Assembly: GCA_022539475.1 (NCBI GenBank)
Contig: VCMS01000011.1
Span: forward strand, 362,756-426,755
Length of the DNA: 64,000 nucleotides
DNA from: Gracilaria domingensis
Taxonomy: Eukaryota > Rhodophyta > Florideophyceae > Gracilariales > Gracilariaceae
Direction of reading: 5' to 3'
Below are positions 1-64,000 of this stretch, one piece after another (within the stretch, counting starts at the first letter, position 1; the number at the start of each line of letters is the position of its first letter). Made by a program: the position numbers and the translations under genes. The notes beneath the pieces were generated by a model that saw nothing but the letters and a program-made list of their open reading frames with translations, ran no database searches and was not told the origin of the DNA.

Positions 1-1027
1 GCCGCCGGGCGCAGCTGGGAGCATGTAGGCGTAATGGAAGAAGAATGCGCGAAGCGCAAGCGGCGCGGCGCCATGTCGGCGCACGGGTCAGTAGTACCTG
101 GATCTCGCACCGTTGGTAAACTGTGCACAGGGGTGGTGCGGCCGCCGCACTGCGGCGGCGGCCGGTGGCGTCTCCGAGCAACGGAACACACGTGCAACGG
201 CGTCACGCGGAGCCACGTGGCTAGAGTGGATGATGCGCTCCGTGTGCACACACGAGCGATTGTCGATGATGATGCATGCTGGGATTCTCTTGCTTGCTGG
301 CGTTGGTGGTGGCTCGCGTCGAGACGTGTTTGTGCCTGGCGACAGCGGCGAGTGCGCTCGAACGTCTTTGACACGACTGGCTCTTTCCCAGCTTACAAGC
401 AATGCCGACAGGATGTAGACCGCCTGCGTACAGCAATTGCATGACGATGTCCAAGGTTGTCGAGACGTGTGCCTGGCCTCGCCGCGTGGCTCACGCCCGC
501 AAAGAGGCGCACATTGGGCATCCGCGCAAGAAGATCTTGAAGAAGATCAGGAAACAGCAGGAGCCACCGAGTTGGAGAAAGCCTGAAGCCATGGAGGGGA
601 GGAGCATGATCGGCAGTCAACGCATGATGCGCCAAGCCACCGCGCGCTTGCGGCACAGCTGGCGTGACAAATTGTCCCACCAACGGCACCTCCACTTGTG
701 CGCCGGCCATTGGCGTCGCACGCAAAATGGCGCAGCAATCGTCCAATGCAATGCACCGAATGCGCAGCGCTCACGTGTCGGTGCGCTCGGCCAATCAGCG
801 TCGCCAATGCGTTGATGGCACTGTGCGTGGCGCTCGAGCGTCTGACGACGCAAATCTCGCTGCTCGCTCCGCTCTACACAAGACAGCCGTCACAGCCGCT
901 GCTTGCCATTTATCTGTTCCGTCGCTGTTTCCGTAGCATACTGTTCACTTTGCCTTCCCGCGCGTTCACCCCGCGTCGCCTTCTTTCGTTCGTTCCTTGC
1001 TGCGGAAGCCCACCCACACTCGCTCAA
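1..1027. other. Upstream region without a recognisable gene
   Basis: GC-rich sequence before the kinase gene. Several open frames cross it on both strands, but their translations are Arg/Cys/His-rich with no recognisable domain, as expected of GC-rich non-coding DNA. The last 150 bases are pyrimidine-rich and probably form the promoter and 5' leader of the kinase. I see no RNA gene or mobile element. Confidence 0.5.
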
Positions 1028-2248
1028 ATGGGCTCTTGTCTCTCCAAATCCTCCGCTCCGCGCGAGCCTTCAAATCACCCCACGCGCTGGAAGGTGACCA
1101 CGTCAAATCTCTTGCCATCATGCGAGCCCATCCGTCTGCTCGGCGAAGGCACCTTTGGTACTGTCGTGCTCGTCCGCGAGCGCAGTACTCAACAACTCTT
1201 CGCCGTAAAGGTCATGAACAAATCCCAGCTCGTGTATGAGGGCCAAATGGACAACATCGTCACCGAGCGCCAGGTGTTGCGAGAGGCCGGGCCTCATCCG
1301 TTTGTTGTCGAATGTCATTCTGGCTTTCAAACACCACACGCCGTCGTCCTTGTTCTAGAGTACGTCAGCGGCGGCGACATGTACGATCTGCTGAGAACGC
1401 ATGGCTGTCTTACTGAGGATCAGGCCCGCTTCTATCTCGCCGAGATTACCGTAGCCGTCGCCGAACTGCACAGTCATGATTTCGTTTTCAGAGATCTCAA
1501 ACTTGAGAACATCCTCATCGACGACAACGGACATGTGCGCCTCACCGACTTTGGTCTGGCGGGCAAATTCCAATCTGGAGACGCCAATGAGAAGGCAATC
1601 TTCGATATCTCTGGAACTGCCATCTACCAAGCGCCCGAAATGATTAAAGGAGAAGGCCATGGTCGCGTCGTCGACTGGTGGGCCCTGGGAGTGCTGGCAT
1701 ACGTCTTGATGGCCGGCCGGCCTCCCTTTTCGAGCGATTCACGTGAAGAGTTGACGAAAAAGATTGCTGAAGCAGACCTGGATCTTGAAAACGATGAACG
1801 ACTGGCCGACGTTTCAGAAACGTGCAAAGACTTCATCAAGCGTTTATTGGATAAGAATCCAGCCACGAGGCTTGGTCACGCAGGCGCCGATGCTCAGGAC
1901 GTACAACAGCACCCCTACTTTGCTGGTATCGATTGGGCCGGCGTCGAAGGCTTTAAACTGAGTCCTCCGTTGCGTCCCGCGCTTCAACGCTCCACTGAAC
2001 CGAACAATGCACAGGAAATCAAGCAGGCTCACAAGAGCTTGGCTGATAAGATAATGCGAAAACATAAGAGTGATGGCGGAACGCTTGATGAAGGAGAATA
2101 TAAACCTATTCAGGTGAACAAGTTCCCGACCTCAAATCGTGTCAGTATTGGGTTGGACTTTTCGGGTAGAAACAAGAAGCAACGAAGTAAGACGTGGACT
2201 GGCACCCTCGACGACTTTGGCCGGGAGATAACAGCTACTCATCAGTGA
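1028..2248 (+). CDS. Dually acylated AGC-like serine/threonine protein kinase
   Basis: Predicted 406-residue kinase, intronless. The start at 1028 is chosen because it gives MGSCLSKSS, a good N-myristoylation signal (Gly2) with a neighbouring Cys4 that could be palmitoylated; upstream in-frame sequence looks non-coding. The kinase domain spans roughly residues 34-320: glycine loop GEGTFG (39-44), catalytic Lys61 in AVK, probable alpha-C Glu80, catalytic loop FRDLKLEN (154-161, Phe where most kinases have His or Tyr), DFG (174-176) and APE (202-204). The domain most resembles the AGC group (PKA/PKG/S6K-like). The C-terminal tail lacks the FxxF hydrophobic motif typical of AGC kinases and ends in a basic Ser/Thr-rich stretch. 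Acylation suggests it works at a membrane; the substrate cannot be inferred. It converges on the SDR gene. Confidence 0.88.
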   Translation: MGSCLSKSSAPREPSNHPTRWKVTTSNLLPSCEPIRLLGEGTFGTVVLVRERSTQQLFAVKVMNKSQLVYEGQMDNIVTERQVLREAGPHPFVVECHSGFQTPHAVVLVLEYVSGGDMYDLLRTHGCLTEDQARFYLAEITVAVAELHSHDFVFRDLKLENILIDDNGHVRLTDFGLAGKFQSGDANEKAIFDISGTAIYQAPEMIKGEGHGRVVDWWALGVLAYVLMAGRPPFSSDSREELTKKIAEADLDLENDERLADVSETCKDFIKRLLDKNPATRLGHAGADAQDVQQHPYFAGIDWAGVEGFKLSPPLRPALQRSTEPNNAQEIKQAHKSLADKIMRKHKSDGGTLDEGEYKPIQVNKFPTSNRVSIGLDFSGRNKKQRSKTWTGTLDDFGREITATHQ

Positions 2249-3259
2249 TGTGAAGACGAGTTCCATTTTTGTGAATTGTATCCGAACAAGTGTTCGTGTT
2301 GAACAGCATGTGGGGTCAGATGGACCTTCGTCCATGCGGAAGGAATTGATCCGTCCCTCACTGGGTATACAGAGTACACATGGCTTGTAGCAAGTCCATG
2401 AAAAATGCAGCTGTTGTTTTCCGTATAATAATAGCTAGGTAATTATTACTTGGTTGCCTTGTTGTTTGTAAGCTGGCTTGATGTGTTTGTACGTTTTGTG
2501 AAGATTAAAACTACTAGCGATACGTTTTGAGTGCCATGGCCGTTTGTATCCTTCTGAGAACGAGGTGTCGCAATTGCAACATGAATTGCTTGAGATAATC
2601 ATACTCGTAGTAGAGTGTTCAGATGGTGGAAACAGGAAAGTTTCTCACGCCTTCGGGAACGAGAAACATATTCGTGTTCGTTGTTTGAAGTCCAGGTTAT
2701 ACAGCATATCTAGGAACATTCCCTTAAATGCTCGACGTCAAATCTCATCGTTCAACTGTGAGAAACTAGACCTCATCATGCATGATGCCGCAATGAAGGC
2801 CATATCCTGCTCATTTACGTGCCCGTTTGCCCAACCCTCAATAGATACGTGCTAATGCGTATGGACCCTCAAACAAGACGCAATTCGCACAGATGAGTGC
2901 CGTAGAGAGCGACCCAGCGTTGGAGACTTTGGTAGCCCGCGTCAGTAGATATTCCTGCCTTACACCAAAGCTGACGCGCGCCGTAGTTCCTACCTTCGAG
3001 GAAGTACTTACACCGGTAGCTCGCCGATAACTCGCCTTACCTGCCTTCTGCTTGCGTGGTCAGGCTCACCTCAGCAACCTTTCCTCCAAAAGATTTTTTC
3101 GGCGTGCTGAACTTCGTTTTGTTGACAAGGCACAGTCATCTCTCACGCGGTAGTCGGCAAGTCTTCTGCGCGCAAAATGAAGAAGTTAAAGATTGCATTT
3201 TAGGTGAACACGGCTACACGTCTCTATCGTCTCTCACGAAACCAAAAAATACACAACAG
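2249..3259. other. Intergenic region between convergent genes
   Basis: About 1 kb separating the 3' ends of the kinase (+) and SDR (-) genes. It should contain both 3' untranslated regions. Composition is close to even. The open frames at 2544-2855 and 3056-3328 show no domain or protein-like composition. I see no further structure. Confidence 0.5.
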
Positions 3260-4309
3260 TTAGCGAGACTGATTCTCTGTCTGCAGCCCAGGCCGCACAG
3301 CCAAGCCCATGGACGCGTCCAGCACTGAGCCGTGGAAAATACCTGGCGGACTCTCGGCGGCCAACCAGTACACGCTTCTCGCTACCTCAAGCGGCTGAAT
3401 GAGTCTCCGCTTGGGCATACTGCCAACAAAAGCGCCCACGTTTGGGACGTTTGCCAATGTGCTCTGCCTGAACATCTCCGTCTCCGTAGCTCCTGGTGAG
3501 ATGCACATCACGTCGACATTGTCCATAACGTGCTGTGCTGCCAGGTGCTTTGAAAGGTATGTAATTGCGGCCTTGCTCATTAAATCGGCCGCGCAGTATT
3601 CTGGAAACACGGCGCTGCTTCCTCCTCCCACCGAGCCGATAAATATCACCGTGGCTCTGCCAGCCACAGTGGCGGCTCTTCTTAGCGCATCTGAAAGAGC
3701 ATCGGTGACCCAAAGAGGCCCCAATGCGTTCACTCGCATGAGAGCCAAGTCATTCTGTGCACGCTTGACCATTCTGAGAGCAGAGTCCGGAAGTTGTTCT
3801 GACGGCAGCTTTGCAAAATTGGCGGAGCCTATCTGTTGCTGCACATAGCGAGACACAGTAGCAGAACCTAGCGCAGCATTGTTAACCAAAACGTGCACGC
3901 CAGCACTTCCAGCCCACTGAGAAACAGTGCGCGCAAAAGACGCGACGCCGGCCACGTCGGCCTGATCGAGCGGCGTGGCCGTAACATGTGGCCACAAGGC
4001 CTGCAAGCGCTCAGCGTCGGTTCGGCGAGTAAGGTACGTAAACAACACGCGATGGCCAGCTTCAGCAAACACACGGACAATGGCCTCGCCAATTCCCGTG
4101 GAGCCGCCGGTGACGACGACGTTGAGAGCGCTGGGAGGCGGCGGCGCTGTGGAAGACAGCGACGGCAGCGAGAGCGGCGGAGCGGGCGCGGTGGTGACGG
4201 ACTTTGTGGCTGAGTGCAGCGGACTTGAGTGGGTCATGATTGGGGAGGAGGGTGAGGGCGGGGAAGGGAGGACGGTGGGGTCGCAAAAAGTGTGAGCGTT
4301 GCTCGGCAT
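3260..4309 (-). CDS. Short-chain dehydrogenase/reductase with altered catalytic Lys
   Basis: Predicted 349 residues from the ATG at 4309; an ATG at 4237 (325 residues) is equally possible. The first 60 residues are Pro/Ser-rich and could be an organelle-targeting or disordered leader. A Rossmann SDR domain follows: nucleotide-binding TGGSTGIG (67-74), an NNAA structural motif (143-146), a Ser-rich catalytic strand (SVGGGSS, 226-232) and Tyr238. The canonical YxxxK is YCAAD here, so the catalytic Lys position is Asp242; the next Lys is 246. The C-terminal SPGATETEM segment (cofactor/substrate loop) is conserved. The family reduces or oxidises carbonyl/alcohol substrates with NAD(P)H; the substrate is unknown. 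The Lys-to-Asp change makes classical catalysis uncertain. Confidence 0.85.
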   Translation of the reverse strand: MPSNAHTFCDPTVLPSPPSPSSPIMTHSSPLHSATKSVTTAPAPPLSLPSLSSTAPPPPSALNVVVTGGSTGIGEAIVRVFAEAGHRVLFTYLTRRTDAERLQALWPHVTATPLDQADVAGVASFARTVSQWAGSAGVHVLVNNAALGSATVSRYVQQQIGSANFAKLPSEQLPDSALRMVKRAQNDLALMRVNALGPLWVTDALSDALRRAATVAGRATVIFIGSVGGGSSAVFPEYCAADLMSKAAITYLSKHLAAQHVMDNVDVMCISPGATETEMFRQSTLANVPNVGAFVGSMPKRRLIQPLEVARSVYWLAAESPPGIFHGSVLDASMGLAVRPGLQTENQSR

Positions 4310-4751
4310 GGCGGTAAGTCGGGAGGGGGAAGGCGGAGGGGGGGTTGGCGGGAGGACTGCAGAAGGCACGCAGCGGAGTGAGTTGTGGCCCGGCGCGGAC
4401 GGATGAGCCGAGGGGGGACGCGGGACGGCGCTCGTCTGAAATAGTGCGGCACCGAGGCGCGTGGATAGCGCGCCTGGGGGAGCGAGCGAGGACATACAAT
4501 GCGCGGCTGGCCGGCGCATCCGCGCGGTTTACAGGCCCACGTGGCGCTCATACGCAGCAATTCGCAATCGGCGCGCAGTTACAGAGCGCATGAATTTTGG
4601 ACGCAGGCAGGGGGCTCCCCGCAGGCGGCGGCCTGGCGCGGCGAGGCGCGCGTCCCGCCGCCCGCGCGCGCTGCCACCGCGCGCCGCCGGCTGCTCGCGC
4701 GCAGACAAGCCGTCGGCGGCTGTAGCGCGTCAGCGAGGTCCGCGCGGGTTG
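4310..4751. other. CpG-rich spacer, likely SDR promoter
   Basis: GC-rich stretch between two minus-strand genes. The SDR reading frame continues open into it, but the translation is Pro/Arg/Ala-rich and unlike protein. It probably carries the SDR promoter and leader and the 3' end of the B-box gene. No defined regulatory site was identified. Confidence 0.4.
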
Positions 4752-5663
4752 TCATGAAAAAAAAAAAACTGTTTCGAGGTTTAGCGCATCTGCCCATTCT
4801 ACAGTAAGACGCGTCCCGGGCGGATGCTTTCCCACACGTGATCCGCCCCCCTCGCCCTCAGCACGAGCTGCTCGAATTTTCCAGCTCGTGCAGGTGTTCT
4901 CTGTACATGTTGCCGTATTTCCGATACAGTGCATCTCCACCTTCCTCACAAACCGCCCCTTCACGCGCGGTCTGCTGTCGGCCAGCTGCTTCCTGCACTC
5001 GTATCTCACGCGCTTTGCAAACGAGCGGTTTGCACGCTTCGAACGAAACCGCTCCAGCGCCTCCTTTCTCCGCTTTCTCCTTCTCTCCAGCGCCTTCTGG
5101 TGCTCCTCCTCGTCGACGGAGGCTTGTACCTCTTGTTCCCTGCTGCGCTTGACGCCTGTCCGCACCTCCTTCTTTTCCGACATCACCACCTGCGGCTCGG
5201 GCTTGGCGCACTCTTCGGCACCTCTGTCCGCGCGCAGCTCGACGTCCGGTACCACGTGCACAAAGCCGTCGTGCACAACTTCTTCCCAGCTGACGTCCCA
5301 ATTCTTCCCCAACTTGCCCTCACCCCAGATGCCCATGTCCTCCACGCCAGTGAGGCCCGGCATGCGCCCCAACCCCAGTTCGGTAAAGTCATAGTCGGCG
5401 GCGTCTTCAAAAGTGAGCGTGTCGGTGTCGTCCTGCTGCATGTTGCACACGTCCGGCACCAGACTTTGCTCCGACTCGTCGTGAATGGAGGAGCCTTCCA
5501 AGTCGCACGGCGCCACTGCGCTGCGTACATGGCGCTGCGCGAGACGGTTTGCGTTGTGCACCTCGACGTCACATTTGGCGCACAGGTAGCATGCGTCTGC
5601 TGCGCAGTACACTGTGGCCGTTACCGCGTGATCCTCGGGGCACATTTCGCAGTTGCGAACCAT
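4752..5663 (-). CDS. B-box zinc finger / CCT-domain regulator (CONSTANS-like)
   Basis: Predicted 303 residues. The N terminus is a single B-box: Cys5, Cys8, Cys20, Asp23, Cys28, Cys31, His36 and His45 fit the C-x2-C ... C-x2-D-x4-C-x2-C ... H ... H pattern. The centre is acidic (60-165). A basic CCT domain follows at about 201-243 (core RFRSKRANRSFAKRVRYECR), the segment used for nuclear import, NF-Y association and DNA contact in plant CONSTANS-like proteins. The last 60 residues are unrelated to known domains and end in a Phe run encoded by a poly-A/T tract at 4755-4766. In plants such proteins act in light and circadian signalling; a comparable nuclear regulatory role here is inference. 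Its upstream region faces the proteasome gene. Confidence 0.9.
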   Translation of the reverse strand: MVRNCEMCPEDHAVTATVYCAADACYLCAKCDVEVHNANRLAQRHVRSAVAPCDLEGSSIHDESEQSLVPDVCNMQQDDTDTLTFEDAADYDFTELGLGRMPGLTGVEDMGIWGEGKLGKNWDVSWEEVVHDGFVHVVPDVELRADRGAEECAKPEPQVVMSEKKEVRTGVKRSREQEVQASVDEEEHQKALERRRKRRKEALERFRSKRANRSFAKRVRYECRKQLADSRPRVKGRFVRKVEMHCIGNTATCTENTCTSWKIRAARAEGEGGGSRVGKHPPGTRLTVEWADALNLETVFFFS

Positions 5664-8018
5664 GTTGAAAGGGCTGCTGTGGCGACTCTACTGACAATGC
5701 CGGCGGCGACAGAGCTGTGGCAAGCAAGATGCGAAGGTGTTTAAATGAATAACAAAAAGTAAGAGCGGAGGCGACAACAAGTGAGCGACGGGGAAGTAGA
5801 AGCAGGCGGAGGGACTGAGAAAAGAATGAGCGTAAAGAGAGAGAGAGAGAAATAAGAATAAGAAGCGCGGAGTGGAGAATCAGGCGCCGGACAGTGGCAG
5901 CGTCGCGCGTCTGCCGCGGGCAGGGCTCTAGCGGACACAGTAGCGGCTATTTATGTCGGCAGGGGAAGTGTGCGCGACACACAGAGGCTCAGCGCGAAGT
6001 CGAATCAAGCACAACGGGGGGGAGAGTGCGGAGCGTCAAGAGCGCTGATCTCGCGCCGCGCGCGGAAACGCGCGCTGTTTCAAACGCGGCGGCGCCGGCG
6101 CGTGCGCGCCGCGAGCGTTACTCTCGCGATGGCGCTGTCGGTCGCGACGGCAGTGACGCGCCGCGGCCGGCGGAGGCGGCCAATCAGCGCGCGACAGCGG
6201 CGGCGCTTCGCGCCGCGGTGGAGAATGCCCTAGCATTGCGCGCAGCTCGCGAGGCCGTCCGCGCGCACCCCGCCGCCTCCCGCCGCCGGCTGCGCGCCGC
6301 TGCCGAGCGATATTTTGCGAGGAGGTGCGCGTTTCGCGGCTGACGAGTCGTTCGCACATGCGCCGCTTGAATTTCGGTAACTTTTTGGGGTGGTGCGGCG
6401 GCGGAACGCACGCAGCGAAGCCGTCGGTCACCGTGTGACGGCGCGCGTACGCCCCTCCGTAAGCGCTGCCGCGGCGTGTTTGAAGCGTCGCGCGGCGGCG
6501 CAGCGAGCGCGGAGGCGGGCCGCGCGCGTCACGCTAGATACTTATGTGTTTCGCGGCTGTGAGCGCGCCAAGTGCGCCGCGCGGATGCACAGTATTTGCT
6601 GCTAGATTGCTATTGGAGATGCATTTCGCTAGTGCATTTCCATTCGCTGCCGACCCGCCACTAGATTCGGAGCGGACGGTTCGCCGCCCTTCTCGCCGAT
6701 GCGACGCAATGAATCATTTTGCGCCGCCGTCAGTCAGAGAGTCGCTGCAACCGTTCTGCCTCCCCATGCTGTAGGAACTCCTCTGTGGCACAACTTCTCG
6801 TCCCGCCACCTCGTCCGGAAGCCGCTTGCAGCATTCGTTTCTACCCCACGTTGTGCCTCCACCTCCGCCCTCCCAGCCTCAGCTGTACCTGAAACGCCTT
6901 CAGCCGCCGCGTACTGAGTCAGTACGACTGACGTTATAGTTCTGCTTCCGCATCATCTTTGTTACGCTTCGGCTGTGAGCTTTTTCGTGCACAATGTTGC
7001 GTTCCACTTTGGAGCGAGCTTCAGCTCAAGGTCTTTCTACCCTGCAGCAACGCTTGTCCTGCGCGGGGATACAGCCTTTGAATACGGCACGGAAAGACAA
7101 AACGTTTATCATCCTGACATTTCGTAGAGGTACTGTTGGTGCAAGCATGCAAATGCTGTGCAACGGCGAGGTGGACAGCTGACACAGCATGCTGAACAAG
7201 AAACCCCTCCCGACATCGTACTTACATCGTTCCTGTCGTGTGACCCTCATCATCAGGATCATGAGCAATCATGACTCATATGAGTCATGAGGCTAATGTG
7301 CGCGTCCAGCTTGAACACCTTATCCGTCTCTTGCACATATTCGTGCACGCGCAGCACACTGCTCAGTGTTTTCAAGTAAACATACACAACTGCGCTTTCA
7401 TACCACCATCGGCACGATGGTGGGCTGAATGGCATTGCGCTGGTCGGTGATGATCATTATTTGCGTCAACAATACGAGTACTTTTCTTCATTCATGTGCT
7501 GCTGTTGGGTACGAGGCATACACCCCATTCTTGCTGGCCACACATCGCCTACCGAAATGCGAAGTCAGGGAACAGAACACTCCCGGTCACTCCAAGTGAC
7601 ATGTAATGCTAAATGTTTAAAACATTTCTCTGCTTCCTGCCAATTAAGGTAAACTTACAACACAAACGGCACAAAAAGAAGAATCTTCCTCAATTACAGT
7701 AAATAGAAGCCATTACAGTTGTTAGTCTGTGTCAAGCTGTCAGAGTGCGAACCAATCTAATTGATTTTGCGACGTATCATTTGTGGCTGCCACACCCAAA
7801 TTGTTCATTGACTTGTGCCTTGTGCTCCGCCTTCCAGCTGAGGGAGCGATGCCCCCACGCCATTCTTCATTGGCGGATCAACCCACTTCGCCACCTGCGC
7901 CGCCATTGCTCGCGTCGATTCGCGTGTTCAGAACGCAGTGCCATCGCGTGGACGCTCTTCATCGCAGCCCGCCGTTCTTTCCGAACACAAGTTTTGTTCA
8001 CAACTACCTGTTTTCAAC
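5664..8018. other. Long divergent intergenic region, CpG-rich then AT-richer
   Basis: About 2.35 kb between the divergent B-box (-) and proteasome (+) genes. The first 1.2 kb (to about 6.9 kb) is extremely CpG-rich and produces many spurious open frames. The remainder is of even composition and contains a 22-bp perfect palindrome at 7269-7290. No gene with recognisable domains was found on either strand. Confidence 0.45.
7269..7290. promoter_or_regulatory. 22-bp perfect palindrome with two TGACTCA sites
   Basis: The sequence is its own reverse complement over 22 bases and contains TGACTCA and its complement TGAGTCA, separated by TA at the centre. TGACTCA is the classical bZIP (AP-1/GCN4) core, so paired bZIP binding is possible. 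It lies about 730 bases upstream of the proteasome start. The regulatory role is inference. Confidence 0.4.
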
Positions 8019-9002
8019 ATGATGAATACACCTCAATCCGCCAGGGGGGGTTCTGTTTCGAAAATGCCGTCCGCAACTCCATTCTTTCTTCAAAGTAAGT
8101 TCAATGCGCCGCAATTTCCCCGATCTCTCCTTCTTCGTCAGTACTGATTCATTTGAAGAGGCTATAAGCCACCAACAGCCCGAAAGACAGGAACAACCAT
8201 TGCCGGCGTCGTGTTTGAAGGAGGCGTAGTTTTAGGTGCCGATACGCGAGCGACCGCGGGTGCTACCGTGTTTGAAAAGAACTGTCAGAAGATTCATTAT
8301 ATTGCTGATAATATCATGTGTTGCGGAGCGGGAACAGCTGCCGATACTGAACATACAACCCAACTTATTGCATCCAAGATTTGGTTGCATTCGTTAGCTA
8401 CCCATCGTAAGCCGCGCGTGGCAACTGCATTGAATATGCTCAAGCACATGCTTTTCAGGTATCAGGGCTATGTGTCAGCTGCGTTAGTTCTTGGCGGCGT
8501 TGATTTCCATGGACCGCATTTATACACTGTTTATCCGCACGGTACGTTACCGTTGTCTTTTGGAGCCACATTGACGCGCCGACTCAATCTCTAATCCTAA
8601 CAACTGTTACATGACTGTTCAATATTTGTAGGAAGCACGGATCGTTTGCCATTTGTGTCGATGGGATCTGGGTCCTTGGCTGCAATGGCTGTTTTCGAAT
8701 CCAAGTACAAGGACGGAATGACCGTGGAGGAAGCAAAGCAACTGGTTTATGAAGGTATTTCCGGTGGTATATTCAACGATCTGGGTTCTGGTGGAAACGT
8801 TGATCTTTGCATCATTACTGCAGAGGGTAAGGAGTTTATTCGCGGCTTTGCCAAAGAAAATGAGAGGAAATATCGTCGTCCTGCTGGGTATAGCTTCCCG
8901 AAGGGCACAACCCCCGTTGTTGCTGGCTCTGAGACTTTTAAGGAACGGCCGAAAGGCTTTGCTCTTGTCACGGAACAGGATGGAATGGATGTATCGGCAT
9001 AG
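8019..9002 (+). CDS. PSMB7: 20S proteasome subunit beta type-7 (beta-2, trypsin-like)
   Basis: Three exons: 8019-8094, 8179-8541 and 8632-9002. Introns of 84 and 90 nt have GTAAGT/AG and GTACGT/AG ends, and the second has a CTAAC branch-like site. The spliced product is 269 residues. A short propeptide ends in KTG, followed by the mature N terminus [11 protein letters not shown]. The catalytic Thr1, [26 protein letters not shown] and [12 protein letters not shown] blocks match the beta-2 family closely, and joining exons 2 and 3 restores the PHGSTD motif. Beta-2 supplies the trypsin-like activity of the 20S core particle in cytosol and nucleus. It converges on COG4. Start: ATG-ATG, so the second Met could also be used. 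Confidence 0.96.
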
Positions 9003-9321
9003 TCGAGGTTGCGAACACCGAGACTCGTACTTGCTGCCAGCTTTGAAGTGATGAAGCGCTTGTGAGCCACGCCACTTCGGGGTCTTGGTGTTTCGTTTCA
9101 ATGCGGATGCACCATTACAACGATAGAGCAATGTCACTTCTCCATCATTGGATTTGCTCCTTTTAACACTTGGGTGTCCATGGATATCGTGGCTCAAAAG
9201 AGCCACATGTTATCAGACACATTTTATCAGTTCATGTCAGCTGTGGAGTAAGAGTTATGTATATGTAATGCATGCAGTGAAAACTCTTGCCCATTCGTTT
9301 GTTACCGCCCATCGCATACTT
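9003..9321. other. Short spacer between convergent genes
   Basis: About 320 bases holding the 3' ends of the proteasome (+) and COG4 (-) transcripts. An open minus-strand frame crossing it is a shadow of proteasome exon 3. Nothing else is visible. Confidence 0.5.
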
Positions 9322-11721
9322 CTAAAGCTTCAACGACTTAATCGCATCCTTGTTAAAGTCCGAGCGTAATGACAGGGTTCGCCTCACTTCACTTGCCGTT
9401 AACCTCCATGTCATCCCGCCCGCGTTCGGTCCCCAGACGTCATAGATTTCTGCAGGTCGTTCAAGATTCACCAACATAGCCAATTGCGACAGTCTTCCGA
9501 ACACATCCCTTACTGTACTTCGCCTGCCCTTGTTCGAAAAATAAGCAGAGATTGCTCTCACGTCTCTGTCCGCTCGCAAAGCCCCAAACGCGGTGAACGA
9601 CTTTGATACAGTTGCACCTGAAATGGTTGGAAGGAATATAATTGCTTCCACCTGCTGTGCATACCACTCGGCAACTTGCCGTACAAGCGCATCCCAATTT
9701 GTTTCCGTGAGACGCTTCTCAAGAGATGGACTCAATACCTTGCTCTCTATCTGATTAGCAACCTCGCGCGAAAACGATGGAGTTGCATCAGAGTCAAGTG
9801 AATATTGTGCTTCGGTAACCATATATGAAGTTTCCTTCAACGAGTTCTGTACTAGAGCAGTTACCCTGTCTAGTAGAACCGACGCTAGTTTAGCAACACC
9901 TTGTTCTGATGCTTGCGAAAGCGTGCGAGAAGCGTCGTTTATGTTTGTTAGGGGACCAACCACTAAGGTCCTGTCTTCGGCTGAAAGCTTCGGCGACGCA
10001 TGAACCGCTTTCTCAACGTTACTGCGAAGACGACTCGCATATCTCGCAGAAACAGAAGAGTTGTTGAGCGCAACGAAAAAGTCATATTTCGCAACGTCAG
10101 TATTGCTGGACGACATATCACCCCCACCTGGTATGGTGATGTTTGCTTTCGCCAGTTCTGTCAGGTAGGACACCGTCAATGCTGCCGCGGGTAGAGCAGA
10201 AGAAGATGCCCCTGCATTTCCAAACAGTTTTTCTAGAGCTGCTTCAGTTTCCCTAAGCCGTCGTCTCATGTAAGGAATCAGGTCATTCATGAGGCAGAGA
10301 CTGACTTGATTTAGAACCAAACGTAACACCTCAGGATCAGTGTCACCATATGCAAAAGCTCTTTGGAAACATTTTTGCACAACGAAAAAGAAGTCGTCGA
10401 CCGCTGTCGATGTCTCAGCGTCCTCACCGTTACTTTCGTCAATCTTGATCGCCAGTCTTGCGTTTTCCCTCATAAAGTAGGATTCGATCGCATTATAGAA
10501 TCCGGCGAGATCTCGTTTCCTTTTGAACAGCCCAGACTTCTCCAGCATCTTCTCGATCTTGCGGTACTCAGCAGCCGACTCTTCATCTGCTTGCGCATTG
10601 TCCGTATCTTGAACAGTTGGCAGCCTTTTACCGACTAAGAAGTCGGTGTAGCCCGCAATTCTTTGACTTATTAACGTAAGTTCGTTGAGAAGACCATCCA
10701 ACTCTCTGGCGTTTGTTGATTCCGAACGTAGTGCTCGAATGACCTCATCCATACGCTTGGCTTCTTCATACCGATCAAGAATACGACCCAAACTTGAGTC
10801 GCATTGCTCTTGAAGCCCTTCAAGAATAAACGAGAGGGAAGAAATACCGAACAGTCTTGAGAGATTTGGTCTTCCGTCGTGTGCGATGGCAGCCACGCTC
10901 TCAAAAAGGCGAGCGAGCGCAATTATATGCGGTTCATCAGCCCCAGTGCCTTCCGCTGTAGAATCAAGTAATAATTCTCTGACATCAATATCGCTCTCGC
11001 GGGCAAGACGCGTTTTCAGGTGCTCGCAAAGCTTAGTCAACCCTTCGTTCGCCAGACCGATAGGCACAAAAAGTTGTACGGCGCTTATAGCATCTTCTGT
11101 GGAAAGTTCTGACTTGAGTTTGTCTTCAGCAGCGCTACGAACCTTACGAGACAACTCGGCGCGTGATTGCTCGATCTGAGAAACAGCAGTCGCAGAGGCG
11201 GAATCTGCTCGAATTGCATCTCCCAAGGTAAGGTAAGTCTCCACATGACGAGCTGCGCTCGCGAGATCGTCTGCACTTAGACTCGTTTTGGCCCCCTCCG
11301 CGCAAATTCTCAAAGTTAGTATGTCATCAGCCCAGGACAGCGCTTCATTCGCACGAGACAGCAAGACGTCAAGTTTGCGAATATTTGAGCATGCTGAATC
11401 TGATTTCCTCACAGCTGATTCGAGCAGAGAAGCAAGTTCCTGTGTCTCTTTTGATACTGCCGTAGAGAACTTTCCGGCGGTTTCCAGAATTTGCGCTCTA
11501 TCGCCAGTTCTCCGAGCCGAGTGGGTAAGCTGCTCATCAAGAGCAGCCTCCGTTTGCTCCGAAGATATTATCGCATCCTGCAACGCCTGTGTTATAGAAG
11601 AAAGGGTAGCGAGGGAAGTGATCGAAGCTTCTTGGGCTGGTGCCGGCATGTCGCCAATATTGGTAATAGTCGGATAGACCTGCAGAAGCTCAGACTGACA
11701 CTTCGATTGATTGCCAGTCAT
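9322..11721 (-). CDS. COG4: Conserved oligomeric Golgi complex subunit 4
   Basis: Predicted 799 residues, intronless, close to the usual COG4 length (about 780). The N-terminal 180 residues are helical and coiled-coil-like, with the family pattern of a KLD segment, a DDILTLRICAEGAK block and then AARHVETYLTL. The middle includes the long helical-rod sequence (LEKSGLFKRKRDLAGFYN region). The C terminus reads WRLTASEVRRTL ... DFNKDAIKSLKL, which matches the end of COG4 from animals and plants. COG4 is in lobe A of the COG tethering complex, which captures retrograde intra-Golgi vesicles and binds SNAREs and Sly1. It is divergently transcribed from the PPR gene with about 650 bases between starts. 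Confidence 0.93.
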   Translation of the reverse strand: MTGNQSKCQSELLQVYPTITNIGDMPAPAQEASITSLATLSSITQALQDAIISSEQTEAALDEQLTHSARRTGDRAQILETAGKFSTAVSKETQELASLLESAVRKSDSACSNIRKLDVLLSRANEALSWADDILTLRICAEGAKTSLSADDLASAARHVETYLTLGDAIRADSASATAVSQIEQSRAELSRKVRSAAEDKLKSELSTEDAISAVQLFVPIGLANEGLTKLCEHLKTRLARESDIDVRELLLDSTAEGTGADEPHIIALARLFESVAAIAHDGRPNLSRLFGISSLSFILEGLQEQCDSSLGRILDRYEEAKRMDEVIRALRSESTNARELDGLLNELTLISQRIAGYTDFLVGKRLPTVQDTDNAQADEESAAEYRKIEKMLEKSGLFKRKRDLAGFYNAIESYFMRENARLAIKIDESNGEDAETSTAVDDFFFVVQKCFQRAFAYGDTDPEVLRLVLNQVSLCLMNDLIPYMRRRLRETEAALEKLFGNAGASSSALPAAALTVSYLTELAKANITIPGGGDMSSSNTDVAKYDFFVALNNSSVSARYASRLRSNVEKAVHASPKLSAEDRTLVVGPLTNINDASRTLSQASEQGVAKLASVLLDRVTALVQNSLKETSYMVTEAQYSLDSDATPSFSREVANQIESKVLSPSLEKRLTETNWDALVRQVAEWYAQQVEAIIFLPTISGATVSKSFTAFGALRADRDVRAISAYFSNKGRRSTVRDVFGRLSQLAMLVNLERPAEIYDVWGPNAGGMTWRLTASEVRRTLSLRSDFNKDAIKSLKL

Positions 11722-12367
11722 CGCTCTATGCTACAAAAATTGCAAACATCCAAATATCTGTTTGATTGGCCCATCCACCAGCCTCGATCCAAGACGAGCA
11801 GCTAAGCGCGATCTGATATGATCCGAACTTCGGCTTGAAATTGGAGCTTGCAATCGAATCGTCTATGAGGGTGAGATGTTCCTGGGTTCCTACCTTTGGT
11901 CACCTTCTGTGTTACAGGATAGGAACTGTGCCATTCAAATCTGTTTGGCACCTTCCTTGGGCGAATAGTCTTCGCTTTGGAGATGTCCATGATATCTCGG
12001 AAGCGCCCCCGAGAGATGAACACTTCGCGCTTGGCATGAAGATCGCCAGGAAGGACTCTGCTGGTAAACAGGGTGGCGGTGCCCCATTTCGACTCGAAAC
12101 ACAATTCTTGACGTTTCTTGCAGCATCTGGATAGAGCGTTTCTTGCACAAACAAGCAGCAGGATATAGTTCATCAATTAGGCAATGCTATGCACGACACG
12201 ACAGGTAACATATTCTCGCTGACGGATTAGTACTGGCTTGCCTTTGTGAAAACTGTGACATCCGGCAGTGGCAGGTGGAATCCTGTGCCTCTTGTCTCTG
12301 AGGAGTGCGATAGAGTTTATACGAAAGTGTTACGCAGTTAAGAGATCTGCTGTCTGAGAGAATCATA
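11722..12367. promoter_or_regulatory. Divergent intergenic region of COG4 and PPR genes
   Basis: Contains the probable promoters of COG4 (-) and the PPR gene (+). A minus-strand frame at 11802-12176 would encode a basic 124-residue peptide, with a GTAGGA splice-donor-like site near its end and a TTTTTGTAG acceptor-like site just before the COG4 ATG. This could be a 5' leader exon of COG4 or a small gene; I could not recognise it. Confidence 0.35.
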
Positions 12368-13999
12368 ATGGCTTCACGACTTATTCGCTTGAAAGGCCTA
12401 CAGACGTCTAGGAAACTACTACTTGCAAGACTACGGGAGAAAGGTCGAGTTCATGCTCCTGAGTCCGATATGCATCCGACTTTGCCCCATCGCGATCTTC
12501 TCCTAAAAACTTTGGGACGTGAGCAGGTGTGGAAACAGGTGACGACGCAGCAGAAACAAAACCGCCCACAATCACGGCACCAAGGACGGAGCTTTGTCAC
12601 AGAAATGGTAAGAGAAGCTGACAGGGCAGCTCGATCAGGGGATTTGCAGGGTTTGGAGAGCATTACAAGACATGCATCAACGATTCAAGATGGTAGCAAT
12701 AGCTATTGTCTAAGGGCGGTGACTATTCGTGCGGTTTTGGCCGTGGCAAATGACAAAGAGAAAACGGAAGCAGTTATGAACACGCTTTCTCCCACGATGA
12801 CCACGCTTTCAAGCGCTGACGTGGGTGCCGTGCTTGATGTTCTCGTTCGCGGAAAGCTAAGGCAAGGTGATGTGGACGGTGCTCTATACGGTGAAAAATT
12901 ATCTCGCGTACTAGAAGTAGGGCTTCGACGCGGGACCTACACGCAGCTTATAGAAAAGACCAGCGTTGAGAATGGTATTGCCCTCTTACACAGAGCTATT
13001 TGTGTAGGAGTGAATCCGAATCTTCGTATGTTTAATGTCTTGCTTCGTTCTTGTTGCCAAAGTGGGAATGGGATTCATGCACGTTCCGTCATGCATGAAA
13101 TGGGGAGCCAAGGCATGATTGCTAATTGTGATACTATAGAAGCTCTGTTGACTGGTGCGCGTGAAATAGAAAGTGTGGACACCGTGTCAAGTATAGTGCG
13201 CAATGGTGGAGTGCGATTAAGTGGTCGATTGGGTGGTCTGCTTGTGCGTTCCTACCTTCGCTGCATTGATGCCGATGAGAACAGGTCTTTGGCAGTGCAG
13301 CGCGCTGTTTCTGTCGTCGATTGGTTCCACGAGAAAGGTGTTTTCGTTGGTCGTGCAGCTATAGAGTTTCTGACGACCGATTGTGCGAGAAGGAACGAGA
13401 TCGAGGCTGCCTTGCGTGGATGGAGGGAACTGAGACGTTCTTGGATGGGCATCGGTCGCGCGAGACGGGCTTTATGGATCGCAACTAAAGGGCATCCGCT
13501 AAGGCAACGACTACTACAAGGTGCGAAACAGCGAGAGATTGATCGAATGCGTCGCGCCGATTTGGGTTCTATAGACCCAGGAAATGAAGATGGACGACAC
13601 TTATCTGATGTGGAACCTCTAGCACACGGGAACTATAAGGATGTGGCTGCAGTTCTAGGACGTTGGATGATCAGTGGACGCAGTGAAGGAACTCTCCAAT
13701 GGCTTAAGCGAGCCATCGTCAGTGAAAGGGAAATTCACATTTCATGGGCAGCGGCACTTTTAAGGGGGGGTGAACGAAAGTGGGCTGATTCGTTTATCGA
13801 AGTCTTAGAAGGAGGTTACATATCCGGTAGAAGGGAAGTTGTCCTTGAGCGCGCAACATCAGCATTATGGAACTGGATATGTTGCCATAGAGACTGTCTT
13901 CCCGATGCAGATCTTCTCAACTTGACAGAGGAGCAGGTTCGAGTCCGCCTGGGTCGAGTTTTGCAAATGAAAGGCGACGTTAGATATCATAGAGCATGA
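12368..13999 (+). CDS. Pentatricopeptide-repeat (PPR) protein, probably organellar
   Basis: Predicted 543 residues, intronless. The N terminus is rich in Arg, Lys, Leu and Ser with no acidic residue in the first 20 positions, as in mitochondrial targeting peptides. Three to four PPR-like helix-turn-helix units are visible from about residue 214 to 370; the clearest begins with NPNLRMFNVLLRSCCQSG and is followed by diverged copies. The remaining helical sequence before and after may contain weaker repeats. PPR proteins bind organellar RNA one base per repeat and act in processing, stability or translation. No PLS, DYW or SMR extension is visible, so it is a P-class or mitochondrial-translation type. 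The exact target is unknown. Confidence 0.75.
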   Translation: MASRLIRLKGLQTSRKLLLARLREKGRVHAPESDMHPTLPHRDLLLKTLGREQVWKQVTTQQKQNRPQSRHQGRSFVTEMVREADRAARSGDLQGLESITRHASTIQDGSNSYCLRAVTIRAVLAVANDKEKTEAVMNTLSPTMTTLSSADVGAVLDVLVRGKLRQGDVDGALYGEKLSRVLEVGLRRGTYTQLIEKTSVENGIALLHRAICVGVNPNLRMFNVLLRSCCQSGNGIHARSVMHEMGSQGMIANCDTIEALLTGAREIESVDTVSSIVRNGGVRLSGRLGGLLVRSYLRCIDADENRSLAVQRAVSVVDWFHEKGVFVGRAAIEFLTTDCARRNEIEAALRGWRELRRSWMGIGRARRALWIATKGHPLRQRLLQGAKQREIDRMRRADLGSIDPGNEDGRHLSDVEPLAHGNYKDVAAVLGRWMISGRSEGTLQWLKRAIVSEREIHISWAAALLRGGERKWADSFIEVLEGGYISGRREVVLERATSALWNWICCHRDCLPDADLLNLTEEQVRVRLGRVLQMKGDVRYHRA

Positions 14000-15877
14000 A
14001 GTGACGCCATCTGGGTGAATGCAACCGACCATAATCACATATATCATTCCTTCGAAAGCACCCCACTGTAATCGTTCCTAGATTGGCAGTTTGGGTCTGC
14101 AGTTCAGCACTGTCTCGAGTTGTGATCACAAGACGAGGAGCTGAATAACTCTTGGGCTTGAATGGTGAAGACCAACACTGATTCTAGCTAGAAGATGGAG
14201 TTTTACATTCCAAACATAAAAGCCCACTCTCGCAAGCCGTTCGGATCGGGAGGAGCAGAGCTCTCACGGTTCTGTGTCACAGACGAGATTATTTCTCTTT
14301 GTAATCGGAGTTCAACGTCCTGCATTTCCACTGTACATGTTCTCACACGCTTTATATTTCGACAGTCCGCAAGACTTTCGAGACAAACTAAATTCTCGGC
14401 ACTAGTTCTCTTCAGGCAAATGCGATGGACACGAGGCGTGGAGATGAAGCGACGCGTTTTGCACCAGTGTCCGTTTATACTCTGCCCCATGTTCGCACTC
14501 CACCCGGCCTCATTAATTCTTCCACGGTCACGTACTAGGGTGCTGTCTCTAGCACGCGTGCGGTCGATCGATGTTTCCATAGTTGCTGAGAGTGTCATTG
14601 AGTCAGAGGGGTTCCCGAAGGTGTTGTGGTGTGTAGTAGTAGGAAGAAATGTCTTCGGAAAAGAGATAGACGAGTTTTGGCTTGGGTGCAGTAGTAGAGA
14701 GACGCTAGGTGTCTCCGCAATCTTGCCGCTTTATATGCGTCTTGGGACTTACAATGTAGGTCTGTCGTAATGAATCTGCTTAAGTGCTATGTTTCTCTGA
14801 CTCCCGTTCTTGACTCTCCCTCTCCCCCCTCTCTTTAACAAGTTATGAAGTTTCTCTCTGAGAGACGGGATGAATCAAAGACAAGACTAATGGAGGAGTC
14901 AGCAAAACATTTGGTGGAGAGCAAATGAGATCGTAGAATAACGCCCGCTGTAGCGCAAAACTTGCATGATGCAGGCGAACGGTTGCATTATGAAAGCTGG
15001 TACAAAAGTTTGCGAGAGAGCTTTTTCAACCTTGCAGGCGCGCATTGTAAGCATCATTTTTTTTGGCAGGGAGTAGTTGGCAGCAATCGTGAGTTGTAAG
15101 CTAGACTGTGGAAGTCTCAAGTGCATCTGAGACTGAACGTGAATTTGTCCGCTGATACATCGATCAATGAAATGGGAACTGGGGCACTGTGGTATGTGCA
15201 GATATTTACGATGAATGCAGTCGAATGAAACTTGGCGTTTGGTCCAAAGTTTGTTCCTTAATCTGATTAAACAAACGATTTTGTTCACTTCGACTGTGTA
15301 ACGCTCAGCGTTGCGAAATTGCGTCAGGACCAAGATGCTGGATATGTGACTCTGTCCATTGGATACGACTTCTCCCGCGTTCTGAGGAGGGAGAGAAACG
15401 CTATTGGACATGTTGAAAACCGGTTTCTTCGGTGCTCGCGAAAGGATTTTCTAGAGTCAGATAAAGAATCTCGTTATGAAAACAGATTTTCGCCAAAGGG
15501 ACAAGAAATCAACTGATCAATACGTTTGTAGCAATGTCTAACGGGCCGCACATCATGATCGACGAAAGCGACCAGAAACGTTTCGTTCTTAAGAGTAGCT
15601 CTTTTGGATGTTTGTACAAAGGTCGCTTCATGAGCGTTATCATTACGCTATAAACCTGAGACTCTTGTACACAAAGCCAAAGGTCACAAAAACAAGTAGA
15701 AGAAAAAAACACTCTGACAGACTGCTTTATCTACACTGAGAGTCAAAAACCATTCTAGCTAAGAAGCTCGGAATTGGCACCTTTGTGGTTCTGGTCGACT
15801 GTAACCGGGTAATCCTCATAACATTAAGCAATGAATGAACAGCTTTCCGATATCTCGGGAGTTCGAGTTTGGCGGAT
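14000..15877. other. Intergenic region, no supported gene
   Basis: About 1.9 kb of even composition after the PPR gene. Open frames at 14195-14770 (+, 191 codons) and 14899-15411 (-) have no recognisable domain, uneven composition and competing frames of similar length on the other strand, so I do not call genes. A pyrimidine-rich stretch lies near 14800-14840. Confidence 0.4.
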
Positions 15878-17239
15878 CTACATTGAATCCAGAGTGCGCA
15901 CACGGGTGACAAATCGTTTAAATATGGATCGATGGGTAGCTTCATAGCGTTGGTAAAAGTACCATACCTTTGGACGTTCCAACCAAAACATGTGCGACGC
16001 AAGCCATTTATCTCGCTCTTTGGTCTGTAGTTTTGACTCCAAGGCAGCATCGGAGCTGGCGTTAGTGGTTCCTATCCATCGAATGATGGACGCCATGAGC
16101 TCCGGAAAATGATCATTCTTCCTTAGTTGTTCAATTAACTGACACTCAGTGGTGAGCTTGACTTGCTCACCGTGATAACTTTCGATAAACGAGGGAAGAA
16201 GATTCTCGCATCCTCGAAAATACGTGTTGAGATTCTGTGCAAACGAATGAACGTTCTTGCATATGAGGCAAAGCGCTCTTGCTGGTGGAAGAGATTCAAA
16301 TTCTTCAACGTAGCTGGTTATCTCCTCCATCTTGAGGCACAGCCACTCCTTTGCAGCGCGTAATGGGCGTAGTCGTTTTCTGAGAATGTCACTACGTCCA
16401 TCGACGTGACAAATGTTTTGTATGATGGGTTCGAGCAGATTCTTGTAGTAAGTGATATACTCTGTCCAAAGAAGAAAGAAGAAGCGCCACCACTGACGGA
16501 AATTGTGAACGTCGCGAAGACTAAGTGACAGAAAATCGGCACGAATGACGGAGATGATCTGAAAGGTGTCTACCAGCTCGCAGCGTACGGTGTTATGAAT
16601 GATGAGGAATATATCAAGCGCATAGCCTCCGTCGCGACCGTAAGGAACAAGCGTAATGACGGGGTTGGTCGTGGTGGGGTCATCATCGTCAAGAAAGAGG
16701 CGAAACTCTCTGGCATCTGCTCCATCGATGGCTCGAAAAATGGGGCGTGAGAGCTCCGCGGGTGCAGTCTTTTGTGGGGCACGTGAAGGTGAGAGAGTTG
16801 AAGCGTTGGCCCGGGAGGTGCTCGGGTGGTGAGCGTTCGACTGCTGCACGACAGAAGAAGGCGAGGGAGTGGTGCACTTGATAGAACTAGACTTTGGAGA
16901 ATTGTTCTTCAAGGCCTTCTTGAAGCCCGCGAACAAGCCCGCAAAGGAAAAAGGCTCCTCGATGGGCGGCTCGGGCTTGTCAGCCGCGCTGTGCGGCGCG
17001 TGGGTGGGGCGAGCAGCCGGGGAGAGGGCGTTGCGGAAGGAGGGGAGGTCAAGCGAAGGGCGGGAGGTATAATGCGAACTGGTGGAGGCAGAAAGAGCGG
17101 TGGAGTGAGAGCGGGCTGAAGAGGCGAGCACGAGCGAGTTGCGGGGCGTGACGTCGACGACGGTGAGGTTGCTGAAGTCGTCGTCGTCGCTGAAGGCGGA
17201 GTCGAAGCGCAGGTGCTCCGGCGGGGCGGGCGAGCTCAT
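15878..17239 (-). CDS. Unrecognised protein with degenerate hemerythrin-like helices
   Basis: Predicted 453 residues from the ATG at 17239; further in-frame upstream sequence is a Pro/Arg-rich read-through of CpG-rich DNA. The N-terminal 165 residues are Ser/Pro/Thr-rich and disordered, with an acidic patch (DDDD, 18-21). From about 195 the protein is helical and aromatic-rich. The blocks IIHNTVRCELVDTF (213-226), FRQWWRFFFLLWTEY (247-261) with LLEPI (268-272), and LNTYFRGCENLLPSF (337-351) have the spacing of a four-helix HHE/hemerythrin bundle. Most His/Glu metal ligands are missing. Function is unknown; a helical bundle that has lost its di-iron site is my best reading. It lies upstream of nothing on the same strand within 1.7 kb. 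Confidence 0.6.
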   Translation of the reverse strand: MSSPAPPEHLRFDSAFSDDDDFSNLTVVDVTPRNSLVLASSARSHSTALSASTSSHYTSRPSLDLPSFRNALSPAARPTHAPHSAADKPEPPIEEPFSFAGLFAGFKKALKNNSPKSSSIKCTTPSPSSVVQQSNAHHPSTSRANASTLSPSRAPQKTAPAELSRPIFRAIDGADAREFRLFLDDDDPTTTNPVITLVPYGRDGGYALDIFLIIHNTVRCELVDTFQIISVIRADFLSLSLRDVHNFRQWWRFFFLLWTEYITYYKNLLEPIIQNICHVDGRSDILRKRLRPLRAAKEWLCLKMEEITSYVEEFESLPPARALCLICKNVHSFAQNLNTYFRGCENLLPSFIESYHGEQVKLTTECQLIEQLRKNDHFPELMASIIRWIGTTNASSDAALESKLQTKERDKWLASHMFWLERPKVWYFYQRYEATHRSIFKRFVTRVRTLDSM

Positions 17240-18949
17240 GGGGGCGGCGCGGCGGGGACGAGGGCACTGCGGGCGGGTGGCGGGCGCGACGGGGGGAGCA
17301 GGGCGCGCGCGGCGGGCATGGTTTGGATATAGGCAGCCGGGCGGGCAGCGTTGGGAGCTATGATAAGTGCGAAGGTCGCTTGCGAAGGTCGGCTCCCACC
17401 TGGGCGTAGCGCGCTTCGTCGCATCGAATGCACCTGGGGGCCTCAGCAGCTCGACGCAATTCAGACGGCGGTGAGTCGCGAGCTGCGCTGCGCGTCGACG
17501 TGGGCGCACACGTGGGGACGTGTGCGCGCTGGAAGGGGTAAGCGGCGGGACGCACGGCGGCGGCGGAGGCGGCGGCGGAGGCGGTAGTGATGTGTAGGCG
17601 ACAGCACATCGCGCGCGGTTGGAACCACGCGCGGCAGTTTGTCGGCGCATGATTGGCTGTTATAAATCCGGCGTAACGCGCTGGCGCGTACGTTTAAAGC
17701 CGTTGGACGCGCGAGGCGCGCGCGTCCAGCGCGCGCGCGCGCGCGCGCGCGAGCGGCGCCGCCGCTCTCGCCACAAGGACCAACGCGGCTCGCGCTGACG
17801 ACGCGCGCGCGCCGCGACAAACAGCCGCTTTATTGGCGCGCATTCTCATAGCGGCGCCGCGCGCGCCGCGAGTTGTTGTCCGCGCCGGCGGCACGAGTGC
17901 GCCGGCGAGCAGTCGTTGCAGTCGTTGCAGTCGTTGCCCGCCGGTTTGTTTTTCTGCACGCAGCACAAAACGACAACAAATGGAATGGAATGGCGGCCGA
18001 ATCTGATACTGATTGGGCGCGGTGAGAAGAGATTGCATGCTTATCCGGCGTGATGTCAGAGCAATCAACAAGCGCAGCACGCGCGGCGGCGACGCAAGCT
18101 GGCGCAAAGCGCTCGAAGCGATACGCTCCCCCCCCCCCCCCATGAGGAAAACGCACACGCACGACGGTCCTCACCCCCCCCCCCCACCCCCTCCCTCACC
18201 CGTGTCCGTAACTCGCCAGCGCGCTGCAGCCGGCGCCGCCGCGGCGCCAAAATGGGCCAAAAATAAAAATAGCGCGCACGGTGCAACGCACCAAGCGTGT
18301 TGCGCGCGCGCACATCGCGGCTCGCGATTCCGGTCGCGGCTACCTTTTTCTTTTTTCCGTTTTGTCAGCCGCAGCCGCTCATTGAATGGGCGCGCATAAA
18401 TTCCGCGCCTCGCCGCGCGCGCGCGCAGTAGAAAACAGCGCGGCGGCGGCTCGGCTCGCGTGCGGGGAGCTGCGCGGCGGCGGGGGCGGGGGCGGCACGC
18501 GCGCCCAAAGCGCGTTTCCAATGGCGCAAGCGCGCGCGCGCGCGCGCGAGAAAAGCGGCAAAACATCCGGCCGCGCGCGCGCGCGGCGCGCAACGTCGCG
18601 CGCGCTCTCGCAACGGCGCGCGCGCGCGCGCGCGCGCGCGCGCGCACACGTGTGCGCGCGGCGCGCTGTAAGCGGGCGGCGCGCGCGGGTGTGTTGGAAC
18701 GCGCCGCCCGCACGTACCAAACGTGCGCGGTCACGCGGCGGAGCCAATTCAGCGCGCGCGCGCGCCGTGTCACGGCGGCGATTGCTCATCGCGCGCGCGC
18801 GCGGCGTCTCATACACACGGCAGCCAATGCAAAAGTAGTGTAAATGTGTGATATCACAAGCTGCAGCTAATCCAAAACCTCTTGTACAACAAAAAATAGA
18901 AAAAACGTGTGAAAGGAGAGGAAAAAAAAAAACAAACGCAAAACACGCT
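17240..18949. other. CpG-saturated intergenic block
   Basis: Contains the promoter side of the hemerythrin-like gene (a TATAAAT next to an inverted CCAAT near 17650-17666) and the 3' side of DUR3. Between lies CpG-saturated DNA in which all six frames are open and encode Arg/Ala runs. No gene is supported. Confidence 0.5.
17726..18810. repeat. Alternating GC dinucleotide tracts and C-runs
   Basis: Repeated long alternating (GC)n stretches, the longest near 17729-17751 and 18616-18645. The second runs directly into ACACGTGTG, so the purine-pyrimidine alternation continues. Homopolymer C runs lie near 18130-18141 and 18175-18186. Such alternation is the classical Z-DNA-forming sequence type. 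Confidence 0.85.
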
Positions 18950-20995
18950 CTACACCTCCAAGCTGCGCGCAGTCATCTCCGATTCGGCCACCGTGTCGCT
19001 CACCGACTTGCCCGTCTCCATGATCGACTCCTCGTCCATGTTCTTCCCCTCCGGCTTCTCCTTCATCGCCCCAACCACCGTGTTGAAGCTCTCGTACACC
19101 GGCAGAATCACCATGGTAGCCGTCGCCAGAATTCCCCAGATGAACGAAATAATCACCCAGAAAGTAAAGTACCCCTTCGAGAACGCCCGCGCCGGCAGCG
19201 TCAGCAGCGGCCACGCCACCACCAGCACCAGCGTCAGTCCCACGCCCCACAGCATGATCAGCTTGCTGGCGCGAGCCAGCTCCGCCTCGGTCTCCTCGCT
19301 GATCTCCGCGTTTCTGTCCTCCTCCACCAGCGCAATCGCCTTTGTGTTGGACCAGTCACAGTTGTCGCTCTTGACAAACAAGCTGATCAAAATGCAGATC
19401 GCGCCAGAGCTCAGAATCGACACCAGGTTACCGGCGAGCATGATCGGGTCGCGGCTCAGGTTCTTCACGCTCACGCCCCCGTCCGCCGCCCCGTACACAA
19501 TCCACGTCGTGAAGCCCATGGCCAGTCCGCCGAGCGCTCCGCTGATGGCTGCCAAACCGGAGCACTTGCTCCACGAGATGGCGAACGCCACCGGAATCAC
19601 AGCAGATCCAATCATCACACCCATGAACAGGTACAGGAAGTTGAGACGCACCCCGATGGCGTTGAGAGCGATACCGAGCACACCCATCAGTAGACCGAAC
19701 ACCAGGATGGCAACACGCGAAACAAAGATGATCTGCTTTCCGGTCGCGTTGGGGTTGATGTACGTTCGATAAATATCGTATGCCACCAGTGACGATACCG
19801 CGATCTGCTCGGCGGCACCAGTGGACGTCACAGCCATGAAAAGCATGATCAGAATCAACGCCGACCCTCCGGCGCCGAGCAGATGCGTGGCCACGGCAGG
19901 CGGCACCAGGCCGCTGTCCACCTCCGTCGCCGACAACGGCAGCGAGAGAGCCACCGACGCAAGCCCCATGGACGTGGCCAGTGAGAACGGAATAGAGAAC
20001 CAGCACAGACCGCCGAGCAGGTATCCCTTCCACGACGCGGTGGGCGTGGCGGCAATGGCCGACTGCCAGTACGACTGGTCCACGAACACGGTTCCAAAAT
20101 TGCCGACAATGTTGGTCAAACCGAAGAACAAGCCGTTGCGCGAAAGCATGGTAAGGTACGATCCGGCATAGTTGTCTTCCACCGGCGCGATGCGGATCAC
20201 AGAGTTGAGATTGTCCCACACCTTGCCCGGAGAGCCCAGATCGTCGTTGGTGACGTACACCTGGAAGATGAAGATACACAGCGAGATGAGGATGACAGCG
20301 GTGTTGAAGTACGACGCAATGAACGTAGCCTTGAGGCCTCCAGCCAAGGTGTACAGGATGACACCAAGCGGGATGAGGAACGACGCCAAATCGGTGTTCA
20401 TGCCGGTGAGCGCGTTGACAGTGGCAGAGCCACCCAAGATAAGCATCGAAGTGACAATGATATTAGTCATGAACGCAAACACGACGAACACAAGATGCGC
20501 CATCTTGCCCCAGCGGGCGCGCACAATCTCCAGAAAGGTGTGACAGGTGGGCGCACGACGCTTGACGAGCACGGCCAGCATGGAGAAGAGCAGAATCTGG
20601 ATGGTGGCGCCCGACGCATACCAGAACGGGCCCGAGATACCAAACTTGTTGGCAACGGTGGATGACTGCAACAAGGTGGCGGCCCAGGTCCACTGCGACA
20701 CGAGCACGGAGGCGGTGAGACCGGTCTTGATGGTACGACCGGCCGTGTTGAAAAACTCGGAGTTCATATCGACGCCGGTGATGAGGTGCTCCAGACGGAC
20801 CAAGCCGACGGTGAAGAAGCCGAAGGCGATACCGAAGGCGAGCACGACGACCCAGCCGGACCACAGCGGCAGGCTGTTCTCGACGAAGAACTCATTCTGA
20901 CATCTGTATTGCTCAAAGCCAAAGTAGTTTAGAAGCTGCGAGTCGCCCGGACAGTTGAACGGATTGACGGTGGCTTCGGACAAGGTAGCAGCCAT
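18950..20995 (-). CDS. DUR3: Urea-proton/sodium symporter, DUR3 type
   Basis: Predicted 681 residues from the ATG at 20995; the frame stays open upstream but only with a TTG. Belongs to the sodium:solute symporter (SSS) family. After an extracellular N terminus with paired Cys (NPFNCPGDS ... QYRCQ) it has about 14-15 membrane segments. Family landmarks include LAGGLKATFIASYFN, a conserved FVDQSYWQ after a Gly-rich loop, and MAVTSTGAAEQIAVSSL. This order and length fit DUR3 of fungi, plants and algae, which imports urea at the plasma membrane with protons. The C-terminal 40 residues are acidic, Ser-rich and cytosolic, a plausible phosphoregulation site. Codons are strongly G/C-ending, as in the LHCR gene, which suggests high expression. 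Confidence 0.92.
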   Translation of the reverse strand: MAATLSEATVNPFNCPGDSQLLNYFGFEQYRCQNEFFVENSLPLWSGWVVVLAFGIAFGFFTVGLVRLEHLITGVDMNSEFFNTAGRTIKTGLTASVLVSQWTWAATLLQSSTVANKFGISGPFWYASGATIQILLFSMLAVLVKRRAPTCHTFLEIVRARWGKMAHLVFVVFAFMTNIIVTSMLILGGSATVNALTGMNTDLASFLIPLGVILYTLAGGLKATFIASYFNTAVILISLCIFIFQVYVTNDDLGSPGKVWDNLNSVIRIAPVEDNYAGSYLTMLSRNGLFFGLTNIVGNFGTVFVDQSYWQSAIAATPTASWKGYLLGGLCWFSIPFSLATSMGLASVALSLPLSATEVDSGLVPPAVATHLLGAGGSALILIMLFMAVTSTGAAEQIAVSSLVAYDIYRTYINPNATGKQIIFVSRVAILVFGLLMGVLGIALNAIGVRLNFLYLFMGVMIGSAVIPVAFAISWSKCSGLAAISGALGGLAMGFTTWIVYGAADGGVSVKNLSRDPIMLAGNLVSILSSGAICILISLFVKSDNCDWSNTKAIALVEEDRNAEISEETEAELARASKLIMLWGVGLTLVLVVAWPLLTLPARAFSKGYFTFWVIISFIWGILATATMVILPVYESFNTVVGAMKEKPEGKNMDEESIMETGKSVSDTVAESEMTARSLEV

Positions 20996-22636
20996 GATGA
21001 AACAAAGTGCAGCGGATGACGCGAGTGGCCTCCACCTCGACAACAAACGAAACTAGAAGAAGCGTATGGATGCGACGTGGGCAAAGTGAGCCGCGCGGGG
21101 TATAAGGAACGAGGCGGGGGTTGTGGGGGGAAGGGGAGAGGAGCGCGGGGCGAGCCACCGGGCGCGGAGTTGACTGAAGGGGGAGTGTGGAGGGGGGGAA
21201 GGAAGGGGGGGGGGGGGGGGGCGGTGGGGGGGCGGGGGACGCAAATCACAGCGGGAGTCGCGAATGTGAAGCAGTGCTCTTATAGCGGTCGTGAGAGCGG
21301 GGGGGGGGAGGGGCGGGAGCGGCGAAAGGGGGGAGTGGCACACGGTGTGGCGCAATGAAGGCGCGAAGGCGGCTGGAACAGGCGGAGCGGAGGTGTAGCG
21401 TGACGCAGCACACGTAAAGGGGGCCAAAGCGCGCAGCTGATCCGTAGTGACGCGGCCGCGCGGGGGGGCCGCGGCGCGCGCGCGCGCGCGCGCACGTGCG
21501 GCGTGCGCGCGGCGCGTCCGCAAGCGAGCGGCGCGCATGCTCCGCTGCTGCGGCCGCGCGCGGATAAGTGGCGCGCGGCCGTTTTCGCGCGCGCGCGTTT
21601 ATTGCGGACAGCTGCGCCGAAAGCGGCGAGCGGCGCCGGCGGTTGCGCCACCGGCGGCGGCGCGGCCCGCGCGGCCCGCGCCGCGCCGCGGCCGCCGCAG
21701 GCGCGGCCGCCGCCGCCGGGCCGCGCCAACTGCGCGCAGTGCGCGCGCAGTTGTGCGCGGCGGCGATGCAGTTAATCTTACAAGCGCAGCGGCGCGGCGC
21801 GGCGCGGCGGCGGCATGGCGGGCCGCCAGATGCGTGTTTTTTCGCTATTTTGTGGCGCGCGCTGCGCGCGCAGATAGCGCAGATCGCGCAGATTGCGCGC
21901 GGCGCGCCCGCACTGGAGCGCCGTCTGTCAACTGCGCGCGCGACTGAAGGGCGGCGGAAGAGAGGGAGGGGCGGGTGGGGGGCGGGGGGGGGCGCGGCGC
22001 CGGGCGCGCGGGGGACGCGGCGCGCGCGCTTTCAAACGCGCGCGGTGCAATGACGGCGCGCGGCAGTGCGAAGCAGTTTTGCATTTCGCAAGTGCGTTGA
22101 ATCTGCTTTATACGCGGCGTGGCGTATCGACGAGCACGTACCACGGCGTACAACAGGCTGCGCGCGCAGCGCGCTCTACGTGCTCGCCGCCGCTTCAGCA
22201 ATGACAAGCGGCGCTAGTGCGCAATAGCATTGTCTAATACGGCGGGGCGGGGCGGGGGGCGGAAAAAAGAAAAGAGCGCCAACAGCGGAAGACACAGCGG
22301 AAGACAGCGGACGGCTGACCGCGGCGGCTGGACAGCACCGCCTGCGGGGCGGGCGACCAGCGCGGCAAGCACGTGCTGCGCGGCTTGCCGCGCGCGGCGG
22401 CGGCGGCGGCGGCGTTTGATCCGCGACGCGCGCCAACAAGCTCGAGATAGGAAACGGGCGCGCGTGGCGGAGCGGCGGCGGCGGCGGCGGCGCGCGCAGT
22501 GCCGCGCGCTTCGGCGCGCAAAAAAGGCACGCGCGCCTCGCCAGTGCTATGTTTAGCGCGCGCAGCGCGCGAGCGCGCGGCGGGTGTAATTGCCAATTCA
22601 ACGCCGCCGCCGCGCGCCTACGCCCGCCGATGGAAC

Positions 22637-22679
<43 letters not shown>

Positions 22680-23650
22680 GCGCTTGCGAGACGCGTTGCT
22701 CCGCCGCCGCGAGCACATGTTGCTCATATCTCATCCGTCTCTCTTAGCGAAGATATCACGTTGACTGCGCCTCGGCTGCGCGCTTGCAACACGCCAAAGC
22801 TTACCTTCGGCGGCGCGTAACGGCCACACGCGCGCTGGCTGAGGCGCGCCTCTATGGCGCTCGCCACTCGGCGAGCGCCAAGCACGCCGCGGGCGCCACT
22901 GAGATGCCGCGCACTGTGTCACACTTGCGCGCGCGCGCGCGCGACACTTTGTCGCGCCAGGGCACTGCGCTTGGGCTGGCCACTAGTGCAGCACGCAGGA
23001 GGCGCCAAAAACGGCAGCCAAAAAAGGTTGCCCCTCAGGTTACAGGCGCGCGCCGCTTGAATCCGGCTCTGCCGCCGCACTCAAACGCCAGCGGAGAAAA
23101 CGCTCAGCCAGAGCGCGCGCATACAAGCCGCTCGTATGACGCCTTCGCGCCGACATGTCGTCCGCGCGTGCTCGCGGCGCGGCCACACGCCGTTCACAAC
23201 CGTCGCGCGGTTCACTTGACGAAACTCGGCACGGCGGAAACGGAACGCTGGTGGAACTGCGCTGCAAGCGCAGTGGCGCGCTCGCGAGAGCGCGCGCGCG
23301 GCAACTTTTGCTCGAAGCAAGCGCGCACAGCATGCAAAACGCGCACGCGCGTCGGCTCGAGATTTGTGTGTGCTGGGGCGCCGAGCGGCGGCGCGTTGCC
23401 CAATCTCACAATCTTATATCGCGAGCACCATGCGCTTGCGCGCGCTGGCGCCAGATGCTCGTCACGCACACGAGAAAACGCATCGCATCCATCTATAATG
23501 CAAAACTTGCAACATGCACGGCTCGCCGCGCTCATCACATCTGATGTACAGGGTACCCACCATGCCTTGTTATTATTATTACAACAGCTTTGCTGAATTT
23601 ACTGAATAAAAAAAACAAAACACAAAAAACGTGCCCTCACGGTGCGCGCC
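20996..23650. other. Long CpG-rich region between DUR3 and LHCR
   Basis: About 2.65 kb upstream of DUR3 and downstream of LHCR, extremely GC-rich until about 23.5 kb. It contains G-runs (21205-21221), palindromic GC tracts and CGG repeats. Every frame is open for long stretches but encodes only Arg/Ala/Gly/Pro runs. A TATA-like ATAAGG/CCTTATAC lies at about 21100 on the DUR3 side. No gene is supported. Confidence 0.5.
22640..22679. repeat. CGG trinucleotide microsatellite
   Basis: About a dozen perfect CGG units in a row, preceded at 22387-22414 and 22476-22492 by shorter CGG runs. Sequences of this type form quadruplexes and hairpins and are unstable in length. Confidence 0.9.
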
Positions 23651-24289
23651 TCACATGCCCGTGTTGGGCGTGAAGTGCGTCAGCTGCTCGAGCACGCCCA
23701 TCTTGCTCACCCACATCTGGTGGATCATGCCGCCCACGGCGATCATGGCCAGGCGCCCGTTCATGATCTCCTTCTCCTGGTACGTTTTGAACTGCACCGG
23801 GTCCTTGCCAAGCCCCAGCGGGTCAAAGCCAAAGTAGCCCGGCTCGTGCTTGCCCTCAATCGTCTGCTTCAACGCGTAGCAGCTAATCGCCTCGAACGCA
23901 GCAATGAACAACAGAATCTGGCTCATGCCGCCGGTGCCAATGTAGTAGTTGTGCGCATCCACCGGCAGCATCTTGGGAAAGTACGAGCCGGGGAACGTGA
24001 ACAGTTCCGGAACAATCAGCCCCACCGCCGCCAGCATGCAGATGCGCCCGTGCTTGATCTCCGCCGCCTGCAGGAAGCGCACGTTCACGTAGTCGGAGAT
24101 GAGCAGCGGGTCAAAGTCGTACGACGCGGGCAGGCCCTCCAGCTTTTTGGGCTTGAGCAGGAACGGCACCGACTTGGACATGTTGGACGCGTCCATGCGC
24201 GGCGCGCGCACCGACACCGCGCGCGCCGACGCGCCACGCAGCGCGTGCGGCCGCGCGAGCGGCAGAGCGTGGTTGATGAATCCCAACAT
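23651..24289 (-). CDS. LHCR: Red-algal light-harvesting chlorophyll protein (LHCR)
   Basis: Predicted 212 residues from the ATG at 24289; upstream open sequence crosses a 21-base G run and is not coding. The first 30 residues are Arg/Ala/Ser-rich with a VRAPRM junction, fitting a plastid transit peptide. Three membrane helices follow: helix 1 with the chlorophyll-binding EIKHGR motif (77-82), helix 2 at about 122-141, and helix 3 with EIMNGR (174-179). E-x-x-H/N-G-R pairs in helices 1 and 3 are diagnostic of the LHC superfamily. Red-algal LHCR proteins serve as antenna of photosystem I and bind chlorophyll a and zeaxanthin. It is divergent from the P4-ATPase gene, with 1.05 kb of CpG-rich sequence between. 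Confidence 0.95.
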
Positions 24290-24610
24290 GGCTGGCGGAG
24301 AGGCGGGAGGGGGCAAGTGAGCGCGTCGCGGGACGGCGGTGAGCAGTGTTGGTGGCGGTGTCGGTGGGGTGTCGGCGCTGGGGGGGGGGGGGGGGGGGGG
24401 TGGAGAGCTGAGCGCCGGCGGCTTATCAAGCTGGGTGGAGGAAGAGCGCGGCGCCTCGCGCGGTGCGCGAGGGTTTGATTGGAGGCGCGAGCTCGCGCCG
24501 CTTGAAAGATCTGCGCGACGAGGCGTGTCGCTTCGCGAAAAAATCGGCGCGCAAAGCGCCTCCGCGCCAACGCGAACGTGTTCACGTTTGGCCGTTTTCG
24601 CCAAATGTTT

Positions 24611-24647
24611 GGCGCCTTTTCGGCGCCTTTTCGGCGCCTTTTCGGCG
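24611..24647. repeat. Three tandem 11-bp GGCGCCTTTTC units
   Basis: Three exact head-to-tail copies followed by a partial GGCG, and preceded by TTTGGCGCC. TTTGGCGC fits the E2F/DP consensus TTTSSCGC, and the repeats contain near-consensus TTTTCGGCG. The array lies 320-360 bases upstream of the LHCR start. Confidence 0.7.
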
Positions 24648-24676
24648 AGCGCGTGCGCGCAGCGCCGTGCGGCTGC

Positions 24677-24697
24677 ACACTGTGCAGTGCACAGTGT
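24677..24697. repeat. 21-bp inverted repeat upstream of LHCR
   Basis: Ten-base arms ACACTGTGCA and TGCACAGTGT around a single G. A second odd palindrome (CTCCTTA-C-TAAGGAG) lies 28 bases further on. They could be dimeric transcription-factor sites. Confidence 0.6.
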
Positions 24698-25338
24698 CTG
24701 GCTGGATCGCGAGGGTTGGTAAGGACTCCTTACTAAGGAGCCGTCCCGTCCCGGCGCGCGCCCCACGCAGCAGCCGAACGGGCGCGGTCGGCACTCGGTC
24801 GGCGCCACGCGAGCCGCGCTCCCGGAGCAGCCGGCGCCCGTCAGCGCGCGCATCCGCGCTCGGCGTGCCAGCCCGCTGCCGACGGGCCACACGTTTTGAT
24901 GCGGTGCGAACTGAGCGCATCAACCGGCGGCCAACGTTCTGGGCGTGATAATGCCTACGAGCGGAGCTGACCGGTAGCCTTCTAGCGTCCAACGCGCGAC
25001 AAAAGCTCATCTCACGTTGGCACCATGTTGCAAAAACGACATGCGCCGCCCTTTCGTTGGCTCGGCCCCCGTTCTGCCTCTGCCAACATCTCCCCACGCG
25101 CCCGCCATCCATTTGCGACCACCCGCCATTTCATCAAAACTCCTCCTGTAAAGCCGTTTCCTCCAATTACCTGTGAGCGTGCTTCAGATTCCCATTGCTG
25201 GTTGCCCACGTCACCCATCATACCACGCCTTCCCCGTCCGTTAGAGCCGTGTTCGCCGCCGCAGCTCTCATCCCACCGCACCCCCAAAGTAGATGCCGTG
25301 CTATAGTGGCATCGCGTCACTCCATCACCCCCTCCACC

Positions 25339-28300
25339 ATGCCTCTCCCTTCGCTTCTCCGCCCGCGCGCCGCTCCGGAGCAAGCGCCGTCGCGCACCGT
25401 GCAGCTCGCAAAATGTGACCCCCACTTTGGCGACAATGCCGTCAAGTCTGCAAAATATACCTGGCTCAACATGCTTCCAAGAGCTATCTTTGAACAGTTT
25501 CGTCGCTTATCCAACTTTTATTTTCTTATCGTCGCAATCATTTCTTTCATACCTGGGATTTCACCCACTTCGCCGGTTACCACTACATTACCGCTGCTCG
25601 TTGTCATTGGCTTTGGACTTGCTCGCGATGTTTACGAAGATTTGCGCCGGAAACGCGCTGACAATGCTATCAATTCGGCCCCCGTCGTCGTTCAGAAGCG
25701 CTCAGATGCGTCTCAGTCCAACGTGATCACCACTGCTCATTCCACCGACGTTCGCCAATTACTGCAACATTATCCCACCATTCCGAAGGATCAACTGCTT
25801 TCCATCCAATCTCAACACGTTTTTGTCGGAGATGTCGTTCTTGTCACGGAGGGCTCTGCTTTCCCGGCAGATCTTATTTTATTGAAGTCCTCAGACGCTG
25901 CTGGCGTTTGTTACGTCTCTACTGCCAACCTTGATGGAGAGTCCAATCTCAAGCGTCGCCTTATACCCTCCAATTTGCATTCTGTGCTGAGGTCGCCCGA
26001 GCAGCTTCAGTCTCTGCCTCTTAACATTGTCGCTGCACCACCGACACCCGAACTCTACAATGTCCAAGGATCAATCAGCTGGAAAGATTCGGAAAAGTAT
26101 CCGCTTGATATCTCAAACATGCTACTACGCGGCTCCATTCTGCGAAACACAGATTTCATTTATGGACTCGTTGTCTATAACGGGAAGGATACCAAGGTCG
26201 CACTGAATATGAGAAATCCACCCAGCAAAATGGGTGGTATCGAACGAATGATGAACCGTGTCGTCATCGGATTATTCACTATGCTCATGGTCATAACCCT
26301 TGTCACGTCAATACTTGCAGGCGTCTTGCAGCGACGATATGGCCTTGGCCAATGGTACATGGGTGAAAATCGTCTGTTGTCTGGCACCACAGTCTCGCTA
26401 CGTTCTATCGGAACGTATGTCATCTTGTATCATACTTTTGTCCCCGTTTCACTTTTTGTGACTCTGGAATTCGTCAGACTAATCCAGGGCTTGTTTATCT
26501 CATATGACCCAAGGATGTACACCGGAAAAGTTTGTGTTGAGGCCAAGGCAAACAATTTGAACGAGACGTTGGGTTATGTGCAGCATATATTCAGCGACAA
26601 AACCGGGACACTAACCGAAAACATAATGCGATTCGTCGCTTGTCATACCAATCAAAAGTCGTACGATCTGCGCGAGGACTCTCAGAGTTTGGAGCGTGCC
26701 CTTGAATCAAGCGCGGAAGGTGTTCACCAGCTTGTAAAAGCCATGGCATTATCACATGACGTTATTCCGAGACAAAGTAGTGCTTCTGGCATGTTGCATA
26801 GCAAATACTATGGGGAGAGCCCGGATGAAGTTGCCTTGGTTCAAGCTGCTGCCGACGCTGGCATAGTTTTGATGAACAGGACCCTCAATGAATTCGTAAT
26901 CCAAGAACATTGTCATACAAACGCTGATAGATATGAACTGCTTGCAGAGCTAGAGTTCTCATCTGATCGAAAGAGAATGAGTACGATCCTTCGATGCCCT
27001 AACGGTACCATTCGCATGTTCTCGAAGGGTGCCGACTCAGTGATGATCAGGCTGCTTAAAGCAGAATCTGACGTTGACGACCTTCTTGCAGCGACGGAGC
27101 GGTTTTCGATGGATGGTCTACGCACATTGGTGTATGGAGGGCGCGTAATTCCACAAAGAGAGTATGATCGGTGGGCTCCAAAATTTGCGGAAGCAAGTAA
27201 TGCTATAGAAAACAGAAAGTCGAAGAAGGCGGAAGTAGCTTCCCTGATTGAGAAACGCTTGGACTTGTATGGGGTTACTGCTGTGGAAGACAAACTGCAA
27301 GACAAAGTTCCGGAAACCATACAATTCTTGCGTGAAGCGGGGATCCGTGTTTGGGTGTTAACTGGTGATAAGCTGGAAACGGCTGAAAACATCGGTTACT
27401 CTTCTCACTTACTTAGCACTGACATGCGTGTCTTCCGTATCCAGGCGAGATCACAATCAGAGCTCATTGCTGTACTGGAGGATATTGTGGACCAACTCTA
27501 TCCCGATCCTGCTTCGAAACTCAGACCTAGACATGCACATCGTCGAAGTCTTTCTGGAGAATCAATCGAGACATTCACCGAACCGCAAAGTCGTATTAGT
27601 CATATTCGGGATTCTATCACGTTGCGCGCTCACGAGCTAATGCCCGAACAGCCACTAGCTCTGATAGTGGACGGGTTAAGTCTGAGCTTCATCGACAACG
27701 ATGAAATGGAGCGTCGATTCTTACGAGTTGCAAGTGTATGCAAGTCTGTCATCTGCGCCCGTGTAACCCCTCTTCAAAAGGCAAAGACAGTACAGCTTGT
27801 GCAGAGGCATGAGAATTGCGTCACATTAGCAGTTGGTGATGGAGGCAATGATGTATCAATGATTCAGGAGGCTCAAGTCGGTGTCGGTATAAAAGGGAAA
27901 GAAGGCATGCAGGCAGCCCGAGCAGCCGACTATTCAATGGGCGAATTTAAGCATCTGGGAAGATTGCTGGCTATCCATGGACGCTTCTCGTATATAAGAA
28001 CAGCTGGTGTTATCAATTTATCCTTTTACAAGAACATTTTCTTTTCCGCCACTCAGTTCTTGTTTCAGTTTTTCTGCTTCTCTTCAGGGACTACAGTTCA
28101 TAATCAATGGATTGTGACTATGTGGAACAGTGTTCTCACATTGGCACCTCCGTTTCTTTATGGAATATTTGAGCGTGACTTGGAAGAGAGCACAGTCTTT
28201 CGTTTTCCCAAAGTTTATGGCTCAAATGGCAACAACAAGCTTTTCAATTTCAAGTCTGTCATCGAGTTTACTACTGCGTACAGTGTGTGGCATGCATTAG

Positions 28301-28743
28301 TTCTCTTCTTCATGACATACTTCTTTTTCGGGCAAGCCACACAAACAGTGTTCTCGAATGGCCACGACGCAGGCTTTTTCTTGACGGGCTTAGCCATATC
28401 TATCATGGCCGTGTGTATTGCTCTGTTTAAATTCCTGTTGAGCAGTCACTTATGGACTGGTATCGTTCTAGCAGGTATTTTGCTTTCGTTCGCTGGTATG
28501 TGGGCTCTGATTCCTGCTTTTGTCGTCGTTTTTCACGAAAGAGAATTGGAGGGCGTCCTGCCGAAACTCATGTCAAGCGGCCTGTATCATATGCTTTGGC
28601 CCATTGTCTTCGTAACAGCGTTCCTCCCAGATTTCGTAGTTATTCTGCTTAGAATGCATCGAAAGGGTAGTCTTGTAACTCAACTTCAGCAATACGAAGC
28701 AAGGAGCAGGTCTACCAGCCGACTCGATGACTCGAGCAGTTGA
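25339..28743 (+). CDS. P4-ATPase, phospholipid flippase (DRS2/ALA type)
   Basis: Predicted 1134 residues from the ATG at 25339, intronless. P4 landmarks in order: N-terminal KYTWLNMLPRAIFEQFRR and the paired first membrane segments; actuator-domain LDGES (198-202, where most flippases have DGET); the membrane-4 segment with PVSL in place of the usual PISL; the phosphorylated Asp420 in SDKTGTLT; the nucleotide-domain GESPDEVALVQAA; and the hinge GDGGNDVSMIQEA (Asp834-Asp838). Six further membrane segments and a short basic, Ser-rich tail follow. These pumps move phosphatidylserine or -ethanolamine to the cytosolic leaflet of Golgi, endosome or plasma membrane, usually with a CDC50 partner. It is divergent from LHCR. 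Confidence 0.95.
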   Translation: MPLPSLLRPRAAPEQAPSRTVQLAKCDPHFGDNAVKSAKYTWLNMLPRAIFEQFRRLSNFYFLIVAIISFIPGISPTSPVTTTLPLLVVIGFGLARDVYEDLRRKRADNAINSAPVVVQKRSDASQSNVITTAHSTDVRQLLQHYPTIPKDQLLSIQSQHVFVGDVVLVTEGSAFPADLILLKSSDAAGVCYVSTANLDGESNLKRRLIPSNLHSVLRSPEQLQSLPLNIVAAPPTPELYNVQGSISWKDSEKYPLDISNMLLRGSILRNTDFIYGLVVYNGKDTKVALNMRNPPSKMGGIERMMNRVVIGLFTMLMVITLVTSILAGVLQRRYGLGQWYMGENRLLSGTTVSLRSIGTYVILYHTFVPVSLFVTLEFVRLIQGLFISYDPRMYTGKVCVEAKANNLNETLGYVQHIFSDKTGTLTENIMRFVACHTNQKSYDLREDSQSLERALESSAEGVHQLVKAMALSHDVIPRQSSASGMLHSKYYGESPDEVALVQAAADAGIVLMNRTLNEFVIQEHCHTNADRYELLAELEFSSDRKRMSTILRCPNGTIRMFSKGADSVMIRLLKAESDVDDLLAATERFSMDGLRTLVYGGRVIPQREYDRWAPKFAEASNAIENRKSKKAEVASLIEKRLDLYGVTAVEDKLQDKVPETIQFLREAGIRVWVLTGDKLETAENIGYSSHLLSTDMRVFRIQARSQSELIAVLEDIVDQLYPDPASKLRPRHAHRRSLSGESIETFTEPQSRISHIRDSITLRAHELMPEQPLALIVDGLSLSFIDNDEMERRFLRVASVCKSVICARVTPLQKAKTVQLVQRHENCVTLAVGDGGNDVSMIQEAQVGVGIKGKEGMQAARAADYSMGEFKHLGRLLAIHGRFSYIRTAGVINLSFYKNIFFSATQFLFQFFCFSSGTTVHNQWIVTMWNSVLTLAPPFLYGIFERDLEESTVFRFPKVYGSNGNNKLFNFKSVIEFTTAYSVWHALVLFFMTYFFFGQATQTVFSNGHDAGFFLTGLAISIMAVCIALFKFLLSSHLWTGIVLAGILLSFAGMWALIPAFVVVFHERELEGVLPKLMSSGLYHMLWPIVFVTAFLPDFVVILLRMHRKGSLVTQLQQYEARSRSTSRLDDSSS

Positions 28744-29736
28744 AGCGGGTTTCTTAACTTTGGTATTAAAAGATACTCCCTGATGCTCTCTGTACTACCG
28801 TTCTCCGCGAAGGCACGGGATTAGTGCTGGACGTAATATCCAGTGTCCCAATCCTCTTTATGGTGCAATTACAGCCCTCTTAGATGAAGAAGGTCTTCTT
28901 GTTATTTCATTTCAGAGAGCTATTGTGGATTACTGAATGTGGTGACTCTATCGAACATGCGCTGGAACCCGATGTTCTTCCCCCGTACAAGTATCTCCTT
29001 CTGAGTATACGCACTACCTTTCAGCCCAATTAGATCATTTCGAAGCGCCCCCCCCCCCCTTGGAAAACGAGAAAACATGCATGCGAAGTCGACAAAAGGG
29101 CTAAGAGGATATTGGTAACTCACTGGTGCTAGCTTGTCTGCACCTGCGCAGGACCTTTGCAATAGTCGTTTTGGTCCTCGCTACACCTGATGAAGATCAT
29201 GATGAAGATGGTGTAACTATTAATGTATCTCTTCATTCTAGCCGCATGAACAAAACTTGTCTTTGAGTTGTCTAAATTAGAAAGTCTAATCCCTCCTGGT
29301 CAGCAAGAATGACGGATAATGGGACACGGTCATGAAATCAGAATTGCTTTTGGACATTAAATCTTGGGCTTCTCGATAAGCGAACCATGGCCTCCAGAAT
29401 TGCACGAAGCGGTATGGAAGGGAAACAGTTTAGTTTTGTGTCATTACCCCAGGCAAGGCCAAAGTGAAACCGCACATCTAGTTTTAATTGTTAAAGCAAG
29501 CCAAGATTCCAACGATAAACCGTTAATGGCCCATGGACCATTGCATAATCTTTAATCCAAGGCTCCCAGTTTTCCCCTGACAAAGCACGAACCGTTTAAT
29601 CATGGGTTCTTCTAAACCGAGTGACTCTGGACCAATGAACCTCTTCATCGAACGAAAGAAACTGAGCCATGCTGTTCGTTCAACAACTTTAGTTCGTTGT
29701 ACAGGATACGAAGTTGCTTCGGCGATTTGAAACAGA
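28744..29736. other. Intergenic region before kelch-Hint gene
   Basis: About 1 kb of even to AT-rich sequence between two plus-strand genes, with a C-run near 29048-29058. Short open frames (28920-29162 minus, 29364-29555 plus) have no recognisable content. The last 100 bases are probably the promoter/leader of the kelch-Hint gene. Confidence 0.45.
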
Positions 29737-32436
29737 ATGGCGCTTCATATATTGTTTCTTTTTGTTTTGATCTACAAGTCTTTTGCTAACGCTGAAGCAT
29801 CCTGGAAGAAGGTTTCCGTGAGTGGAAGCTACCCCGGACGCGGCGAGACTGCATTTTCTCGATGTGGAGGCAGCAAACTTTGTCTCCTTGGTGGCCGTGG
29901 CTCCAACCGTGTCCATATTTTGGACACTGATAAACTCCAATGGAGCCCTGGACAGCCAAACTCTATTGAGATGCATCACTTCCAAGGATTTCAAGGTCCA
30001 GACGAATGCGTATGGGTTGCGGGTGCTTGGACTGGTCCGTACCCGAATGAAAGGACGATTGACAACATATGGCGCTATTGCCCAGACTCAGATGAATGGT
30101 ACAAGGACGCGCCCATATCTCGCCCAAGAGGCTCAGGGGGGGCGTTCTTTCACAACGGCAAAGTTTATTTGGTCTCGGGAAATGTCGGTGGCCATCGTGA
30201 GGGAGCTATAGTAGTTCCCTGGTTCGATTCTTATGATCCGGAAAGGGGAAAATGGGAGCAGCTCCCCGATATTCCTCACGGTAAGTCATCGACAAACACA
30301 TGTGTATATGGCCGGCGAACATTTCGAATCATTCTAACCTTGCATTCTTTGCTGTGAGACGGGTTTCTGAATTCGGATGCAACCTTGACTTTCGCGTGTT
30401 CAGCTAGAGATCACTGCCATGCTGTGGTAAGGAACAACAAGGTGTACGTCGCTGGCGGTCGACGTTCGACATCAAAGGCACCGGAGTTTTTCGACGACAC
30501 TGTGGCTGAAGTAGATGTGTATGACTTTAGTTCTGGAAAATGGAGTACGATAGTGAGCCTTGATCATCCGCGCGGTGGCACAGCTTCTGCCGTTTATAAC
30601 AATTCTGTATACTTGATTGGCGGTGAAGGTGACAATCGAGCGTGGACCGAGGTTGATGTTCTAGACAATGAAGGCTTTGAACGTTGTCCATCTTTGCCAG
30701 AACCGCGTCACGGAACAGGAGTTGTTTCGTGCAACGGGGCGATTTGGATTGCCGGTGGGGCGCGGGTTCTCGGAGGGGGAAACAATGCCGAAGACACATA
30801 TGCATTCTTTGAGGGTAGTGATCCACCAACCTGCAAGTATCCCGAGGTTCATCAGTGGACTGCAAACCAAACATCTTCCGAAGGAGATCTAAACCGTGGC
30901 ACTGAGTTTGACGACCCGTCCGTTGAAGCTACACCTGATGAACTGGTTGAGACTACAGCACCTGTTTCTCTCCCAGAAACTATGGATTCTGTGCCTTTTT
31001 CCACTGGCGCTACCGCCGTTTCTAATACATCCGAACCCAACGAAACGATAATAGCTTCTCCTTCTCCTGGAATTAGTGATATAGAGCAACAGAAGCCTAT
31101 CTCAGTCGAAGTACTTCCTAAGTCACCTCCGTCTCTAAACCTCTCTGATTCCGACTCTGAAAACCCTGAAGATGTGCAGTCTAGTAGGAACTATTCAGAA
31201 CAGATTCCTGGAAAGAGATTTGGTAGAGATGGAAACAACTCACGAAAAGTTCCTTATGGCGAACTTGTTATTGCTGCCAGCACTGCGCCTGTTGAAGAGG
31301 GCTTCATGAATGCGATTGGTGCCAGCACTGCACCCGTTGAAGAGGCCTTTAGAACTGAATCTCCAAGAGCATCACCTCTGGCCGTGGAGAATGACTTCGG
31401 CACTGTTCCCGGTTCGCCGGAGCCCAGTTTGCCTTCGAAAACAGGCAATTCGGTGCCTATGGACCCATTATCAACTTCATCAGTTTCTGTTTCGGATTCA
31501 GATGCAGTCCCAGTCCCCTCTCTGCCTGACATAGATGGAAATGACTTGCAGAATGAGTCTTCACCGGAACCTGTTGATTCTGATGATGAAACTAGTCTTG
31601 ATTTCATTAACGGTAAGTTTCGGGCGGCCGCGACTATCATTCATGCGGGATATTGTTCGGTTGGAACACAGCCGGTGCAACTCATGACTCGCGAAATCAA
31701 TATGCTGACCATTTCTTTGATTGCTTCCCTAACAGACACTTCTCCCGAACCAACTACATTGGTTGAAATCGTTTCAAAGGAAGAAGGATCTCAACCAGCT
31801 TCGGCAGAAGAACCTGAGGGTTCCAATTTGTTACTTGAAGAAGAATTGTTTGATGATGTGGAAGCTTCAATGGAAGGCGATGCAACAACGTCATCCTGTT
31901 TTCCGTCTGATGCGCTCGTTGAATTAGAAGATGGTTCATCAAAACGGATGGGTTTTCTTCGCATAGGAGACCGCATCAAAGTTGCACACCCTGATGTATA
32001 CAGCGAGGTGTTTTTCTTTTCACACAAACACCCTGAGAAGAATTCCAAATTTCTGGAACTGAAGACATCAGCTGAAGGCGTTTCCCTGACGTTGTCACAC
32101 GACCATTTAGTATACGCAAACGGGATGGTTGTGGAAGCTTCTACGGTACAAGAGGGAGATAACTTGTTGCTCGGAAACGAGGCCAAAACTGCCTTTGTCA
32201 CGGATATTGTAGAGGTCCAGGGTTCGGGCTTGCATCATCCACATACGATGCACGGGGATATTGTTGTGAATGGTGTGGTTGCCAGCACTTTTACGTCAGC
32301 CGTCCATCCGCGATTGGCGAAAGTGCTCCTCCTACCGTTCAAGATAGCTTTCTACATGTTGCAAAACAAGGTCCACATTGAAAACGTCAACAAATATGTG
32401 CTTCGCGCCCTCGATGCAACTTGGTGGGGAGCTTGA
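29737..32436 (+). CDS. Secreted kelch-repeat protein with C-terminal Hint/Hog autoprocessing domain
   Basis: Three exons, 29737-30280, 30404-31612 and 31736-32436, joined by two GTAAGT...CAG introns of 123 nt each, give 817 residues. A signal peptide (hydrophobic MALHILFLFVLIYKSF) is followed by about five to six kelch-like blades (residues 20-350; examples LCLLGGRGS, VYVAGGRRS, VYLIGGEGD, IWIAGGARV). A long acidic Ser/Pro/Thr linker contains two ASTAPVEE copies. The C terminus (about 636-790) is a Hedgehog-type Hint domain: Cys639 in SSCFPSDALVELEDG, Thr703-x-x-His706 in TLSHDHLVY, and GDIVVNGVVASTFTSAVHP. By analogy with Hedgehog, Cys639 would form a thioester and the N-terminal kelch part would be released or attached to an adduct. 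A 40-residue hydrophobic/basic tail may be the adduct-recognition segment. Confidence 0.87.
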
Positions 32437-33197
32437 GGTATGTCATGTAACCATGGAAAGGATAAGAAAGAACCTTTTATATTTTCATTTTACCTGGTAG
32501 CGAACAATAGACATTCGTAAAGACTATTTCTTTCTCTCTCACGAAAAGCTCTTGAACGATGGTTCTTGTCTGGCGAAAGTGGTATCATCACGCACATGTG
32601 CACGAGCAACAACAAACCTCCAATAAAGCAGCGATCGCCGCCGCCGCCGTGTAGGCTATGACGATGGTCATCGTTCACGATCACAGGTTATGAGCCCATT
32701 CTCTCTCTCTCTCTTTATGGGTATTCTGGCCTAATTCCGACGCAAAATATAGCGCTTCTCGTGGAAGAAGCGCTCTCTCGCAAGGAAGGCCAGCACCCTT
32801 GAGCCCATTCAAACACTACGACTCGGTCAATCCCATACCGGTCCCATCTGCGCTAGACAAGCGAGCCCTACTGAGGCACTACCGCAACAGATATCTGGGT
32901 AGAGCTCTGGCAAACCACTACGATTGCTCTAGACGCTTGTTTATTTCGTACTTGCCGCCCTTTTAGAGTGGTACATTCCGTTCAAAGCAACTGGTTCTGA
33001 TTGTGACAGAAATCCTGAATAATCTATTAACAATGGCGGAACCTAGAGGTAGCGACAAGACGGTCTTCAACATTGTTGCAATCGACGACAAGGACACAGC
33101 CGAATCACTGAAGTTGGTTGCAGAACAAGCTGGAATTCTGACGGGGTTTGGCCTTATCCAAGTATACAGAAACAGACTTGCTGGATTATGATGTGGT

Positions 33198-33373
33198 TCC
33201 ATAAGGTGAAGGTAAACGAAAACGGCTGCAGACTTCCAACATCAGAAGAGGCCAAGAACAGCTAAGGTGAAGGTAAACGAAAACAGCTGCAGACTTCCAA
33301 CATCAGAAGCTGTTCTTGGCCTCTTCTGATGTTGGAAGTCTGCAGCCGTTTTCGTTTACCTTCACCTTATGGA
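33198..33373. repeat. Tripartite inverted repeat with 65-nt perfect arms
   Basis: Left arm 33198-33262 and right arm 33309-33373 are exact reverse complements. The 46-nt spacer 33263-33308 is itself a direct copy of 33202-33247 with one base changed (CGGCTG to CAGCTG). The unit therefore appears three times: forward, forward (shortened) and reverse. The transcript would fold into a long perfect hairpin. Confidence 0.93.
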
Positions 33374-33396
33374 GTTTAGTAATAAGAAACTACTGT
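33373..33396 (+). repeat. Dispersed 24-nt repeat, copy 1
   Basis: Begins AGTTTAGTAATAAGAAACTA and matches 38733-38756 at 22 of 24 positions. It adjoins the right arm of the large inverted repeat, and its ends (AGTTT / AAACT) can pair. It may mark the end of a small dispersed element. Confidence 0.6.
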
Positions 33397-34325
33397 CCAC
33401 AATAAAGAAGAAGAAGAACATCAGAAGCTGCTTCTAACATTACATCATGTGCCACATGATGATCATCGGGTGCAAAATTTGCACTGCAAATGTGAACATA
33501 ACGAACATTTATGTTCGTTATTATGATTATGATTATCATCTCCATGAATGTTCGTGCTTGACGAACGATCCGCAGTATTTGGCCAATATCAAATCAGGGA
33601 AGGGAAGTCAAAACACTGTCATACTGTATATGCAACGGTAAGCCTTCAAATGCTGTAAGTTTTTGTGCCGCATGAGGATTTCCTCCTAAAGACTCTTTAT
33701 TAGTAAAGAGCATTCGTTCAGATCAACCAAAGCAACCCAAATTTTGGGCTCCATGGTGCCCGTGGGCCCAAGATTGGTTCCCACGTAAACCTCAAACAAT
33801 TGCCAATGATGGTTGTGGATTGATATGTGATGTCAAACAAAACCTCTGTCGAGAGTTCGAAGAGGGAGAGTTGGACATAAATCGTCGCAAAAAAAATAGC
33901 GGAAGTTATATATTTGTTCTGTTCATACCCGTCTATGTGAGGAGTAGTACGTAACAAGTACTACTAGCTAGAGTAGACAGTGTCTACGAAGGTTGCGCTA
34001 GTACATTATGCCAGCGTAATCCTAAAGTTCGAACAAGGCTGTATCCGTTTTGAAATTGAACATGATCTCCGTTTTTTTTCAACTGTTGAGCCTGTCTTGA
34101 GCATGACAGCAGACTTTTATCTACAAGGAACGCTCCGTTACTTCGAGCGACGTGCAGGAAATCTTTGTCCGCTGCTTTGGATGGACAACTGTTGTTATTG
34201 TACAGCTCCCGAATACAGGTGGGTCTTCGGTCGGGGTGTAAGCGTGATTCACTGAATCACAGCGAGTTGCCTGAGTGAGATATTTACATTTGAAGTGATA
34301 AAAAGAATGATAGGCTGTTTAGAAT

Positions 34326-36482
34326 CTAGTACAAGTGCCGGAGCACGGAAGGTGACGACTCATTCACCATTTGCGTCGGGTTCGACAGATCCAAGCTTCT
34401 GACTCTCAGCAAGTCTGGAATGGCCATGTGTTTTGGCAACCCGCGGATCTTCCTATCTTCCGCGGCGCGTTCTTCCAGAGCAACTGCTTCCTGAATGCGA
34501 CCCTGCTTTCGAATAGCTGCCGCCAACCCCTCCATGAGCCACAAGTCAAGGTCGAGGCAATGTTGGACGGGAATACCGCTCCAGTCTTTCGAACCCCATT
34601 TACCTACAGTTTCCAACGCAGTGCCGTATTGTCTCTCCGCCTCGGAGTAGTTCCTGGCTGCCATAGACACCATCGCACAAACACCCAGTGCATCAGCATA
34701 GATAGGCATACCCGTGTATCTCATAGTTTGGAGAGTATCTAACAATTTGTTGGCCACTGACTTTGCCTTGTCCAGCCAGCCCTCCGATAGATAAATAGTG
34801 ACCAGATTTGACATTGCATTTATACCAAACGTAGACCGACCTAGACCAGCATCTGCCAGAATACGCAACGCCTTCACACAAAGCAATCGAGCGTCTCGGA
34901 TGCGATTCTTGTTGAGACGGAGGTTCGAGAGCAGTAACAATACAAGCACACTGTCCACAATGGCCGACGCTGGCGTTCCGCAGTTGGGAGTAAGGTCGCC
35001 CATGAGCTTGAGAGCTTGTAGCAAGGGTTTCTCAGCCTGCTCTGTCTTGAGCTGATCAAAGTAGGCCTCACTGAGCGCAAGTTGCAAACGAGCCTTGTTG
35101 TTCTTATCACATGGTCCACTCTTGGATTTAACCGTCGCAGTCGAAAGCGCGGGCTGTGCAGTATCAGATGAAGCCGTGCTATCGGTTCCAATCGGAAGGA
35201 ATATGTCCTCGGTTGAGGTCTCGTCGTCCATTAAAGCTTTTCGAAGCACTCGCTCGCGATTGGCGGCACTGACGCAATAGCGCATGACAGTTATGCCTGC
35301 CGTAAGAAACTCGCGCAATTGCTCGTTTCGGCCATTGAGAAGGTATTCTGAGAATTCCATGTTCTCCCTCTCGCTGTCGTACAGCGCCATGGCTTCCTCT
35401 CGCACCCAACCAACACGATGAATGTTGTCGTCCTGCAGGCGGCTGAGCTGAGTGCGGTAATGGTGAATGAAGCGGTTCTGGGCGACATCATAGGTGCCAT
35501 TGGTGACATTGTCGCTGAAAACCGTTGGGTCCTCGTTAAGGAAGAGTCTGGCGGCCTCGTTGACCTCGTAGCGGCCTTTGGAGGTGGTTATGAAGTTTGC
35601 ATTGATTAGAGTGTCCAGCATTCCCTGCATGGAGACAAGGTTGTCCTCATCGAGCCCGGCGACAGCGGTGGCTGCACGCAAATTGAATGTACGAGGGAAA
35701 ATGACGAAGTGACGCACGGCGGACTGCACAGTGCTCTTCATGGAGTGGTATTTCGAACGCAAGTTGTCGAAAACAATTGACTTGATACCGGTCATGCGGC
35801 GCAGATCGGTCTCCTGATCAACAGCGTGCTTGAGATTGACGGTATCGCGCGCATAACTCTTGGCGACGGCGAGCGCGGAGGAGACAAGTTTGTCAGTGGC
35901 AAGGTCATGTTCCTCCTCCGGGCTTGCGGATGAGCGCTCAATGGGTGAGGAGTCGAAGGAGAAGGAAGGAAGCGACGGGGGAGACGAGGTAATAGTGGCA
36001 TCGATCTGCTCGACGGCTTCCAAAGGCGGAAGCGGGGTTTGACGCGAGACGAAGGCGGACGAGGAAGAGGTGGGGAACGAAAGCAGCGACGAGAAAGCCT
36101 CAATTGTCTGGTTGGGCGGCGGCGAGGCGGCGGAGGAGGCGGTGAGTGAGGGAGTGGGGTTGGAGGCGGACAGCAGGTCGAGCGGGTTCTGGGAAAAGTC
36201 GGGAATGAGTGTGGGAGGGGTGACGGGACGGCGGGGTTGGGGGACGACCTGCGGGGAGGTGGGGGAGGCGAGCTGCTTGTGGGCGTTGCGTTGCTTTTTG
36301 CGGCGGTGGTACGAGCGGTTCTGGCGGATGCGGCGCTTCTCAATGGCGATCTTGTGCTTGCGCTCCTTGTCGGTGAGGAGGTGGTCGGGCTTGTCGAAGA
36401 CATAGGTGGCGGGGCGTCCTGGACGACGGGGGCGGGTGCGCGTGGGGGCGGGCGGTGGAGGCACCGGGGCTGGGGAGGACAT
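34326..36482 (-). CDS. AT-hook/bZIP-like basic region fused to winged-helix and TPR domains
   Basis: Predicted 718 residues from the ATG at 36482; longer in-frame sequence upstream is CpG read-through. The N terminus has an AT-hook-like RRPGRPATY (19-27) and a bZIP-like basic stretch with the N-x7-K/R pattern (RRIRQNRSYHRRKKQR, 50-65, Asn55 to Lys63). No leucine zipper follows; instead there is a Pro/Ser linker to about 190. Residues about 246-315 (FPRTFNLRAATAVAGL ... GRYEVNEAARLFL) closely resemble the winged helix that follows NB-ARC in STAND ATPases. The C-terminal half (about 440-690) is a run of TPR/kinesin-light-chain-like helices. No P-loop NTPase is present between. It is probably a nuclear regulator; the function is unknown. 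Confidence 0.7.
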   Translation of the reverse strand: MSSPAPVPPPPAPTRTRPRRPGRPATYVFDKPDHLLTDKERKHKIAIEKRRIRQNRSYHRRKKQRNAHKQLASPTSPQVVPQPRRPVTPPTLIPDFSQNPLDLLSASNPTPSLTASSAASPPPNQTIEAFSSLLSFPTSSSSAFVSRQTPLPPLEAVEQIDATITSSPPSLPSFSFDSSPIERSSASPEEEHDLATDKLVSSALAVAKSYARDTVNLKHAVDQETDLRRMTGIKSIVFDNLRSKYHSMKSTVQSAVRHFVIFPRTFNLRAATAVAGLDEDNLVSMQGMLDTLINANFITTSKGRYEVNEAARLFLNEDPTVFSDNVTNGTYDVAQNRFIHHYRTQLSRLQDDNIHRVGWVREEAMALYDSERENMEFSEYLLNGRNEQLREFLTAGITVMRYCVSAANRERVLRKALMDDETSTEDIFLPIGTDSTASSDTAQPALSTATVKSKSGPCDKNNKARLQLALSEAYFDQLKTEQAEKPLLQALKLMGDLTPNCGTPASAIVDSVLVLLLLSNLRLNKNRIRDARLLCVKALRILADAGLGRSTFGINAMSNLVTIYLSEGWLDKAKSVANKLLDTLQTMRYTGMPIYADALGVCAMVSMAARNYSEAERQYGTALETVGKWGSKDWSGIPVQHCLDLDLWLMEGLAAAIRKQGRIQEAVALEERAAEDRKIRGLPKHMAIPDLLRVRSLDLSNPTQMVNESSPSVLRHLY

Positions 36483-36993
36483 GGCGGGGGAAGGGGGCGG
36501 GGGAAGGGGACGGGGAGGTGGCAGTGGGGGGGGAGGGGTGGGCAGAAGGCGGCAGGGGCGCGAGGGGAGAGGACGGGCGGAAGTTGGGCTCATACGGCGC
36601 GGCGCATGTAGATAGTGGTATGCGCGCAAAAGTGCGGGAGCGGCGCAGCGCATGACGTGGGCGAGGCGGCGTGCGGCCGCGGCGCGCGACACAGCCGCGG
36701 CGCTGATTGGGCGACACGGCGCGGCGGCGCGGCCTCGTTGCCGCGGCGCATGCGCGCGCGCGCCGCGCGCCGCGCGCCGCGCGCCGGCGTGCCGCCGCCG
36801 CTCCGCTGATGTCACGTTGCTGCTGCGGCCGCTACTTGCGACGTGCTGACCGTCAGCGCCCCCTTCGCCGCTTTCCGAGCCGTCATAGACCGCAGACGTC
36901 GCCCGAGGCCGGCGGCCCCTCTGCCGAGTTGTACGCCGCAAGCATGTGTTCTTACCTTTGCGCTTTACTGATCACATAAGGTTCAGCAACGAG
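36483..36993. other. CpG-rich upstream region of the winged-helix/TPR gene
   Basis: About 510 bases between two minus-strand genes. The left 350 bases are very CpG-rich with a GCGCGCCGCGCGCC-type run near 36750-36790; the rest is even. It is probably the promoter of the winged-helix/TPR gene. Nothing else is visible. Confidence 0.45.
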
Positions 36994-38238
36994 TCACTCC
37001 CGCGCCGGCCACTGCTCCAAGCATTGCTCCGCGCCACACACGTACCCATTTGTCGACTCATATCGAGGATTCTTTTCTGTGAATATATCATTGTACCGCC
37101 CCCGAGCACAACCAGCGCTCCTACAGCGCCCCAGCGCGCGCCGCCCAAGCATGCGGCAGAAGCGGCTGTCAACCGCCGCCAGGCGCAAATACAGCCCGCG
37201 GCAGCTCAGCGTGTTCCCGTGGAGAGCCAGCACCGAGCTCAACTCGCCGTGCCGCGCGCATGTCACCTGCTGCCGCTGCTTGAGCTCGCGTCCGAACCGC
37301 ACGCAATCAGCGAAGCTATAATACGGGAACAAAGCGTCCTCACACACACCTATAACCTCCTTACACCATGCCTGTGCGCTATGTAGCTCCGCCCACATCT
37401 GCCGATCCGCCGGGTCAAAGTACACGAACTGCTTGAAATGGCCCGCTGTCTCTTCCTCCTGCACACTCACCGAACTGATGCGGCTTGTGCATCGTTCAAA
37501 CTGCACAAACACAAAGCGTGAAAAAGAGTAGTCCCCAATGTCAGTCACCGCAGCGTAGCTCACCTGCTTGTTGCCTTTCCATGTTATCGTGTCGTCGTAG
37601 ATGTTGCCCTTCCACAACGCACCTTTCAAAAGCGTGCTTCTTTGCAGCAAGTACCTCTTCACATTTGTCCTTGGGAATGAAAACGAGACCCCTATAGCGT
37701 ACAACCATGCGTCTACTGCGAACAGTCCGTCCAACTGTGCGGACCACAGTGCAATGTCATCGCCGTGCCGCACGTCAGCCTGCTGTAGTCGATACAGCGA
37801 ATCAATGCGAAGCAGCCGCAAAACTGCTGCAGAGATCTTATTTCCGCAGCTTTCTTCCTCGTCACCTCTTCCTACCTGAGCTGCTCCATTCCCGCATGTG
37901 CTCCGCAGTAGGCGCTTTGCTGAATTTGGTAAAGCGATGTCATCGTGAATAAAGGACGTCACATTGCAATGTCCAATTCTCAACTGAAAAGCATACTCAT
38001 CCATTGCAACGTTGGCTGCTGCATGAACAGCGTTCTTCTCGCACCAACACATTGCATCATTCCACGCTAGTAGCGCCCTGCAGCACCATGTTGAACGGGA
38101 GTGCTTTGCGCTCCCGCACGCAACTGTCAGTTGGGATAACAAAATTCCGCAGTTCTGCTCACGACGCCTTGGTGGATTCGAACAGGTGGCATTTGCCGCC
38201 AACGCTACCACGCACAGAAGCCATATGAAACAGATCAT
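36994..38238 (-). CDS. Secreted Cys-rich protein with LTP-like 8-cysteine motif
   Basis: Predicted 414 residues, intronless. It opens with a clear signal peptide (MICFIWLLCVVALAANATCS). Residues 30-115 carry the order C-x10-C-x10-CC-x10-CxC-x24-C-x23-C (Cys30, 41, 52, 53, 64, 66, 91, 115), which is the 8-cysteine skeleton of plant lipid-transfer/2S-albumin/hybrid proline-rich proteins. A possible N-glycosylation site NVT is at 92. The remaining 300 residues have further scattered Cys, aromatic beta-like stretches and no domain I recognise. It may be an extracellular or wall protein. Assignment to the LTP superfamily rests on Cys spacing alone and is uncertain in an alga. Confidence 0.6.
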   Translation of the reverse strand: MICFIWLLCVVALAANATCSNPPRRREQNCGILLSQLTVACGSAKHSRSTWCCRALLAWNDAMCWCEKNAVHAAANVAMDEYAFQLRIGHCNVTSFIHDDIALPNSAKRLLRSTCGNGAAQVGRGDEEESCGNKISAAVLRLLRIDSLYRLQQADVRHGDDIALWSAQLDGLFAVDAWLYAIGVSFSFPRTNVKRYLLQRSTLLKGALWKGNIYDDTITWKGNKQVSYAAVTDIGDYSFSRFVFVQFERCTSRISSVSVQEEETAGHFKQFVYFDPADRQMWAELHSAQAWCKEVIGVCEDALFPYYSFADCVRFGRELKQRQQVTCARHGELSSVLALHGNTLSCRGLYLRLAAVDSRFCRMLGRRALGRCRSAGCARGRYNDIFTEKNPRYESTNGYVCGAEQCLEQWPARE

Positions 38239-38732
38239 ATCCTGTATGTGTTGCTGTAAATAGAGCTGCCCGGCGTAACATTATGATCGAAGCAGCCAGG
38301 CTTTCTTACTTCCGAAACAAGGGAGCAACACATCAGCTAAAGTTGAACCTCTCGTAGACAGTAGTATGATAGCGGTCATGTAGCTTTTGTTATTGATGCA
38401 ACGTTTCTCAAACACTTAGGTCTGTGCTTGCATTTCTAAATAAAGCACATGGCAACATTATTGATGAAGTCCTAAAGCTATCCAAAAAACTGTCTGGCAG
38501 TACACGTTCGTGAAAAAGCACTGTTCCAATTTAAGCTCCGACAATAGTTAAGTTGTACGCATCAAGCGAAGAGAAAGAGAAAACATGTGAATGTCCACTG
38601 CTAGCTAGAAGCATCCCAACGAGACGTCTTAGCTGGACGGCCACGTGAAGTAAAATCGTCGGTTCAATACTTGATTCGGCATAATTCGCACAACTTCTTG
38701 GCCCGTCTAAAGAGAGAGAGTGCTCTTGCTGT

Positions 38733-38756
38733 AGTTTAGCAATGAGAAACTACTGT
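38733..38756 (+). repeat. Dispersed 24-nt repeat, copy 2
   Basis: Begins AGTTTAGCAATGAGAAACTA; two substitutions relative to 33373-33396. The flanking sequences differ, so only the core is shared. Confidence 0.6.
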
Positions 38757-39218
38757 GCAAAAAACAGAATACCACAGGGACAAAATGGCTGGAAACCCAT
38801 AACTGTACTCTGACAGAATCTATGCGACTGCATCCACAATCCTGCCAGCACCACCATCTTCATCAGTTCATTACATCGTTTTAACTCCACTGTAGGGTAA
38901 CGTGACATTCAACTACACATCTATCTCGCGACGACATTTGCGCCCGACATCAAGCAATTATTGCTACCAGATGCACGCAAATGTGTGAAAAGCATTTTTC
39001 TTTTGCGCTCATCGAAAAGCGTTCGGTGCTTTACCACCAGCACAAGAATTAAAATGCGCTCACAGCTCTTCTTTGGCCAAATTATAAAAGAAATCGGACA
39101 TCGGAGTCTCAAGATGAGGCTTGATTCGAGCGAGGTAGAGCCTCGAACTTCCAAGTCTCAGCTGCTTTTCAAGAGTTGCGAAGGAGCACAGATTGTTCGA
39201 CGAACTATGCAGCATCAT

Positions 39219-39259
39219 GAGTTTATTCCAAAGATGATGATCATCTTTGGAATAAACTC
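39219..39259. repeat. 41-bp perfect odd palindrome
   Basis: Twenty-base arms (left arm GAGTTTATTCCAAAGATGAT) that are exact reverse complements around a single G. Without a real loop it would form a cruciform or a very tight hairpin. Confidence 0.92.
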
Positions 39260-39554
39260 GCCAATGAACGTGAACGTATGCGTAATGGAATTCCCATGTG
39301 CGTCATAATTTGTGTCTCAAGACCGGACACTTCTTCACATGCTGTGAGTCGTCCCGCCCGTTGCGACACACGGCTAGTGGCTGTCGCATGCGGATGTATA
39401 TATGAGGACGCATTTGCGGATGCTACAGACGATAGACAGCTGAAAGTCTGACAAGACCTCGTGTGAGTACCAACGGTATCTACAACCCTTGGTGCGCTAA
39501 GAGGGCCAACCTTCCATCACTCGTTACCATTTTGGCAAAGGGTTTTAAGGATAA

Positions 39555-39578
39555 AAGGCTATCCTTAAGGATAGCCTT
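39555..39578. repeat. 24-bp perfect palindrome
   Basis: Arms AAGGCTATCCTT and its exact complement AAGGATAGCCTT with no spacer. It lies 170 bases downstream of the stop of the LSD1-like gene and could act in transcript 3' end formation. Confidence 0.85.
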
Positions 39579-39746
39579 AGATACCCTTCGAAGATACTGT
39601 ACCGTCGGTACATTGCACGAAACTGATGGTTTCTCTGTACAGTTTTAAGCCTTTACAAGAGTTATTACAAGGCTTTTGTGCTTAATAATTAACTTCTTTT
39701 GTGCTTGCGGTCATTTCCCGGGCGTGCGACCCTGTCTATTTAGCCG

Positions 39747-42338
39747 TCAGGCTTTTGCACTTCCCGTAGTAGAAGTACTTGTACTTCTTGATGCGACATC
39801 AGAAGCCATTTCCTTTCCTACTGGGATAAACGTTTTCTCCTGTGCCAAAACCATATCGGGAACAATACCTAGATGCATGGCCGTATTATATGCCGCTCTC
39901 AAGCCGCTTAACACTCCGGACCCAGTGGTCCCCGGATTATACCGACATGTGTGCTCACCAGCGAAAAATATGGACCTCACAGGTTCTGCCAACGCGTCAT
40001 AATCGTCTCCAGAGGAACCAACTGGAATATATGTGTATGCACCTCGAGCAAACTTATCTTGAGACCACCTTGAAACCGTCCAAGCAATCGGGTTTGGGGC
40101 ATTCTTGTAAGCGCGTCTCAGAACCTTCATTGCCCCCATTACGATTGAATTATCTGAGCATGACTCCATTGCTTGTATCGAAGGCTCACAAACCAATGCC
40201 ATAAGAATGGGTTTTCTCACACATGGAGCCAAGTTCCAAAACATATAGAATTCTCCTCTTCTCTCTACCCGTTCCCGAAGTGCCCCAAAAACGTCCACGT
40301 CCCTCCAGAATTGCTCTTCAAATTCTAAGGCAACCTTCATAAGCCCACCCATACCAAGATTCGTAATCGCCTTCTGCTTCTTCTCAGGCAAACAAGGAGT
40401 AAAACGTATCCTTTTGTCCTTTAACACACCAAGGGGCACCGTTACAATTACAGAATCGAAAAGATCATATTGTACGTTAGATTTGTGGTTGTTAATACCT
40501 ACCAGGACTCGGTCTTCAGAAACGTTGTTCACTTCCACCGCTTCGTGACTGTACTTGATACTATCCTCGATTTCATGAAGCAAGCCGTTGATTATGGGTC
40601 GATATCCTTCTCTGAGTAGGGCATGGTCGCCTATAAACCCGTACGGATCGTCTTGGTCCCATTCCATGAGACTAAGAGTGGAAAGATCTGATGCGCAACC
40701 ATACTCAAGGTTCGCCGTATGCCACCTGATAAGCCTTCGGAACAGACTGCTCTGTGAAAAGCGAGGTTTTCGGATGGTACCGGAGGATTTTTCTTTTTCA
40801 TTTTGATCTTCTGTCCTAATCCTCTTGACAGGACGCGCGTCCTCTTCACACGACTGCTTTTCAGCTGGGTTCTTGACAGTCTGAACAGTCAAGCGGTACT
40901 TTTGGTCATTTTGCTCACAACCATTCTTCCGCTCGTGAATGGTGTGTGACATATTGATATTGTCGACGTGTTGGGGCTTCTGTTCCGGAGCAGCAACCGT
41001 GGGCATAACGACGGTGGACTGCGTACTGGTAAGAGAAGGTTGCAGCTTGTTCTCCAAGACGCCACGTCTCCTCATGACTGTTTTGAGCGCCTCTCCCAAG
41101 GAGATACTGGAAGCGTTTTCCTCACCAACGCGGCCTCGCATCTCATGCGCCTCGTCAAGGCAGGCGTTAAAAAAGCGAAAAGCAACCGCATCCTTTTCCT
41201 TCGAAACCCACTTGCCATCCACATCAAAAATTGGACACTGCGTATCCACCACATGCAGTTCGGCGTCCGTCTGCTGCGCCAACGTGGCGGCCGGGTTGTT
41301 AATTAGGCCGGTTATTAACATGGCGCCCATGTCCACCCCAGTGGAGAACACCTTCTCCTCGGTACATATTCTGCCGCCCGGTCTCGATCTTGCCTCGTAC
41401 ACCGTCACTTGCACACCAAACGACAACAGCTGGCGGGCGGCTATGAGCCCCGAAATACCAGCGCCAATAATGGCTACGTGAGGGCGCGGAGTGAACTGCT
41501 CTCTGAGGCTGTGACAAATATCATTGGCGATGGGAATGGCGCCGAAATTTATAGCGCCCGTACACAGCAGGTATGTGAACACACGTGCACCTAACTGATG
41601 ATAACGAAAAGGTACATCGCCAAGCGCTTCCCGCAGCGTGAGTCGCTTTCGAGTATGACGATACCATATTCGAAGAATATGGTTGCGAAGATCCAGCAAC
41701 ACTAGGCGGGAGGAATTTCCGTCAAACAGGTAATGATGGATTTCATCGCTATCCACGACGTAGGGGTTTTTCAAGGCGCGATAAGCGGCGCGAGTGGCCT
41801 CCGGCATGTTGGAGAAGGACGCGAGTTCATCTCGATGAGAAGATTCGGTATCCGGCGGGGCGGCACATCTGTGGCGATGGGCGGCGTCGTGCGAGGTGTG
41901 GGCGTCGTGCATGGAGGACGTGGGTTGCATGCGATTGGTCTTGAAGTATTCGGTTCGCGACTCTACCCAGGCGTGGGAGGTACTGTACATGTTGCACTGG
42001 CGGTAGGCGGCGTCGGCGGCGCTGAGCAGCAGTGAGTGGCACGGCACGCAGTGGCGCGAGTGGTAGTGGCGAAGGCTGAGACTGTAGAGCGTGCTCTTGG
42101 TGGTGAAGAGCATCATGTTTCGAATCACGACGAGCTGGCGATTATTGGCGGCGGCCTCGACGCCGCCGAGCGCGCGAAAAAGCTCGAACAAAAAGTAAAG
42201 ATCGACTTCCTCATCATCGAGAAGCGGGTTGGAAGTGAAGGGCTTTCTGGAAGGGCTGGAGTTCCAGTAGGAAACTAGCGCGTCATAAAAGGCGGCGCGA
42301 CCGACGAGGCGCGCGATGGGATCGTCTAGCGGTGGCAT
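39747..42338 (-). CDS. ARID-SWIRM-amine oxidase, LSD1/KDM1-class histone demethylase
   Basis: Predicted 863 residues from the ATG at 42338 (MPPLDDPIARLVG); upstream open frame is a GGC repeat. Residues about 16-101 fit an ARID/BRIGHT DNA-binding domain (FYDALVSYW, DLYFLFELFRALGGV, then a KSTLYSLSLRHYHSR end). Residues about 184-268 are a SWIRM domain (YRALKNPYVVD ... LGARVFTYLLCTGAINFGAIP). The flavin amine oxidase starts at 287 with the FAD motif IIGAGISG and ends with FAGEHTCRYNPGTTGSG. The flavin-contacting Lys (GGLMKVALEF, equivalent to human LSD1 Lys661) is kept, as are ANLEYG and WDQDDPYGF. A charged insert of about 90 residues lies where LSD1 has its tower. It should be a nuclear FAD-dependent demethylase of mono/dimethyl-lysine; specificity is not inferable. 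It is divergent from eIF3c. Confidence 0.9.
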   Translation of the reverse strand: MPPLDDPIARLVGRAAFYDALVSYWNSSPSRKPFTSNPLLDDEEVDLYFLFELFRALGGVEAAANNRQLVVIRNMMLFTTKSTLYSLSLRHYHSRHCVPCHSLLLSAADAAYRQCNMYSTSHAWVESRTEYFKTNRMQPTSSMHDAHTSHDAAHRHRCAAPPDTESSHRDELASFSNMPEATRAAYRALKNPYVVDSDEIHHYLFDGNSSRLVLLDLRNHILRIWYRHTRKRLTLREALGDVPFRYHQLGARVFTYLLCTGAINFGAIPIANDICHSLREQFTPRPHVAIIGAGISGLIAARQLLSFGVQVTVYEARSRPGGRICTEEKVFSTGVDMGAMLITGLINNPAATLAQQTDAELHVVDTQCPIFDVDGKWVSKEKDAVAFRFFNACLDEAHEMRGRVGEENASSISLGEALKTVMRRRGVLENKLQPSLTSTQSTVVMPTVAAPEQKPQHVDNINMSHTIHERKNGCEQNDQKYRLTVQTVKNPAEKQSCEEDARPVKRIRTEDQNEKEKSSGTIRKPRFSQSSLFRRLIRWHTANLEYGCASDLSTLSLMEWDQDDPYGFIGDHALLREGYRPIINGLLHEIEDSIKYSHEAVEVNNVSEDRVLVGINNHKSNVQYDLFDSVIVTVPLGVLKDKRIRFTPCLPEKKQKAITNLGMGGLMKVALEFEEQFWRDVDVFGALRERVERRGEFYMFWNLAPCVRKPILMALVCEPSIQAMESCSDNSIVMGAMKVLRRAYKNAPNPIAWTVSRWSQDKFARGAYTYIPVGSSGDDYDALAEPVRSIFFAGEHTCRYNPGTTGSGVLSGLRAAYNTAMHLGIVPDMVLAQEKTFIPVGKEMASDVASRSTSTSTTGSAKA

Positions 42339-42434
42339 ATGGACGCGCGGCGGTGGGGGGGATGGACGGCGGCACGCAGGCGGCAAGACTTCATGGGCAG
42401 CAGAGTGCGCGACGCGCCGGGCGGCGGCGGTGGC

Positions 42435-42469
<35 letters not shown>

Positions 42470-42990
42470 GTGCGCGCGCCAGCGACGCGGCCGACACGCT
42501 TCGCTCGCGCGTATCGCACTAGTAGCCGCGGGGAGAGAGGGCGCAGCGCCGCTGCTCAGTGGCGCGGCCGCACGGCGCGTATTTTCGATTTGCGCCGCAG
42601 CAGCGCGCGGCGCGCAGTGCCGCGCCCCGTGCGGCGCCGCGCGCGCGTGCACCTCTGGTGCGCGATGGAGAGCTCGGGCTCTCCGCCGCAGCCGCCGCCC
42701 CCGCCGCGTCCGCCCCGCCCGCCGCGTCCAGCGCTTCGTCCCGCGCCACTTGCCCGCGCCTGCGCGCCGCGCGCCGGCGGACAGTCTCTCCGTCCCATCG
42801 CCCGTCGCGCTGCTTCTCCCCCCCCCCCCCCCCTCATAGCTGGCACGCTGGCCACGTGTACACCAGCGTAGCTACACGGGTACTCCGCGGCGACTGGCCG
42901 AGCCCCCCGTTCTTGGAGGCCGGACGACGACGGTAGCCGGGCTCAACCGAGTCGATCCCCGCTCACCGTCTAGCACCAGCCCGCTCAGTC
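42339..42990. promoter_or_regulatory. CpG-rich divergent promoter region of LSD1-like and eIF3c genes
   Basis: About 650 bases between divergent starts. It contains a GGC microsatellite (42421-42468) just upstream of the LSD1-like ATG, dense CpG sequence and a C-run near 42819-42832. Both promoters must lie here. No specific element could be named. Confidence 0.5.
42421..42468. repeat. GGC trinucleotide microsatellite
   Basis: Near-perfect GGC units with two GGT interruptions, about 80 bases upstream of the LSD1-like start codon and therefore probably in its leader or promoter. Confidence 0.85.
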
Positions 42991-45789
42991 ATGTCGCGCT
43001 TCTTCCGCAATGAGGACGACTTCTCGTCGTCGAGCGAGTCCGAGTCGTCGTCGTCCGACGAGGAGCTCGGAGTGCAGGCGGCGCGAACCACCGTCGGCGG
43101 CGTGGGAAGATCGCGCTTCCTGCTCAGCGATTCCGACGAGGAGGATGAGAAGAGGGTCATCCGCTCCGCCAAGGATCGCCGCTACGACGCTCTGGTCGCC
43201 ACCGCGAACAACGTCAAGAGTCACATCAAGAACATGGACTGGTCCAAGCTGCAAGAGGATTTCGATCAGCTCAACGACGCCCTCAAGAAGATCATGAAGA
43301 CTGATATGGTCAGCGGCAAGAAACCGCCCGTTCCGGAGCTCTACGTGCGCGCCATTATTACCATAGAGGACTTCATTGCCGACACCCTCAAGGACAAGCC
43401 CAAGCTCAGCAAGACCAACTCCAAGAGTTTGAATCGCATGAATTTGAAGGTCCCGAAGAACAACCGCCTCTATAAGACTGAGATTGACCAGTTGCGAGCC
43501 ACCGGAGCCCCATCACTCTATGACATGCCCGAGGACGACTCCGATTCTGACTTCTCCTCCTCCGACGATGATGATGATAACCTAAAGGACGATCTGTCGG
43601 ACACAGATGAATCCACCTCCACCTCCACCGATTCAGAAGATGATAACAGAGGCGGCAGGGCCTCCATGTGGCTTAAGAAGGACAAAGGCGAAGCCACCAC
43701 CAGCGCCGCTAAGATACGCAAGGAAAAGAAGGCCAGGGACGTTGACGCCGGTGCGGAAGCGGATCTTGATGATGACGACGGTTTCACAACCGTCACGCGC
43801 GCCAAAACCGTCATACGCGAGACATTCAAACCGGATGAAATGAATGAAGAAGCTGTTGATACCAAAATGTTGGAAGTCTTGAGGGCTCGTGGCAGAAAGG
43901 GAACAAACCGCACAGAGCAAATCTCTCTCATAGAATCTTTAATCCCTTGTACAAAGAGTCCAAGACAACGCATAGAGGTTGTGCTGCACCTCATTTCTGC
44001 CAAGTTTGATGGCATTCCGGCCGCCAAGCTGTTCATGCCCGCAGAACTCTGGCGCTCTGCTGTTGGAGATGCGCAGAAAGTAATTGCATTAGCGCGTGAG
44101 CATTTCCCGGGTATTCGCTTTTCAGATGAAGCTGATGTTCGCGGTGAAGATCCCAGTATCATTTTAAAGGGAACTGGCACTGCTGAAATTGTTGATCCTT
44201 CAGGTGAGACCTTGGTTGGAATGGCAGTTCCAACTGCGGCTGAGGAACAAGTGAAGAAGACTGAGGTGGACGCCGAAGGGCAGATAATCGTCCGCGGAGA
44301 TGTCGTTTCCAACTTTGAAAGATTTGACGATGAGCTGTTCCGCGCTTGGCAACATACGGATGCATATGCTCTGGAATATGTGGAGCGCCTCAAGGATGAG
44401 GTTCTTCTTTTAGATCTTGCCTCGGAGGTGCAGTCATACTTTGAAAATGCCGCCGAGCGTGAGGAATCGAAGAAGGAACCAGATGAAGGGCGACTCAATG
44501 CACTCCGATCTCGTGCTGCACGTGTGGCCGCTCGTCGCGTCATGCACATGTACTACAAGAGTGAAGAACTGAACGAGAGAGTTAAAGAGTTGTCTGGTCT
44601 AAAGGCCTCAGATAAATCTTTGACGGAGCTTGCTGCACTAGTCTACCGGTATGGGGATGACCGCGCCAAGTCAATGGTGATGCTTGCGCATATCTACAAG
44701 CACGCTCTTGAAAACCGCTTCTACGCTGCGCGAGATATGCTACTAATGTCCCATCTACAAGAAACGATTGCAGAATCGGACATTCCTTTGCAAGTTATGT
44801 TTAATCGCGCGATGACTCAACTTGGTTTGTGTGCATTCAGAACCGGCAAGGCGTGGGAAGCACATGCGTGCCTACAAGAGCTTTGCTCTCCAAGCTATGG
44901 TGGTGGTGGTGGCGGACTATCAAGGATGAAAGAGTTGCTTGCCCAAGGCATAACTCAACAGCGTGGGTATGAGAAGACCCCAGAGCAAGAGAAAGCTGAA
45001 GCAAGGCGGCAGATACCGTATCACATGCACATCAACTTGGACTTCATCGAAACTGCGCACCTAACTTCCGCCATGCTGTTGGAGGTCCCAGCGATGGCCC
45101 TCAGTAAGGCTCGGGGTGATGTCAGACGCTGGCCAGTGTCAAAATCATTCCAATACTTCTTGCGAAATTCTATGAAACAAGCCTTTCCTGGTCCCCCGGA
45201 GAATACTCGGGACTTCGTCATGGCAGCAACTCGTTGCCTAATGCGTGGAAATTGGAATGGTGCATTCAATTATATTTGCGGGGTACGCTCTTGGAAGGCA
45301 CTGACAGTGTCTACTCGAACGACGACACAAGAACGGCTTAAGGAGCTCCTTAAGATAGAAGCGCTGCGAACTTTTTCGTTGAGCTATTCCTCGTACTTTG
45401 ATTCCATGTCCACAGAGCAGCTATCAACTTTGTTTGGCTTGCCTCCAGCGAAAGTTCACTCTGTTTTATCAAAGATGATAATCAACTTGGAAATGAGAGC
45501 TAGTTGGGACCAACCAACAGCAAGCATTGTTATGAGAAGAACAGAGCCTAGTCGCTTACAATCACTTGCATTGCAACTTGGCTCAAAAGTAGCCAACATG
45601 ACGGAGAACAACGAGAAGCTAATGGATGCTAAGAATGGTGGCATTGACAGGAATGAACGCAAGGATGACGATCGCGGAAAGAGTGACTGGAAGCAGGGCG
45701 GGCGTGGTATGAAGAGGGGAAAATCTGGTTTTGGGGGTATGCGTTCGCGAGATGTTCTCGACGTCGCTTCAAAGGGTCAAGCATATTAG
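42991..45789 (+). CDS. EIF3C: Translation initiation factor eIF3 subunit c
   Basis: Predicted 932 residues, intronless, the usual eIF3c (NIP1) length. The N terminus MSRFFRNEDDFSSSSESESSSSDEE is the acidic Ser-rich start typical of the subunit, followed by the RRYDALVATANNVKSHIKNMDW-type block that contacts eIF1 and eIF5. A second acidic cluster lies at about 180-215. The helical eIF3c_N region continues to about 660. The PCI domain follows (about 680-850; HINLDFIETAHLTSAML, RGNWNGAFNYICG, SYSSYFDSMSTEQLS). The tail is rich in Gly, Arg and Lys, as in plant homologues. It is a core scaffold of the eIF3 complex on the 40S ribosome. It is divergent from the LSD1-like gene. Confidence 0.96.
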   Translation: MSRFFRNEDDFSSSSESESSSSDEELGVQAARTTVGGVGRSRFLLSDSDEEDEKRVIRSAKDRRYDALVATANNVKSHIKNMDWSKLQEDFDQLNDALKKIMKTDMVSGKKPPVPELYVRAIITIEDFIADTLKDKPKLSKTNSKSLNRMNLKVPKNNRLYKTEIDQLRATGAPSLYDMPEDDSDSDFSSSDDDDDNLKDDLSDTDESTSTSTDSEDDNRGGRASMWLKKDKGEATTSAAKIRKEKKARDVDAGAEADLDDDDGFTTVTRAKTVIRETFKPDEMNEEAVDTKMLEVLRARGRKGTNRTEQISLIESLIPCTKSPRQRIEVVLHLISAKFDGIPAAKLFMPAELWRSAVGDAQKVIALAREHFPGIRFSDEADVRGEDPSIILKGTGTAEIVDPSGETLVGMAVPTAAEEQVKKTEVDAEGQIIVRGDVVSNFERFDDELFRAWQHTDAYALEYVERLKDEVLLLDLASEVQSYFENAAEREESKKEPDEGRLNALRSRAARVAARRVMHMYYKSEELNERVKELSGLKASDKSLTELAALVYRYGDDRAKSMVMLAHIYKHALENRFYAARDMLLMSHLQETIAESDIPLQVMFNRAMTQLGLCAFRTGKAWEAHACLQELCSPSYGGGGGGLSRMKELLAQGITQQRGYEKTPEQEKAEARRQIPYHMHINLDFIETAHLTSAMLLEVPAMALSKARGDVRRWPVSKSFQYFLRNSMKQAFPGPPENTRDFVMAATRCLMRGNWNGAFNYICGVRSWKALTVSTRTTTQERLKELLKIEALRTFSLSYSSYFDSMSTEQLSTLFGLPPAKVHSVLSKMIINLEMRASWDQPTASIVMRRTEPSRLQSLALQLGSKVANMTENNEKLMDAKNGGIDRNERKDDDRGKSDWKQGGRGMKRGKSGFGGMRSRDVLDVASKGQAY

Positions 45790-47252
45790 TAAGACTTTTG
45801 AAATATATTCTGAAACATAAACTTCATGCAGAACACATCAGTATACCGTGATAATCCGCATAAATGACAAGGGCACAACATTCACTCCACAACTTGTGAC
45901 TAGAAGTCAAATCGCTTCACTTCATCATCGGCACCGGCATGTTAGATATTTGTAGCTGACGTCCTGTGCCGGCGTCACAGTACATGCTCCGCTGGCAGTT
46001 GTCACAACCAGAGGGCAGGAAGGTGCGGGAAAATCGTGTTTTGACAAAAAAAATCCTTGCAGACTAAACCATTCACAATACTCGGATATAGCACCCCAAA
46101 TTTCATTGCTGCTAGGATGTTGCATAAATCTTTTCTGTGAATAAGGTGTTAATTTTGCCAAGTTCACACTTTATCAAGTTCATATACGCACAAATATACA
46201 CATCTAGAGCATACTTACAAACGCTGTATCTTCAACGTAGAGTGTTTGTTCGCCTTTAAAAGCTATTAACGAAATAAACAACATTACATTCTCAAGTATG
46301 ACAAAATTCATTAGAAATGTTTACCGTTTAACAAAAGTACAAGCTTTGTAACTTTGATATATGTGCTGAAAAAATAACATATATGCCTTTTATAAGTAAA
46401 AACATTAGTAAAAACTACTCTGCTTTACAATCCTCTAACGCAGCAGTCTAAACTAGTCCTAATTCTCTTTCAATCGTGATGTGTCTTGCTAAAACAAACT
46501 TTACTTTTACAAAGATATAAGGACTCAAGTATTTGTGAGAAAGTGTATATTAACATGGGTCGGAACATGGCAATATGTTTCGAAGATATTTGCGTCATAA
46601 CATCATGTACAGGCTAAGTAACCTATTTCTGCACTGTATGGCTCTCTCTATTGTATTGGCGAATGTCACGCAAATTGTCAAACACTACCCAGGGTTTTTC
46701 TCTTATTATGCACTCCAAAAGGCTTCCGGTAACCGTTCTTAGCAGAGGTTTTCTCCCGATACAGCGCGTATTCTAATTATCTCATATATTGTAATATAAA
46801 TCTTTCTACATGCTAAATATTTTGTTTTGCTGAATTTGACGTATTTCCCGCAGCTTCTAGGGGAGAATGTACAGCATTTGAGGCAAGTGTCCAAACATTG
46901 CAGAATCCTCACACCACAGAGGGGTGATCCTCGCGAACCGTTTCCGTAAAGATCTGTCCAATGGCGCCAATGCAAGTAAAACATCGTTATAAACGACCGC
47001 CCCAATTGGTCAGATCCTTACAGAAACGGCGCAATCGCTATAACTGCTCGGCACGTCACTGCATAGCGTCGATAATGTAGCGACGTACAGTCCACAAAAA
47101 TTGAATAACACCAAGGACAATAAATAGCATAGCTCAGTCCTTAATTCTTTCTCAAACCTTTCCTAGCATCACAGTAAAGGACTTCGCTCTATAAAGGGTT
47201 GTGTGTAAACCAAATCCAAATTGACACTCACACTTGGCGTTAGTGTCATTAA
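45790..47252. other. AT-rich region after eIF3c
   Basis: About 1.46 kb of AT-rich DNA starting with the eIF3c 3' end. Composition changes sharply from the GC-rich left part of the window. Open frames (45925-46167, 46739-47005, both minus) are short and unrecognised. No structured repeat was found. Confidence 0.5.
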
Positions 47253-47647
47253 GAGCATCTCTATTAGTACGAGCAAATCCAATCCAAATGTTACAAGGTG
47301 ACGCAAGGCACACAACTTGTAAATGCTTCATTAGCGCACAACCCAAATCGTGGAAAGTAGCCGTCAGACAAAAAGGACCCATTAATTGGTCAGTACATAG
47401 GCACTAAAAAACATACAAATTTACTGATTTGGGTTGGATCTGGGTTGTAACTTTGGCATACAGAATCCAAATTGCCCAAAAAAGGATCCCATTTGGCGCG
47501 GTTGCAACCCAAATCTCAACGATAGTTCAAAAACTTTACTTTCTTTTAGATATTTGAAGCACCAATCGTTGCCCAATCTACACTGACGGCAACAACATTG
47601 TCACTTTCACGTTTGGATTGGATTCACTCGTACTGATGGGGATGCTC
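47253..47647. mobile_element. 395-bp MITE, PIF/Harbinger-like, TAA target duplication
   Basis: Terminal inverted repeats of about 35-40 bp with several mismatches: the left end starts GAGCATCTCTATTAGTACGA, and the right end read inward starts GAGCATCCCCATCAGTACGA; both continue through AATCCAATCCAAA. The element is flanked by TAA on both sides (47250-47252 and 47648-47650). A 3-bp TWA duplication with a GAGCATC terminus is typical of PIF/Harbinger-derived MITEs. It has no coding capacity. Confidence 0.8.
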
Positions 47648-48107
47648 TAACAGCACGATGGCCTCAAAAGCGACCGCGAAGTTACAACGAATACAAACAC
47701 CCTCGCGTCATAATTGGCTCCAAATCAACATATATATAAAGACATCCGTAGTGCCTCATATATTACAAAGCTATCCTACCCACGTGAGCAGCTTTGTTTC
47801 ATAGCTTGTACGCCCCGAAATGCCAAACAACGAGTAGCTCAGCACAGTGGAGCAGGTTTAAATCCAGGCATTAATTCATGCCCTTGTACCTATCCGTGTC
47901 ATTGCAGACAAACTAGAGCGATCCATCTCGACGATTTGTCGCCTTTCAAATCGACCAAAGTCAAAGAAAAAGCCGTTTAAGCCAACAAATGCAAAAATAT
48001 CAAATAGGGCCAAAACACTACTGATTTGACTGGTTTCTACAGGTGATTATAGCGCTTCTTAACTGCGTCAGCGCCTTAACTTGCCCATGACAATTCGCCT
48101 CGTTTAG
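47648..48107. other. Spacer with tRNA-like relic
   Basis: Between the MITE and the Tc1 remnant. At 47831-47868 an A-box-like TAGCTCAGCACAGTGG is followed almost directly by a B-box-like GGTTTAAATCC, as in a tRNA or SINE head that has lost its anticodon arm. No complete tRNA fold is possible. Otherwise nothing. Confidence 0.3.
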
Positions 48108-48821
48108 CAGATACTGCGTGCGCAACCTCATCTCAAGTATGGCAACTATACGAAGAGTCTTAGACTGATTTTAAAACAAAAAGAGGCCAGACTGATTTGG
48201 GCTCTTTGCCACGTAACGAAACGGGGTCCGTTCTGGGTTCGCGTAATATTTACAGACCAAAAGAAGTTTCACTTGGACGATCCGGATGGTTTTGCTAATT
48301 ACTGGCACGAGTTACAGAAGAAGCCATGCGGCTTCTCTACTCGTCAGAACGGGGGTGGCTCAGTGATGGTGTGGGGTGCAATTTCGTTTTATAGCGTTTC
48401 GGATATTGTCTTTTTGAATGGTAAGCAGAACCCTGAGAAGTACTGTAACACATTGAGGCTGGGTTTGCTGCCGTTGGTAGCTGACACTTTTGGAGAATCG
48501 CATCCATTTATATTTCAACAAGATAACGCGCTTACCCACACCTCTGATTTGAGCCGTAACTTGCTCTCTACGCGCCATATACGAACCCTACCGTGGCTCG
48601 CTAGGTCCCCTGACCTCAATATAATTGAGAATGTGTGGGGTTATGTGGTTCGTAGAGTTTAGAAAGGTCATAGGAGCTACGAGAATGTTCAGGAATTGAA
48701 GACTGCTATTGTCGAGGCGCGGAAGTCGATAGAGCCTGGCTACTTGTTTAAGCTGTATAAGAGCATCAAGCGTAGGTGTTTGGCTGTCATTGATAAGAAA
48801 GGGGATGTCACGAAGCACTAA
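48108..48821 (+). pseudogene. Tc1/mariner transposase remnant (DD34E)
   Basis: One reading frame encodes the catalytic half of a Tc1-type transposase. Landmarks are EARLIWALCH, VIFTDQKKFHLDDPDG (first Asp), GGGSVMVWGAISF, FQQDNALTHT (second Asp) and RSPDLNIIENVWG (Glu), with exactly 34 residues between the second Asp and the Glu. An in-frame TAG at 48660-48662 interrupts it, and the frame then continues to a natural-looking stop at 48819. Upstream, another TAG at 48105 and shifted frames show that the N-terminal DNA-binding half is lost or decayed. It would have cut and pasted at TA sites. It is an inactive copy. Confidence 0.88.
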
Positions 48822-50120
48822 GGTTACTGTGTGAGCTAATAAAGAATGTCTTGTGAGCTTAGTATTTTCGCCCCTTTAAATGGCAAAACGTGCGACTGAC
48901 TGGCAAAACGTGCCACTGACTGCAATAATAAACTTTCATTTACATCAAATAAAATTCATATATTTATGAACTTCAAATAAACTTTAAATCTACCGCCGTA
49001 ATGCAAAACCAAAAAGTATATATTTGTACGCAATATGAACATGAAGCCTTCTTCTCATAATTAAGTTGAATTCATCTTATCACGAATTACTTCTTTTCTC
49101 TTGTACGCTTTTTAGTACAATTTTATCTACATAGGTTTGGTATCATTTGTTCTATTCCAAAGAAAGACATATCGGAGGCACTGCTAGAAGAAAGATTACT
49201 GTACTGTAAGAAAAGCTCTTCACTGTAAATCTCTCCTTAAGAAACGTCTAAGCTGTACAACATGCTCTGTAATGATGATCTCTGGCTGTATGAACTGAAT
49301 TTTCTCTTTTTTGAAAGGATGGCAACTTTCCCATACAGTAAAAGATAATTGTAAAACCCCTTTTTTTGCGAGACATATATGTCTTGCTCCACAAAATTTC
49401 TCTCGAAACGTCCCAAAGGCGTCATGCGTAATGCTTCTATCACATAATCCCATACTAGCTCAATACAAGCTGACCTGAAACTGCATAAAATGCCATTTCA
49501 ATACAATGAGTTTCAAGATATTTCTTTACCAACAGTTTGTATGGTTACATGCATTCTATTATAGCAGAAAAGTAGTTCGTAGTACAATAATAATCATTAG
49601 GTGTTTTTGGCTCAAAGGTAAACCATTTCGTGGAACAAATTTTCTTTTCTAGAGATGAATGTGAGACTCATCCATAATTATGTGAAAATAGAAATCATAC
49701 TAAGAAGGTCAGAAAGGTACTGAACTTGCTGTTGAAATTAGTGATCTGAGCTCATCGCATTAGATTATACTACTCTGGTTCATTCTACGAGACATACATG
49801 TCTCAGTTAGTCCATTAAGTGTTTCGCATGGTATCAGGCCCGAATGGGTGAGTGACTGACTACAGTCAGGTTTGGTATCAAAAGGACTCACTGACTCGTC
49901 TGTTTTAAGGTGTACTCATAAAAGTAGTCAAATCGTCTAGAGCAGCCTTTTGAGTGCTTCAAAACAGTCTATTGTAGAGCAAAACGCCCTTTTGCGGGGA
50001 TGCACCGAGGTGTTTTTCATAGTTTGTTGATCCGCTACCGGCTTCGACACCATCAGGTTATGAAAGGTTACTGTAGTAATGGCCCCATTTTAGGGTATGC
50101 CTAAGAAGGGTATTGTCTCT
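48822..50120. other. AT-rich region between Tc1 remnant and retroelement
   Basis: About 1.3 kb of AT-rich DNA. It begins with the Tc1 3' flank, including the tandem 20-bp repeat at 48881-48920 that probably lies at the transposon end. From about 49850 composition becomes more even as the retroelement begins. Open minus-strand frames near 49220-49453 are unrecognised. Confidence 0.45.
48881..48920. repeat. Tandem 20-bp repeat at probable Tc1 3' end
   Basis: Two adjacent copies of a 20-mer starting TGGCAAAACGTGC, differing at one position (GCGACTG versus GCCACTG). CAGTGGCACGTTTTGCCA read inward resembles a Tc1/mariner terminal repeat. I found no matching left end. Confidence 0.6.
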
Positions 50121-50304
50121 GCACACGTGTGCTGAGTTGGCCCGATGCCGGGTGCACCGTGGCAAGCCTGCCACGGTTTCACACGAGTAGGATGTTGGCC
50201 GGCAGCGCCGGATAGTTAGGTATTTTTAGTTGATATTTTCAAGTGCCCTATACAGGTGGCGGCACTTGCCGCCACTTCACGGGAAGTAAACCTCAAGGAG
50301 GTTT
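50121..50304 (+). other. Cluster of five hairpins in retroelement leader
   Basis: Perfect stems in series: GCACACGTGTGC (50121-50132), ACCGTGGCA/TGCCACGGT (50156-50177), CCGGC/GCCGG (50199-50211), GTGGCGGCA/TGCCGCCAC (50256-50275) and AAACCTC/GAGGTTT (50288-50304). They precede the gag frame by about 700 bases and suggest a structured RNA leader. Open frames between here and gag (50434-51106) are not recognisable. Confidence 0.6.
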
Positions 50305-50993
50305 CTGGCTCTGACTTTCTTGCCGTTTGCGACCGGTCTTCGTCCCTAATCGGGCAAACCGCGGCGATCCCGCGCTAGTCATCCGACCTCTACCACTGAA
50401 GAGTTCTAGACCGTCGTTACGGCATCTTTTCTGTTGTTTTATTGTTATTATTTCCGTCATACGGCTCCTACCACTCTGCCCTGTTATACAGGTTTGACCC
50501 ACATTGTCTCGGAATATTTCTCGATCTCGCGAGTCAGTGCACCGCTGTGTGGCTCGTTGGTTGTCCGTTTTGCCCAACACCGTTGGCCTGGATATCTCCA
50601 GTCGCGTTGGCTCTCCGGAATTACCCGGATTATACGCCGATTCTACCCACCCTAACCTCCGGCTGCACGCCCAGGACGGGGTTGCCCGGATTTACACCCG
50701 GCCTGTGTGGGCCCTACCGGGGGGTTCTACCACCGTCCCTACCTCTATAGGGAGCGGGGTTCGAACACTCTGTAGGTGCGCTTTCCGCGACCCGGCTCTT
50801 GTTTGCCCACTCGTGGGATTGCACCACAAACTGGTCTCCCGACTTAAAATCGGCCTTATTGGCCAACATTTGTTGGAGTTGGTTCGTTTGTTTGGAGCCC
50901 AGATAGTTGGGAATATCCCGTTCTTACGGTTCTCTCATTGCCCGTTTTCGGAAGTTGTTTTGGTTGCCAATTGGCCGACTGTGTCGGTGATCG

Positions 50994-53003
50994 ATGTCAT
51001 CCGGTCGCAGGAGTGGCGCGCCACGTGCTGCTTCTGTGCCCAGTTCGTCCGGCTTGCCGGAAAGTCTGCCTCCGCTGCCGAAGGACACCCTCGAGGTCCC
51101 CGGTAATGGCGCTCTGAAACCGGCTTCCCGGGCTCTCCGTTCTGATAACGGGACCCCACCCACTCGTGGGCCAACTGAAACCGCACCTGCGGCTGATTCC
51201 GCCGCAGCGATTGACGTTATGTCGCCGCGGTCTGACGAGTACACCCTCCGCGAATTAAAGGCTCAGGTTTGCATCCTGCAGAACTCTCAAGTGGGTCTCA
51301 TCCGGGATATTACGAAACTCCGGCAACGGCTCGATGAAGCCGGTGTCCGGGATGTTTCGAGCGACGTCCGTGTTTTACGGTTTGATGTCAACCAGATTAT
51401 GGAACACAGACAGGTGTCGGCTGCCCTGCACGAGCAGGCTTCTGCACGCCTGGACGGCCTGGCTACCCGTCTGGAGACGGTCGAGCAAATCATCGTATCT
51501 GATGCTGTTGCGCCGGGAGCCCCGATTTCTGAGGGTTCTCAGCACTCGCGCCGTTCCCGGGATCGTCCGGCAAAGAAGAAGGTCAAGGTTGAGTCTGACT
51601 CGTCTTCTTCGTCCTCTTCTGATGAGAAAGGCCCTCAACAGGGATCGTCTACCGACTTTTCGGACAACGCGGAAGAGCGTCCACGCTATCGTGCATCCCG
51701 TTCGCGGGCTACTGAGGCCACTTCTGGTGTAGTACGAGGCCGTACGAGAGGACGGAGACACCTCGGATTGAAGGAATTGATACCGACGAATCTACTGTAT
51801 CGGAAGTTACTGTCCTACCGATACTATCGGCTTGAAGACACGACGCCACAGAGGACCCCACGTGGGACTGGCAAAGTGCGAAATCATCTCCGGCAAATGG
51901 AGCTCACGCTAAAGCCCCACAAGTTCTCTGAGGAAGATCCAATTCTTGTCTTGGATTTCCTTGGCCGCTTCGTGGCGGAAGCCGATGTACTTCGGATGAG
52001 TGAGGCACAGGCCTACATTGCGCTGCAGTACTTTCTGACGGGCGTAGCCGAAGATCAATTCAATTCGGTTCGTGGGTCATCTCGCGCCTCCGAAGGAGGA
52101 GTTACGTGCTGGCCGGAAGTGGTACAATATCTCCTGCACTCTTACGCGACAGGCAATGCGATACAGGGTGCTATACTTGCGCTGCGAGACACGAAGCAAA
52201 GAGCCGATGAGTCGGAAACCGTTTATTTCACCCGCCCCAAAAAGGCTTTCCACAGATGTGGCAACGTGTTCTCCACAGCTGAGCGGTGTACGATGTTTGT
52301 TGATGGCCTGGACGGATCAATTAGAACGTTGGTAGCCCCTTATCGGGAGAACAAACCCCGGATTACCTATCTGGAACTCGTACAATTTGCCCAAGCTGAG
52401 AGAGATCCAGCTCGCGCACGCGCTGGTGTCAAGACGCGCACGCGCCATCTCCTTCATGTAGAAGGCCGGGACTCTTCCTTGCCTCTATCGTGAGGTTCGG
52501 TTCAAGAGGGTTATGACAACCTACACCTGTTACAGGCCGATGTTTCAATGCCGACTACGGAGTTGCTGTCAGCGACAGAGCCGTCTACTGTTGACGTAGA
52601 CCCCGCTCTGTACACCGGTCAACATGTTCCGGCTTTGCACGTGCAACATTCAGGTGGATATCGCAGCCAACGCCCTGGTTGGAGGGACCCCTATCCTCCA
52701 CGACAGGAGCGCCGTCAGCCGAGTCCGGATCTCCTCCGGCACCTTATTCGCCACACCTGTTACAGGCATGGACACATCGCTCCGAGTTGTTTAATGCCCA
52801 TACGGGATATGGCGAAGATCGTGCCTCAATACGAGTCGTTGACGCCCGCCGAACGGGAACGCGTTCCCGACAAATCGTACCTGCGTGCGAAGGCGGAGAC
52901 TCAGCCTGGAAACCAGGAAACGGTGCCATCGAATGGTGGAACCGTAGCCGCTCCTGCGGAATCAAAACCTCCGCAGATTGGCGGCGAAGCTCAGAGAAAC
53001 TGA
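50994..53003 (+). pseudogene. Retroelement Gag, interrupted by one in-frame stop
   Basis: A single frame runs from the ATG at 50994 to the stop at 53001-53003, broken only by TGA at 52491-52493, which is one C-to-T change away from CGA. The first part has a coiled coil (about residues 85-165), a Lys-rich stretch PAKKKVKVE followed by a Ser/Asp/Glu run, and a Gag core (FSEEDPILVLDFLGRF ... ALQYFLTGVAEDQF). After the stop, HTCYRHGHIAPSC resembles a CCHC zinc knuckle in which one Cys is His. Particle assembly and RNA binding would be its roles. The Gag label rests on these features and the protease downstream. Confidence 0.72.
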
Positions 53004-53199
53004 GCATGGGAGCCTCCAGCAATGGAGAGGCGCCCCCAGCGACGGGGTCTAGTGCGCCTGAGGCTGAGAAGCCTCGCTCCCCGGTCACAATCCTTTCGAG
53101 GAAGATGGCCACTACAGACGTGGACTCTGAGCACCTTGATGTCTCTCGTCGCCGTGGATACGGTCTAAGAACAGCCGGTCCCCGGATAGAGTCCTGGTC

Positions 53200-53922
53200 A
53201 TGGCGAAACGAAACTACAAAGTTTACGCCGACCTAGGGGTTTCCGACCAGTATATGGTTCGGCATTTGTCCGTGCTCGATACAGGAGCTGGGCCAAACTT
53301 TTTGGTTGAGTCTATGATTCCGCCGCACTTGCGGTCTCACGTTCGTGCGGAGCCGCATATTGATATCGCGGATGCGAATAATCGGCCACTTTCTACAGTG
53401 GGAGTGATAGACCTGCTTGTCAGGCTTGGCCACTACGTGGTGAAGCTCGATTTCTTGGTTTGCAAGCAGCTCGCTGCGCCGGTTATACTCGGATGTGACT
53501 TCTGTGACCGCTTCGTCGAATCAATTCGACCGCGGCGAAGAACCATCGAGATGGAAGATGGGACCATTGTACCGATCGTGCGGCGTCCCCTTCGACGGGC
53601 TTTGAAGAAGCAAGTTCCCTTGCCTGCTGCGCAGGAGCCCGCCGCTGATGAACGGAAGTCTACAAAGCTCCGAGTTGCTCGGTCTATTTGCATCCCGCCC
53701 GAATCGCAGGTCTGGGTTACTGTAACATCTCCACAATGTGACTTACGTCTGTCTCTTGCAGATGCTAGTTTTTGGCGAGGGTCGTCCAGAAATTGGCAAG
53801 GGTCGTCCAGTAAATTTTTTGAAAAAATATCGAGATCAATTATTTCAAAATTTGCAGATAATTGCTTGGGTCGTCCAGAATCGCTGTGCAGTAAATACTG
53901 GTGGGTTTTCCACTCGTGCTAG
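53200..53922 (+). CDS. Retroelement aspartic protease, 3' truncated
   Basis: A 240-codon frame shifted by one relative to Gag. VLDTGAGPNFL (Asp27-Thr-Gly) is the catalytic motif and APVILGCDF (about 90-98) the second conserved hydrophobic-Gly motif of retropepsins. The protein is protease-like to about residue 185. Codons after about 53755 encode unrelated sequence with three copies of GTCGTCCAG, so the pol region has been cut and replaced. In an intact element this protease would mature the Gag-Pol precursor as a dimer. It is a remnant. Confidence 0.75.
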   Translation: MAKRNYKVYADLGVSDQYMVRHLSVLDTGAGPNFLVESMIPPHLRSHVRAEPHIDIADANNRPLSTVGVIDLLVRLGHYVVKLDFLVCKQLAAPVILGCDFCDRFVESIRPRRRTIEMEDGTIVPIVRRPLRRALKKQVPLPAAQEPAADERKSTKLRVARSICIPPESQVWVTVTSPQCDLRLSLADASFWRGSSRNWQGSSSKFFEKISRSIISKFADNCLGRPESLCSKYWWVFHSC

Positions 53923-54243
53923 TTCTTTAGTCGAGGGCTACCTGAACTGTATTTCGCGAAGTCTAGGTTCAGTTTCCATTAAGGTGCACATTACACGATA
54001 CCTTCTGCGGAATGATACCCTGCAACGCATGGAATACTAGTGCTAGTACAGATGATGCCCATTATGAAATCATACCGTTTTATTCGTATCTATTCTTCTA
54101 TCGACCGCTTTTGCTAACCACTACTTCGCTATATTACATGTACCATTTCCCCATGATGGATCGGGTGTAGGCGCAATCTGCGGCAGATGCCGCAGAGGGC
54201 ACCTGCACCAAATTGCGGTAACGGTAGAACATATACGCACTCC

Positions 54244-54276
54244 GAGAGGATGAGGCGCGAAGCGCCTCATCCTCTC
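54244..54276. repeat. 15-bp stem hairpin with GAA loop
   Basis: Arms GAGAGGATGAGGCGC and GCGCCTCATCCTCTC are exact complements around GAA. It resembles a terminator-type or small-element hairpin. Confidence 0.9.
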
Positions 54277-54286
54277 TGTTCGTCAT

Positions 54287-54320
54287 GTAGGGAACCATGC
54301 CCAGATGCATGGTTCCCTAC
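54287..54320. repeat. 14-bp stem hairpin
   Basis: Arms GTAGGGAACCATGC and GCATGGTTCCCTAC pair exactly around a 6-base loop. It follows the previous hairpin by 10 bases. Confidence 0.9.
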
Positions 54321-54377
54321 TTGAGGAACCTGCACCTGCAACTCGTGAGCTACGTACGCATCAAAAGTCATTTACCT

Positions 54378-55262
54378 GTATACGCAAGCGGAAAGTATCC
54401 ATAAGTTAGTCAATGATCCGTTGGATACATTTGAAATGCGATGGAACGTACCATTGATAAAGCAAAACAGAAACGTTGCGCTAGAAAAGTCGAGGGACCT
54501 AGTAACTCGCAAAATGAAAAAGAAGAAGGAAAGGGATCGGTTAGATTACCAGCCCACCATCATCGTAAAGCGCGAAAGGTGTCGAAGCGAGAACTCACAA
54601 CCAAGGACACCAAGAATGCCCATGCAGCAAACATACCTCAAGATGCGATAAACGAAAGAGCAGCCTATGTCCCAACCAAGTACCAGAATCGCCTATCCCG
54701 AACAGCCAGAGATCGATCTTGAGAGACGAAATGAAATTGGTCGTTTTCCTGTATACGCAAGCAGAAAGTATCCATAAGTTAGTCAATGCTCCGTTGGATA
54801 CAGTTGAAATGCGATAGAACGTACCATTGATAAGAGCAAAACAGAAACGTTGCACTAGAAAAGTCGAGGGACCTAGTAACTCGCAAACGGAAGAAGAAGC
54901 AGGAAAGGGATCGGTTAGATTACCAGCCCACCATCATCGTAAAGCGCGAAAAGGTGTCGAAGCGAGAACTCACAACCAAGGACACCAAGAATGCCCAAGC
55001 AGCAAACATACCGCAAGATGCGATAAACGAGAGAGCAGCCTATGTCCCAACCAAGTACCAGAATCGCCTATCCCGAACAGCCAGAGATCGATCTTGAGAG
55101 ACGAAATGAAATTGGTCGTTTTCCTGTATACGCAAGCAGAAAGTATCCATAAGTTAGTCAATGCTCCGTTGGATACAGTTGAAATGCGATAGAACGTACC
55201 ATTGATAAGAGCAAAACAGAAACGTTGCGCTAGAAAAGTCGAGGGACCTAGTAACTCGCAAA
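54378..55262. repeat. Tandem array, 2.4 copies of a 373-375 bp unit
   Basis: GTATACGCAAGC recurs at 54378, 54751 and 55126, giving periods of 373 and 375. Copies 1 and 2 are nearly identical along their length; the third stops at about 55262, after GTAACTCGCAAA. Indels of one or two bases change the frames, so predicted peptides differ (for example 54441-54722 and 54827-55192, both Lys/Arg-rich). The shifting frames argue against coding. The array separates the retroelement remnant from the large transposon. Confidence 0.9.
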
Positions 55263-55524
55263 AGTAACCCAAAGCCTTTTTCCTGCCGTTTACATGTCGC
55301 AGAGCGCGAAGAGATGTGGTGAGGATTGGTTAGTTTAGAACAAAGATACGTAGAAGGAAATGGAAGCACGTACGAAAAGACTGCACGGAAAGACTGCACG
55401 GAATACATCCGTGAGATACGGATGCTGTCCGCTTTATGGAGGCGTCCGACGAGGGCGGAGAAAGAGAATGAGGTACGCTTCATGTCCGCTTAATGGAATC
55501 CATTCTCAGCACGCTACTTCGTAA

Positions 55525-55590
55525 TCCGTCGTACTTTTTTCCGCCCTCGCACTTCGTAGCGAGTGCGAGGGCGGAAAAACGTACGACGGA
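55525..55590. repeat. 29-bp near-perfect hairpin left of the large transposon
   Basis: Arms TCCGTCGTAC-T6-CCGCCCTCGCACT and the complement, with one mismatch beside the T/A run and an 8-base loop. It lies about 430 bases before the transposase start and could be subterminal to the element. Confidence 0.85.
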
Positions 55591-55954
55591 GCGGAGTAGA
55601 ACGCGAGGATGGCACGGATCACGACGGTAACAAAAGATCGGACGTCGGACGGGCGGGGGCGGCGGCGGAGGGAAGAGATTTATTTTTCTGTGCGAGATTA
55701 GACAAGTGTACAGCGTACAACGTTGGGAAACCACAGGTTTATAACCAGTGGTAGATAATACGAGAAGTACACCCTTGTGTTGAGGTCGACGTGTACCTAC
55801 GTTCCTTTTTGAACGAAAGCACGTGATTTAAACTCAAAATATATTCTCCGTTCTGAGCAACACGTCGATATTGACTGTCGCTCGACCTCCTTCTCCCTTC
55901 GGATGCCCTTCCCTTGCAGTCTTTGTCGTCGTTTCTCGTTCATTTCTTCTTCCC

Positions 55955-58900
55955 ATGGTCTACTACTGTACACATAAGAAGCGTGGGTGCCCCTTCGTTA
56001 CTCGCCGAGGAGTCTTATCTCTTCAACAGCATGTCAACCATTGCCCGTTTCGTCTGAAAGCAGCGCTGGAAGACGACAATAGCCGGGCCATTCGGAGAAG
56101 CAAGCGTCTCAAGCTTTCCGCGCCCGCGCTCGCATCTTCCGAAACGGTCACTGCCCCTTGTCGCCTTCCCGAGCCTCCAGTGTCCGAGGACATCGTCGAC
56201 CCCACTCCGTGCGCCCCTCCCATTCCGGACACTTCGCATTGTGTTTCTCCTTCCCCGGGTCCCGCGTCATTAGAGCGAGAACACGGAAGCAGTTCCCGCC
56301 CAGTGCCTTCTGAGAAGGCCCTTGGTGATTTGCATATGGATTATCTCACGGTTTGTCTGGCTTCAGTAGCTTCCAACCTTGGTCATCGTGAGGCGGACGA
56401 GCTAATTGGGCTACTTCGGGACCCGCGATTCTCGCAAAAGCGATTCAACGAGACCATAACAAGTTCCAAGCGCTGTACAGAACTGAAGAACGCCATTTTC
56501 GAACGATACGCCTCAAAGGACGGTTCCAATCGCAGAACTGTCTCGCCAGAAGGATGTAAGTTCAGCGCCACCCTCTACACGAGAGACCCCGTTCAGACAC
56601 TTGTGAAACAGCTCCAGTTGGCTAACAACGAAAACACATTCTTCCACCCTATACCTCAGACCCACTCCACGAAAATATCTCACCCCATGTCCGGCTCTCT
56701 CGCAAGAGACGCCACCTCAAAACTTAAGGAAATGGTCATGGGCTCTTTTGATAGTGGAATAGTGTGGTACTCCTAAGAAATAAGTTACAGTGAATCTTTC
56801 GTAGGTCTTCTGCAGGTATACACCGATAAGTCTTCAACAACTCTAAAGCAAACATCGGTTACCGCCTATCCTCTTCACCTCATATTTCTCAACTTCTCCG
56901 ACGAGCTTCGCCGTAAGTGTATCCGTGATGACCTCACAGTAGTGGCATACTTCCCTACCACACTGATCGAGGTTTCCGCATCTGAAGCAGACGCAATGCC
57001 ATTCGTTTCTAGCAAGTCTCTACGCGAGTCCAGGATGCAAATCCTTCAAGAATCTCTTCGTCAAGTCCTGGAGCCCATTCTAAATCTCACGCAGAAAGGT
57101 TTTCAGTTCATCGGGGAAGACAAACTAAGTCGAGTGTGCCATCTTTTGCTTGCAAGTTATTGTGCGGATATTCCTGAGGCTAAGGACATTCTGTCCATTC
57201 TTCATGGGACCAAAACGGAAAGCCCGTGTCATAGATGCAAAGCCCCTCGCTCATCTTTATGCAGTCCTATTCCCACCTCATTCAACGGACGTTCTCAAAA
57301 GCACACGAAAAGCATCCGAAAGACATACACAGCTATCTTGCAACATGCACAAAAAGACGAGGCGGAAAGACGTCCACGTCGTGCGAGGGAGAGGAGATCT
57401 CAAGCGGATACTCTGATGCGTTCAAATTCCATATCTCTCATTCCTTCGTTCCTCGAAACTTCCGTAAGCCTTGGAATGATCCCGGGATTGTCTCCATACA
57501 GTCTGTTCTCATTTGAACCATTACACAACTTGCATCTCGGCATCTCAAAGCTGATAAAAACGGCCACAATCGAGAGACTGCAGTCAGACACCCCGTGCAC
57601 CACAATAGGAACATCTGCATCGCGTTTATTTCGAACGATACGCACCCAACTCCTCAACCATGCAAACGCAATTCTAGCTGCCATAGAACGCGATTCTCCT
57701 GCCAAAGGTTTACATATCGATTTCTCCACGCAAGAGAAAGGCAAATCTTTGAATGGTATCTTCACGAAAGACGGTCTCCGTGGAATGCTGGAGGCCAAAA
57801 ACTACAAAGCACTTGACATGGTCTTTCCCTTCATAGGAGCATTCTTTGACATATGCTGTGGAGAACAGGACGTTGCCCCAATCACAACCGTTTTCTCTCA
57901 GTACTCGGACTTGCTCTCGACCTTATTCAGATACAATCGTGACCCGTATTGGACTGAAAGCTCTCTCCTGTGTCTTAGTTCGGAGATTGAAGCCTTCAAG
58001 CGTTCCGCAACAAAGACTCTGGCGGATTTTCATCCCTCCAGACTGGGAACTCTGAAGTTTTATCTTCTCGATCATCTCGTGGACGATATTCGCCGTCTGG
58101 GAAGTATCAAACACTACGACGCAGGCATATACGAACATGCACACCTGCTACTTAAGAGACACTACAAAAAGACGTCCAGAAGAACAGCAACGGCTGTGGA
58201 GGAGAATATTCGCTTCATTGAGCACGGACATATTAGAAAGCAATGGAATGGCACTACTCCTTACCAGCGTAATCCAGGTTTACCAGGAACTTCCACACAG
58301 CTTCCTCGGTTTGCAATGAGAGGGCGTTCTTTCACTTTACGAGCTCTTCAACATTGTGTTTCAAGTATGTCCAGTTCAAAAACATGGACTGCTGTTAGAG
58401 AGATGTTCTCAAGTACGGACACAAGGTCGATTCTTGATCAGATTGGTGAACAGGCCCTTCCTCCTTTCCTCAGTCTCGTGAAAGAAACACTGGATGAGCA
58501 CTCTATTACATACTTCCCAGAAAAGACAAGGATAACTCTGGTGAATTCGGCCGTCGTGAAAGGCGGTTTCGTTCCGACTCTTGAACACTTCGATTCGTCT
58601 TCTAAGGCACTTAAGCTGGGACGACCCAAATACCCCATCATCCAACGGTTCTTCGCTTCTCCAGCATTTGGTCCCAGTAGAAAGCCAAAGTTTTCCACTG
58701 CATTGATAAGCGGAGAAGATTCAGAGACTTGGGTTGCCCAGGTAGTCGCTCTGATTCGAATATCTCTCCTTGATTCTGCACTTACCGCACCAGAGGTGGC
58801 ATTCGTCCGGTATTTCGAGATTTTACCCCCCGCAACAAACATCGACCACATATTGAAATGCATATCTTTACGGTGGGCTACAAACGATGAAAAGAACCAC

Positions 58901-59134
58901 ACTCTTCCGTTCCCTCGTCATTCCAAAGCGGAGACTATCGTAGAGTTAACTCCTTGGTACGGGATGGTTCCGGCTTCTGCACTACAGGGAACTGTCCATG
59001 TTTTTCTATCAAACTACCCTGCTCCACCTTTTTGTCCTCCACTTCAATGGTTTCAACACCGATTCTACATCAATCGATTCTATCATGATTCAGATGAAGG
59101 ACCAACTGAGCACGTTGATCTTGTACAGCCTTAA
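55955..59134 (+). pseudogene. Plavaka/CACTA-like transposase, one in-frame stop
   Basis: A single frame of about 1060 codons broken by TAA at 56774-56776. It starts MVYYCTHKKRGCPF with a Cys/His finger (C5, C12, H26, C30-like; finger ends HVNHCP), as in Plavaka elements. After a Pro/Ser linker the catalytic domain begins directly behind the stop: QVYTDKSST (first Asp, codon at 56825) followed by a YPLHLIFLNF ... RRKCIRDD ... VVAYFPT block, the Plavaka/EnSpm signature around the first acidic residue. FEPLHNLHLGISKLI further on is the conserved His/Gly segment. No canonical intron of plausible size removes the stop, so I call it a recent disruption. Family placement is by motif recall and is moderately sure. 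Confidence 0.72.
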
Positions 59135-59291
59135 ACATTAAGGGCTCCATCCTCTACATGTTCACCTTGTGGTGCCTTTTCTTGTGATCCTGTGTTACTT
59201 CCGAAATCGTTCATGTCCATTTCCTTGAACTCCATATCCCCTTCCTCGCATTCACCAACGAAGCAATCGCTAATAGACCCCAATCTTCGGC

Positions 59292-61523
59292 TCACACTGT
59301 CAATAAAAATTGTTCTTTCACAGTGAGGTAAAGTCTTCCGTTCGACGGCATTCGATATCCAAATGTAGCCTCTCTCATGTCATTACCAAGAACCTTAGTC
59401 CAATCTTCCGTTGTCGTTCCAAAATTATGAAACTCGCTGGAATTGGTCCTCAAGACACGTTGCCTAACATCTCCCAGAACATTCTTTAAACACAGAGGTA
59501 GCAGTTCGGCAAACTTCTTTGTAAACAGTTTCTGTCTCTGGCCACCTCTTGACACATCCGTACTTAGAAGGCTCACAACCGTCAACACCCAAGCGTCCAA
59601 ACGTGCGAGCAACAGTATTGTGCCATCTAAAAAGGTGCCCGTATCCTTGTCTTCCACATCATACCCAATAAACTCCTTCAGCACTTGTACCCCGACACGG
59701 TTTCGGAAGAACAAGTCTTGATCTTCCGTCGGCATATCCTCGACATTGTCCGCATTGGAGTACTTTAGACGAACAAAGGGGCTTTTCTCCACCATGAAGT
59801 GTTCGGTACACCATGTTCGTCAAGACGCAGTATGTTCTCCTGCGCTTCCTTCAACTGCATTGTCAGTTCGTCAGCACTCTCTTCTACCAGCTTTGTTCTT
59901 CTCCAAATCAGATCGTACCCCAGGAGCAGAAATAGTTTATCCCTCGTATTTCTCTTACGAACCCCACGACATCACTCATGGTCTGCCGAATTCTCTGCCT
60001 AAGGCACATATCTGCACAAAGTTCCAGTATACACCTGTCGGTAAGAGATGCTTTTCTAATACCTTCCCAGCTCAACTCCTTCAACTCGCTTTCAACCATT
60101 TTCTTCAGCAAAGCATCTGGCCCCCCCTCTACCGACGGTGTGAACATGCCAAAACTGCCCAAGAGCTCCACGGGGTTTTTAGGAACCATGTATGAACCAC
60201 CTTCCTCCGGCTCAATAAGCCCTTCCCCACTCTCAGTTGTGTCTTCCACCTTCTCGGCACGGTTACCCCAATTTCGGGTGAGCGACTCACCTTCGAGCCA
60301 TAGCTCACTTGTTTCTCTCCTTGCCCACGTCAGCATGTTGTGATACACTGCTCGAGCAACCCCTCGAAACTCGTCGCACACCTCAATTTTATGCTTCTTT
60401 CGACCTGTCTGCCCAGGTTCACCAGCACGTGTACTCCTATCTCCCTCCTGTTTCAGTGCCCCTCTTAGCCCTTCAATGACTAGATCCTTCTCTTCAAGCC
60501 TCTTTTTCAAAGCCGTACTCTGCTCTTGGGCGACCTTCACTAGAATTCCCCGAACCATCAAGTCCTCTTGTAGCGTCTTAACCTTTTCTTTCAAGCAATT
60601 CAGTTCATTTAAAAGATCAGGTCTGTTCATAGAGGTTGAATTCACACCAGTGTGGATATCTTCCGGTATTTCCCTAGCCTCTTCGGCGACAAGCCCCGGT
60701 AATGCCGCAGGATCCTGTGTTATTTCGTTATCGGAACTATCCTCATGTGCCATACCTTTAGACACGAGAGGCTGCAGGCGTTCTGTGTCCACCCTTGGCA
60801 CGGCTCCGAGCTCCAACTCCCGTGTATGTCCTCCTCCATGGCATGGTATATCAGATGAATTGGGCCTCGTACGAGCTGCAACGGCCCCCGTTCTGGAAAG
60901 AGGGGAAGGTCGAGGAGTAACTCGTCTATCAGTTGTCTCTCGATTTCTTATTGTCTTTCTCCCTTTTCCGGACCCATTGCGAGCCATAATACGATTCATA
61001 GCGGCCCCGATTCTAAAAGACAGGGAAGGACGTGACGATCTTAATATACTAGGGCTCTCACGACTTCTCGTCATTGTCTCTTGTTGTCCAGATCCACTGG
61101 GCGGCGTAACCCGCGCCCCAGTAGCTCCGGTCTTCGATATCGGCCAGGGACATGAAGGCTTTGGTGTCATACAAACCTCTTCAGTTCCAGTTGTCATGCC
61201 CTCCTGTCCTGACTCGCTGGGCCGAGTTACCTTATCTTCTTGAGGAGCAGAGACAGATGCATGATTTGCATTATCGGCAGTTGACGGCACGACATCATTC
61301 GCTGATCCACGAATTCTTGACGCAATCCCGGAAGACGCTCCGCTGAAAGATGGGCGAGAGAGTACTGTAGAAGGACGCCCACTGACTCTCTCCTTCGTCG
61401 AGGACGACTTTCGTTTAGGAAGTGCGGTGCTTGTAGCCTGATTCGTATCATCCGATGCTCTTCTCTTCTTCTGTCCACTCTTGTTCCGCTGCGTACTATT
61501 TCGCTTTCTCGGCGTTATACCCA
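59292..61523 (-). pseudogene. Basic/coiled-coil transposon protein, two frameshifts
   Basis: Starts at the ATG at 61523 (MGITPRKRNSTQRNKSGQ). The first 300 residues are Ser/Arg/Lys-rich and disordered. A coiled coil follows (LNELNCLKEKVKTLQED), then helical sequence to 59908. The sense then continues in another frame (YDLIWRRTKLVEESADELTM region, about 59920-59805) and again in a third from 59795 (EKSPFVRLKYSNADNVED) to the stop at 59292. The likely first slip is a GGGG run near 59919. Either two indels broke the gene or very small introns exist. No catalytic domain was recognised; a DNA-binding accessory protein of the transposon is a guess. Confidence 0.55.
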
Positions 61524-61559
61524 TGTTGTGGAGATAAACAGGGTAATGAAACGAAATTG

Positions 61560-61600
61560 TTTGGGGGTGGGGGGGGGGGAGGGGGTGGGGGGGGGGTGTA
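61560..61600. repeat. G-rich tract 5' of coiled-coil gene
   Basis: Nearly pure G over 35-40 bases on the plus strand, interrupted by single T or A, between the SET and coiled-coil genes. It is capable of quadruplex formation. Confidence 0.8.
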
Positions 61601-61780
61601 TGGTTCAGATATTCCGGGAGACTTTGCAGTTCCTGCTTTTTAGGAATTTGAAGTGCCCAATGGGTCGCAAATATCGCCGTTACAAATAGATGAAGAGCTC
61701 CAGTGTACATGTACAACCCGTATTGCAGGCAGCTGCAACATTCACAAGCATATTTACTTTCTATTCGGTACTCCACTCAT

Positions 61781-62386
61781 CTATTGCTCCAATGTCAGAG
61801 CCCAGTCCCAGGCGTACTGCTCTCCGTAGTTGAAATACAACTCTTCGCCCCTCTCGATATCTCTTACTGCTCTACAACGAAGTAGAGCATAGTTAGAAAG
61901 GTCGGACTTAAACTGTATCACGGACTTCGCTTCCACCATCTGCACATTGGCACTTCGAGTCCTGTGTGACCGGGGCCCCGATAAATCGGGATCCCCGGCA
62001 TGATATCCGCCGTCGTTAATGTAGCCCCCGATACAAAAAGGCGCCGGGACAATGTACACTTCGCTCTCCTTTCTATCCTTAGCCTGTCCTGGTCTGTTCC
62101 TCAGGTGTAGAAACTCCGTACCAGTCACAGTGACCATCATAGAAAACAACTTGTACCGCACTGGAGTTGCTCCGAGACAGCCACTTCCATACGTTAAGTG
62201 TCTTTCCTTCCGGTTCGTCAGATCCGTGTATACCAAAGTTCCATAAAAATGACAGATAGTTTCCCCAGCCAATATCTTATGTTCCGTGAACACTCCCATA
62301 CCAGCACGGCGATGTCGAATCTTAGGAGATGCTACATGTAAGCGATAGCGATTGGCTTCAACAGTCAACAGCATATGCATATCCAT
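61781..62386 (-). CDS. SET-domain protein (putative methyltransferase)
   Basis: Predicted 201 residues, ORF intact. SET landmarks in order: AGMGVFTEHKILAGETI (28-44, the SAM-binding GxG strand and following turn), IGGYINDGGY (119-128, in the place of the usual RFINHSC with Asn124 kept), LLRCRAVRDIERGEELYFNYG (168-188) with Tyr188 as candidate catalytic Tyr, and a short end. There are no pre-SET or post-SET Cys clusters. Such free-standing SET proteins methylate lysines of histones or other proteins. It overlaps the end of the methyltransferase ORF by 29 nt in a different frame. Substrate is unknown. Confidence 0.82.
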   Translation of the reverse strand: MDMHMLLTVEANRYRLHVASPKIRHRRAGMGVFTEHKILAGETICHFYGTLVYTDLTNRKERHLTYGSGCLGATPVRYKLFSMMVTVTGTEFLHLRNRPGQAKDRKESEVYIVPAPFCIGGYINDGGYHAGDPDLSGPRSHRTRSANVQMVEAKSVIQFKSDLSNYALLRCRAVRDIERGEELYFNYGEQYAWDWALTLEQ

Positions 62387-63533
62387 TAGATTCAGAGCTC
62401 CTCAGTACTTCTCCTCCCAAAGATCTACAGTATGCTATCCACACTTGTCGACAAAGGTCCCAGTCCTTCCAGTATCTTCCTAGGAACTGAGTAATATGTG
62501 CAGGCATCACTTGGTACTGGAGGTAACCAAATGGAGCCTCCCATTCAAGCCGACCTCGGTGGTGGTGTGGAACCAGTTCATAAGTCGTTGAAGCCGCATC
62601 CACCACCTCCTGTTCTACCACGATGTCATTCTTCCCCCCGCGAATAACTTCGGCTATAAGAGTCGTTATATGGTGCTTCGCATGGCTGAAACATGGCCTA
62701 TTCTTCTCGCACCCCAAGAACTTTCTATGCTTTGTCAGCGATAGGCACGCCATACACGTACAAAAATTTCCCGCGAACATGTCCATGACAAGATCTCCCG
62801 GTCTTGTGAAGCGACATATCAACTCTTTCATCAACTCCCTGGACTTCTGCTCCGGTCTTATGTACTGCCCACTTGGTACTGAACTACCTGGCTCATGTAC
62901 CTTCCATGTCAACCACTCCCCCGCTCTCGGTTTCGGCACCCGGTCAATTACATTCCTGTTAGCCGGGAAAATAGAAGGAATGAAATTGTTCTCCTCAAAT
63001 GAAGTAAGACTGGCTTCCTCCGATGGTCGCAATCCACGCTTCACCCCATGAACGGCGTACTCCGTTACGGGCTGTATCCCAAACTTCCGTGGATTCCCTC
63101 CAACATTACTTCGATCCCGGATGAACACCAGTGGATTCCCATCCACTTTAAACGAAGGCATGAGTTCCGGTTTACCTTCGCTTCCAGCTTCATCTTTCGT
63201 ACTCGCCGTTTCCGAAAGTATCCTGTGCCAAACATGAAACTGTGCCATGGCACAGAATATAATGAAGTGCCCACCTGACCGAAGCGCGGAACTTATTAAG
63301 TCAGCCGTACTGATCATGTCATCCTCACAGAAGACATCGTGAGCACTATTCTGTTTGCTCCTCTTCCTTCGAGTGTTAAAGGGAGGGTCTGTTAGGACAA
63401 GCTGTGCCTCACCGCATAAAATCTCACTCTGATTCACAAACGTTTCGTGTGTGTGCTTCAGGTCCTTCATGTCACAGTTGTACGGTACAAAATGTGACTT
63501 TCTTATCCCCTTCCACACCTTGTCCATATTCAT
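62358..63533 (-). CDS. Beta-class DNA amino-methyltransferase (N6A or N4C)
   Basis: Predicted 391 residues from the ATG at 63533. The order of motifs is that of beta-class bacterial amino-MTases: catalytic motif IV first (LVLTDPPFNTR, Asp49-Pro-Pro-Phe52), then a variable target-recognition stretch, then a RPEQKSRELMKELI segment leading into motif I (GDLVMDMFAG, 246-255) and motif II (FLGCEKN, 272-278, Glu276 for SAM ribose). The usual FxGxGTT is FAGNFCT here, so the second Gly is Phe257. DPPF/DPPY favours N6-adenine over N4-cytosine methylation, but this is not certain. A bacterial or phage origin is likely for the family. It is probably nuclear-acting as transposon cargo. Confidence 0.83.
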   Translation of the reverse strand: MNMDKVWKGIRKSHFVPYNCDMKDLKHTHETFVNQSEILCGEAQLVLTDPPFNTRRKRSKQNSAHDVFCEDDMISTADLISSALRSGGHFIIFCAMAQFHVWHRILSETASTKDEAGSEGKPELMPSFKVDGNPLVFIRDRSNVGGNPRKFGIQPVTEYAVHGVKRGLRPSEEASLTSFEENNFIPSIFPANRNVIDRVPKPRAGEWLTWKVHEPGSSVPSGQYIRPEQKSRELMKELICRFTRPGDLVMDMFAGNFCTCMACLSLTKHRKFLGCEKNRPCFSHAKHHITTLIAEVIRGGKNDIVVEQEVVDAASTTYELVPHHHRGRLEWEAPFGYLQYQVMPAHITQFLGRYWKDWDLCRQVWIAYCRSLGGEVLRSSESNGYAYAVDC

Positions 63534-63555
63534 TCGAAGGAGACTGGATATCCCT

Positions 63556-63918
63556 TCATGGGCGGCTCAATACCGGTCTTTTGGATGTTGTACCGGCAAC
63601 CCGAGATTCATGCTCCGCACGATTCACCGGCTTCTCGAAGTCGTCGCTATCGGAGCTCACGAGGTTTATATACTCTCGACGAGGTGGGGGTGGGGCAGAC
63701 TTGGTCGAAGAAGTTTCGGCATTACCGGAAGTTTTAGGAGTTTTCGTCAGTTCAATATCAGGTTTCGCGTGAATGCCTATATTGACCTGCCAGCATGACG
63801 GCATATCCTCTATCGGTTTCCATAGAGCTCCGAAAAGTTTCTGGAAATGTGCAGGCAACTCACCGGAGTGAACCAATACGGTATCCTTCCGTATCTCGAA
63901 TCTATCCAGTTCCTTCAT
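63556..63918 (-). CDS. Upstream piece, possibly the N terminus of the methyltransferase
   Basis: Open frame of 120 codons with a Pro-rich and acidic linker (KSAPPPPRR, SSDSDDFEKP). It ends 22 nt before the methyltransferase ATG. The methyltransferase frame remains open upstream of that ATG for 12 codons (AAHEGISSLLR), so a one-base shift near 63560-63575 would join the two. It is therefore either a separate small gene or the first part of a frameshifted methyltransferase gene. No domain recognised. Confidence 0.45.
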   Translation of the reverse strand: MKELDRFEIRKDTVLVHSGELPAHFQKLFGALWKPIEDMPSCWQVNIGIHAKPDIELTKTPKTSGNAETSSTKSAPPPPRREYINLVSSDSDDFEKPVNRAEHESRVAGTTSKRPVLSRP

Positions 63919-64000
63919 CTATCACCCGTGCTGATAGAGGCTATCGTGGTGCATAATGGGTTTTCGGGTCTGTCAAAAAATTTCCTTAGCAGTATTCGGA
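63919..64000. other. Right edge of window
   Basis: Eighty bases upstream of the last minus-strand frame. Too short to find a terminal inverted repeat; the transposon probably continues beyond. Confidence 0.4.

Follow-up and report, generated by a model that had tools for sequence, protein, structure and literature searches.

Giant Plavaka transposons have reportedly expanded the genomes of Ceramiales, as Petroll et al. are said to have described in 2025. Giant EnSpm elements have also been reported from red algae, for example Bostrychia moritziana (cited in PMC12477816), and the same paper describes Sola1-1_Ec32 of Ectocarpus, a DNA transposon of 21.5 kb in which one protein of 1104 aa combines a ParB-like domain and an N4C/N6A methyltransferase (MTase). 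Giant Plavaka repeats are reported from Amoebidium, where the accessory genes named are tyrosine recombinases; the term "SET domain" is absent from that report (PMC11244446).

We analyzed a 64,000-nucleotide stretch of the Gracilaria domingensis genome (the window) and surveyed the 77.9-Mb assembly for copies of a transposon found in it. Prior art is close, namely the algal ParB plus amino-MTase transposon proteins, the giant EnSpm elements and the Amoebidium Plavaka repeats. As in Sola1-1_Ec32, the MTase gene of the Gracilaria element is transcribed opposite to the transposase, but Sola1-1_Ec32 is a Sola1 rather than a Plavaka element, only two domains and no SET are named for it, and its ParB-like and MTase parts form one protein where the Gracilaria element has two divergent genes (PMC12477816). 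The fungal TET/JBP transposons share with the Gracilaria element the Plavaka lineage, a 2-bp target duplication and a captured DNA-modification gene for which evasion of silencing is proposed; the captured gene is a dioxygenase (TET/JBP) in fungi, whereas it is a putative MTase-SET writer here (PMC12730594). Retrotransposons with cytosine methyltransferases are likewise mobile elements with a DNA methyltransferase of their own, but they carry C5 enzymes, in contrast to a DNA transposon with a bacterial-type amino-MTase (PMC5890265). An MTase-SET fusion in a transposon was not found described in the mainly open-access literature searched; as far as searched, the fusion, the anatomy of the element and its termini are new.

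The transposon, its termini and its copies

The initial annotation had seen a Plavaka-like transposase frame in the window, and Pfam bears this out. The Plavaka transposase family PF18759 matches at 56942-59131 (+) with 38.2 bits (cut-off 26.3), within a frame of 1100 codons at 55832..59131 (+), and the 1100-aa transposase of another copy (C91) reaches 68.1 bits against the same cut-off. The transposase carries CHRC at 466 and HLLDH at 744, which correspond to the C(2)C and H(3-4)H motifs of Plavaka transposases (PMC12730594). Plavaka elements duplicate 2 bp (A) or 2-3 bp (B) of target (PMC12730594), and the Gracilaria element has identical flanking dinucleotides in 8/17 end pairs (shuffle p 0.04), in keeping with a 2-bp duplication. 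The fungal PlavakaA and PlavakaB termini, TGT..ACA or CATCA..TGATG (PMC12730594), are absent from the element; its own termini, CGTCTGT..ACAGACG, therefore place it within the Plavaka lineage but outside both fungal groups.

A complete copy elsewhere in the genome measures 22,930 bp and is bounded by imperfect terminal inverted repeats of 15 nt that begin CGTCTGT, with CGTCTGTGTTCTGCA at the end opposite CGTCTGTCTCTTGCA. The search for further copies that had been proposed for this locus returned hundreds of ends, 572 left and 549 right (at most 2 mismatches, control 0), and defined the terminal repeats; pattern matches to the genes numbered 209 for the MTase and 351 for the transposase (at most 2 mismatches, control 0). 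A left end placed just 5' of the MTase gene was ruled out, as homology extended further. By its sequence features, the element is a Plavaka-lineage DNA transposon of 22.9 kb with 15-nt imperfect terminal inverted repeats. The identification as a DNA transposon made in the initial annotation is upheld by these repeats, by the flanking dinucleotides and by a deletion derivative between the same ends (below).

The expected target duplication was recovered in part. The flanking dinucleotide was identical in 8/10 end pairs of less than 16 kb (shuffle p 0.01) but in 0/7 pairs of more than 16 kb, four of which span 22.6-22.9 kb. Chimeric assembly possibly accounts for the lack of common flanks in the long pairs. 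These pairs would also suit a transposase element lying in or beside an unrelated repeat that bears the HAD, ParB and MTase-SET genes, but such nesting is very improbable. A TA-flanked copy of 10.5 kb, in which MTase-SET is missing at the junction sampled, aligns colinearly with each half of the 22.9-kb element and unites the two between the same termini; moreover, gene-to-gene spacing across the halves is constant over six element steps, with 0 inverted cases in five controlled steps. A preference for T at the target site, first read from right flanks, was dropped, and no target base preference is claimed because the right-end search pattern already held the flanking T.

The copy in the window

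The right part of a giant Plavaka element occupies 53746..64000 (-) of the window, and the remainder lies beyond the end of the window, which is also the contig end. The extent first assigned, 55525..63918, has to be revised, since it covers the inner part only. The right, transposase-side terminal inverted repeat, CGTCTGTCTCTTGCA, lies at 53746..53760 (+), and its outer edge at 53746 is the right end of the element. The TA dinucleotide adjoining it (53744..53745) is presumably one copy of a duplicated 2-bp target site, the second copy of which would lie beyond the contig end. The insertion target consists of retrotransposon-like ORFs at 50994..53743 (+), in which an LDTGAG protease-like motif was found by eye and no Pfam family matched. 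Inside the terminus are a subterminal tandem array (54367..55264; period 375, 2.4 copies) and a subterminal hairpin with 29-nt arms (55525..55590). The hairpin was considered as a terminus and rejected, the true end being at 53746.

The window copy is 97% identical to copy C91 across 55568-63998 and 53745-54709, and it is broken. Its transposase frame, 97% identical to the 1100-codon open frame of another copy, has an in-frame stop at 56774-56776. The MTase-SET gene is split over three frames, with the SET part in a frame of its own at 61784..62455 (-), the beta-class amino-MTase part with its DPPF motif at 62445..63557 (-), and an N-terminal remnant in the third frame at 63541..63957 (-; 64% identity). 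The gene downstream of SET (59134..61776, -) is also fragmented, into a 622-aa ORF (59908-61776), the putative coiled-coil protein of the initial annotation, for which no Pfam family matched, and pieces at 59134-59870; in many other copies, frames of about 860-880 codons lie 3' of SET.

The MTase-SET fusion and its linkage to the transposase

A SET protein and a DNA amino-methyltransferase had been annotated here as two genes. Both domains stand, with Pfam matches in the window to SET (PF00856, 61784-62386, -; 34.5 bits, cut-off 22.4) and to N6_N4_Mtase (PF01555, 62361-63533, -; 56.9 bits, cut-off 26.7), but the two genes do not: in intact copies, MTase and SET share a single frame of 1055 codons, and Pfam detects both in one protein of about 1,043 aa from an intact copy. 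The order of parts is an N-terminal domain, the beta-class amino-MTase and SET. In beta-class amino-methyltransferases, motif IV (DPP[FY]) precedes motif I. The element's MTase has this order, with DPPF as motif IV, which agrees with the beta class first proposed for it, and its profile matches DpnA and CcrM. The SET part has both the SET profile and a C-terminal EEL..YG motif, and its matches among solved structures include EZH2, KMT5A and KMT2.

Twelve homologues of the fusion were found at 29-46% identity. Both domains are present in at least nine of them, and an N-terminal ParB-like domain in one (P0011). Across the alignment, D509-P-P and E1024 are invariant and N966-D967 nearly so. From these comparisons, the fusion is old, and it and its catalytic residues have been kept across deep divergence. 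Among copies of the element, pN/pS is 0.28 for the MTase (20 rows) and 0.24 for SET (48 rows). The rows were picked by how similar their proteins are, a choice that biases the ratio downward, and some copies are counted twice. An initial SET value of 0.73, inflated because copies with deletions were included, was replaced by 0.24 under an 80% coverage rule (L010 and L018 dropped). Among viral contigs, 40 pattern stretches held 0 relatives, and 26 stretches from prokaryote genomes gave 3 generic MTase matches.

If the MTase and SET genes travel with the transposase, as the initial annotation supposed, the two should recur at a fixed distance, and they do. At 37/59 exact MTase sites a transposase lies downstream on the opposite strand, at about 5.14-5.33 kb in 32 cases, compared with 1 in the same-strand control and 0 and 1 in the upstream controls. 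Terminal repeats that exclude the minus-strand genes would have refuted this linkage; instead, these genes fall between the two repeats, and the single MTase-SET-less copy sampled is an internal-deletion derivative with identical ends. Residence of MTase-SET at one fixed host locus is ruled out by the 209 MTase matches across the genome. No exact partner site was found at the expected place for 22/59 MTase and 62/99 transposase exact sites; therefore, the MTase is not needed in cis.

Besides the MTase-SET fusion, the accessory genes include HAD phosphatase-like genes, a fragment of a host gene and a gene with weak similarity to ParB; a truncated piece of ribulose-phosphate 3-epimerase is aboard. 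The ParB-like gene is divergent from the MTase-SET gene, and an HxD...H motif comes after it; the ParB-like region of the element is in a separate gene rather than in the MTase protein. The match of this region in PHROGs is weak (E 8e-4 and 1.4e-3), and its gene model, P0015, had no ParB match in PHROGs; the ParB-like domain of the MTase-SET homologue P0011 reaches E 6e-5. Pfam found no ParB in either the divergent gene or P0011, and comparing the two ParB-like regions directly by BLASTP gave nothing better than E 0.55. HTD and GDVTHAG motifs, seen by eye and altered in copy C91, mark a candidate Fe(II)/2-oxoglutarate dioxygenase, which has no Pfam match, 0 PDB profile matches and a predicted structure with pLDDT 28.8. 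An elaborate possibility is a self-contained kit in which a dual MTase-SET writer of DNA amino-methylation and of methylation on histone or other lysines, a ParB-like loader and, in the loader's frame, an oxygenase able to erase or alter the mark are run from one divergent control region to set and reset chromatin; we regard it as quite improbable.

A proposed role in self-marking

One protein that combines a DNA methyltransferase with SET means that the element may be able to mark both its DNA and its chromatin. Our preferred reading, to which we give a little less than even odds (roughly 0.45), is that MTase-SET marks copies of the element and so counters host silencing, while the transposase would mobilize them by acting on the terminal repeats. 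MTase-SET would be recruited to the element through its own N-terminal domain or with the help of the ParB-like partner, which may bind the palindrome-rich divergent control region. There, it would methylate adenine-N6 or cytosine-N4 together with histone lysine, and these marks would hold the element's promoters in permissive chromatin. Deleted copies without the gene could be moved in trans. Across eukaryotes, 6mA co-occurs with H3K4me3 (PMC12695648), which makes a single writer of a DNA and a histone mark plausible. In the same survey the link relies on AMT1, of another MTase family, and an inhibitor test speaks against direct dependence; it has no mention of red alga, rhodophyt, Porphyra, Chondrus or Gracilaria (PMC12695648).

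There are at least three other possibilities for these genes. The marks could be repressive, with the element silencing its own copies, sparing the host and thereby reaching high numbers. The high number of ends, in the hundreds for a genome of 78 Mb, the EZH2 match of SET (beside KMT5A and KMT2) and the precedent of DNMT-carrying retrotransposons (PMC5890265) fit such a role; however, the predicted DNA mark is 6mA or 4mC, and eukaryotic 6mA is tied to open chromatin (PMC12695648), so we consider it unlikely. Equally unlikely, in our estimate, is that MTase-SET controls transposition, with methylation telling old from new strands at the termini and limiting or timing the transposase. Dam methylation acts on IS10 in this manner. 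The ParB-like companion gene and the repeated, hairpin-bearing subterminal DNA favor such control, as do the 62/99 exact transposase sites with no MTase at the expected place, an outcome expected of trans-acting marks, but the SET domain and the retention of the fusion would be left unexplained.

Least probable of the three is that the accessory genes are passengers, captured and amplified with no part in the life cycle of the element. The epimerase piece looks like such cargo, and three frames have no sign of purifying selection, with pN/pS of 1.19 (342-aa ORF), 0.94 (361-aa ORF) and 1.09 (dioxygenase candidate) from few copies (3-4 rows each). The low MTase and SET ratios, subject to the bias in their rows, and the conservation of the fusion among divergent homologues argue otherwise.

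The MTase-SET protein bears on a wider question. 6mA lies between H3K4me3 nucleosomes, and a survey has left the hierarchy of the two open (PMC12695648). As a fusion of the two enzyme types, the protein offers a natural test for causal coupling of DNA amino-methylation and histone lysine methylation. Since the transposon that carries its gene exists in hundreds of near-identical copies, some having the gene and others lacking it, long-read sequencing would allow effects in cis and in trans to be compared in one genome.

Extent, termini and target sites of the element

Pfam searches confirmed the Plavaka transposase, SET and N6_N4_Mtase domains at the positions named in the initial annotation. 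Its extent for the transposon, 55525..63918, proved too small: comparison with other copies places the right boundary at 53746 of the window, within retrotransposon-like ORFs, and shows that on the left the element extends far past the window. The assembly searched comprises 77.9 Mb in 680 contigs, with the window at the end of contig C11, and holds a complete copy of 22,930 bp on contig C91 (108708-131637). Alignment of the further copies defined terminal repeats, and the left end, CGTCTGTGTTCTGCA, and the right end, CGTCTGTCTCTTGCA, are identical at 12 of 15 positions. With up to two mismatches, 572 left ends and 549 right ends were counted in the genome (reversed control, 0).

A target duplication was sought in both flanks of 17 end pairs, C91 included, and found in short pairs only. 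An identical dinucleotide (TA, TT or TG) was present on both sides in 8 of the 17 pairs, that is, in 8/10 pairs below 16 kb versus 0/7 longer pairs; after shuffling, 4.6 such pairs would be expected among all 17 (p 0.04) and 3.9 among the 10 short ones (p 0.01). Since the right-end search pattern included the flanking T, a T there is no finding; the left pattern had no flanking base, and a T was at the matching place in 10/10 short pairs versus 3/7 long ones. The failure in long pairs may reflect chimeric assembly through the 23-kb repeat, because in four pairs (C23, C51, C53 and C65, of which C53 is short) one flank matches element sequence and the other gave no match in the sequences searched.

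Four of the 17 pairs (two on C8, one each on C19 and C2) measure 10.3-10.5 kb, and all four share flanking dinucleotides, which suggests an amplified non-autonomous deletion form. One of these, the TA-flanked 10,466-bp copy on C8, was sampled as three 1.2-kb pieces, which correspond to positions 1902-3079, 10352-11515 joined to 17979-18201, and 20001-21201 of the 22.9-kb element. To judge from these pieces, it is an internal deletion that has lost MTase-SET (the methyltransferase-SET gene) and kept both ends.

Gene content and linkage of the parts

In the C91 copy, the leftmost of the listed genes is a leftward 342-aa ORF, followed by a leftward, truncated ribulose-phosphate 3-epimerase (element 2042-2359; L108:141-458; PF00834, E 1.3e-24 in the C8 copy). 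The latter is carried in the five copies examined (C8, C91, C34 and both on C257) and is a captured fragment of a host gene. To its right is a rightward ORF of 348-415 codons without family assignment. Near the left end are also two convergent HAD-IIB phosphatase-like genes (in copy L064, 3883-4950 on the plus and 5009-5761 on the minus strand), the first with at least 114 scored matches in the genome. A leftward gene follows, in which a weakly ParB-like region (PHROGs E 8e-4 and 1.4e-3; no Pfam match) precedes a stretch that bears the motifs HTD and GDVTHAG (the HTD part). Open frames around this part reach 1,365 codons; gene models P0015 (no PHROGs ParB match) and P0016 contain the ParB-like region and the sequence on either side of the HTD part, which they themselves omit; P0013 includes it. 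Pfam and PDB searches gave no matches, and the HTD part is an oxygenase candidate at the level of motifs only. Next comes a region that is rich in palindromes and has inverted arms of 100 bp; the assembly may break there. The region adjoins the rightward MTase-SET gene, beyond which lie a rightward "coiled-coil" gene, often of about 860-880 codons, and, rightmost, the leftward transposase of 1,100 codons. Public Gracilaria domingensis proteins are 90-96% identical to element genes.

Neighbouring parts are linked by spacing and orientation in the genome match lists, in which the fractions are lower bounds: HAD gene to left end, at least 23/27 (contigs up to C67, where the listed left ends stop); HAD gene to dioxygenase candidate, at least 27/114; dioxygenase candidate to MTase, at least 20/84; MTase to SET, at least 77/106; SET to transposase, at least 20/150; and transposase to right end, at least 8/33 (contigs up to C234). 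Inverted controls gave 0 in the five controlled steps, all except the last. That the methyltransferase travels with the transposase was borne out by exact matches on contigs up to C115: 37 of 59 MTase sites have a transposase downstream on the opposite strand 1.5-6.5 kb away (5.14-5.33 kb in 32 of the 37), and 37 of 99 transposase sites have an MTase at the expected place, with controls of 1, 0 and 1. Genome-wide, with up to two mismatches, MTase gave 209 matches and the transposase 351.

The window copy is defective: its transposase frame is interrupted by an in-frame stop, its MTase-SET gene is split over three frames, and the gene beyond is fragmented. As in the window, SET reads inward from the end of the contig in a number of other copies, for example those at the starts of C62, C105, C180, C228 and C565. 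The window also contains a chlorophyll-binding protein gene and, on the plus strand at 30385-32433, Kelch repeats that precede a Hedgehog-type Hint module (PF01079, E 1.2e-28).

The MTase-SET protein

SET and methyltransferase had been annotated as two genes; they are fragments of one, which in intact copies forms a single 1,055-codon frame. A protein search returned 12 homologues (29-46% identity), at least 9 of them with both Pfam domains (8 by a precomputed list, P0008 by our own scan); that scan, which excluded P0005 and P0009, found no SET in P0012. Methyltransferase motif IV (D509-P-P) and motif I (D711, F713, G715) and E1024 of SET are conserved, N966-D967 nearly so. By sequence the methyltransferase is nearest to DpnA and CcrM, and the SET part weakly matches EZH2, KMT5A and KMT2.

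Among copies, pN/pS was 0.24 for SET (48 rows) and 0.28 for MTase (20 rows), with some copies counted twice and a bias toward low values from L002-L050, which were picked as best protein matches to the window MTase or SET. It was 0.46 for the N-terminal part of MTase-SET (19 rows), 0.49 for the transposase (3), 0.56 and 0.60 for the HAD genes (4), 0.74 for ParB-like (5), 0.94 for a 361-aa ORF (4), 1.09 for the dioxygenase candidate (3) and 1.19 for the 342-aa ORF (4).

Homologue P0011 has a ParB-like region N-terminal to MTase and SET (PHROGs E 6e-5; no Pfam match), and this fusion ties the element's separate ParB-like gene, putatively, to the same process as MTase-SET. BLASTP between the two ParB-like regions was not significant (E 0.55).

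Known relatives and possible function

Judging from the portions of the sources available, this kind of element is already known, because 2-bp duplications are on record for fungal Plavaka transposases, a subset of which carry captured TET/JBP genes (PMC12730594), Plavaka giant repeats of up to 50 kb for Amoebidium (PMC11244446), and a ParB-like/MTase protein for a brown-algal Sola1 element. The latter joins ParB-like and N4C/N6A MTase in one protein, whereas the ParB-like gene of the G. domingensis element is separate. No description of an MTase-SET fusion was found in the literature searched, in part and short of the most relevant paper.

MTase-SET may time transposition, may serve self-silencing of the element or may be passenger cargo. 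The most likely reading is that the protein would mark the element's chromatin as permissive; the available portion of one study reports 6mA between H3K4me3 nucleosomes across eukaryotes, there for AMT1 enzymes and with an inhibitor test that speaks against direct dependence (PMC12695648).
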